Of a DNA stretch of 33,274 bases, positions 1 to 33,274 are shown piece by piece. The notes beneath the pieces are model-generated. The model saw only the letters and a program-made list of their open reading frames with translations, did no database searches and was not told where the DNA came from. Position 1 is the stretch's first letter. Each line of letters begins with the position of its first letter. Location: positions 1 to 33,274 of the IMG/VR virus record IMGVR_UViG_3300042356_000980; one strand, 5' to 3'. This DNA is from a virus. The translations under genes and the position numbers were made by a program.

Positions 1-1714
1 CAACTAACAATACGCAACCGTATTCTTTACATTTGCTTTCAATACGAGCTGTGGTACTTACAGCATCGCCTAATACATCATAACTGTGGCGCTGTGTGCT
101 GCCCATTTCACCAATATAGCCAAGTCCTGTGTTGATACCAGCACCCATTTTAACTCCAGGACGACCTTCGGCTTCAAGTTTCTTACTAAACTCTTTAACA
201 GCACGAACCATTTGAAGTCCTACTGCCACCGCTGTCTTGGCGTGGTCTGGATCATCTATAGGAGCATTGTGTATGTGCATCGACGCATCACCGATGTATT
301 TGATAACCATACCGTTGGCTTCTAAGATAGGCTGTGTAATGGCATCCATGTATCCATTCATAACTTGAGTAAGTCCACCCACGTCGTCACCAAAACTTTC
401 GCCTAGTGGGGTAAATCCGCGTAAATCGGAGAAGCAGATTGACACTTCACGTTTGGTGCCTTTTTTGATTAGATCTGGATTCTTCTGAAGCATTTCAACC
501 ACAGTTGGTGACGCATAGCCAGAAAATTGTTTCTTGATAGCTTGTTTCTGTAAGAATTCACTTACAAACTTAACGCCATAAGCGTGAAGCAGGACCAGAA
601 CAAGACCAGCAACAGGCAAACTTGCATCCACGAGCCAAGAATAGCGGCTATAAGCAATTCCGCAAAGAGGAATAATACTACCGACAACAACAATACTACT
701 AATAATCCCGACATAAGTCCACCTTGTTAAAAATAATAATACAAATCCAATTACAACAATGGCAATAACCTCTGCACCGTCGGCCCAATCTGGACGAGTG
801 ATTACAGGACGATCTCTATTGGCAATCACTGTGCCTAACACAGCCGCTTGTAATTCTTGTGGCAACATCTCGCCCTGGCTTGTAGCTACAGGGTTTGCGA
901 GTCCTTGGGCACTTACGCCAACAATCACTATCTCGCCATCAAAGTCTTTGGGTAAATCAGTCAGGCCGTGAACCTCTGGTGTCATTGACCAATCAATCCA
1001 TATACGACTTAGGCTGTCTGTGGCAACCGGTCCAAACTTAGGAATACGCATTTTCTCAACGCCATTCTCGTTTAGTTTAACTTGAAATGTGGTGTCGCCA
1101 GCGGCCACACGCAGTGTTTCCATAGCAAGACTTGGATATAGTTTGCTGCCGCTGGCAACCAACAACGGCATACGACGAACTACCCCGTCAACTTCAGGAA
1201 ATGTGTTTATAATACCTACACCTGCCGCGGCATTCTCTACCGCGGGCACATTGGCAATGATACCAGGGTATTCTACAATTTGGTTAGCGTGTGGTCCAAT
1301 GACCACCGAGCCTGGCTGGCGGGGTTGGTTTCGAGTTTGTTGAGCTCCAACAGATGGAAGGATAACGGGGTATCGGCGGAGTGCTTGTGCATAGTCCATA
1401 TCGCGACCCATACGATCAGGATCAGGAGTAAGGATATTAAAAACAACAAGGCCAGCATTACGCCGATATAAGTCAGCAATAATGGTACTGTAGATATTAC
1501 GGGGAAAAGGATATTGGCCATATTTTTCTAATGCTTTCTCATCAATGTTTACAACATGAACGCCTATGACTTCTGGTGCTTTACTTGTAACCAGTGTATC
1601 AAAGTATCTTAGACGAATACTCTCTACAAACATAGGGTCTGCCATACGCAGGCCGACAATGAGTGCTAAAGTAATTAGTGCTGTCCAGGGACTAGTTAAT
1701 ATTTTTTTGAACAT
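1..1714 (-). CDS. CHASE2-domain class III nucleotide cyclase, 3' end cut by window edge
   Basis: Predicted membrane cyclase making cyclic nucleotide, probably cAMP, in response to a signal outside the cytoplasm. The ATG is at 1714; 571 codons are visible and the frame is still open at base 1. Residues 7-23 form a membrane segment, about 27-298 a CHASE2 extracytoplasmic sensor, and about 313-380 three membrane helices. The linker (FSGYASPTVVEML) is typical of this family. The catalytic domain starts near 424. Metal-binding Asp430 (FSDLRGFT) and Asp476 (KYIGDA) are present, as are the adenine-type residues Lys472 and Asp546 and the transition-state Arg557. The usual Asn four residues before that Arg is Ser553. 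It is the last visible gene of the curli block and starts only 14 bases after a terminator-like hairpin, with no clear Shine-Dalgarno. CHASE2 cyclases beside FecR-domain genes are known in bacteria; a phage copy is unusual. Family call very sure; product nucleotide and activity inferred. Confidence 0.93.
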   Translation of the reverse strand, partial: MFKKILTSPWTALITLALIVGLRMADPMFVESIRLRYFDTLVTSKAPEVIGVHVVNIDEKALEKYGQYPFPRNIYSTIIADLYRRNAGLVVFNILTPDPDRMGRDMDYAQALRRYPVILPSVGAQQTRNQPRQPGSVVIGPHANQIVEYPGIIANVPAVENAAAGVGIINTFPEVDGVVRRMPLLVASGSKLYPSLAMETLRVAAGDTTFQVKLNENGVEKMRIPKFGPVATDSLSRIWIDWSMTPEVHGLTDLPKDFDGEIVIVGVSAQGLANPVATSQGEMLPQELQAAVLGTVIANRDRPVITRPDWADGAEVIAIVVIGFVLLFLTRWTYVGIISSIVVVGSIIPLCGIAYSRYSWLVDASLPVAGLVLVLLHAYGVKFVSEFLQKQAIKKQFSGYASPTVVEMLQKNPDLIKKGTKREVSICFSDLRGFTPLGESFGDDVGGLTQVMNGYMDAITQPILEANGMVIKYIGDASMHIHNAPIDDPDHAKTAVAVGLQMVRAVKEFSKKLEAEGRPGVKMGAGINTGLGYIGEMGSTQRHSYDVLGDAVSTTARIESKCKEYGCVLLV

Positions 1715-1727
1715 AGTATATTTAAGG

Positions 1728-1752
1728 AAAAAAATACCCACAATTAAGTGGG
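1728..1752 (-). terminator. Probable intrinsic terminator or attenuator before the cyclase
   Basis: Read on the minus strand, a CCCAC/GTGGG stem with a six-base loop is followed by TA and a run of seven T. It sits between the second curlin-like gene and the cyclase and ends 14 bases before the cyclase ATG. It should therefore lower cyclase transcription relative to the curlin genes unless read through. The stem has only five GC-rich pairs, so its strength is uncertain. Confidence 0.6.
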
Positions 1753-1792
1753 CAGTTAAAAATATTGCGTAGCTGGCTTGTTGTTATTATTA

Positions 1793-1815
1793 TGCCTGCA
1801 TTTTATTTACAGGCA
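1793..1815 (-). other. Short stem-loop after the second curlin-like gene
   Basis: An inverted repeat TGCCTG/CAGGCA encloses an 11-base AT-rich loop that contains TAAATA on the minus strand. It lies just past the stop codon of the second curlin-like gene. There is no T run after it on the minus strand, so it is not a standard terminator. It may protect the 3' end of the upstream message or be fortuitous. Confidence 0.35.
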
Positions 1816-1827
1816 GATTGAAAAAAG

Positions 1828-2388
1828 TTAATTGCGTATATAACTGTAACTGCCACAGGTGGTGCATTGAATGGTCATGGCCCCGGTGTTGGCCTGTGTA
1901 GGATTGGTCTGTTGAACTGTAACCAAGGCTCCGTTGGTTCCATCCAAGGTCAAGGCAAAAGATTTTTCTCCTGTACCTGACTGTGTGGCCGATATGGTGT
2001 TATTGACATTGTTAGTATTAGCTGTAGAGCTAATGCTGAAGGTATGATTACTAGCACCACTTTGATCAACAGTGATTAGATTACTACTGGCTCGAGGTAA
2101 TTCAATAGTGGTTGTGTGGCTTGCAACCCCTTGCTGATTAATTGTTACACTGTTGTATTCGCTTGTGCCCACTCCAGTATACGGAGTTGTACCAATACCA
2201 TACCCAGTCTTTAGATCATTGGTGTTGGTAGGCAAGGTAGCACCAATGGCCACGGCGGCCAAGTGACCTGTGCCATCCTGAGTGACAGTGATTTGATTGT
2301 TATTGCCCACCTGGTCAATGTAGATGTAATTGTTTTGTGCAGAAACACAGGAACAGGCAACAAGAAAAAGAATGGCAAGGATTTTCAT
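1828..2388 (-). CDS. Curlin-like exported amyloid-repeat protein (second copy)
   Basis: Exported protein of 186 residues with curlin-type repeats. Residues 1-17 are a signal peptide ending in VSA-Q. The mature start (YIYIDQVGNNNQITVTQDG) closely resembles that of the curlin at 3530-4345, and later segments repeat the N-x-I/V-x-V-x-Q-x-G pattern (SVTINQQG, LITVDQSG, TISATQSG). Unlike the other copy it ends in a short Cys-containing tail (CTTCGSYSYIRN). Its ATG overlaps the FecR gene stop as TAATG with no good Shine-Dalgarno, implying coupled translation. By analogy with CsgA/CsgB it could be a minor or nucleating subunit exported through CsgG, but nothing in the sequence proves which role. Repeats and signal peptide are seen; amyloid formation is inferred. 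Confidence 0.82.
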   Translation of the reverse strand: MKILAILFLVACSCVSAQNNYIYIDQVGNNNQITVTQDGTGHLAAVAIGATLPTNTNDLKTGYGIGTTPYTGVGTSEYNSVTINQQGVASHTTTIELPRASSNLITVDQSGASNHTFSISSTANTNNVNNTISATQSGTGEKSFALTLDGTNGALVTVQQTNPTQANTGAMTIQCTTCGSYSYIRN

Positions 2389-3509
2389 TAGTTCTGTTTC
2401 AAGGTAATAGTAGTAGTGCCGGTATTGTTAACACGATTTTTAACTTCAACACTGCCTTGTATTTGATAAATGGTCAGGCTACGAGTACGATCTACTCGCA
2501 CACTTTGTTTGTTACTGCCATCATCTCTAGATAGTTCCACAGCAAGTGTATCGACTTCGGCAACAACGCCGGTACTGGCCTTATAGTCAGGAAGTAGCGA
2601 GGTGGCCTGTGATACTACCAACAAGTTTCTATTTGCAGCACCTATTTGTTCATTAATGATGTCTAACAAGTTGGGTAATAAGTTGGCTTCAAGTGGATTA
2701 CGACTTAACTTGTCTTGATACATTTCCTTTTGCTCTTTGTCTAGCTGGTTAACCAACTGATTTTCTTTAAGGAAATCCGCATCAAGAGCATTGAATCCAC
2801 CGGATCGAGTTTTTGATTGATCATCCCCTCGTATCAATTGTACTGGAGGACTTAAAATCAAAATATTACTGATAGAATCTTCTGTTAAATCAACTGTAAC
2901 CGGCTTAACGGGTGCTGTACTACGACTAGTAACTCGAGTGGCTTGAAACGCTTGATCTAAGGTAACCGACCCAGCATCGTTATACACATCAATTACTCCA
3001 ACTTTACAGTCACGTTCAACATTCTTGTATCCCTCAGGACAACTAGGTAATAGAATAATTGTGCTTTGTCCCAGTTCATCCACAGTAGCACTAAAGTCTG
3101 TGCCACGAACAGCAATCGTAGCAGTAGGAGTATTAATGGCTACTTTGCTAGGATTATTTTTAGCAATCGCGCCGCTGGCATACCGAGCTGTGCCCGAAGC
3201 CATGTTGAGAGCCAGCTTACCTGCGTCTTTATTTTTAGGGTCGTAGACAAAGTCGTCAATGACCAATCTTGAATTTTCATTTACTTTTACCTGAGTATCG
3301 TCGGCAAATCTAATCCCAACTTTGCCCGCTGCTGTTTTGATCTCGTCCTGCATCTCCACTCCGGTCCCCTTGGTCCCCTGTAGAGTAGTCTTCGATCGTT
3401 GTATCGAAGGAACTGCTGCTTGTTGCTCGGTAATTGTCCCGATAGCGGCTTTGCTTATCGGAGATATACTCAGCAAGAGTGCGAATATGATTAGCTTGCA
3501 TATTTTCAT
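2388..3509 (-). CDS. Exported FecR-domain protein
   Basis: A 373-residue exported protein, likely periplasmic or surface-held. I use the ATG at 3509, preceded by an AGGGGG Shine-Dalgarno, rather than the in-frame TTG just upstream. Residues 1-21 are a signal peptide (SKA-AIG). A FecR-type beta domain spans about 45-150, with the typical core (IRFADDTQVKVNENSRLVIDDF, then IAVRGTDFSATV). The rest lacks a recognised domain: a charged, probably helical stretch (about 235-290) and a basic/beta C-terminus. There is no membrane anchor or anti-sigma segment and no sigma factor nearby, so a classical FecR-FecI pair is not indicated. FecR genes often adjoin CHASE2 cyclases in bacteria, and here it lies between two curlin genes in the same unit. 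A role in sensing or scaffolding the amyloid outside the membrane is inference. Confidence 0.85.
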   Translation of the reverse strand: MKICKLIIFALLLSISPISKAAIGTITEQQAAVPSIQRSKTTLQGTKGTGVEMQDEIKTAAGKVGIRFADDTQVKVNENSRLVIDDFVYDPKNKDAGKLALNMASGTARYASGAIAKNNPSKVAINTPTATIAVRGTDFSATVDELGQSTIILLPSCPEGYKNVERDCKVGVIDVYNDAGSVTLDQAFQATRVTSRSTAPVKPVTVDLTEDSISNILILSPPVQLIRGDDQSKTRSGGFNALDADFLKENQLVNQLDKEQKEMYQDKLSRNPLEANLLPNLLDIINEQIGAANRNLLVVSQATSLLPDYKASTGVVAEVDTLAVELSRDDGSNKQSVRVDRTRSLTIYQIQGSVEVKNRVNNTGTTTITLKQN

Positions 3510-3529
3510 CAATCCCCCTATACAAATAC

Positions 3530-4345
3530 TCAGTGCGTATTACTGTTGATAGTAAATGTGTTTGTGTTCCCTACACTTTTAAGGTTTACAATGCTGTCTG
3601 CACTGGTGCCTTGTTGCGTAATTCCAACTGTGTTGCCAGACCCGTTAAAATCTAATGCGGCACTGTGTCCATTAGTACCACCGCCAGTTTGTGAAACATT
3701 AAATGTGTTGCTTGCACCAACGCTGAGTATACCAATTGTGCCTTTGTTGTTGGTTGTACTAGCAGCATCATCACCTTGTGTAAGGGTGGCTGTATTACTG
3801 CCACCTCCAGACATGGTAACTGTTTGAGTATTATTATCACCGTTGATCTTACTAACAAAACTATTGTAAGTGCCGCCGGATGTAGTTGCAGTAATTTGAT
3901 TAGCAGAACCTAACATACTAATATCAGTATTAGAATTGTTTCCGGTTTGATTAACTGCTACCCGGTTACTAGCACTTATTCCTTGACCGTTACTGTTACT
4001 GTTAATTGTTGCTGTACTATTATTACCAGTTACAGTATAACTATAGACATTGCCATTGTTAACACCTGCGGCCACTGTGGTAACAATACCAAAGTTTAAT
4101 GTGTTACCTGTACCGATTTGATTTACAGTAACTTGGTTGCCGTCTCCGTAGATCTTAGCTGGGGTAGTGTTGCTTGTGCCTGCACCTTGAATACCACGAA
4201 CGGTATTTCCTGCACCGTCTTGAGTGATCGATACCTGTGTATTGTCGCCAGCCTGATCAATGTAGATACTATTGTCTGCTGCCCCTGCGAATGCCATGCT
4301 GAATGCGAGAGTAATCGCGGCAATGGCTTTTGCTATTTTTTTCAT
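3530..4345 (-). CDS. Curlin-type major amyloid subunit candidate
   Basis: A 271-residue exported repeat protein. Residues 1-22 are a signal peptide (MAFAGA-ADNS). The mature chain is rich in Asn, Gly, Thr, Ser and Gln and carries many curlin-type units: IYIDQAGDNTQVSITQDG near the start, then QVTVNQIGTGN, RVAVNQTGNNSN, TFNVSQTGGG and TVGITQQG. The N-x5-Q-x-G spacing is the pattern of CsgA/CsgB strand-loop-strand repeats. It is longer than E. coli CsgA (about 150 residues), suggesting more rungs. It follows csgG and has its own 5' region with a TAAATA motif, a hairpin and a good AGGAG ribosome site, fitting high expression. It is probably the main fibre subunit; this rests on family resemblance and operon context. 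Confidence 0.87.
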   Translation of the reverse strand: MKKIAKAIAAITLAFSMAFAGAADNSIYIDQAGDNTQVSITQDGAGNTVRGIQGAGTSNTTPAKIYGDGNQVTVNQIGTGNTLNFGIVTTVAAGVNNGNVYSYTVTGNNSTATINSNSNGQGISASNRVAVNQTGNNSNTDISMLGSANQITATTSGGTYNSFVSKINGDNNTQTVTMSGGGSNTATLTQGDDAASTTNNKGTIGILSVGASNTFNVSQTGGGTNGHSAALDFNGSGNTVGITQQGTSADSIVNLKSVGNTNTFTINSNTH

Positions 4346-4382
4346 AGCTCCTGCTCCTTTGGCTCTTTGGCCTTATTATTAA

Positions 4383-4409
4383 AGTGGATCTTTGTCCACT
4401 ATATATTTA
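4383..4409 (-). promoter_or_regulatory. TAAATA motif plus GTGGA/TCCAC hairpin ahead of the curlin gene
   Basis: On the minus strand TAAATA (4404-4409) is followed after three bases by a perfect hairpin, AGTGGA-CAAAGA-TCCACT (4383-4400). The curlin ATG is 38 bases beyond the hairpin. The same order with the same GTGGA/TCCAC stem core appears before clpS and hsp20. TAAATA resembles the T4-type late promoter TATAAATA. The hairpin has no T run, so it reads as a 5' leader structure rather than a terminator. Confidence 0.5.
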
Positions 4410-4440
4410 CAGGAAAAAAGCCGGTCGTAAAGTAAGTGCT

Positions 4441-5391
4441 TTATCTTTGGCCTGCCGGTGCGGCTTCGTAGCCTATTTGTTCGGCCACTTCTGGAGTGCT
4501 AGGCACTACCGGAGTAGGAACAGGGTCATTTTTGATCACCGGCAATGCCGCCGGTGCCACTGGACGAGCATCAGATGGAATCTGAACCATTGGTGTACGA
4601 TAGTCCCATACACCCTTGCGCTCGCCTTCTTTGATCAATTCGACCACCGCAGCTTCTATTGTGGCTTTAACAGCAAGTGTGCCAGGCTCATTAATTGTCA
4701 GGCCAGTTTCTGCTTCAAATGCCTGTGTGTTGTTGTTCAGAAATTTTAACACAGCTACGCTGTCTGCGGTGCTATAGACAATTTTAGTTACAGTAACAGC
4801 TGCTAACACTTTGCCTGTATTGACACTAACTGCTCGCAAGCTGATAGTTACAGTATCTTTTGAATACATTGTACTGGGACCAATGCCCAACCAACGATAT
4901 GCGGCACCGCCTGATTCTGTTCCTGAATCATACCCAATGATACCACCTTCCATGATGATGCCGGCAAACTGCATGGGCATTAAAGGTTTAGCATTTTTGC
5001 CTTCATAGGCTTCGCGCATTTGGCGGATGATCAAGCGTTCTTTTGTGAGTGCATCAATGTTAGTGCGTTCTACTACATCAAACCACTGTCCATGTCCAAC
5101 ATCTTGTAGAGCTTTAATTAAGAATACCTCGGCACCCTGGGTAACTGCTGTACTGAAATTGGCCACATTGGGTTGTTGACGTTTTTGACCTGTTTTGTCT
5201 GTAAACTGGTATACCGCAACACTAATTTTATTACCTGCTGGTGGAGGTATAGTATCGAACTCTCGTTGTAAAACATTGTCTGCTACCTGTGGTTTATACT
5301 TTTGTTCGGCGCCCATTTGCTCACGAACCTTGGTAGGAACTGCGCCATTAAAATACCAAACAAGCACTGCTATTGCGATTAGCCATTCCAT
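4441..5391 (-). CDS. csgG: CsgG-family curli secretion pore
   Basis: Homologue of CsgG, the outer-membrane channel that exports curli subunits. Length 316 against 277 in E. coli, with a Pro/Ala/Val-rich tail from about 275. Conserved family stretches are clear: KISVAVYQFTDKTG (55-68), the constriction-loop region with NFSTAV (78-83), VVERTNIDALTKERLIIR, IIMEGGIIGYDSGTESGG (about 145-162), and the strand region SLRAVSVNTGKVL (184-196). The N-terminus is a hydrophobic segment (residues 3-14) but the protein has no cysteine at all. The lipobox Cys that anchors E. coli CsgG is therefore absent, and no alternative upstream start was found. Its ATG overlaps the csgF stop as TAATG, so the two are translationally coupled. 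Function assigned with high confidence; membrane insertion without lipidation is an open point. Confidence 0.93.
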   Translation of the reverse strand: MEWLIAIAVLVWYFNGAVPTKVREQMGAEQKYKPQVADNVLQREFDTIPPPAGNKISVAVYQFTDKTGQKRQQPNVANFSTAVTQGAEVFLIKALQDVGHGQWFDVVERTNIDALTKERLIIRQMREAYEGKNAKPLMPMQFAGIIMEGGIIGYDSGTESGGAAYRWLGIGPSTMYSKDTVTISLRAVSVNTGKVLAAVTVTKIVYSTADSVAVLKFLNNNTQAFEAETGLTINEPGTLAVKATIEAAVVELIKEGERKGVWDYRTPMVQIPSDARPVAPAALPVIKNDPVPTPVVPSTPEVAEQIGYEAAPAGQR

Positions 5392-5852
5392 TATGGTGTT
5401 CCTGTGGGAAATTGAAATTGTCCTAACGGAATACTGACGGAGGTTTGATTACCTACACTGTCAGTTACTTGTAGGTTGACCATTTGGCCATCCTTACTCC
5501 AGAAGATTGTGTTGCCTTCAAAGTCGAGTGTGCCGTAGTTATTAGTTCCACCATTGGCAAACATGGCTGTGGCTAAGTTTTGACTGATCTGTGCGTAGAT
5601 GCGTGATTCTAAGTTGTTCATAAACTTGGCAATATTTGTGTTTGACTGGTCAGCTTTGAGCTTGTCCAGTCCTGCTTGAATATCTTTTTGTAATTGTGCT
5701 TTACGAGTAGTTTCTTGATTCTCAATGGTCAACACGTGACTACTGTAGCCCAATCCGTTAAACGCTGGACTCTTAAATGTATAATCTGGCAATGGTGTTG
5801 CAAAAACCGACATTGCAAATAACCCTAGCAAAGTTAATGTTATTATTTTCAT
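5391..5852 (-). CDS. csgF: CsgF-family curli assembly factor
   Basis: Homologue of CsgF, which binds the CsgG pore at the cell surface and helps position the nucleator. At 153 residues it is near the family size. Residues 1-18 are a signal peptide (VFA-TPLP). The mature N-terminus TPLPDYTFKSPAFNGLG corresponds to the CsgF segment that enters the CsgG channel (F-x-NPxFGG in E. coli). The C-terminal half (ESRIYAQISQNL, then GQMVNLQVTDSVGNQTSVSIPL) matches the E. coli C-terminal domain pattern. It is the first gene of the curli unit. Its start sits in the 3' arm of a 9-bp inverted repeat that covers the weak ribosome site, so translation may be restrained. No csgE, csgC or csgD is in the window. 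Confidence 0.86.
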   Translation of the reverse strand: MKIITLTLLGLFAMSVFATPLPDYTFKSPAFNGLGYSSHVLTIENQETTRKAQLQKDIQAGLDKLKADQSNTNIAKFMNNLESRIYAQISQNLATAMFANGGTNNYGTLDFEGNTIFWSKDGQMVNLQVTDSVGNQTSVSIPLGQFQFPTGTP

Positions 5853-5885
5853 ACTCTCGCTCTTGAAATAGTATTTAGCGAGAGT
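5853..5885 (-). promoter_or_regulatory. Inverted repeat covering the csgF ribosome-binding region
   Basis: The 9-bp perfect repeats 5853-5861 and 5877-5885 (AGCGAGAGT type) flank a 15-base loop and end directly at the csgF ATG. The purine-rich 3' arm is the only Shine-Dalgarno-like sequence, so the folded leader would hide it. TAAATA on the minus strand (5872-5877) overlaps the 5' arm and could be the promoter core. The structure is seen; regulation is inferred. Confidence 0.5.
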
Positions 5886-5900
5886 AGTATTACAGTTGGG

Positions 5901-6272
5901 TTAGCTCTGGAGCGGGTCTGCTTTTTCTAACATGTAATCCCAATTTTCACCTGGATCATTGTCTTTGTAGTTGTTGATACGATTTTGAATTTCTGCATAA
6001 AATGTATCTAATTCTCCGCCAAAATTCCCTACTAGATTTTCAATAGCCTGAGAGCAAAAATTCCAATCTCTCTTACGATAATTTTCTATAAGATTACAAT
6101 GTAAATCTTTTTGAAAACTTAATTTAGGTAAATCTGGAATTGGAATATTTTCAACCACTGCGTATGCAGTAGCCGTAGTTCCGCTAGGTATAAAATGCAC
6201 TGTGTCTAATTCTAACACCGTATATTTTTTTCCTATTTCGTGTGCTTGTTCATCTCCAAATATTATGTACAT
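5901..6272 (-). CDS. Conserved-type phage protein of unknown function
   Basis: A 123-residue acidic soluble protein with no signal peptide or membrane segment. I choose the ATG at 6272 because AGGAG stands seven bases upstream. The frame can be read ten codons further, but that would overlap the divergent phosphoesterase gene. It has a beta-rich first half (MYIIFGDEQAHEIG, TVLELDTVHF, TATAYAVVENIPI) and a helical second half (DWNFCSQAIENLVGN, ELDTFYAEIQNRI). I do not recognise a characterised family. It lies between csgF and the plus-strand phosphoesterase; whether it shares a transcript with the curli genes is unclear. Confidence 0.75.
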   Translation of the reverse strand: MYIIFGDEQAHEIGKKYTVLELDTVHFIPSGTTATAYAVVENIPIPDLPKLSFQKDLHCNLIENYRKRDWNFCSQAIENLVGNFGGELDTFYAEIQNRINNYKDNDPGENWDYMLEKADPLQS

Positions 6273-6296
6273 TTGTTTCTCCTGTAAATAGTTATC

Positions 6297-7085
6297 ATGC
6301 ATTTCGCCTTTGATTTAATTTCTGACCTACACGTCGAGACCTGGGATAAATTTAACTGGGTCGGACAACCTACCGCTCCGTATTGTGTAGTAGCCGGCGA
6401 TGTTAGTCGAGATCCCGAACTTGTAATGGAAACCTTAGAACACCTAGGACAACAATACGCCGGGGTGTTCTATATTGACGGCAACGATGAACATAGATAT
6501 TATCTTGAAGATTTGAACGGCAGCTATCAAGTTTTAAGAGAGGCAATTAAAGGTGTTAAAAATGTAGTGTTTATGCAAGATAATGTGGTCATTGTCAATG
6601 GCGTTGCTATTTTGGCTACCAACGGATGGTGGACTTATGATTTTGCTACTGAATTTAGTATTGAAGAAAGTCAAGAATGGTTTCAAGACTATGCACAAAT
6701 ATCAAATTCAAGTGCTAATGCTATAACTGGTGTGGCCCATCACGATGCTGCATATATTATTAATAGTGTAAGTAAATTGCAACGGCAACGAGACGTTAGT
6801 TCAATTGTTATTGTTAGTCATACTGTACCGGCACCCTGGATTATTAAACACGATATTGATTTAGCAGATAATGTACGATTTAATACCATGGGAAATTTAC
6901 ACTTACAACAAGCACTGGACGAAGATACAGAAAATAAAGTAAAGGCCTGGTGTTTTGGTCATTATCATAAAAGTGTCGACCGAGACTTTGGTGGTGTGCG
7001 ATACGTTAGTAATCCTCGAGGTCGAGGAGATACCACTTGGCAACAAAATCCATACTTTCCAAAACGAATTGAATTTGAGATTTAG
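6297..7085 (+). CDS. Calcineurin-like metallophosphoesterase
   Basis: The only convincing plus-strand gene. It encodes 262 residues of the calcineurin-like phosphoesterase fold, a family that hydrolyses phosphomono- or diesters using two metal ions. Motifs in order are D10-x-H12 (DLHVE), G34-D35 (AGDVS), G62-N63-D64-E65-H66, H175 (VSHTVPAPW) and G221-H222-Y223-H224. The usual GNH(D/E) motif reads GNDEH, so Asp stands where the catalytic His is expected, with a His two residues later. Substrate is unknown. It is divergent from the unknown gene at 5901-6272, and its last bases overlap clpS tail to tail, the two stop codons sharing bases on opposite strands. No strong Shine-Dalgarno is visible; TAAATA lies six bases before the ATG. 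Family sure, activity less so. Confidence 0.88.
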   Translation: MHFAFDLISDLHVETWDKFNWVGQPTAPYCVVAGDVSRDPELVMETLEHLGQQYAGVFYIDGNDEHRYYLEDLNGSYQVLREAIKGVKNVVFMQDNVVIVNGVAILATNGWWTYDFATEFSIEESQEWFQDYAQISNSSANAITGVAHHDAAYIINSVSKLQRQRDVSSIVIVSHTVPAPWIIKHDIDLADNVRFNTMGNLHLQQALDEDTENKVKAWCFGHYHKSVDRDFGGVRYVSNPRGRGDTTWQQNPYFPKRIEFEI

Positions 7086-7390
7086 GCCGTTTCAGGCTCT
7101 AGTTTAATTTGCAATGGGAAATTATTACTGCGAGCACATAAGGTAACTTCAATTCCTTTTTGCTCAGCAATCTCGTAAGGCAGTACAGCCACTACCGCAG
7201 CCCCTTGAGAATGAATATCTTCCATAATTTTTACTGCTGTTTGCGTGGTATAATTAAAAAAATCAATTAAAGTTTCAATCACAAACTCCATGCTGGTTTG
7301 ACTGTCATTCAAATAAATGATTTTAAACATAGGAGGCTCTTTGATACCTTCAACAGTTTTTATTTTTGCGATAGCATCAGATTGTGACAT
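7082..7390 (-). CDS. clpS: ClpS-like N-degron adaptor
   Basis: Homologue of ClpS, which binds proteins with destabilising N-terminal residues and delivers them to ClpAP. The 102 residues span the whole family: a flexible N-terminus, then PPMFKIIYLNDSQTSMEFVIETL (from 19) and the IMEDIHSQGAAVVAVL region. Residues that grip the N-degron amino group are conserved (Asn28, Asp29, His60). The second acidic residue common after ND is Ser30. No ClpA or ClpP is in the window, so it would act on host ClpAP; whether it helps or blocks degradation cannot be read from sequence. It lies directly after hsp20 and has its own TAAATA-hairpin leader and an AAAGGA ribosome site. Confidence 0.88.
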   Translation of the reverse strand: MSQSDAIAKIKTVEGIKEPPMFKIIYLNDSQTSMEFVIETLIDFFNYTTQTAVKIMEDIHSQGAAVVAVLPYEIAEQKGIEVTLCARSNNFPLQIKLEPETA

Positions 7391-7407
7391 TTATGGTCCT
7401 TTGAAAT

Positions 7408-7439
7408 AGTGGAGGGCACCCTGCCCTCCACTGTATTTA
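7408..7439 (-). promoter_or_regulatory. TAAATA motif plus perfect 10-bp hairpin ahead of clpS
   Basis: Minus-strand TAAATA (7434-7439) is followed after one base by a 10-bp perfect stem, AGTGGAGGGC/GCCCTCCACT (7408-7432), with a 5-base loop. The clpS Shine-Dalgarno follows about ten bases later. The sequence after the stem is ATTTCAAAGG, too poor in T for a good terminator. The stem begins with the same AGTGGA as the curlin leader hairpin. Confidence 0.5.
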
Positions 7440-7449
7440 CTATATTATA

Positions 7450-7893
7450 CTAGTTTGCGTAAGTAATCGCAATAGTCTTTGGTTTCATTGCGTCAGGAAG
7501 TCGACGTTCTAACTTGATAGTTAAAATGCCATCTTGAGATAATGCACTAATAACTTCAACATAATTGTCAAGAGTAAAAGAACGAACAAAACGACGGGCA
7601 CTGATGCCGTGGTGTTCGTAAGTATGACCCTCGGGTAATTCTGTTACAGGCTTTTCGCCAGTGATAATTAGTTGACCCTCATTGACATTCACTTCTACTT
7701 CACCTTGAGTAAAGCCGGCAACCGCTACTTGGATTTCGTAGGTGTTCTCGCCTGTTTTTAAGATGTTGTATGGTGGATAGTTGGTATTGCTGTTAGCCGT
7801 GTCAATTTGATTTGTGATGCGATCAAATAAACGGTCAATACCAATGGAATTGCGATAGAATGGACTAAGGTCCAGAGTTGTGATTTTTGTCAT
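7450..7893 (-). CDS. hsp20: Small heat-shock protein, IbpA/Hsp20 type
   Basis: A 147-residue alpha-crystallin-domain chaperone that holds unfolding proteins without ATP. The N-terminal arm includes FYRNSIGIDRLFDRI as in IbpA. The alpha-crystallin domain covers about 40-135 (YEIQVAVAGF, LIITGEK, RRFVRSFTL, DGILTIKL) and ends in PDAMKP with a C-terminal I-x-I anchor (IAI). Hsp20 genes of this type are common in T4-like phages of aquatic bacteria, where a role in folding or virion assembly is usually proposed. It is flanked on both sides by strong hairpins and has an AAAGGAG ribosome site, suggesting high, separately controlled expression. Confidence 0.94.
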   Translation of the reverse strand: MTKITTLDLSPFYRNSIGIDRLFDRITNQIDTANSNTNYPPYNILKTGENTYEIQVAVAGFTQGEVEVNVNEGQLIITGEKPVTELPEGHTYEHHGISARRFVRSFTLDNYVEVISALSQDGILTIKLERRLPDAMKPKTIAITYAN

Positions 7894-7920
7894 TGTTTTC
7901 TCCTTTGTTAAGCAAGTGAC

Positions 7921-7960
7921 ATACTGTGGACCCGACCATCGGCATCCACAGTATTATTTA
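7921..7960 (-). promoter_or_regulatory. TAAATA motif plus long hairpin leader of hsp20
   Basis: Minus-strand TAAATA (7955-7960) abuts a 10-bp perfect stem, ATACTGTGGA/TCCACAGTAT (7921-7954), with an inner CCGA/TCGG stem. No T run follows it. The hsp20 Shine-Dalgarno is outside the stem, so this is not a simple masking thermometer. TAAATA overlaps the stop codon of the upstream gene. The GTGGA/TCCAC core is shared with the curlin and clpS leaders. Confidence 0.5.
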
Positions 7961-8200
7961 GTATCGTTCGTTGGCTACATCAATAACTTGATATTGTAAC
8001 CAAGGGCGCAATTCTAGATCAGCCGGATTCCAAGTCATAACAAACAAACTAAAATGCTCGGCTTGGTCAAATCCAACTCTATGGTGATATTTTATTGTTT
8101 TGTAAGTATAGCGGACGCCATACCTTTCTGCCCAACTCTTTACTTCTCTTTTGATATCTTCCAGTTCGTTGTTGTAACGAACATCAAATCTGATATACAC
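7958..8200 (-). CDS. Small unknown protein between hsp20 and bS21
   Basis: An 80-residue protein if read from the GTG at 8200, just after the bS21 stop. The open frame can also be read from a GTG at 8266, but that would run 65 bases inside bS21. Neither start has a clear Shine-Dalgarno, so the start is uncertain. It has a beta strand (VYIRFDVRY), a charged helix (ELEDIKREVKSWAERYG), another strand (YTYKTIKYHHRVGF) and an aromatic C-terminus (LFVMTWNPADLELRPWLQYQ). I do not recognise it. Position and coding look support a real gene that may be coupled to bS21. Confidence 0.65.
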   Translation of the reverse strand: MYIRFDVRYNNELEDIKREVKSWAERYGVRYTYKTIKYHHRVGFDQAEHFSLFVMTWNPADLELRPWLQYQVIDVANERY

Positions 8201-8201
8201 A

Positions 8202-8426
8202 TCAATACTGTTTTTTAGGAAGTTGCTGACTGCGTAACTGTTTACGCCAACGTGCTTTTGCGGCACCTTTTTTGCGTTTACGTTCTGTTGTTGGTTTTTC
8301 GTATGTTTCTCTAGCTCGTAAATCTTCTAACAGGCCGGATTCTTGCACTTTTTTCTTGAATTTTCTAAGAGCTTTTTCTACATTGCCGTCAGTGATTAGT
8401 ACCGAATTTCCGTAGAATTGCTTCAT
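8202..8426 (-). CDS. rpsU: Ribosomal protein bS21
   Basis: A 74-residue homologue of small-subunit protein bS21, which helps the 30S subunit select mRNA starts near the anti-Shine-Dalgarno. It has the family layout: a short strand, then [22 protein letters not shown] and the hallmark [12 protein letters not shown], followed by a basic helix and tail. Length matches the bacterial family (about 70). bS21 is known from several large phages and is thought to redirect host ribosomes to phage messages; that role is inference here. It starts by a 4-base ATGA overlap with the end of clpX, and a TAAATA lies 29 bases upstream of its ATG inside clpX. Confidence 0.94.
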
Positions 8427-9628
8427 AAATTTTCTTGCAATAGTGTCATAGGCGTATTTACCTGGGTTTTATTGATTGTCACTTGTAAAATGTCAGCTTT
8501 TCGGTAACGTGGTAAGTCAAACATATGACATAGCAATACCCGCTCTAGTTCACTATGTAACCCTCTGGCACCGGTTCGAGTATTAAGGGTACGTTCTGCT
8601 ATAATGTCCAGGCTTTCTGCATCAAATAACAATTCAACTCCATCTTGATCAAATAACCACTTGTATTGACCAACAAAGTTGTGTTGAACTTCGGTTAAAA
8701 TACTAATCAACTGCGGTTTTGTTAAATTATGTAAACTAACATAACTACTAAACCGGCCAACAAACTCTGGTATTAACCCGTATCGAACCAAATCATCAGG
8801 ACTAACTTCTGCTAAATCAACCTCTACTGGATCGGTCAACTTGGCATTAAACCCCATGCTGGTGCCCTGAAGCCGAGTTTTTACAATATTTTCTAAACCA
8901 ACAAATGCGCCGCCGGCAATGAATAAAATATTAGTAGTATCAATTTCAATGCCGTCGCTGGTGGCCTGTTTTCGACTTCCTTGCGGTATAATTTTGCACT
9001 TGGTTCCTTCTACTAACTTTAGCAGGGCCTGTTGTACTCCCTCGCCACTTACATCTTTGCTCACAGTGGCACTTTCGCTCTTACGACTGATTTTATCAAT
9101 TTCATCTAGAAAAATAATGCCACGTTGACAGCGGTCTACATCATTATTGGCTGCAGTATACAAACGAGCAATAAGACTTTCAACATCGTCACCCACATAG
9201 CCCGCTTCGGTCAAGGTAGTGGCATCAGCAACAACAAATGGCACATCAAGATAGCGAGCAACTGAGCGGGCCATAAGTGTTTTACCGGTACCGGTTGGCC
9301 CGATCATCAGGATATTGCCTTTGGATATTTCTGTGGCAGTATCTAAGTTATTGATTCGTTTGTAATGATTGGTTATGGCCACGGCCAATACAATTTTAGC
9401 TGTGTCCTGCCCTACAACATATTGATTTAAGTAATCACGAATGTCCCTAGGATCTGGGATTGATTTTTTTGTTGGGTCTTTCTTGCCAGATTTTTTAGTA
9501 TCTTTAAGCAGATTATTGCAAAGATCCACACACTCATTACAAATGGCCACGGTGTGACTGACAATTATTTTACCAACTGTATCTTTGTGTTTATTACAAA
9601 AACTACAGTGACTTAAGGTGTCTGTCAT
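8423..9628 (-). CDS. clpX: ClpX-type AAA+ unfoldase
   Basis: A full-length ClpX homologue (401 residues against 424 in E. coli), an ATP-driven hexameric unfoldase that normally feeds ClpP. The N-terminal zinc domain has C8, C11, C30 and C33. Walker A is at 110-117 (GPTGTGKT), Walker B at 171-176 (IIFLDE) and the pore loop at 143-146 (GYVG). The C-terminal sensor region TRTGARGL is present. Two functional loops differ from E. coli: RKH is RKQ (219-221), and the ClpP-docking IGF loop is MGF (258-260). No clpP is in the window, so it may use host ClpP, reprogram its substrate choice, or work as an unfoldase alone, for example in virion assembly. Its ATG follows the previous stop by one base, and bS21 follows with an ATGA overlap. 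Confidence 0.95.
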
Positions 9629-9629
9629 G

Positions 9630-11189
9630 TTATCCTAACTTGGGATATTGTTGTAAACGAAGTGCTATATGGTCGCGTTCGGCATTGCTTAATAACTCTG
9701 GATCGTATTCACCAGAATCAATTTTGTTAATTAGATGATCGATGTAGGCATCGTTGTATGCATAATTGTCGCTGAGATCTTTATCAACTTGAATCCAGTT
9801 TACTCCATTAAATTTATACAGAGCACTGGGTAGTTGATCAACCCGCAAGAACATATCACCTTTTTTTACATTTGTTGGAAATTTAGACCCAAATCCTTGA
9901 ACCTCACCGGTTGGTCCCGTGGGCACATTATCTGCTTCAAGTACTAACTGATCTTGATACTCTGGGCGTTCCCATGGTAGTTGATCAATGGCCCCGGCGT
10001 GATATAATTTTTCATACCGTTTCATTGTATCGCCTGGATGAGCAAATTTCCATGCTCGTTTAGCTGTACGATTTAGTTTACTTTCTTGATCTAGCACCTC
10101 CGATTCATTGTTGGTGGAGGCATCGGGCAAAGACTTATTAAACATCCAGCCTGGTGGGCTCGGGTCAACATCAACTTTCTCAGGCTGAATCATTGGATCT
10201 TTGGCAAGCTCGTTAAGCGGAGCAGATGCATTAGGATTAGTTCCAGTAACATCTTGACGTAATATCTCATCTGCATGATAATAGTCTTCTACGGGTATAT
10301 GTGTATGCTGATCTTTTTTGGCCTCTTGCATAGACTTATTAATCTGATCTATTTGGTCATCTGTTAACTGCCCATCACCAGCTTCATACTCTGATTCATC
10401 TTCTTTTTTCTTCTTAGAATTGAATAAATCAATACTATGTTCCCATTCAAAGGCCTTAGTGGCTGCCAATAATAATGTCAAGGCTAGCGGATCAAACACA
10501 ATAACAATAAGGATAATAACCCAGCGTACTGCTCGTTCTAATACATTTGTATCGGGGTCGTCGCCATATATTAACGCCGCAATATATTTAATTGGTCCTA
10601 CTTCTGCGTCTACCTTGCGGGCGGCACTAGCAACAGGAGCTCTCTGTTCCTGTAGTCCGGTAATTTCTTTTTGTGCTTTAGAGATATCATTTTGCAAGGC
10701 AGTCCGCTCTCGACCTTGACTACGTCGGAGGTTCGCAGCTTTATCTGCGCCTTGTTCGCTTGAACTGCGTGACATAGTTTGATCCACTGCGGCATCCATC
10801 TGAGACAGGGCTTTTCTTGCAGCTTCAATGTTATCTTTTTGGGTTCGAATTTTATCATCAAATATTTGTACCTGCGCCTGTACATCTCCAGATGGTATTG
10901 CCTGATCTAAATGCGCCTTGCTGAGGAATCCAAATACCCCCATGGAAGTCAGGACCATTAATACCATCACCGCCGAAGATAGATATAATTTGTATTGTAT
11001 CTCGGCCTGTTTCCAGTACTTGTGTAACCATAATACTGTGACAATTTTACCAATTTCCAAACTTCCACCGAGAACTACAATAGGCCAAAAGGCCGCGGCA
11101 AATATAGCAGTTAAGCCTAGTATAGAATAAACTGCAGCCGATAAACTAAGTATCAGTGCGGTAACAAGGGTCATATATCCAAAAAGCAT
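9630..11189 (-). CDS. Large membrane protein with coiled coil and acidic linker, unknown function
   Basis: A 519-residue membrane protein. It has three or four hydrophobic helices in the first 95 residues, a long charged coiled-coil region (about 105-195), another membrane segment (about 220-245, WVIILIVIVFDPLALTLLL), then a hydrophilic, acidic, probably disordered stretch (about 260-420). A compact C-terminal domain follows (KKGDMFLRVDQLPSALYKFNG, about 443-463). The mix of membrane anchor, coil and small folded tail suggests a cell-envelope or virion-associated role, but I do not recognise a characterised family. It starts at 11189, eight bases after a TAAATA that overlaps the preceding stop codon. 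There is no clear Shine-Dalgarno. Confidence 0.85.
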   Translation of the reverse strand: MLFGYMTLVTALILSLSAAVYSILGLTAIFAAAFWPIVVLGGSLEIGKIVTVLWLHKYWKQAEIQYKLYLSSAVMVLMVLTSMGVFGFLSKAHLDQAIPSGDVQAQVQIFDDKIRTQKDNIEAARKALSQMDAAVDQTMSRSSSEQGADKAANLRRSQGRERTALQNDISKAQKEITGLQEQRAPVASAARKVDAEVGPIKYIAALIYGDDPDTNVLERAVRWVIILIVIVFDPLALTLLLAATKAFEWEHSIDLFNSKKKKEDESEYEAGDGQLTDDQIDQINKSMQEAKKDQHTHIPVEDYYHADEILRQDVTGTNPNASAPLNELAKDPMIQPEKVDVDPSPPGWMFNKSLPDASTNNESEVLDQESKLNRTAKRAWKFAHPGDTMKRYEKLYHAGAIDQLPWERPEYQDQLVLEADNVPTGPTGEVQGFGSKFPTNVKKGDMFLRVDQLPSALYKFNGVNWIQVDKDLSDNYAYNDAYIDHLINKIDSGEYDPELLSNAERDHIALRLQQYPKLG

Positions 11190-11199
11190 AGACTAATAT

Positions 11200-11424
11200 T
11201 TATTTGGATTCAAATCGAGTTAATGCAAGGTTAATTTCTCTTTCAGCGGTGACAATGCGGCATTCTAGTTGGCGGATACGTTTTTCACAGTGTAATACTC
11301 GTATGGCCAAGAATATTGTAATGGCAACAATGATGGTAAAGCTGGCGCCCCAGCCGACAATAATGCTATAGGTCCAGTACCACAAACTGTCAATACCCTG
11401 GGTTAATAAATTAACAGAAGTCAT
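11200..11424 (-). CDS. Small single-pass membrane protein with coiled coil
   Basis: A 74-residue protein from the ATG at 11424; an in-frame TTG further up would overlap the BI-1 gene. One membrane helix (ASFTIIVAITIFLAIRVL) is followed by a charged amphipathic helix (CEKRIRQLECRIVTAEREI). No known family recognised. It sits between the BI-1-like gene and the 519-residue membrane protein, all in one direction with minimal spacing, so a shared membrane-associated function is possible. Confidence 0.72.
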   Translation of the reverse strand: MTSVNLLTQGIDSLWYWTYSIIVGWGASFTIIVAITIFLAIRVLHCEKRIRQLECRIVTAEREINLALTRFESK

Positions 11425-11425
11425 A

Positions 11426-12094
11426 CTATTCTTTACGCCCGCCAAATAATTGTAATAGATTGATAAACAAATTGATAAAATCCATGTACAGGTTTAATGC
11501 CCCCGATACCTCGGCTACTCCGGTACTGTCCTGACTAACCATTTCACGGATTTTTTGGGTGTCGTAGGCTGTTAATCCTAAAAAAATTATAATGGCCAAT
11601 GCCGAGATAACCATCTGCATCACAGTACTACCAATAAAGATATTAACAATACTGGCAAGGATAATAGCAATAAGCCCCACAATCATAAACTTACCCATGC
11701 TATCCAGACTGGTCTTGGTAAAATATCCGTAGACACTCATGGTAATAAACAGAATAGCTGCGCCAAAAAATGCACCAATGATACTGGTGCCAGTGTACAC
11801 TACAAAGATTGAACTCATACTCAGTCCCATTAGGGCGGCAAACAATTGCAACATGGTCTGGGCCTGGAGTTTAGTTGCTTTGGTCATGGCCCAAGACATG
11901 GCAAAAATCATGGCCAGCGGAGCAAATATCACAATCCATTTCATGACACCTGTAAAAAAGAACTGCATGAGTGCAGGACTGGTCGATACCAAATAACTTA
12001 CTACCATGCTAGTAATCACAGCCAAGGACATGTTATTATACACCCGTAACATGGCACTATTTACTTCTGTGGCGCCTCGATAAACTGCTTCCAT
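11426..12094 (-). CDS. Bax inhibitor-1 / YccA-YbhL family membrane protein
   Basis: A 222-residue polytopic membrane protein with about seven helices. I use the ATG at 12094, which has an AAGGAG ribosome site; the open frame runs 73 codons further up but that part overlaps the next gene. Strong family signatures shared with E. coli YbhL/YccA are LSMSSIFVVYTGTSIIGAFF, SVYGYFTKTSLDSMG, the conserved GLTAYDTQKIREM and the C-terminal LNLYMDFINLFINLLQLFG. YccA binds and restrains the membrane protease FtsH, and BI-1 proteins can also act as calcium leak channels. A phage copy could protect phage membrane proteins or alter FtsH activity; that is inference. Family assignment is firm. Confidence 0.92.
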   Translation of the reverse strand: MEAVYRGATEVNSAMLRVYNNMSLAVITSMVVSYLVSTSPALMQFFFTGVMKWIVIFAPLAMIFAMSWAMTKATKLQAQTMLQLFAALMGLSMSSIFVVYTGTSIIGAFFGAAILFITMSVYGYFTKTSLDSMGKFMIVGLIAIILASIVNIFIGSTVMQMVISALAIIIFLGLTAYDTQKIREMVSQDSTGVAEVSGALNLYMDFINLFINLLQLFGGRKE

Positions 12095-12110
12095 TTTATT
12101 TCTCCTTAAA

Positions 12111-12332
12111 TTATTCCGGTTTGCCGCCGGTGCACGAACCATCTGCAAACCAAAGATCTTGTGCCTGTTTTTGATATTCAGCCAGGTCATTATCTTTGCG
12201 TTCTTCTTCTTCAAGCCACAACATTTTTTGATGCTGATACAGGTCTTCACTAAGAGCATGCCAGCCAAGACATTTGCCAGTGGGGCTACGACCACATCCG
12301 CACAGGCCGGCAACTTTAGAGTTTGGCATCAT
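12111..12332 (-). CDS. Small CDGSH-like Cys/His protein
   Basis: A 73-residue hydrophilic protein. I start it at the ATG at 12332 (AGGA upstream) just inside the end of the preceding gene. Near the N-terminus it has C-G-C-G-R-S-P-T-G-K-C-L-G-W-H, a three-Cys one-His pattern close to the CDGSH iron-sulphur motif (C-x-C-x2-S/T-x3-P-x-C-D-G-x-H) but one residue shorter and lacking CDG. The rest is a charged helix (LYQHQKMLWLEEEERK) with one more Cys near the end. It may bind a 2Fe-2S cluster or zinc. It is followed by the BI-1 gene. Gene call good, cofactor uncertain. Confidence 0.68.
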   Translation of the reverse strand: MMPNSKVAGLCGCGRSPTGKCLGWHALSEDLYQHQKMLWLEEEERKDNDLAEYQKQAQDLWFADGSCTGGKPE

Positions 12333-12585
12333 TAATTTGTTTCCTAAGATTAATATTTTGTTCCAACATCTCTTGTGCCAATCTTTTATAGTAAGTGGCA
12401 TCATCATGCGTTTGTACATGCTGTGGAATTGTTTTAATTTCTTGCATTACTCGAGTAGGTATATTATTTTTTCCAATAAAATATCCAACCGCTCCACCAA
12501 GGATAGACCAATAAATGGGCCTAAATAATATCCAAATACATCCCCATACAATTAAAATCGCCCAAAACCATAAAAATGCTTCCAT
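12316..12585 (-). CDS. Small membrane protein, unknown function
   Basis: An 89-residue protein with an N-terminal hydrophobic hairpin (about 4-40, Trp-rich, containing GGAVGYFIGKN) and a charged, helical C-terminal half. Its end overlaps the start of the CDGSH-like gene by 17 bases. The ATG follows the previous stop codon by two bases. No family recognised; membrane anchoring is the only safe statement. Confidence 0.75.
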   Translation of the reverse strand: MEAFLWFWAILIVWGCIWILFRPIYWSILGGAVGYFIGKNNIPTRVMQEIKTIPQHVQTHDDATYYKRLAQEMLEQNINLRKQINDAKL

Positions 12586-12587
12586 GT

Positions 12588-12797
12588 CTACTCGTCCCGG
12601 GGCATGTTAGCTGCTTCTTTAACTAACTCAAGTAACTGTTCAATACTTGGAACCATAATTTTAGCATTACGCCAGTCATCTTCGCCGTTTTTACCGCCGA
12701 TGTCAATTAAAAATCCATTGTCATACATGGTGATACTAAAATGGTCATTTACTGTAGTGAGCTTGTCACTGATTTTATTGATTGGTTTCCTTGCCAT
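12588..12797 (-). CDS. Small acidic protein, unknown function
   Basis: A 69-residue soluble protein: a basic N-terminus (MARKPINKISDK), a beta-rich middle (HFSITMYDNGFLIDIGGKNGEDDW) and a C-terminal helix (SIEQLLELVKEAANM). Its ATG overlaps the stop codon of the preceding mini-gene as TAATG, so translation is probably coupled. No known domain recognised. The compact fold and conserved-looking Gly/Asp turn suggest a real small phage protein. Confidence 0.75.
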   Translation of the reverse strand: MARKPINKISDKLTTVNDHFSITMYDNGFLIDIGGKNGEDDWRNAKIMVPSIEQLLELVKEAANMPRDE

Positions 12798-12901
12798 TAT
12801 TTGTCCTCGAGTTTATCTGCACAATCTTTACATTTACAAATGATCAACACTACTAACAGTGAAATAATAATTACCAATGTTCCTTCAACTAGCCACATCA
12901 T
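12797..12901 (-). CDS. 34-residue membrane mini-protein with CKCKDC motif
   Basis: A very short gene in the gap after the DNA ligase. The ATG at 12901 overlaps the ligase stop (ATGA type) and has AGGAG upstream. The product begins MMWLVEGTL, has a single hydrophobic helix (LVIIISLLVVLII) and ends in a cytoplasmic-type tail with CKCKDC and acidic/basic residues. The stop overlaps the next ATG as TAATG. Perfect fit between two coupled genes plus a good ribosome site make it likely real. Function unknown; the three Cys could bind metal. Confidence 0.7.
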   Translation of the reverse strand: MMWLVEGTLVIIISLLVVLIICKCKDCADKLEDK

Positions 12902-14301
12902 AATTTTTCTCCTGGTTCAAATCCTCGGAATCTTACAAATCTTGGAAATCGTAAACTATAAGTTCCATCCTGATTTTGAGTTACAGCATCAGCTTGGACT
13001 TCAACCACTCGACCAAGTAAATCAGTCCTGGCAGCCCAATACTCGTTACGATCGCTATCAGACAGACCACTACCAACATTGACACAAATATTTCGTTCAT
13101 CATCTACTCCTTCACATATTATAGCACCCAACCGGCCAAGATTGCGACCGGTTCCTTCTTCAAATCCCACAATATTTAAGTCTACTGTAATAGTGGGTTT
13201 CCATTTCATCCAAAATGTACTACGGCGACACTCGTATGGGGCATCAATATCCTTAATCATAATGCCTTCAAATCCTGCAGCCACTGCATCATGGGCATAG
13301 CGGCGCAATACGTCATGCCCTTCGGCTGTGCTTAGGTCAACTTCAATGCCGTCCATGATGCGAACATAATCAGTGAGTTCTTCAAATACCGCACGATACT
13401 GTTCGAGTGTGGCCAGGCGCTTGTGTTGTTGAGCATTCCAATATCCACGCTCAAAGTCCGTTAGTGGCACAATATCAAAAACACTATACACCATACCTTC
13501 GGTTTTGACATCACTTTTGCGTTGTGCCTGCTTCATTAGGGCTTGGAATGATTCACCAATGATTTCACCATCCAGGACAAAACCGTTAGGATTAGTGGTA
13601 AAGAATTTGGCAAACTTATTTCTAATACTGTCAATTGATTCTACAATATGCGGAAAGTTCTCAAATGGTTTGCCGTTACGACTGTATAAATTAGTGCTGG
13701 TTCTAGTCACTACCGCCAAGACACGTACACCATCTAACTTTTGCTCCAGTCGTTTAACCCCGGTCATCTTGGCCACATGTTTGTTTGAGTCGGTGGCCAG
13801 TTGACATTCAAATACTGGGATCTTCCATTCTGTATTATCCAGTACCTTGTTCAGGGTACGTTCGGTAATGCCACAGCGTAGATCTTTGATAATGACTCTA
13901 CGGCATAGATTGTTCCACTCTACGGTATCAAACTGCTCCGACATAAACTCAATAGCTGTCTTGGCATTATGGCCTGTAAGGCTACGAGTGCGTAGTGCTT
14001 CTAGCATGGCCCAGAACTTTGGCCAAGGATTTTCTTTGTCTTCTAATCCTTCGGTTTCGGGAACTTTCTTTACACCAAACACATAATAGGGGTTGTAGGC
14101 CTGGTAGCAGTTGAACAAAAAACATTGAGCATTTGAGCTTCCTAATTTAGCAGCCATTAGAGCTTTTTCAATTACTGATTCTTTGTGTAAACGGCTGTCG
14201 CTACTTTCTAAATCTCGTATCCAGTCTGCGGCCAGTTTGATTCCTTCAAATTGTGGAGCGGTATAATCTATTGTATGAGTATTTACTCTTACCATCCCCA
14301 T
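12898..14301 (-). CDS. ATP-dependent DNA ligase
   Basis: A 467-residue DNA ligase that seals nicks during phage replication and repair. The adenylated lysine is K188 in the motif EQKLDGVR. Further nucleotidyltransferase motifs follow: LYSRNG (205-210), LDGEIIG (243-249), GFEGIMIKD (343-351) and WMKWKP (364-369). An OB-type C-terminal domain completes the fold. The N-terminal 170 residues are a helical DNA-binding region like that of T4 gp30. The start overlaps the previous stop as TAATG; a second ATG two codons later is also possible. It heads a set of small phage genes. Confidence 0.94.
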   Translation of the reverse strand: MGMVRVNTHTIDYTAPQFEGIKLAADWIRDLESSDSRLHKESVIEKALMAAKLGSSNAQCFLFNCYQAYNPYYVFGVKKVPETEGLEDKENPWPKFWAMLEALRTRSLTGHNAKTAIEFMSEQFDTVEWNNLCRRVIIKDLRCGITERTLNKVLDNTEWKIPVFECQLATDSNKHVAKMTGVKRLEQKLDGVRVLAVVTRTSTNLYSRNGKPFENFPHIVESIDSIRNKFAKFFTTNPNGFVLDGEIIGESFQALMKQAQRKSDVKTEGMVYSVFDIVPLTDFERGYWNAQQHKRLATLEQYRAVFEELTDYVRIMDGIEVDLSTAEGHDVLRRYAHDAVAAGFEGIMIKDIDAPYECRRSTFWMKWKPTITVDLNIVGFEEGTGRNLGRLGAIICEGVDDERNICVNVGSGLSDSDRNEYWAARTDLLGRVVEVQADAVTQNQDGTYSLRFPRFVRFRGFEPGEKL

Positions 14302-14615
14302 TATTTTAAATCCATAATATGATTAATAACGGCTGTTGCTTCTGGAAAGCCTTGTTTCTCTTTTGAGAGAACTATAGTTTCAATCATGTCCATTTGGATA
14401 TTGTATAATCCAGATACAAAGGTCATAATATCTTCTTTTTTCATCTTGTAAGTAATTTTATATTGCTTTTCTAGCTGAGCTTTTTCAACTTCGTTCTTTA
14501 AAGCGTCATACCAAACAACTTTAGGCGCCGTTGGATTAATGTGACGACCATCATCCGGTGTAGGAGCTTCATTCATACACTTACGCATGAATGCGTCAAA
14601 GTCTTCGGCGTTCAT
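14301..14615 (-). CDS. Small unknown phage protein before the ligase
   Basis: A 104-residue soluble, mainly helical protein (FDAFMRKCMNEA, ALKNEVEKAQLEKQYK, FVSGLYNIQMDMIETIVLS). No signal peptide, membrane segment or known motif. It overlaps both neighbours as TAATG, placing it in a coupled run from the promoter at 14979-15007 through this gene to the ligase. The context suggests an early or replication-linked function, but nothing in the protein itself shows one. Confidence 0.78.
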   Translation of the reverse strand: MNAEDFDAFMRKCMNEAPTPDDGRHINPTAPKVVWYDALKNEVEKAQLEKQYKITYKMKKEDIMTFVSGLYNIQMDMIETIVLSKEKQGFPEATAVINHIMDLK

Positions 14616-14947
14616 TATGACACCTCTTCAAGAGTGAGTTGACGAGCAGGGTACGCAATTGAACCATCATACTCGAGTTGACTGCGTTCAAAGTCTGTAA
14701 GAAAATCGTCTGCTACTTGACCGTAACCGATAATGTATTCGCGATATCCGTCATTGCTTTCTTCGATCTGCTTGCGAAACATTTCGGCTAATTCGTCAAG
14801 CACTTCTTCACTACGACCAGCAGGTCCTAGATCAAACATATAATCGTTGCCACCCTTCATTTTCCAATACTGAGGGCATGAACCTTTACCATCCCAATCG
14901 TGGGCGCCGTAGTTTTCTTCTACTTGGGTAACAATATGTAATTTCAT
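14615..14947 (-). CDS. Small unknown phage protein with its own sigma70-type promoter
   Basis: A 110-residue acidic protein (MKLHIVTQVEENYGAHDWDGKG near the start, then a helix EEVLDELAEMFRKQIEES). No recognised domain. It is the first gene after a near-consensus promoter and has a GGAGC ribosome site, so it likely begins a transcript with the next gene and the ligase. Strong host-type promoters usually mark early phage genes; an early host-directed or replication role is inference. Confidence 0.8.
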   Translation of the reverse strand: MKLHIVTQVEENYGAHDWDGKGSCPQYWKMKGGNDYMFDLGPAGRSEEVLDELAEMFRKQIEESNDGYREYIIGYGQVADDFLTDFERSQLEYDGSIAYPARQLTLEEVS

Positions 14948-14978
14948 TTCAGCTCCTACTTGTTTAGTTTATAGTACT

Positions 14979-15007
14979 ATTATAGCAGTTGGACCATTTC
15001 TGGTCAA
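14979..15007 (-). promoter_or_regulatory. Near-consensus sigma70-type promoter
   Basis: On the minus strand TTGACC (15002-15007) and TATAAT (14979-14984) are separated by exactly 17 bases. The start site would fall near 14972, about 25 bases before the ATG at 14947. The sequence GGTTGACCAGAAATG and the bases GCTATAAT are identical to those at 15303-15331, so the two promoters are copies of one design. Confidence 0.88.
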
Positions 15008-15012
15008 CCAAC

Positions 15013-15273
15013 TCAACTATTAACCGTGGCAAACGGACTTAGTTCTTCCTGTTGTTTATTGGCAACAAAATCAAAGGCATATTCACCGGTGTCACCAATT
15101 GGGCTTACTTGCACACTACCCAGGCCAAACTGTTTAGATAATGTATGGAATACTGTGCGAGCTTGTGCTTCGGTAATAGTTCTCACAAACAAGGTACCAT
15201 TGTAAAACTCTGTTGTTACAGGCTCGTTTGTAAGAGTTATCTTAACCAACTGATCTACTAAAGTATTAAACAT
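15013..15273 (-). CDS. Small unknown phage protein, promoter-proximal
   Basis: An 86-residue protein with alternating strands and one helix (LFVRTITEAQARTVFHTLSKQFG), no membrane or signal segment, and an unstructured acidic end. No family recognised. It has a consensus promoter and an AAGGAG site eight bases before the ATG. It is followed by a second copy of the same promoter rather than by a shared transcript alone, suggesting the phage needs both small proteins independently and in quantity. Confidence 0.8.
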   Translation of the reverse strand: MFNTLVDQLVKITLTNEPVTTEFYNGTLFVRTITEAQARTVFHTLSKQFGLGSVQVSPIGDTGEYAFDFVANKQQEELSPFATVNS

Positions 15274-15302
15274 ATCTGCTCCTTATTATTCACTATACAA
15301 AC

Positions 15303-15331
15303 ATTATAGCAAATCGGGCATTTCTGGTCAA
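15303..15331 (-). promoter_or_regulatory. Near-consensus sigma70-type promoter (second copy)
   Basis: On the minus strand TTGACC (15326-15331), a 17-base spacer and a perfect TATAAT (15303-15308). The start site would be about 22 bases before the ATG at 15273. It sits just after the terminator at 15361-15377, so it opens a new transcription unit. Confidence 0.9.
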
Positions 15332-15360
15332 CCAAAAGAGGTGTTGTATTTTTGCCACAG

Positions 15361-15377
15361 AAAAAGGGCATTAGCCC
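15361..15377 (-). terminator. Short intrinsic terminator at the end of the secreted-protein gene
   Basis: A GGGC-TAAT-GCCC stem-loop followed directly by five T on the minus strand. The TAA in the loop is the stop codon of the gene at 15371-15766. The stem is only four pairs, but its placement right before a fresh promoter supports a real transcript end. Confidence 0.55.
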
Positions 15378-15766
15378 CAAGTTCTGTAGTATGCTTCTAA
15401 CGCCCGTTTGCGAGCTAACAACAATCTAAGTTTTACTTCGTCGGATAAGTCATCGTGTACCTGACCAGTTTGATTGACCAGTTCTGGTCGCCGGTAACCA
15501 ATCTGTAGGTCTGGTGCTTCATCATAGTAATCGGTATCATCTTCGTTTAAGAATAACCGGGCTATGGGTTGATGAGTTTTAGCGAGGTGTATTCGTGCTC
15601 GGGGTTTTATGATGGTTACACGGACCCGATCTACGGGTGTCACAATTCGGGCAACATACTCGGAGGGAGGCGTCTCCTCGTAGTCCGGCTGAGCCAAACT
15701 TGGCTGGCTTGTTATCGCGGCCATTAGTAACAGTATTAAGTGTGAACATTGAAATCTCCTTAGCAT
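15371..15766 (-). CDS. Small exported protein, unknown function
   Basis: A 131-residue protein with a signal peptide (about residues 1-25, LILLLMAAITSQPSLA-QP). The mature part is charged, with several Asp/Glu/Tyr clusters (DDTDYYDEAPD) and a basic helical end (EVKLRLLLARKRALEAYY). It has no cysteine in the mature part and no known domain. It has an AAGGAG ribosome site and follows the tail gene group. Periplasmic location is predicted; function unknown. Confidence 0.75.
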   Translation of the reverse strand: MLRRFQCSHLILLLMAAITSQPSLAQPDYEETPPSEYVARIVTPVDRVRVTIIKPRARIHLAKTHQPIARLFLNEDDTDYYDEAPDLQIGYRRPELVNQTGQVHDDLSDEVKLRLLLARKRALEAYYRTWG

Positions 15767-15814
15767 ACTATATTAACGCTTAGGAGTTAGATTAAGTTGA
15801 CAGGTCTGGTAAAA

Positions 15815-17023
15815 TTAAATTTTAATTTGAGGTAATGCTTGAGCCACAGTGTAAACACTAGAAATTAAATTGGCTTCGGTTGGAGCAGGATTTGGTATTA
15901 ATGGTATGTCGCTTTGGGTCAAAATTCCAGCTTCATTCAGTGTGGCATTATTTTGACCTTGACGCATGACTGCAATAATACTTTGGCCGCCCACACTACC
16001 GTACACTACATTGGCACTGGCGGTACTAATGGTGGGTGTCAGACTTATAGTTATGGTTCCGCTTCCAGAGCTGATGGCTGTGGCTGTGGATCCCACTGGT
16101 ATTCCGGGCCCACTCACCGTGTTACCGACCGTGGTCACTCCGGTAAATGTGCTGACCGAACTTATGGTCTTATTGCCCAACACTATAGTTCCAGTAAATG
16201 GATTATAATCAGCCACGGCTTCAAGATATTGACAGGTTCCACCTTGTTGAATGTCTTGCCCATAACTGGGTAAACTCATTGTAAAACTAAAGACAGCCGT
16301 TTGACTATTGGCCGTCAAATTTGCAAAATAATCACCAAATCGAAGTCCGGCTCGATACTGTAAATCTTGTTCATTACCCATCTGCTGACAGATATTGGCA
16401 AAATTACTGTTCATTTTGGTTGTTTGTGTGGGGTATGCGGCAACCAATGTACTGCATTCGGCCCGCAATGCTGTAATAATTCCAGCAATAGCTGCATTAC
16501 GAGCATCGGCTGCCGTAGCATATATTCTGTAGTCACCGGCTCCTAGTCCGCTAGGAACAATACAGGCCCACCCCAGATATTCAGGTAGAGTTGGTGGATA
16601 AGCCGGATTTGGAATATGATAATCGTATGCACCACTCATAACATTAATTACGTTTTGATAACCACCTTGCAATGTTGTAGTATTCATTGTGGCCAACTGT
16701 GTAGCGGCTGCGGCAATGTTTCCGGCTGTAACCCATCCAGCGGCAGTTCCTAAACAGTCCATGGTTGTGATACTGCCGCACGGACCAGTACCTAGTCCTA
16801 GTTGACTTAACAAATAAGTTTTTGTGGCAGGAGTAACTGCCCTTGTTTGTTGATTAATTGCTGGCAGACCTTTGTTGGTGTTCTGTGCTATAATTGTAGC
16901 GGCCAGAGTCTGCAACGACATGTTTGGTACACCTGTGATTTGTTGCAAAGACACGTACAAGGCCTTGTTGGCCAAGGCCAAATCGCTGGGTATGATTTGA
17001 CTTAGTCTATCGTAGGCTATCAT
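15815..17023 (-). CDS. Probable tail/baseplate structural protein, downstream half
   Basis: A 402-residue Ala/Thr/Gln-rich protein without signal peptide or membrane segments. Residues 1-240 are mainly helical (ALANKALYVSLQQITGV, NVINVMSGAYDYHIPNP). At about 275-345 comes a beta-rich Gly/Ser/Thr module (VGNTVSGPGIPVGSTATAIS) of the kind often found in phage fibres. A short conserved-looking end follows. It starts by an ATGA overlap with the 340-residue gene and lies two genes downstream of PAAR, so it is likely part of the tail tip or baseplate. Its first residues read like a continuation of the 340-residue protein. Structural role is inferred from context and composition. Confidence 0.72.
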   Translation of the reverse strand: MIAYDRLSQIIPSDLALANKALYVSLQQITGVPNMSLQTLAATIIAQNTNKGLPAINQQTRAVTPATKTYLLSQLGLGTGPCGSITTMDCLGTAAGWVTAGNIAAAATQLATMNTTTLQGGYQNVINVMSGAYDYHIPNPAYPPTLPEYLGWACIVPSGLGAGDYRIYATAADARNAAIAGIITALRAECSTLVAAYPTQTTKMNSNFANICQQMGNEQDLQYRAGLRFGDYFANLTANSQTAVFSFTMSLPSYGQDIQQGGTCQYLEAVADYNPFTGTIVLGNKTISSVSTFTGVTTVGNTVSGPGIPVGSTATAISSGSGTITISLTPTISTASANVVYGSVGGQSIIAVMRQGQNNATLNEAGILTQSDIPLIPNPAPTEANLISSVYTVAQALPQIKI

Positions 17024-18042
17024 ACAGTCGAACTCAATACATAGGGCGGTAAACTTTGCACCAGATTGGTGTTGACTGACCCTTGAGTATTGGTGTAGAT
17101 CGCCCGAGATCCATTTTTGGTATTCACTGTCAAGGTTTGAAAACTATTGGGGAATAATTTAACAGGATTTAACAAATCAGCCATGGTAGTTAATCCTGTG
17201 GTTGTTACTCCCATCAGTTGTAAAATCTGTGTAAGTGCGTCACCGGTAATTTGCGTCATGGCCAGGTACATGGTTTTTTGTACAGAATCGCTAACCGTGG
17301 CTTGTGGATCATCTAAACTAATAACAACATCCGATGGTACTCCTGCACCAACGAATGTTAATGACACTACCGGAACGGTTCCGACTATATTGACAATTTG
17401 TTTCATTAGCGCCAGAGGACTGCCAAGGTTTCCAAGGTCATCTAAATTCCATAACTGTCCCAAATTACTCAAATCCTGGCCAAATGCTTCGGTAGCTAAA
17501 TTTACCGTGGTAATATCACCGGTGGTCATGTTATCCGTGGTCGAGAATGTATCACACAAATAAGTGTCCGAATTACAGGCACTAATAATAAATTGATTGG
17601 CCAACTGCTCGTAAGCTACACAAGCAGCCAAAATTTGTGCAAACCGACTGAAATCCCAATTGGTTGATAAACCAGTTGGGCTACCTAGATACAGATTGGC
17701 CTTGGTATTAATTATACCTGTAAGTCCAGGTGGATAGGTTACGTTGCTGAATGTTCCTAAATTCAAATAGACTTGCGGAATACTGTCGCCGAGTGCAGAA
17801 CAAGTATTACTGGCAATATTAGCTAGAGCATTGGCATTGGCCGTAGTAATACCACCAGTGCCAGCAACGGCCTGGGTCTGCATGGTGATCCATGTGCTAA
17901 TTAGACTTTGACTGGTATAACTACTGACTGAATTGGTCAAGACCGGACTGACTCTAAGACCTTGATTTTGTAACACATAGTTGGTAGTGGTTAGTTGTAA
18001 GGGGCTTAGGGTACTAGGATAGTTATCGTAAATCGAAGCCAC
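17020..18042 (-). CDS. Probable tail/baseplate structural protein, upstream half
   Basis: A 340-residue protein rich in Asn, Thr, Leu and Gln. The start is a GTG at 18042, chosen because AGGAGG stands before it inside the end of the PAAR gene. No signal peptide or membrane helix. It has helical stretches (FAQILAACVAYEQLANQFI) and a helical segment near the end (KTMYLAMTQITGDALTQILQLMGV) resembling the start of the next protein (NKALYVSLQQITGV). The immediate PAAR neighbour suggests a spike- or baseplate-associated component. It overlaps the next gene as ATGA, and the two may together correspond to one longer chain in related phages. Confidence 0.72.
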   Translation of the reverse strand: MASIYDNYPSTLSPLQLTTTNYVLQNQGLRVSPVLTNSVSSYTSQSLISTWITMQTQAVAGTGGITTANANALANIASNTCSALGDSIPQVYLNLGTFSNVTYPPGLTGIINTKANLYLGSPTGLSTNWDFSRFAQILAACVAYEQLANQFIISACNSDTYLCDTFSTTDNMTTGDITTVNLATEAFGQDLSNLGQLWNLDDLGNLGSPLALMKQIVNIVGTVPVVSLTFVGAGVPSDVVISLDDPQATVSDSVQKTMYLAMTQITGDALTQILQLMGVTTTGLTTMADLLNPVKLFPNSFQTLTVNTKNGSRAIYTNTQGSVNTNLVQSLPPYVLSSTV

Positions 18043-18043
18043 G

Positions 18044-18343
18044 TTATGCTCCTCCTAGGATAACGTCAAGGCTACCAGTTACTCTAGGATGTCCACAGGT
18101 ATCCACACTAGGCCAGGTAGCAATTGGCACTCCGTTGACTAGCACAGTACCAGGTTTAAATTGAAGATGAGCTACACAATGAACATATTGACCAGGGCCG
18201 CCGCAGGGCGGATGGGGTGTTACCGGTGCTCCTACTATAGCAATAGGACGATTATTGACTAGTACCGTAGGGTCGCATCCAGCTATAGTGACTAGACCGC
18301 CGCCAGTATTAGCATCACCTAATCTAACTACACCCTGTGGCAT
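18044..18343 (-). CDS. PAAR-domain tail spike tip protein
   Basis: A 99-residue PAAR-repeat protein, the sharp metal-binding cone capping the spike of contractile tails. Pro-Ala-Ala-Arg-type features are present: MPQGVVRLGDANTGGG at the start, VLVNNRPIAIVGAPVTPHPPCG, and VLVNGVPIATWPSVDTCGHP. Several His/Cys residues could hold the tip metal ion. Full family length. It is followed by two large tail proteins, which supports a contractile-tailed phage. Confidence 0.92.
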   Translation of the reverse strand: MPQGVVRLGDANTGGGLVTIAGCDPTVLVNNRPIAIVGAPVTPHPPCGGPGQYVHCVAHLQFKPGTVLVNGVPIATWPSVDTCGHPRVTGSLDVILGGA

Positions 18344-18346
18344 TGT

Positions 18347-18649
18347 TTATCCCATTAAGATTTTACTATTGCGTACTGGTTTGATGCCAGTGGTTGCTTC
18401 TAAGTAGTGATCAGCAACTTCTTCTCGAGTCTGACAAATCATTGCTACTGCTGTTTTATTTATAGTGATATTTTCCTTGGGATTTCCGGTAAACATGGTA
18501 AAAATCAATTGAATGCCTTTATCGCTAGGAATAGCACTCAATGGCTGTGTAACCACATAATGATCCGGGTTATCTTCAACTGTTTTGGCCACCAGTTCGT
18601 CGGCGTTGGTTAATTTAAAGGTATAAACTTTGTTTAATTCTATTTTCAT
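18347..18649 (-). CDS. Small beta-rich protein, possibly Sm-like
   Basis: A 100-residue protein predicted to be mostly beta with a C-terminal helix. The order KVYTFKLTNADELVAKTVED, YVVTQPLSAI, IQLIFTMF, ENITINKTAVAMICQT resembles an Sm/Hfq-like five-strand barrel (strand, turn with D/E-L-V-A-K, strands, final valine-rich strand). No decisive motif is present, so this is a shape-based guess. The ATG overlaps the methyltransferase stop (ATGA) with GGAG upstream. Confidence 0.75.
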   Translation of the reverse strand: MKIELNKVYTFKLTNADELVAKTVEDNPDHYVVTQPLSAIPSDKGIQLIFTMFTGNPKENITINKTAVAMICQTREEVADHYLEATTGIKPVRNSKILMG

Positions 18650-19248
18650 GCGGTCTCCAGTGAGTGTTTTTGTATGGCCATTTGGTAACCTACTCCGGTT
18701 ACTGTAAATCTCCGAATAAAGGTATTCATAAAGGCATCAATGGCGGCTTTGGGTCGATCTAAATGATCAGGTGCGTGGTCCCAAAAATAATCATCAAACA
18801 ACATAATTCCGCCCGGTTTAAGTAGACCCCAACACATGCAGGCATCGGTCATGGCAGCTTCTCCGGTATGATTACCGTCTACATAGATAAAATCATATTG
18901 TGCGCCAGTGCCAATTAACATGGCCAATGCTTGATAAGAAGTATGCGGTACTACATTAACTGTTTGCGTGGGTTTTTTTGAAAGATTAACATTGCGATTA
19001 AATCTAGCTTCTAATTCGGAGTCTTTAAGATTGTCTGGATCGTTGCGTACATCATCTATGCCAGTGAATGGATCAATGCAGGTAATGGTACCTGTATTTT
19101 TTAACATGTTTTCCAGCATCCAACAAGTGGCCCGACCTTCAAACGATCCAATTTCTAAAATAGATTCAACACGGCCAAGTCTTTTTTTAATGTCTGCAAA
19201 ATTTGTGGTGTTGTGTGTAAACCAATCTACTGTCCAAATATGTTCCAT
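18646..19248 (-). CDS. Class I SAM-dependent methyltransferase
   Basis: A 200-residue Rossmann methyltransferase of the Methyltransf_24 type. Motif I is at about 30-38 (ILEIGSFEG), followed by CIDPFTG (strand 2), YDFIYVDGNHTGEAAMTD (the acidic DGNH loop) and LLKPGGIMLFDDYFWD. This family usually methylates small molecules or sugars, and the DGNH/DD pattern is like that of metal-dependent O-methyltransferases. The substrate is unknown; modification of nucleotides, glycans or virion parts is possible. An AGGA ribosome site precedes the ATG. Confidence 0.88.
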   Translation of the reverse strand: MEHIWTVDWFTHNTTNFADIKKRLGRVESILEIGSFEGRATCWMLENMLKNTGTITCIDPFTGIDDVRNDPDNLKDSELEARFNRNVNLSKKPTQTVNVVPHTSYQALAMLIGTGAQYDFIYVDGNHTGEAAMTDACMCWGLLKPGGIMLFDDYFWDHAPDHLDRPKAAIDAFMNTFIRRFTVTGVGYQMAIQKHSLETA

Positions 19249-19254
19249 GCGTTC

Positions 19255-19476
19255 CTAAGATAAGTGTTGTCGGAGTTCAGTGAATCCGCCTATATAATTA
19301 TCGTCTAGAAAGATCTGCGGTAAAGTTCTTGCGTCGGGCACTGCCGCTAATAGTTGATCTTTGGTCCAATCGGTACTAACATTACGTTCTTCAAACTCAA
19401 TGCCTTTTAATTTTAATAAGTTCTTGGCCTGCACACAAAACGGACAAGAATTTTTACTCCATACGATGGCTTTCAT
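19255..19476 (-). CDS. Glutaredoxin
   Basis: A 73-residue glutaredoxin with the dithiol active site C11-P-F-C14, the conserved TLPQIF (cis-Pro) and the GGFTEL glutathione-binding turn. It most likely reduces the phage ribonucleotide reductase encoded nearby, the role of T4 NrdC. The short size is normal for phage/NrdH-like forms. It lies between the Cys-rich mini-gene (and nrdB) and the methyltransferase. Confidence 0.94.
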   Translation of the reverse strand: MKAIVWSKNSCPFCVQAKNLLKLKGIEFEERNVSTDWTKDQLLAAVPDARTLPQIFLDDNYIGGFTELRQHLS

Positions 19477-19488
19477 TGTATTCTTCTT

Positions 19489-19656
19489 TTATAGTATTAC
19501 TGCTATTTTATTTTCTTGTACTAACAAATCTCTAATCTGTGTGCATTCAAACTGATATTCACATTCACGATTTGATTGATGATATGTTGCTAACAGTGAG
19601 CAAAACTGACCACATTGTGTATTTTCAAATGGACAACTATTGCATTTTTGATTCAT
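19489..19656 (-). CDS. 55-residue Cys-rich protein between nrdB and glutaredoxin
   Basis: A short gene filling most of the gap between nrdB and glutaredoxin. The ATG at 19656 has an AGAAG-type ribosome site. The product begins MNQKCNSCPFENTQCGQFC and has six Cys (5, 8, 15, 19, 32, 38) in the order C-x2-C-x6-C-x3-C-x12-C-x5-C, with no membrane segment. The pattern suggests a zinc- or Fe-S-binding mini-domain or disulphide redox partner. Its place among nrdB, glutaredoxin and iscS supports a redox or cluster role, but I do not recognise a named family. Confidence 0.78.
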   Translation of the reverse strand: MNQKCNSCPFENTQCGQFCSLLATYHQSNRECEYQFECTQIRDLLVQENKIAVIL

Positions 19657-19668
19657 AATATTTTCTTC

Positions 19669-20769
19669 TTATAAGTTTGGTAATGCGTCGTAGTCCAGGG
19701 TGTCGCCCATGACTCCAATTACATAGTTGGTTGATTCTGATTCTTGTAGGGCTGTTTGTTTATTGCTGGTGTTGACATGTTTGTTAAACCAAGGAATTGG
19801 GGTTGTCCTTGGTGCTGGAGTTTGATACTTGATCCCAATCTCTTTAAGTGCGCCAACAGCGGTGTAGTCAACAAAATCTTTGAGAATGTTTGCGTTGAGA
19901 CCAATCACAGGACCTTTATTAAACAAATAGTCTGCCCATTGTTTTTCTTCACGTATAACGTCCAGGTACATTTGATATACTTCTGCTTCACACTCTACCT
20001 TGGCACGAGCAAAGCGTGGATCTTCTTTGACCACTTGATTGATCAACCATGCTGTCCAGTCCTTGTGCAGGATTTCATCTTGCAAGATCAATTGAATAAT
20101 ATTACCGTTGCCAATGAAGATACGATTCTCAACCATAGCTAGACTTGTGGCAAACGATACCATAAAACGGAATGCTTCCAGACCGTAGCTGGCGTTGAGT
20201 GCTAACCAGATGGCATTGATGTGATGCTTTTCATCAAAATCCTCAAGCAACTCTTTACGACAGTTGATCATATGCAGACGATCATAGTAAAGGCCAATAC
20301 TTGATGCCATTCCTACAATCTCTTGGATATCGTGAATCTTGTTAAACTCGTCCTTAGGCACGTTGTAGATGTTACGAATGATATGACTGTAACTACGCGA
20401 GTGAATATTTGTTTCAAAGAAACCCCAGTTATACATCAAGGCTTCAAGTTCAGGAATACTACACACAGGCGTAAACACTTGTGTGGGGCCGCGTCCTTGT
20501 AAACTGTCTAGGGCTGTTTGACGTAGCAAGTTACTGGTAAAGATATGGCGAACTGTGTCTGTGGCTTCCTTAAAGTCGTTGGCATCCTTGGTCAGACTAA
20601 TCTCTTCTGGAACCCAAAAGAATCCTCTAGCTTCTGCTTCAAACTTTGTCAGCTTGTTATACTTTGCTTCTTCGAAGCGTTGAATAGTAACTGGCCCTGC
20701 TGGATCCAAGAACATCTTGCGATGTAAGTAATCTGTTTTTGTACCTAGGTTGTATTGTGCTTGACTCAT
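19669..20769 (-). CDS. nrdB: Ribonucleotide reductase small (radical) subunit, class Ia
   Basis: A 366-residue R2 subunit that holds the di-iron tyrosyl radical for dNTP synthesis. Ligands and radical residue in order: D88 (LDSLQGR), E119 and H123 (ETNIHSRSY), radical Tyr127, E198 (YGLEAFRF), E232 and H235 (DEILH). In E. coli the middle pair is E-x2-H; here there is one more residue between them. The C-terminus carries the usual subunit-binding acidic tail. It is preceded by iscS and nrdA and followed by the Cys-rich gene and glutaredoxin, a complete dNTP module. Its ATG is at the end of a 15-codon reading frame that may be only fortuitous. Confidence 0.95.
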   Translation of the reverse strand: MSQAQYNLGTKTDYLHRKMFLDPAGPVTIQRFEEAKYNKLTKFEAEARGFFWVPEEISLTKDANDFKEATDTVRHIFTSNLLRQTALDSLQGRGPTQVFTPVCSIPELEALMYNWGFFETNIHSRSYSHIIRNIYNVPKDEFNKIHDIQEIVGMASSIGLYYDRLHMINCRKELLEDFDEKHHINAIWLALNASYGLEAFRFMVSFATSLAMVENRIFIGNGNIIQLILQDEILHKDWTAWLINQVVKEDPRFARAKVECEAEVYQMYLDVIREEKQWADYLFNKGPVIGLNANILKDFVDYTAVGALKEIGIKYQTPAPRTTPIPWFNKHVNTSNKQTALQESESTNYVIGVMGDTLDYDALPNL

Positions 20770-20831
20770 AATTGTTCTTCTTTTTTTAGTTTTACATCAT
20801 TCCATAATTTCATATTATTAGTGCCTTTATG

Positions 20832-22052
20832 TCAATGGCTGGCCCACTGTATAGTGTCCAGGTCAATGCCGTCTTTGTACATTTCCCAAAGTGGACTTAG
20901 TTCTCTTAGGCCAGCAATCTTGCGTTGAATCAATTCAATGGCAAAGTCTATTTCCAATTCAGTGGTGTATCGTCCCAGAGTAAAGCGTATACTGCTGTGT
21001 GCTAGTTCGTCATTGCGACCCAGAGCTCGCAGCACATAACTGGGTTCAAGGCTGGCGGATGTACAAGCAGATCCTGAACTCACTGCCAGTTGTTTTAAGG
21101 CCATGATCATGCTTTCGCCTTCGACATAGTTAAAACTGATGTTGAGGTTGTGAGGAACACGTTGATCCATGTCACCATTGACGTACACCTGCTCAATTTC
21201 TTGCAGACCTGACAACAATCTGTCACGCAACATACCTATACGTGCAGTTTCTATTTGCATGTGTACTTTGGCCAGCCTAAATGATTCGCCCATGCCAACA
21301 ATTTGATGGACGGCTAGTGTTCCAGAGCGCATACCGCGCTCATGACCACCACCATGAATCTGAGCCTCAATCCGAATACGGGGCTTACGCCGCACAAATA
21401 ATGCGCCAATGCCTTTTGGACCATAAGTCTTATGAGCACAAAAGCTCATTAAATCTACCTTAAGTGTTTGTAGGTCAATCTCTACCTTACCGGTTGCTTG
21501 TGCGGCATCTACATGAAGAATCACACCACGTTTACGACAGAATTCACCAATGCGAGGAATGTCTTGAATAACACCAATCTCATTATTTACAAACATCACC
21601 GAAACTAAAATAGTATCCGGGCGCACAGTCGATTGAAATACTTCAAAATCAATTAGCCCATCAGACAATACATCCAGGTAAGTTACTTCAAACCCTTCAC
21701 GCTCGAGCTCACGGCAAGCATCCAACACCGCCTTGTGCTCGGTTTTTACTGTGATGATGTGCTTGCCTTTTTCCTTATAGAAATGAGCAGCACCTTTAAT
21801 GGCCAAGTTATTGCTTTCGGTGGCGCCACTTGTCCAAACAATTTCTCTTGGATCAGCACCGACCAATTTAGCCACTTCGTTTCTGGCATTTTCAACAGCC
21901 TCTTCGGCACTCCAGCCATAGGCATGACTGCGTGATGCAGGATTTCCAAACTGCTCACGCATGAATGGAATCATAGCATCTACTACTAGTGGATCCATAG
22001 GTGTAGTTGAACTGTAATCTAAATATACTGGAAATTTTGCGTAATCTATCAT
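20832..22052 (-). CDS. iscS: Cysteine desulphurase IscS
   Basis: A 406-residue PLP enzyme that takes sulphur from cysteine as a persulphide for Fe-S clusters and tRNA thiolation. PLP lysine is K208 ([10 protein letters not shown]) and the mobile catalytic Cys is C330 ([10 protein letters not shown]). The [12 protein letters not shown] and EMYKDGIDL stretches match group I IscS to the C-terminus, the part that docks IscU. I start at the ATG at 22052; a longer frame overlaps nrdA. There is no clear Shine-Dalgarno, so coupling to nrdA is likely. Similarity to bacterial chromosomal IscS is so close by eye that recent acquisition from a proteobacterium is likely. It lies between nrdA and nrdB, 7 kb from iscU/iscA. 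Confidence 0.95.
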
Positions 22053-22059
22053 TATTATA

Positions 22060-24378
22060 TTATAATTTGCAAGCTTCGCAATCTTCTTGATCGTCAAAGT
22101 CTATTACTTCTAATTTTTCTTCTACTGGTTCGTCTTGACCTTTACTACCTTGTTTGTTAATCAAACTGTAATAAAATGTCTTGAGTCCCCAGCGATGTGC
22201 CAACATTAAATTCTTGGCAATCAGGGTAGTCGGAACTTTGCGGTCGGCAAAGTGGGCGGGATTATAAAATGTGTTGGTTGAAATACTTTGATCCACATAG
22301 GCTGCAATAACAGCTGCGGTCTTTAGGTAACCATCGCAATCTTTTTGTTCCCACATGAGTTGATACTTGGTCTTTAACTTGTTGTATTCTGGAGCAACTT
22401 GAATCAACGACCCTGCTTTAGATTCTTTAACAGTGATCAAGCTCATTGGCATTTCAATTCCGTTGGTTGAATTAATTACAACACTGGAACTTTCAACAGG
22501 CGCTACCGCCATCAAGGTTGCATTACGCACACCAGATGTTTTCATTTTCTCTCGAAGTGTTTCCCAATCAAGTTCAGGCTTAAAGTTGGCTAATTCATTC
22601 ACTGCGTTAGCTCGGCGCTCCCAAGGAAACTCACCTTTCCCATAGCGTGTCAGGCCCGAGTGAGTGCAAGGGCCACGTTCTTTGGCTAACTCTACAGTGG
22701 CCTCTGTCAAATAGAATGCTTGATGTTCCATCCAGGTTTTAACTTCTTGGAGTGCATCTTTTTCACCATAAAGTAAGCCACGTTTAGCATGCCAATAGGC
22801 AAGATTAGTGATGCCAATACCTAGAGGTTGGATTTCTTGGTTACTTAACTGGCTTTGAATACTTAAAAAGTCTTGATAATCAAGAATATTACACAGACTA
22901 CGTTGTAGAATACGGCAAGCACGGCGCATATCTTCAGGATTGCGAAATGCTCCCCAGTTGATACTGCCCAATGTGCATAGAGCAATACGGCCTTCATCGT
23001 CATCTAAGCGTTTAAAACTCTTGGTTGGTAATAGGATTTCACAGCACAAGTTACTTTGATAAATTGTATGGTACTCGGGATCAAATGGGCCTTGTTCTTG
23101 AACATTGTCGATAAACACCAAGTAGATGCGCCCTGTGTCGGTTCGCTCTTTCAAGATACCACCTTTGAATACATCTTCGGCGGCCATGGTCTTAGTTCTT
23201 AGGTCTTTTCTCTTTTCGTATTTAACATACAGTTGTTCAAACAAAGCGGTGTTCTTGTAAAAGGCCTCATACAGGTCAGGCACTTCGTTAGGGTCAAAGA
23301 ATGTTATTTGTTCTTTGTTTTTAAATCGTCTCCAGAAGAATGCGGAAAGCACAACCCCATAATCCATAAAACGGACTCGGGTTTCTTCTGTTCCTTGATT
23401 GTTTTTAAGAACAATAAGATCGTCAAACTGAAGATGCCAAATAGGATAGAATACAGTAGCACTTGCATTGCGGATACCTCCTTGTGAACAGGATCGCAGA
23501 TCACCAAACCATTTCTTTAAGAATGGAATCATTCCTGTGTGCATGATCTCTCCGCCACGGATGGGTGCCCCCAATGGGCGAAGACGACCAATTTCTAAAC
23601 CAATGCCGGCACGCTTGCTGGCATACTTGGCCATCATCTCTCCCGAAGCAAATATAGAATCCAAGTTATCATCACTACGAATAAGCACACAACTACTAAA
23701 CTGTTTTGTAGGAGTACCAAGTCCAGCCAGAACAGGAGTAGCAAGAGTGAACAGACCATCGCTCGCACAATTATAGTATTCTTTGATAAGACGCATACGA
23801 GCCGTGTTAGGTTCTTCCTTATGGAACACAGTCGCTGCCGCAACCATGTATCTAATTTGTGGAGTTTCATAAATTTCCTTTGTGGCACGGTTGCGTACCA
23901 GGTATTTTTCAATTAACTGCTCAATGGCCGCATATGAATATTCTTCATCCTTGGCATGATCCAGCATGTCATTCATTCGATTCCAGTCATCTTCTGTGTA
24001 CCATTCAAGAAGTTCACCGGTATAAAGACCTGTGGCCACATTCTTCTTTACGATTTCGTACAGGTGGGGAACTTCGTATGTGCCATAAACATTTTTACGT
24101 AACATGCTCAAGCGTTGCTTGCCTGCTACGTATTGGTAGTTGGTATGACCTACATCTGGGTTTGACTCAATGTCAATTAAGTCAACAATAGCTCGGAGGG
24201 TAATTCCGTCAATTTCTTCGGTGGTAATACCATCATAAAAATGTAATTGTGCCTTGATCTCTACCATTGATTGACTGACATCGGCAATTCCCTGGCAGAC
24301 TTTAGCAACTTGTGCCTGCCACTTCTCAATATGCAGTGGTTCTCGCTGACCGCTTCTTTTTACAACTGTAATCTGCAT
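22060..24378 (-). CDS. nrdA: Ribonucleotide reductase large (catalytic) subunit, class Ia
   Basis: A 772-residue R1 subunit reducing ribonucleoside diphosphates. An N-terminal ATP-cone (residues about 1-90, [16 protein letters not shown]) is present, implying dATP feedback control. Catalytic residues: C230 (FSSCVL), N443/C445/E447 ([10 protein letters not shown]), C468 (ALCTLGS), the radical-path Tyr pair (KTFYYS) and C-terminal C767/C770 that relay electrons from glutaredoxin. Full length and uninterrupted. It starts an nrdA-iscS-nrdB-grx run. The start has only a weak AAAAGAA-like ribosome site. Confidence 0.96.
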
Positions 24379-24411
24379 TCTTGACTTTCGTTCTTTTTAA
24401 ATTATATACTA

Positions 24412-24825
24412 CTATTTTATTTGATGTTGCTCAAACTGCTGATGAATTTTTACTTCTTGATTGGTATTTACGACACTAGCCGAGCTCCAATTAAGTATAT
24501 ATTTTGTTTTGCTGACCAGGACTAAATTACGGCCATCATCAGTCAAAACCAAGGTTGCATCCGCCATATCTTCACGATCTAGTAAACTTATAGTATACAG
24601 GATTCCCAGGGCTTTTGCAACATCACAATACACGTTATCACTCAAAAGTTGCCAAGGATCAGGCCATTGTGTATGATCATCCCAGTGTAGATAGTATGGT
24701 TGCCAGGGAGAGTTGCTCCACCAGGCGTTAATGGCGGTAAGTGCTGCTTCTAAATCTTGAGATTGGGCAGAGGTACGCAGTGTGGCCCAGGATTCCAACC
24801 TGGTGGCAAAATCAGTGTGCCACAT
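24412..24825 (-). CDS. Small unknown phage protein after the tail fibre gene
   Basis: A 137-residue Trp-rich soluble protein (NAWWSNSPWQPYYLHWDDHTQWPDPWQLLSD) with a helical middle (VAKALGILYTISLLDREDM) and a beta C-terminal part. No recognised domain. Its ATG overlaps the fibre stop as TAATG, so it is probably made with the fibre and could be a fibre chaperone or accessory; that is inference from position only. Confidence 0.78.
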   Translation of the reverse strand: MWHTDFATRLESWATLRTSAQSQDLEAALTAINAWWSNSPWQPYYLHWDDHTQWPDPWQLLSDNVYCDVAKALGILYTISLLDREDMADATLVLTDDGRNLVLVSKTKYILNWSSASVVNTNQEVKIHQQFEQHQIK

Positions 24826-26438
24826 TAAGCTAGATACGTGATAGAGTAGCTGAGTACAGCATTGGTGCCGGTGTTGGTGGTTGTAAATCTAAAACTGATT
24901 ATATCGGCTGATTCGGTAAATGTTAAAGTTACCCCAGTGGTGGAATTTTCAACAAAATCATCTGAATAATCAATGTCGCCGGTGCTGTCTGCGGTAGGAC
25001 TGGCCACTAGTATGGTGCCTGTGCGACATCCTGTGCCGCGAACCAGGGTATAGTTTACGCTAAATGCTGATATTTCTGCTGAGTCTATTGTGGTGACGAC
25101 TCCGGAACTATTGTTAGTCAGCGTGGTACTAATTCCCGACTGTCTAGTATAGGTACCTTGTTGTGTGGTCACGCCGTTGGTTGTGGCTATACTTTGTGTG
25201 TTATTGAGTGTTATGCGAGGATAAGCAGTGCCTGGAGTTTCACTACCGGCATAAGCATCGCCTCTCTCAAACATATCACTAATACTAACATTGTTGTTGC
25301 TCTGTATGTCAATAACGGCTGTGTATGGTGTAGTTGTTCCGCCAAAATGATTACCTACATCATAAAATATATTATGACCAGTGGCATTTAAGCTAACATC
25401 ACCAAATACTACACCGTCGGCATATATATTATCAAATAAATTACCGGTAATCCTAACACCTGTTGCACCGCCATTGACCACTGTGTTGGTACCTAATTGT
25501 ACCCCACGATAAAGAGTATTAAATTTACCATTAGTAAAAGTTACGCCTTTGATTTGTTGATCAGTATCGACTCCGTATACTGTGCCAGAAAATTCACAAC
25601 CATCAAATACAATTTGTTCGCAAACTAAACTAGTAGTGCTAGCAAATGCTACTCCTTTGGTGAAATCTCCCTCTGTGGTAAGATTGGCAGTAGTTAATGG
25701 ACCGTAAAATCCTACGTTTTTAAATGAACAATTAACAGCATCTTGAACTAAAAATACATCGGTATTAGTATCCTGGTTTCTAAATCCTAAATTAGTTACA
25801 GTAATATACGTAGGTGGCGTGGCTCCGTTGTTACCAATATTAACTCCATATTGTTGTAAACTGTCTGCGGTACGAGCAACATAAGCATTTAATGTTGAAT
25901 CGTCAACACTGTTATCTAATTGGATAATACTATTATCTAGACCTTCGCCCCATAATGTAGCATACGGCGGAATTAAAATTGAATTGGTAACACGGTAAAC
26001 ACCGGCCGGAAAAAATAAACTACGTCGAATTTGTGGATTTACTTCACGGCAAAATAGTTGATATAGTGCTCGATTAATCGCTTCGGTGTCGTCGGTTGTT
26101 CCGTCGCCTACTGCACCAAAATCGGTCACTGAAGCAAATTGATCTAGCCATGACTGTAAACTCTGTGTTACTGGATCGCCGGCTGTGGCTCCAGTTTGTA
26201 CGGTGTATCCAGCTGCCTGGCCTTTATAGGTATAGCTAGTGTTAAGATTTAAAATATCACTAAATTCTGTGAGAATTTCAGTGTTTCCAATCACTGGTGC
26301 ACCTTCTTCTAGGGTGCCGTTACCAATGTATAATTGACGTGTATCAATTGACCAGCCCAGCTCTGCGCCGGCTAATTGTGGTAAATTTTCTTCCAACCCT
26401 TTGCGGTTAGTAATCTGGGAAATTTGAACGATTGCCAA
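24825..26438 (-). CDS. Tail fibre/spike with pectate-lyase-type beta-helix
   Basis: A 537-residue probable receptor-binding or polysaccharide-degrading tail protein. Residues 1-60 form a virion-attachment type N-terminus (MAIVQISQITNRKGL, GWSIDTRQLYIGNG) common in phage fibres. From about 95 begins a pectate-lyase-3/parallel beta-helix region (VTDFGAVGDGTTDDTEAINRAL, SLFFPAGVYRV), then many beta-rung repeats with Asn, Thr and Gly. The C-terminal 120 residues form a distinct beta domain. No catalytic residues can be named safely. It lies between the nuclease and the small accessory gene. It likely determines host range. Confidence 0.88.
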   Translation of the reverse strand: MAIVQISQITNRKGLEENLPQLAGAELGWSIDTRQLYIGNGTLEEGAPVIGNTEILTEFSDILNLNTSYTYKGQAAGYTVQTGATAGDPVTQSLQSWLDQFASVTDFGAVGDGTTDDTEAINRALYQLFCREVNPQIRRSLFFPAGVYRVTNSILIPPYATLWGEGLDNSIIQLDNSVDDSTLNAYVARTADSLQQYGVNIGNNGATPPTYITVTNLGFRNQDTNTDVFLVQDAVNCSFKNVGFYGPLTTANLTTEGDFTKGVAFASTTSLVCEQIVFDGCEFSGTVYGVDTDQQIKGVTFTNGKFNTLYRGVQLGTNTVVNGGATGVRITGNLFDNIYADGVVFGDVSLNATGHNIFYDVGNHFGGTTTPYTAVIDIQSNNNVSISDMFERGDAYAGSETPGTAYPRITLNNTQSIATTNGVTTQQGTYTRQSGISTTLTNNSSGVVTTIDSAEISAFSVNYTLVRGTGCRTGTILVASPTADSTGDIDYSDDFVENSTTGVTLTFTESADIISFRFTTTNTGTNAVLSYSITYLA

Positions 26439-26459
26439 TTTAGTTGTCCTTGGATAATA

Positions 26460-27176
26460 TCAACTATTTAGCAGATAGTACGCCTCTACTCTTTTCCACC
26501 ATTCTTGTTTCCAGTGCGTAAATTCATCACCCTCAACCACAAATTCTTGGTATTCTGGGGACTTAACAATCTCATGTTGACTGTCAAGTTCGGGTTTAAC
26601 TGCCATTAAAATAACACCTTTATTAATGGTAGTTCCGTGAATTTTATCATGTGCTTCGGCGTAGGCAGCCAGCTGTAAAAAGTAATCCTCAATCCAGTCT
26701 CGGCGCTTGGGCTTGTTAGTTTGTTTAAAGTCAATAATACTTTCTTTGCCCTGATGTAAACCCACGCAATCAGTGGTTCCTGCATAAACTTCAGGAAAAT
26801 ATAATGGAACTTCTACTCCCCAAAATTCATTGACATTAGATAATCCCTGATCAATAACCACCTGAGCCATGGCGTGACTTGGCCAGCTAAATGGGTTTGA
26901 TCCGCGATCTTTGAGCTCACCTTCTTTAACATATCCTTCTAGGTAGGTATGCATTCTTGTGCCACGATTGGCAGCTTCTGTAGTAATTGCTTGCGCCTGA
27001 GCATGGCCTACACGACGGCGCCAATTTTCTAATATTTGTTTCTTTTCCTCTGATTTAGTTTGATCAAGGATAGTAGTCACACTAGGAACGTTGTTGCCAT
27101 CCGGGGTAGCATATAGGCGGCGGCCGTTGACTTCTTTACGAGATAGTTTAGTGTATTGGAATTTTGGATTATACAT
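26460..27176 (-). CDS. PD-(D/E)XK nuclease, RecB/Cas4-like exonuclease
   Basis: A 238-residue nuclease. The ATG at 27176, with AAGGGC upstream, overlaps the preceding gene by eight bases; the frame reads further up but with no support. Core residues: E122 (GVEVPL), D136 (AGTTDCVG), D149-F150-K151 (IIDFKQT), and the helix Q168-x3-Y172 typical of RecB-type nucleases. An upstream RGTRMHTYLEG helix carries the His often found in this class. It likely degrades host DNA or processes phage DNA ends. Family firm, exact role inferred. Confidence 0.88.
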   Translation of the reverse strand: MYNPKFQYTKLSRKEVNGRRLYATPDGNNVPSVTTILDQTKSEEKKQILENWRRRVGHAQAQAITTEAANRGTRMHTYLEGYVKEGELKDRGSNPFSWPSHAMAQVVIDQGLSNVNEFWGVEVPLYFPEVYAGTTDCVGLHQGKESIIDFKQTNKPKRRDWIEDYFLQLAAYAEAHDKIHGTTINKGVILMAVKPELDSQHEIVKSPEYQEFVVEGDEFTHWKQEWWKRVEAYYLLNS

Positions 27177-28134
27177 TGTGCCCTTGACTTTTTGCGTACT
27201 TTTTATAATGTTCCTGGTTGCGTTCGGCAATCCGGTACATTTCAAAAATCTTTTCAGATCTGTTTGTACTATTATACAGCATTTGTAAACTATTTACAAT
27301 GGCTTGAATTCTTTTTGTTGGAGTTGATTCTCGATCATAACTTTCATCAATAATTGAACTGAATGTTTCAACGCCCATTTCTTTAATGCGATCTAAACTG
27401 CCTGGGCCAGAAACTAATAAAAAAGGCTTGCCTGTTGCTAGAGGTTTGGCTGTTTTTTCAGTAAACCAAAAATCTCCAAACGGGTCTGTTTCGCAAACAA
27501 CTTCAATTTGATAATGATTCCAACAGTTAGGATAACTTTGAAATGCATCGCCTGGCGGTATTCTTCCTGAACGTGCAGTACTAACTAAGTCGGTATCAAA
27601 TGCTCGATCAGCAAACCATACTTGTTCCTTTTGATATATTTCTGAGAAAGACTCGTGATGCCACCAACACCGTGATTGAAAAACTAGGTAGGCATCTCCC
27701 GGGAATGCTTGATCTAATTCGTACGCTAATCGCATGCGTGTTGGGGTAAACCGACCAATAATACTGCCTACAAATTGTGCTTGTGAAATATCTTTTTCAA
27801 AGTTAGGAATATGTGTGTTAGCACTAACAAACACGCCAAGTGTTTTAGTGCTAAATGTAAATGGTTCGCATAATTGAGTATTGTGCGTGTTTATTACTAC
27901 AGACTTTTTGTCAATATCAAATGTTTCACAAAGTGTTTCTAAAAATTCTAATAACCCACTAGCGGTTAAATTTTCGCCATCATCAGCATTTACTGTAATA
28001 TGTTGGTTGGTGTAGTGGGTAGAAAAAATATCCAACAGCCACTCTTTATTGGCACAGGTATTATCTTTGATTGCAAAGTATTCAGCCGCAATAATAATAT
28101 CGGTATCAGTAATGACGACGGCTTGCTTAGACAT
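27169..28134 (-). CDS. Glycosyltransferase-like protein, copy B
   Basis: A 321-residue protein paralogous to the next gene up. The shared C-terminal block is FWFTEKTAKPLATGKPFLLVSG, then a 'GVETFSSIIDESYD' segment; the F-x-(S/T)-EK-x2-K-x2-x-G-x-PF pattern resembles the donor-binding motif of alpha-1,3-fucosyltransferase-type (GT10) enzymes. The N-terminal half is less conserved (DTDIIIAAEYFAIK). No signal peptide or membrane helix. It overlaps copy A by eight bases and the nuclease by eight. It may glycosylate phage DNA, virion or host surface; substrate unknown. Confidence 0.72.
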   Translation of the reverse strand: MSKQAVVITDTDIIIAAEYFAIKDNTCANKEWLLDIFSTHYTNQHITVNADDGENLTASGLLEFLETLCETFDIDKKSVVINTHNTQLCEPFTFSTKTLGVFVSANTHIPNFEKDISQAQFVGSIIGRFTPTRMRLAYELDQAFPGDAYLVFQSRCWWHHESFSEIYQKEQVWFADRAFDTDLVSTARSGRIPPGDAFQSYPNCWNHYQIEVVCETDPFGDFWFTEKTAKPLATGKPFLLVSGPGSLDRIKEMGVETFSSIIDESYDRESTPTKRIQAIVNSLQMLYNSTNRSEKIFEMYRIAERNQEHYKKYAKSQGHNV

Positions 28135-29050
28135 AGTTGGCCAAATTTAAATTTAATAGTCGATTCCATTGCTCATAAACGTAACTACGAAATCGGTGTT
28201 GATTGTTAATTAATCTTTGTTGAAACCGTGGGCTGAAATTTACAATTAAACTATTGATAGTTTTTACTGCTAATTCTGCATACTCGTGCTCAGTTTCGCC
28301 TGCTAGACTTGCGTAATCAATTATGTCTTCAAATGTATCAAACCCTTGGTCTTTAAGATACTGGCGTAATTTTGGTTGCCCATACACAAAGAACGGACGT
28401 AGTCCTATAACCGGTTTCCAAGTTTTTTCACTGATAAAAAAGTCATCATTGTTAAATGTTGTTTCGGTGACAACGTTAAGATAAGAGTTCTGCCATGTGG
28501 CAATATCTCCCAAGGTGTAAAGATCATTGGGTATAGGATGATCGCCAATATCGGCGTCAACTAATGTATGTTCAGCACCTGTTGTAAAATATCCCTGTTC
28601 CTTAACTTGTTTAAGGTAATGAATTAGTATTTGCCTGTGTGCATGTGGCTTACGATTAAGACACATAAATTTTTTTGCCACTGGATTTAATGTTAGTTCA
28701 TCATTAGTGTATGCCTGAAAGTTTAAGTCACACACTATAGCCCAAAAATCCAATCTGCATTGATTGGAGTTGCCAATGCACAAGTGTGGTACACCGCTGT
28801 CTTGAATGATTTTTTTTACTCGGGGTATTGCGGGATCTACTAAGTCATGACAGATTATAAATTCTGGAGCAGCGTCATGTATTTCTTTGGCAAGGTCTCG
28901 ATCCAATAACCATGTGGGATTAACAAGCATTACAGAATCAACTGCTAGTTGGTCTTGTGCTTTGCGTTCTAGTATATCTCTTATTAATTGTTCAACACGG
29001 CCAGCTTTCCAAGCATAAGGAAAGCCATTGTCACTTTTAATGATCTTCAA
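28127..29050 (-). CDS. Glycosyltransferase-like protein, copy A
   Basis: A 307-residue protein starting at a TTG that overlaps the iscA stop (TTGA). The C-terminal block (FFISEKTWKPVIGLRPFFVYG, then GFDTFEDIIDYAS) matches copy B and the GT10 fucosyltransferase-type motif. The middle has KKFMCLNRKPHAHRQ, a basic motif that may bind the sugar-nucleotide phosphate. No membrane segment. The tandem arrangement with copy B suggests duplication and divergence. Enzyme class is tentative. Confidence 0.74.
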   Translation of the reverse strand: MKIIKSDNGFPYAWKAGRVEQLIRDILERKAQDQLAVDSVMLVNPTWLLDRDLAKEIHDAAPEFIICHDLVDPAIPRVKKIIQDSGVPHLCIGNSNQCRLDFWAIVCDLNFQAYTNDELTLNPVAKKFMCLNRKPHAHRQILIHYLKQVKEQGYFTTGAEHTLVDADIGDHPIPNDLYTLGDIATWQNSYLNVVTETTFNNDDFFISEKTWKPVIGLRPFFVYGQPKLRQYLKDQGFDTFEDIIDYASLAGETEHEYAELAVKTINSLIVNFSPRFQQRLINNQHRFRSYVYEQWNRLLNLNLANYV

Positions 29051-29367
29051 ATCCTAAAACTTTCCCCACAACCGCAACGGTCTTTTTCGGCAGGGTTGGT
29101 AAACTCAAACCCTTCGTTGAGTCCTTGGCGCACATAGTCTATCAGTAGGTCATCTAGGATAGTCAGACTTTTGGGATCTACTACAATTTTAAAACCGTCA
29201 GAGTCAATTACGACATCGTGTTTGTCTGTGGTGTCCACGTACTCTAACACATAAGCAAGTCCACTACAGCCGGTAGTTCTTGTGCCCAGACGTATTCCTA
29301 TACCAGATCCACGACGATCTAGATTATTTTTAATTTTGCTGGCGGCAATGGGTGTTACTGAGATCAT
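29047..29367 (-). CDS. iscA: A-type Fe-S carrier IscA
   Basis: A 106-residue A-type carrier that receives and passes on Fe-S clusters or iron. The three ligand Cys are present: C34 (TGCSGLAYVLE) and C98/C100 (KDRCGCGESF). The sequence follows E. coli IscA nearly throughout (GLNEGFEFTNP). The ATG overlaps iscU as ATGA, so the two are made together. hscA, hscB, fdx and iscR are not in the window, so host partners would be needed. Confidence 0.95.
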   Translation of the reverse strand: MISVTPIAASKIKNNLDRRGSGIGIRLGTRTTGCSGLAYVLEYVDTTDKHDVVIDSDGFKIVVDPKSLTILDDLLIDYVRQGLNEGFEFTNPAEKDRCGCGESFRI

Positions 29368-29750
29368 GGCAGTTTCTTTTGTTTATTTCTATAATCTGCT
29401 ATGGCGGCTTTAATTGCATCTTCGGCCAAAATGCTGCAATGAATTTTGACTGGGGGCAACGAAAGCTCTTCGGCAATGGCTGAATTTTTAATTTGTCCTG
29501 CTTGGTCTAAAGTCTTGCCCTTGACCCACTCTGTTACAAGTGACGATGAAGCAATCGCACTCCCACAGCCATATGTTTTAAACTTTGCATCTGTAATAAT
29601 CCCATCTACAACTTTAATTTGTAGTTTCATCACGTCACCGCAAGCCGGGGCCCCGGTAAGTCCCGTACCTATTGTAGGATCTAGCGGATCCATCCTGCCA
29701 ACATTTCTTGGATTTTCATAGTGATCTAAAACTTGTTCTGAATATGCCAT
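29364..29750 (-). CDS. iscU: Fe-S scaffold IscU
   Basis: A 128-residue scaffold on which 2Fe-2S clusters are built with sulphur from IscS. All ligands are present: C37, D39, C62, H104 and C105, and the HscA-recognition LPPVK is at 98-102. Long stretches equal typical proteobacterial IscU (APACGDVMKLQIKV, TYGCGSAIASSSLVTEWVKG). The protein should therefore work with phage or host IscS and with host HscA/HscB. AAGGA precedes the ATG. Close resemblance to host-type protein points to acquisition from a proteobacterium. Confidence 0.96.
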   Translation of the reverse strand: MAYSEQVLDHYENPRNVGRMDPLDPTIGTGLTGAPACGDVMKLQIKVVDGIITDAKFKTYGCGSAIASSSLVTEWVKGKTLDQAGQIKNSAIAEELSLPPVKIHCSILAEDAIKAAIADYRNKQKKLP

Positions 29751-29751
29751 A

Positions 29752-29853
29752 TTACATCCTTATGTGTGTTGTGGACACAAAATTAAAATACACAGCGGCC
29801 CATACCATGACTACAAGTAGCACCATAATCACAATATTAAAATTAAATTTCAT
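29752..29853 (-). CDS. 33-residue membrane mini-protein
   Basis: A very short gene two bases after the stop of the YYNN-repeat protein gene, with AGGA before its ATG, ending just ahead of iscU. The product begins MKFNFNIVIMVLLVVMVWAAVYF, essentially a single membrane helix with a short tail. The tight packing and ribosome site favour a real gene; there is no homology to lean on. Function unknown. Confidence 0.5.
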   Translation of the reverse strand: MKFNFNIVIMVLLVVMVWAAVYFNFVSTTHIRM

Positions 29854-29855
29854 TA

Positions 29856-30257
29856 TTAGTCCTGTAGTATTGCCCAACGGTAACAATTACACCCACCATC
29901 TAAAATCTGTTGCCAGTGATAGCCAAAAGGTGGCGGATTCAGTGGGCCTTGCGTGGCCGGGGCTGGTTGTTGAATATAATAAGTTGGTGGCTGAACATAT
30001 ACCACTGGCGGTGGTGTATAATAAGAATTGGCAGCCAACACTCCGACTGCCACACCGGCAATAGCAGGAGCTACCCAATAATTATTATTATACCTATTAT
30101 TGTAGTACCTATTATTGTAGTACCTATTATTGTAATATCCATTATTATAATACCCATTATTATAATATGCTGGGCCTTGATATCCGTGATTCCACGCCAA
30201 CACCGGCGAAGATACGGCGGCACCAATTAGGCACAATGCTACAATTAACTTCTTCAT
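29856..30257 (-). CDS. Exported Tyr/Asn-repeat protein
   Basis: A 133-residue exported protein. Residues 1-21 are a signal peptide (SSPVLA-WNHG). It is followed by tandem YYNNG/YYNNR pentapeptides (about 31-60), then a glycine-zipper-like hydrophobic stretch (VAPAIAGVAVGVLAA), a Pro-rich segment (PPPVVYVQPPTYY) and a C-terminal domain with two Cys (GGCNCYRW). The layout is like envelope proteins with a low-complexity spacer. It has its own likely promoter at 30293-30321 and a GGAG ribosome site. Function unknown; outer-membrane or periplasmic interaction is likely. Confidence 0.82.
   Translation of the reverse strand: MKKLIVALCLIGAAVSSPVLAWNHGYQGPAYYNNGYYNNGYYNNRYYNNRYYNNRYNNNYWVAPAIAGVAVGVLAANSYYTPPPVVYVQPPTYYIQQPAPATQGPLNPPPFGYHWQQILDGGCNCYRWAILQD
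30091..30165. repeat. 15-base tandem repeat encoding YYNNR/YYNNG
   Basis: Five consecutive 15-base units (first three nearly identical, TACCTATTATTGTAG type; last two drifted) within the exported protein gene. A degenerate sixth copy precedes them. Unit number is likely to vary between strains through slippage. Confidence 0.85.
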
Positions 30258-30292
30258 GATTGTTTCTCCAATCAGTAAATTACGACTGTTAT

Positions 30293-30321
30293 AGTTTACT
30301 GTTTTTTCTTAAAAAGGTCAA
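30293..30321 (-). promoter_or_regulatory. Probable sigma70-type promoter
   Basis: On the minus strand TTGACC (30316-30321), a 17-base spacer and TAAACT (30293-30298), four of six matches to the -10 box. The ten bases TTGGTTGACC are shared with the two promoters near 15 kb. It overlaps the end of the 39-residue gene and would drive the Tyr/Asn-repeat protein. Confidence 0.55.
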
Positions 30322-30415
30322 CCAATTTGGCCTGAATTGTTTTAGCAAAGTCTGGCTGTGGAAAATTCCACCCTATTAATGCGCCTACTACTATCCAAAA
30401 TAAAGTTTCTAACAT
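30296..30415 (-). CDS. 39-residue membrane-anchored mini-protein
   Basis: A short gene with an excellent AAAGGAG ribosome site seven bases before its ATG at 30415. The product starts MLETLFWIVVGALIGWNFPQP, a single hydrophobic segment, and ends in a basic amphipathic tail (KLVDLFKKKQ). It sits between the 111-residue protein and the exported repeat protein. No family recognised. The strong ribosome site and clean amphipathic structure make it a likely real gene, perhaps a membrane-active or lysis-related peptide. Confidence 0.75.
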   Translation of the reverse strand: MLETLFWIVVGALIGWNFPQPDFAKTIQAKLVDLFKKKQ

Positions 30416-30427
30416 AATATGCTCCTT

Positions 30428-30763
30428 TTATTGTCGGCGTTTCATTGCCGCTTTGGCATTTGTATCTACTACTGCACGGGCTTGGTCCACGCTCATACCA
30501 GTAGTGGCTTCGGTATTACCTTTGAAACGGACCACACTTGAATTTGGTTCAAGTGGTTCTAGTACATTACTAAGTGGTTCTTGACTGATTAACTCAACCA
30601 ACCCATCAGGATTGATACTCACCCCAAGACTCTGAGCCAGATCAATAAATGCGGCTTGACTAATTTCTTTTTTGGCAGTGGTATCGTCAGCACGACCAGA
30701 TAGAAACTTTGTCAATGCTAAAAGTTTCTGTGAGTCTGGCGTGGCAAACTCAACAAGTCTCAT
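30428..30763 (-). CDS. Small phage protein beside the scaffold candidate
   Basis: A 111-residue helical protein (SQKLLALTKFLSGRADD, SQAAFIDLAQSLGVS) ending in a basic tail (AKAAMKRRQ). No membrane or signal segment. Its ATG overlaps the upstream stop as TAATG. The position directly after the 288-residue protein suggests it belongs to a head or tail assembly set, but no motif shows this. Confidence 0.75.
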   Translation of the reverse strand: MRLVEFATPDSQKLLALTKFLSGRADDTTAKKEISQAAFIDLAQSLGVSINPDGLVELISQEPLSNVLEPLEPNSSVVRFKGNTEATTGMSVDQARAVVDTNAKAAMKRRQ

Positions 30764-31629
30764 TATCTACGAGCGCGGCCTAGATCGGCGGCGCCGCCAG
30801 CAACAGGTTCTTCGATATCAACATCAATCTCTTCTTCGCCCGGTGCCGGTAATTCGGCTGGTAATTCTTCTGCACCTATGTCGGCGGGAGGAGCACCCAT
30901 GTCTTCACCCGGAACTGTAGGGGCTTGGCCAGTGACTACGCCAAGTGCGCCTTCGAGTTGTGTCTTGCTACCTTGTAAATTTTGTGTTAGGCCGCCAAGT
31001 GCGCCAGTTACATCTTGGTTGAACTGCATAGCTTGGTCAGCACCAATTTGGTTCTTAACTTGATCAACCAGTGCCGGTAAGTCTTTAAACTGCATAGCAG
31101 TAACTTGTTCAATCATTTTCTGTACCTGATCAACCATGTCTTGCGAGGCCAAGACAACTTGAGCTTGTTGTACTTCTGATTCTGCAATACGACGGCGGCT
31201 TTCTGCCATTGGATTGTTTGCTTTTTGTAACAACTGGGCCTTTTGTTGTGTTAGTGCTTTAATTTGTTTGTCGAGTTCAGCAGCCTGCTCCATTGCTTGT
31301 TTTTTATTTGCGGCCATATTCATTGCCACTTGCGCGGGATTAACAGCAGGAGCTGCAACTCCGCCTGATGCTACTGGCATATCTTCATTTACTTTACTGG
31401 CTAAACCTTGTTCCATAACAACCAATTTTAAATAGGCAGGATTTTGTTCACTACGATGGAATGCTGGCTGGCCGCGATGCTCTTTAATCAATCCACGCAC
31501 ACGGGTCAACATGTGTTGAGCTTGACGTTTGGTTAGTTGTTCAAAAGGAACAGAATTACCAAAATAACTTTCGAAAACCTTAGCGGCTTGCTTTGTTGGG
31601 CTGATTACGGCCAGTTCTTGCAGTTTCAT
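30763..31629 (-). CDS. Coiled-coil acidic protein, possible prohead scaffold
   Basis: A 288-residue protein: a helical basic N-terminal domain (about 15-75, FEQLTKRQAQHMLTRVRGLI), a Gln/Ala-rich coiled-coil region (about 100-220) and a strongly acidic, Pro-rich C-terminal tail (about 240-280, EEEIDVDIEEPV) before a basic last few residues. This layout is that of scaffold or core proteins of large phages, which have coiled coils and acidic tails removed during maturation. Sequence similarity to a named scaffold was not recognised, so the role is inferred. It has a GAGGA ribosome site and a TAAATA 24 bases upstream of the ATG. Confidence 0.75.
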   Translation of the reverse strand: MKLQELAVISPTKQAAKVFESYFGNSVPFEQLTKRQAQHMLTRVRGLIKEHRGQPAFHRSEQNPAYLKLVVMEQGLASKVNEDMPVASGGVAAPAVNPAQVAMNMAANKKQAMEQAAELDKQIKALTQQKAQLLQKANNPMAESRRRIAESEVQQAQVVLASQDMVDQVQKMIEQVTAMQFKDLPALVDQVKNQIGADQAMQFNQDVTGALGGLTQNLQGSKTQLEGALGVVTGQAPTVPGEDMGAPPADIGAEELPAELPAPGEEEIDVDIEEPVAGGAADLGRARR

Positions 31630-32077
31630 TATTAAATCCTCGTTGTTGACAATATTTAGCCCAGTTTACACATTTGGCCAGTTCATTTTCCACTTGCTTT
31701 TTACGGATAATCTTGGTTTCTAACTTGGTGCCAATACTATCTCGAAATTCCCATTTGGAGCTACGTTCTCCTATTGCGGTTCTAACTGCTATGTCTGCTG
31801 TCAATGAACCTAGTTTGGTATCTAATTCCAGTAATTCTCGGGCTAGATTATATGCTTGATACTTGTCGGCTATACACCAACTTAATGCTGTTTTAGTACT
31901 GTTAAATACACCCACTTCGGTGGCGGAACAATATACTCGATAGCCAGGACGGGTTGGTTCAATACGATAATGTCCAAACACTGAGTATACTCCATCATCA
32001 TTGCGCCAAATAGTATTGGGCAGGATATCTTTAAGCTCGGTTCTTAGAGCTTGTTCAAATTCTTTGTCTATGTTCAT
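31580..32077 (-). CDS. Unknown phage protein, 165 residues
   Basis: A soluble protein with a beta-rich N-terminal half (DDGVYSVFGHYRIEPTRPGYRVYCSATEVGVF) and a helical charged C-terminal half ending in a basic tail. Its last 50 bases overlap the start of the 288-residue gene in another frame, and its ATG overlaps the upstream gene by four bases. No domain recognised. The large overlap at the end is unusual but both frames look coding. Confidence 0.72.
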   Translation of the reverse strand: MNIDKEFEQALRTELKDILPNTIWRNDDGVYSVFGHYRIEPTRPGYRVYCSATEVGVFNSTKTALSWCIADKYQAYNLARELLELDTKLGSLTADIAVRTAIGERSSKWEFRDSIGTKLETKIIRKKQVENELAKCVNWAKYCQQRGFNNETARTGRNQPNKASR

Positions 32078-32337
32078 TTAAGGACGTAGTGTACCAGTAG
32101 ATATCCAGTGGTTGCGGTCAATGCACCAATTACGGCCAGACCCCAGCCGATTAGCTGTTCACTGCGTTTTTCTGACATTTTTATCACCATGTCACGCACT
32201 TCATTGACCACTCGGCTTAGACCAGCAATTCTTTCGTCAATGTCATCCAGCCGTGTTTCTAACGCTGAATATCTTTCGGCACATAATTCTACATGTGCTT
32301 CCAGGCTCTTTTTTTCAATATCAGTGGCTTCAACCAT
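32074..32337 (-). CDS. Coiled-coil plus C-terminal membrane helix protein, XhlA/holin-like layout
   Basis: An 87-residue protein with an N-terminal charged coiled coil (about 5-55, EAHVELCAERYSALETRLDDID) and one C-terminal membrane helix (about 63-85, GWGLAVIGALTATTGYLLVHYV). This is the layout of XhlA-type haemolysin/holin partners in phage lysis sets. No endolysin is adjacent, so the lysis role is only a suggestion. TAAATA as CATAAATA (7 of 8 to the T4 late promoter) lies 18 bases upstream of the ATG. Confidence 0.68.
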   Translation of the reverse strand: MVEATDIEKKSLEAHVELCAERYSALETRLDDIDERIAGLSRVVNEVRDMVIKMSEKRSEQLIGWGLAVIGALTATTGYLLVHYVLK

Positions 32338-32346
32338 ATTATTTTC

Positions 32347-32772
32347 CTATTCTATATTTATGGTTTCAGATGCAAACCAGATATTCTGTCGGGTGCCGGA
32401 TGTGATCAGCACGTAATCAATATCTGCGCGGTTATCTAACGAGATCAACATGGGTACTCCATCGGAATCAGCTTTTAATACACCTACAGGATCGGTTCCA
32501 TCATTGAATACCTCAGTTTCTGTGGTGAATTCAAAATGCCACTCCTCTTGATTCTGCAACGGCTCTACAACATTATCAATCTGTGTTCGTAAACTGATCA
32601 GTTGCGTGAGTGTTTCCCAATTACGCTGTTGATTTCTAGCACGATTCCACGAATCAGAATTGTTTATTTCTTGCCCGACACGATCACGAAATGGCCCACG
32701 TGCAGGACGATAATGACCAGTTACTCCAGTGGCCGTGATGTCAAAGTGAGTATGGACCTTAACCTTTATCAA
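32347..32772 (-). CDS. Unknown phage protein, 141 residues
   Basis: A soluble, beta-rich protein (MIKVKVHTHFDITATGVTGH, FEFTTETEVFND, DIDYVLITSGTRQNIWF) with a central Gln/Arg-rich helical part (NRARNQQRNWETLTQLISLR). No membrane or signal segment and no recognised domain. Beta-rich composition and position among virion-type genes suggest a head or tail component. It overlaps the next gene up by 14 bases. Confidence 0.7.
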   Translation of the reverse strand: MIKVKVHTHFDITATGVTGHYRPARGPFRDRVGQEINNSDSWNRARNQQRNWETLTQLISLRTQIDNVVEPLQNQEEWHFEFTTETEVFNDGTDPVGVLKADSDGVPMLISLDNRADIDYVLITSGTRQNIWFASETINIE

Positions 32773-32998
32773 TTTGATCCTGCCTGCTTAGTTCATAGAT
32801 TATTTGGGCGCGATCCAAAGCCTCGCTTAATGCTGGATTATGTTTGGCTGCACGCAAAATATCTCGCCAGGCAGTCCAGCGGTTAGTGGCATCTCGTTCT
32901 TGTTCAGTTTCGTCTTTGACTACAACACGATCCGGTGATCCTGGCTCTCGTTTGTAAACTGTTCGACCGTTATCTGGACTCTCGTACACATATTTCAT
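32759..32998 (-). CDS. Small charged phage protein
   Basis: A 79-residue protein from the ATG at 32998; an ATG three codons upstream is also possible. Neither has a clear Shine-Dalgarno. TAAATA lies just upstream (33007-33012), so the transcript may start very close to the ATG. The product is charged and mainly helical (TAWRDILRAAKHNPALSEAL). No recognised function. It is the first gene after the terminator at the right end. Confidence 0.68.
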   Translation of the reverse strand: MKYVYESPDNGRTVYKREPGSPDRVVVKDETEQERDATNRWTAWRDILRAAKHNPALSEALDRAQIIYELSRQDQIDKG

Positions 32999-33020
32999 TA
33001 TGTGCATATTTAACCGCCAA

Positions 33021-33048
33021 TAAAAAACCCTGGAATAAATCCAGGGTT
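33021..33048 (-). terminator. Rho-independent terminator
   Basis: On the minus strand an 8-bp perfect stem AACCCTGG/CCAGGGTT with a seven-base AT loop is followed by a run of six T. It lies 26 bases past the stop of the partial gene at the right edge. This is the clearest terminator in the window and implies that gene is strongly expressed. Confidence 0.92.
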
Positions 33049-33073
33049 AGTTGTATCACAATTTCTAAACTAA

Positions 33074-33274
33074 TTAGATAGTTTGGAAAGATGCAATGTT
33101 TGATACGTTTGCTGTTGGAATACCAATGTTCAAACCGCCTGATGCGTTGGCTGTTTGAGCAGCTGTAACCAAAGTAGCTGTAGTATAAGCACCTGTTGGG
33201 AATATAGCCAAGTTCAACACTGCTGGTGCAGCTGGTGTAACTTGATACATAGCAACTGTACTTGTTTGCTGAAT
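33074..33274 (-). CDS. Partial Ala/Thr-rich protein, probable virion component
   Basis: The last 66 codons of a gene that enters from the right edge. The visible end is rich in Ala, Thr, Asn and Val with little charge (VLNLAIFPTGAYTTATLVTA, ending NVSNIASFQTI), like tail or head surface proteins. A strong terminator follows. Too little is visible to name it. Confidence 0.75.
   Translation of the reverse strand: MQQTSTVAMYQVTPAAPAVLNLAIFPTGAYTTATLVTAAQTANASGGLNIGIPTANVSNIASFQTI

Follow-up and report, generated by a model that had tools for sequence, protein, structure and literature searches.

In the 33,274 nucleotides analysed here (the window; positions 1 to 33,274 of virus record IMGVR_UViG_3300042356_000980) domain searches identified six genes on the minus strand in the order csgF, csgG, curlin 1, FecR, curlin 2 and CHASE2 cyclase, each at the position given in a preliminary description of this DNA. 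We favour, with moderate confidence, the reading that they form the virus's own type VIII (curli) secretion cassette, which would place amyloid on the infected cell while FecR and the cyclase monitor its assembly. Curli cassettes are already known from ocean phages; that of the window differs from them in some respects and belongs to another phage lineage. The features in the window are as follows.

5845 to 5920, minus strand: putative regulatory element of the csgF unit, a hairpin over the csgF start with TAAATA at the loop.
5391 to 5852, minus strand: csgF, extracellular partner of the curli pore (PF10614, E 3.6e-14; phrog_35372, E 2.8e-59).
4441 to 5391, minus strand: csgG, curli secretion pore (PF03783, E 7.5e-47); the lipobox cysteine is absent in this lineage.
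3530 to 4345, minus strand: curlin-repeat protein 1 (PF07012, E 0.001), with a signal peptide and a predicted beta-solenoid.
2388 to 3512, minus strand: FecR-domain exported protein (PF04773, E 3.9e-11), with a signal peptide.
1828 to 2388, minus strand: curlin-repeat protein 2 (PF07012, E 2.3e-8), with a signal peptide.
2 to 1741, minus strand: CHASE2 class III nucleotide cyclase (PF05226, E 4.3e-37; PF00211, E 4.5e-16), truncated by the record end.

csgF adjoins csgG, a curlin-repeat gene comes next, and FecR, the second curlin and the cyclase follow, which is the layout of the marine phage type VIII secretion system (T8SS). Coupling by TAATG overlaps had been described for most junctions; this was too strong, as a one-base overlap exists at two of the five (csgF/csgG and fecR/curlin 2) and the remaining three have gaps of 95, 17 and 86 bases. 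The order csgF-csgG-curlin-FecR was present in 28 of 31 IMG/VR csgG loci, and the three loci without it lie on contigs that stop in or shortly past csgG. Values of dN/dS were below 1 for csgF (0.085-0.235), csgG, curlin 1 (0.115-0.335), FecR (0.16-0.26) and the cyclase (0.14-0.16) in comparisons with unsaturated dS. All curlin 2 comparisons were saturated, and the cyclase rows against loci L005 and L116 (23% and 41% identity) were excluded as wrong or partial genes.

The source of the window is a virus record, and a second one, IMGVR_UViG_3300044624_002199 (locus L004, 41,138 bases), repeats window positions 1-15391 with one mismatch, a repeat that may derive from related reads. It extends across the junction of curli and phage genes, for which a check of assembly continuity had been proposed, and speaks against a chimeric join. 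Terminase and capsid genes, also to be looked for, are absent from the window and from L004 and present on related records: the syntenic relative G010 is one of those with TerL, and the Gp23 capsid gene was on 8 of 17 IMG/VR records searched. The earlier view of a phage-like genome is thus upheld by L004 and by the genes of the relatives. The cassette of this lineage has hsp20 and clpS as neighbours, and clpS and csgF occur together at 36 loci, some of them on the same or near-identical contigs. In a CsgG tree all 44 phage rows fell on one side. No tRNA genes were found in the window, nor any Rfam RNA at gathering score. That the window is bacterial DNA or a chimeric assembly might be argued from an operon of the same order in a bacterium and from several metagenome-assembled genome (MAG) contigs with such cassettes. 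Because the first 15.4 kb recur in the second record and both terminase and the Gp23 capsid gene occur in relatives, and given the CsgG tree and the clpS-csgF loci, we rejected this explanation, to which we assign next to no probability; it would require every one of the contigs to be chimeric alike.

CsgF showed a hydrophobic signal segment at residues 3-21 in a hydropathy scan. E. coli CsgG requires a lipobox, and the lipobox cysteine was present in 60 of 62 distinct 5'-complete viral CsgG proteins; it is missing in the CsgG of the window, whose N-terminus contains no cysteine, and in that of L005. Our literature search on CsgG lipidation returned nothing relevant. Secretion might be impaired or repurposed in this sub-lineage: the unlipidated CsgG would fail to reach the outer membrane, and the remaining genes would be kept. 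Loss of the lipobox in window/L004 and L005 and its retention in the close relative L033 would fit such a scenario; against it, the comparison of L004 with L005 shows constraint on csgG (dN/dS 0.053, 86% identity over 272 codons), which indicates that the CsgG protein still works at something, and we regard the scenario as unlikely. The preliminary description had also noted that csgE is not in the window. A search (E 0.1) confirmed this and extended it to 19 further records, some of them fragments and the complete Melnitz and HTVC008M genomes among them (no match in 20 records; the E. coli positive control was matched). A Hyphomonas genome with a similar operon likewise gave no csgE match, so that the host-assisted system considered earlier need not follow from the missing gene.

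The PF07012 match of curlin 2 was above cut-off and that of curlin 1 slightly below (19.4 bits, cut-off 20.7). Counts of the motif Q.[GS]..N exceeded those in shuffled sequences for curlin 2 (p 0.0185) and not for curlin 1 (p 0.10), and motif counting was accordingly dropped as support for curlin 1; with a looser amyloid motif neither protein exceeded shuffles. The spacing of N/Q at 20-24 residues was above shuffles in curlin 1 (p 0.005) and not in curlin 2 (p 0.19). AlphaFold predicted a beta-solenoid for curlin 1 (pLDDT 85.5, pTM 0.81), which resembled beta-helices with VIA Z of 13-17, a common repeat arrangement; Foldseek gave no PDB match at E 0.001 and there was no CsgA entry among the VIA matches listed. 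In the two long curlin fusions scanned, no known domain was above cut-off.

The FecR protein was modelled with an anchoring/FecR-like region after the signal peptide, a helical linker and an all-beta tail (pLDDT 77.1, pTM 0.51). Residues 53-216 share the fold of the FecR/PupR signalling domain (6ovk; Foldseek E 2.1e-4; VIA Z 15.7, rmsd 2.6, 135 aligned), and this fold together with PF04773 identifies a periplasmic FecR/CSS domain. Residues 21-117 share a fold with the RTX-adhesin retention domain 5ix9, a 'Cell surface anchoring domain', at a middling level (Foldseek E 0.02; VIA Z 6.8, rmsd 3.1, 73 of 76); no literature linking adhesin retention modules to FecR was found. Unlike FecR/PupR, the window protein has no hydrophobic helix besides the signal segment in a simple hydropathy scan, adjoins curlins and no sigma-factor gene, and possesses the additional linker and beta tail. 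The tail might bear a weak sequence likeness to the curlin C-terminus (score 17.3 with the curlin profile against at most 16.3 in 150 shuffles; HHalign probability 1.8%).

The cyclase, truncated in the window, is complete in L004 (691 aa), and is 47% identical to that of Melnitz and 35% to that of HTVC008M. Two Asp residues, a Lys/Asp pair and an Arg, which we take to serve metal binding, adenine selection and catalysis, respectively, were invariant in all 26 aligned cyclases, the window's included. Class III cyclases have Asn at the transition-state position, which was Ser in 16 of the 26, among them the window's. This Ser and the CsgG without lipobox weigh against the favoured reading, as do the lack of a Foldseek match for the curlin 1 model, the weak curlin likeness of the FecR tail, the pTM of 0.51 of the FecR model and its Z of 6.8 to 5ix9. 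The earlier statement that FecR and CHASE2 cyclase genes co-occur in bacteria holds for the sampled Alphaproteobacteria, where they lie within about 3 kb of each other in at least 26 of 385 genomes, a lower bound counted by eye among the matches listed.

Beyond the cyclase, outside the window, L004 encoded one further feature.

L004 16155-16946, on the strand opposite the cyclase: a pair of small membrane proteins.

This pair accompanied the cassette in 72 of 72 testable marine loci; in a second scan it was linked to the cassette at 69 of 80 loci, 39 of these with csgG itself, and it was matched in 0 of 385 alphaproteobacterial genomes. Linkage thus shows that at least two further parts, both small membrane proteins, belong to the phage curli module. 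They are probably the genes published as 'histidine kinase' or 'HK', one or two small genes of that name being described with the phage T8SS module in the available text of PMC9599517. Pfam gave no match above cut-off. The N-terminal part of the second gene weakly matched holin family phrog_4898 (E 9.2e-5 over 22 residues; E 0.022 for the first gene), and this match, the linkage and the lipobox lost from the window CsgG would suit a pore that serves lysis or its timing, with the pair as holin-like partners. Such a pinholin- or secretin-like role was proposed for CsgG of methylophage Melnitz (PMC9004378). As worded in the part of that paper available, the proposal assumes that curlin subunits are lacking, whereas the annotation of the Melnitz record lists two curlin-associated repeat proteins. 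The dN/dS values below 1 in csgF, curlin 1 and FecR (curlin 2 being saturated) also speak against a lysis pore, as does the position of one pair member between csgF and csgG at 13 of 80 marine loci, which points to a role in secretion. We consider a lysis pore improbable, if worth keeping in mind.

The hairpin over the csgF start had a predicted RNA fold of -15.8 kcal/mol (z -3.21), equalled in 2 of 200 shuffles; relatives did not generally have a hairpin that places the motif at the loop. TAAATA itself occurred within 100 bases upstream of csgF at 38 of 57 distinct viral loci, of the first pair gene at 63 of 74 and of the cyclase at 31 of 65, and upstream of csgG and fecR at 0 of 61 and 1 of 60, respectively. 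The longer CTAAATA resembles what we take to be the T4-type late promoter motif. It occurred six times in the window, which is chance level; the four minus-strand copies all lie 26-68 bases ahead of genes, as was noticed post hoc. Of the four Gp23 capsid loci compared, that of Melnitz alone had TAAATA within 100 bases of the gene. A T4-type late promoter was rejected on the chance-level count and the one Gp23 locus in four, and TAAATA is put forward as a shared upstream motif only.

The gene order, the phage context, the dN/dS values, the curlin 1 and FecR models, the conserved cyclase residues, the FecR-cyclase neighbourhood in bacteria, the linked pair and the TAAATA motif support the favoured reading of a virus-own curli secretion cassette, for which we propose the following mechanism. 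CsgG and CsgF would form an export pore whose cargo, judging from families and fold, may be the two curlins, which would assemble into amyloid at the infected cell's surface. FecR would be exported to the periplasm, probably at the pore or fibre base, where it might act as anchor or nucleator. The CHASE2 sensor domain is predicted to lie outside the inner membrane, and the cyclase might read the state of pore or fibre and make cAMP; the small membrane pair would complete the module. The likely benefit would be that infected cells adhere or clump, or that they are shielded from rival phages. The available text of PMC7029224 and PMC9599517 already put forward amyloid display, the capture of siblings and a defence against competing phages. 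As a point against the favoured reading, that of PMC9004378 states that Melnitz-infected cultures did not clump under the conditions used. PMC7029224 and PMC9599517, as far as available, also proposed that large nutrients or cofactors enter the infected cell through the pore, in which case FecR and the cyclase would be nutrient sensors. The CsgE gate unmatched in the 20 records, some fragments, would agree with import, which leaves the two curlins and CsgF unexplained and finds no receptor or transporter gene in the conserved order; we regard it as highly improbable.

A more specific version of the virus-own machine, which we offer as speculative and probably not correct in full, would see in it no borrowed partial operon: the small inner-membrane pair would replace CsgE, FecR would act as anchor or nucleator seated in the pore and fibre base and not as a transcription regulator, the cyclase would convert the state of fibre assembly into cAMP and let the infected cell sense its amyloid coat, and the pore of the window lineage would function without a lipid anchor. 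The suggested role of FecR, anchoring at the pore or nucleating the fibre, is concrete enough to be tested, and an operon that shares this design can be named from a bacterium. If phages do coat infected cells with a sensed amyloid, this would have consequences in natural waters for aggregation, for superinfection and for encounter rates.

Canonical E. coli curli genes are arranged as csgBAC and csgDEFG. The window has the CsgG and CsgF families and the curlin repeats in common with them, and differs in having no CsgE match, no CsgG lipobox, and an added FecR and cyclase. One bacterial operon, in the MAG of Hyphomonas sp. TMED17, encodes csgF, csgG, curlin, FecR and CHASE2 cyclase in the window's order among bacterial-type genes. 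Hyphomonas gave the best cellular match among the matches listed from 385 genomes, for the cyclase (902.8 bits, next 575.9) as well as for FecR (286.3 bits, next 136.1). It differs from the window in a single curlin of 504 aa, with no second listed, and the first small-pair gene was unmatched.

Among viruses, the available texts describe phage curli modules that comprise FecR and a cyclase, including those of HTVC023P-type podoviruses (PMC9599517), and csgGF in temperate sediment viruses (PMC9636769); the literature matches listed gave no instance of curli genes from a large freshwater phage or a jumbo phage. Melnitz and the pelagiphage HTVC008M share with the window the order csgF-csgG-curlin-FecR-curlin-CHASE2 cyclase, the phage setting and the lack of a CsgE match. 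The window CsgG is 38-39% identical to both in alignment and, unlike theirs, is without lipobox. Its lineage further differs from the marine phage modules by the hsp20-clpS neighbours and by the pair, which is encoded past the cyclase on the opposite strand and not ahead of csgF. Phage curli cassettes, known from marine pelagi- and methylophages, are thereby extended to a further lineage, whose relatives occur on records of up to 372 kb.

All six genes that had been described as adjoining on the minus strand were found at the start of the window, which is an entire IMG/VR record of 33,274 bases. The CHASE2 cyclase gene is incomplete there and runs past the record end. TAATG overlaps, said in the preliminary description to couple most junctions, occur at two of the five junctions and are absent from the other three. 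Among the phage neighbours it named, hsp20, bS21, PAAR and nrdA were recovered, whereas nrdB was named by eye only.

Genes of the window
First 5.9 kb, minus strand: csgF, csgG, curlin-repeat gene, FecR, second curlin-repeat gene and CHASE2 cyclase, six genes in this order
Elsewhere in the window: hsp20 and clpS
Elsewhere in the window: clpX and bS21
Elsewhere in the window: PAAR protein, DNA ligase and structural-type proteins
Elsewhere in the window: exonuclease
Elsewhere in the window: nrdA

The phage ClpS and ClpX genes (7082-7390 and 8423-9628, minus strand) occur together in the window, and ClpS lies near the cassette in many relatives too. The record also holds IscS-, IscA- and IscU-like iron-sulphur assembly genes (20832-22097 and 29047-29750, all minus strand) and a Bax1-I family membrane protein (PF01027, E 2.8e-52; 11426-12313, minus strand).

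The cassette DNA is viral and continuous. A chimeric join between curli and phage genes had been raised as a concern, but a second, 41,138-base record covers window positions 1-15391 with one mismatch and extends about 8 kb further. An IMG/VR scan for csgG gave 31 loci, of which 28 carried csgF-csgG-curlin-FecR in order; the remaining three contigs stop inside or just past csgG. Both clpS and csgF were present in 36 loci, some of them from the same or near-identical contigs. A heme oxygenase gene adjoins clpS in a 17-locus cluster (7169-7696 in L006, and relatives; PF01126 in one member scanned). The suggested check for terminase and capsid genes revealed no head genes on the window or its 41-kb twin, but both gene types on related records. 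A Gp23-type capsid gene was found in 10 of 19 records searched (8 of 17 IMG/VR records, methylophage Melnitz and pelagiphage HTVC008M) and a terminase match in 11 of 19 (E 0.001). Since the terminase profile also matches 11 of 14 control genomes, and some matches are weak (records G011, E 8e-4, and G019, E 4e-7) or stop-interrupted (61452-62726 of the 265,680-base record holding L025, with one TGA and two TAG), only strong matches on phage records carry weight. The closest syntenic relative with a terminase is the 87,685-base record holding locus L009 (E 9.4e-43).

Related loci vary in content. In L010 (6067-8625), L019 (13186-14919), L032 and L034 the second-curlin slot is filled by related proteins between 258 and 852 aa long. 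Large N-terminal extensions precede the curlin repeats in the longer ones, and no Pfam family scored above cut-off in the two scanned. Envelope-type genes, namely calcineurin-like phosphoesterase (LpxH-like by eye), RimK-like ATP-grasp and D-Ala-D-Ala carboxypeptidase, lie in or beside the cassette in L006 (15881-17514), L007, L025, L026 and L010 (10789-11526).

A lipobox was present in 60 of 62 distinct 5'-complete CsgG proteins. This set was drawn from the IMG/VR loci, Melnitz, HTVC008M and four MAG loci of phage-like character, with the later marine scan outside it. The exceptions, whose CsgG has no lipid-anchor site, were the window (with L004, the locus on the overlapping record) and L005. 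Because the close relative L033 kept the lipobox and csgG is still constrained (dN/dS 0.053, L004 versus L005), these sequences indicate that the window sub-lineage swapped its CsgG signal for another.

The FecR protein has one signal segment, no further hydrophobic helix by a simple hydropathy scan, and two nearly invariant cysteines. In its predicted model (pLDDT 77.1, pTM 0.51) residues 53-216 match the PupR signalling domain, and residues 21-117 match 5ix9, a 'cell surface anchoring domain', at a middling Z of 6.8; we take 5ix9 to be an RTX-adhesin retention domain from Marinomonas. PMC12077191 describes RTX adhesins kept in their secretion channel by a retention domain. The all-beta FecR tail scored 17.3 against the curlin C-terminus, above 150 column shuffles (at most 16.3), yet with low HHalign probability. 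A C-terminal beta-Q pattern, picked after viewing these sequences, occurs in 51 of 58 distinct FecR proteins; this post hoc ending also occurs in curlin 1 (37/69), curlin 2 (11/29), CsgF (18/61), CsgG (5/61) and the cyclase (1/77). The cyclase residues to which we assign metal, base and Arg roles are kept in 26 of 26 aligned proteins, and Ser replaces Asn at the presumed transition-state position in 16 of 26, the window's included. The best reading, which we favour by a modest degree, is that the infected cell would display surface amyloid and that FecR and the cyclase would sense it.

Within 100 bases upstream of the start in distinct loci, compared with mononucleotide shuffles, TAAATA preceded the first gene of a linked pair of small membrane-protein genes in 63 of 74 (shuffle mean 11.4, most 20), csgF in 38 of 57 (7.4, 14), the cyclase in 31 of 65 (7.6, 15) and curlin 1 in 11 of 64 (7.3, 16); counts were 0/61 for csgG, 1/60 for FecR and 0/27 for curlin 2. 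Judged from this motif, the csgF unit therefore looks co-regulated with the cyclase and the pair. The window's TAAATA sits at the loop of a predicted hairpin spanning the csgF start (z -3.21), a feature not general among relatives.

The genes of the pair are related to each other and about 93 and 105 codons long (phrog_18771, function not assigned in the family); they lie just past the cyclase on L004 and ahead of csgF in Melnitz and HTVC008M. An IMG/VR scan with the first protein gave at least 580 relatives; among the best 80, csgG lay in the fetched DNA of 39 and a cyclase (with or without curlin/FecR) in 30 more, while 11 had no cassette gene and at most 2.7 kb beyond the pair in the direction in which most loci carry the cassette. 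For 41 records the fetched DNA lacked csgG; of the 18 searched whole, 11 had csgG elsewhere, and in the other seven the pair is near a contig end by coordinates. Among marine loci fetched with the HTVC008M CsgG (best 80 of 194), the 72 with over 1.8 kb of sequence ahead of csgG all held the pair or one member, and in 13 of the 80 one member lay between csgF and csgG. The first gene was found in 0 of 385 alphaproteobacterial genomes at E 1e-4; this query gave ten matches, spread over five contigs, in a single MAG, Water_Bin34, which evidently holds phage contigs. The pair is the most conserved part (first gene dN/dS 0.03-0.04 in three comparisons with dS unsaturated). These are probably the genes called 'HK' in PMC9599517; at their length they presumably cannot be ordinary kinases.

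Among the best 80 of at least 565 GTDB csgG loci, read with flanks of at most 8 kb, the whole cassette order occurred in a single cellular operon. It belongs to Hyphomonas sp. TMED17 and sits among genes of bacterial type on a contig of 705 kb. A curli operon with FecR and cyclase thus occurs in at least one bacterium. Four other loci (L035, L038, L039, L050) come from MAGs labelled Rhodobacteraceae, Pelagibacter and Pirellulales, and the short contigs that carry them resemble phage contigs. Such a cyclase (E 1e-60) was found in 1 of 105 genomes of the Hyphomonas genome's family and a related one (E 1e-70) in 158 of 385 sampled genomes of its class, where the Hyphomonas genome outscored all others (cyclase 902.8 versus 575.9 bits; FecR 286.3 versus 136.1). 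A CsgG tree, built by a quick method from 75 of 147 rows, separated all 44 phage rows (SH-aLRT 87) from 30 bacteria (98), with Hyphomonas on a long branch of unsure placement. The cassette thus has the look of an old lineage that belongs to the viruses themselves.

Among 50,697 phage records, the window FecR matched only four Melnitz and two HTVC008M records, as did the first pair protein; CsgG matched these six plus a Salmonella-labelled fragment of 1.5 kb, and the cyclase these six with three partial matches. Earlier papers report a partial curli system (PMC7029224), pelagiphages with FecR, adenylate cyclase and CsgA/B (PMC9599517) and a proposed lysis role for the Melnitz system (PMC9004378). 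According to PMC9004378, csgA and csgB are missing from Melnitz; contrary to this, record MZ577097.1 has two curlin-associated repeat proteins annotated within the cassette (52015-54809). The cassette gene order of Melnitz and HTVC008M is identical to that of the window, and the cassette is of an already known kind, ordinary as such, with new detail.
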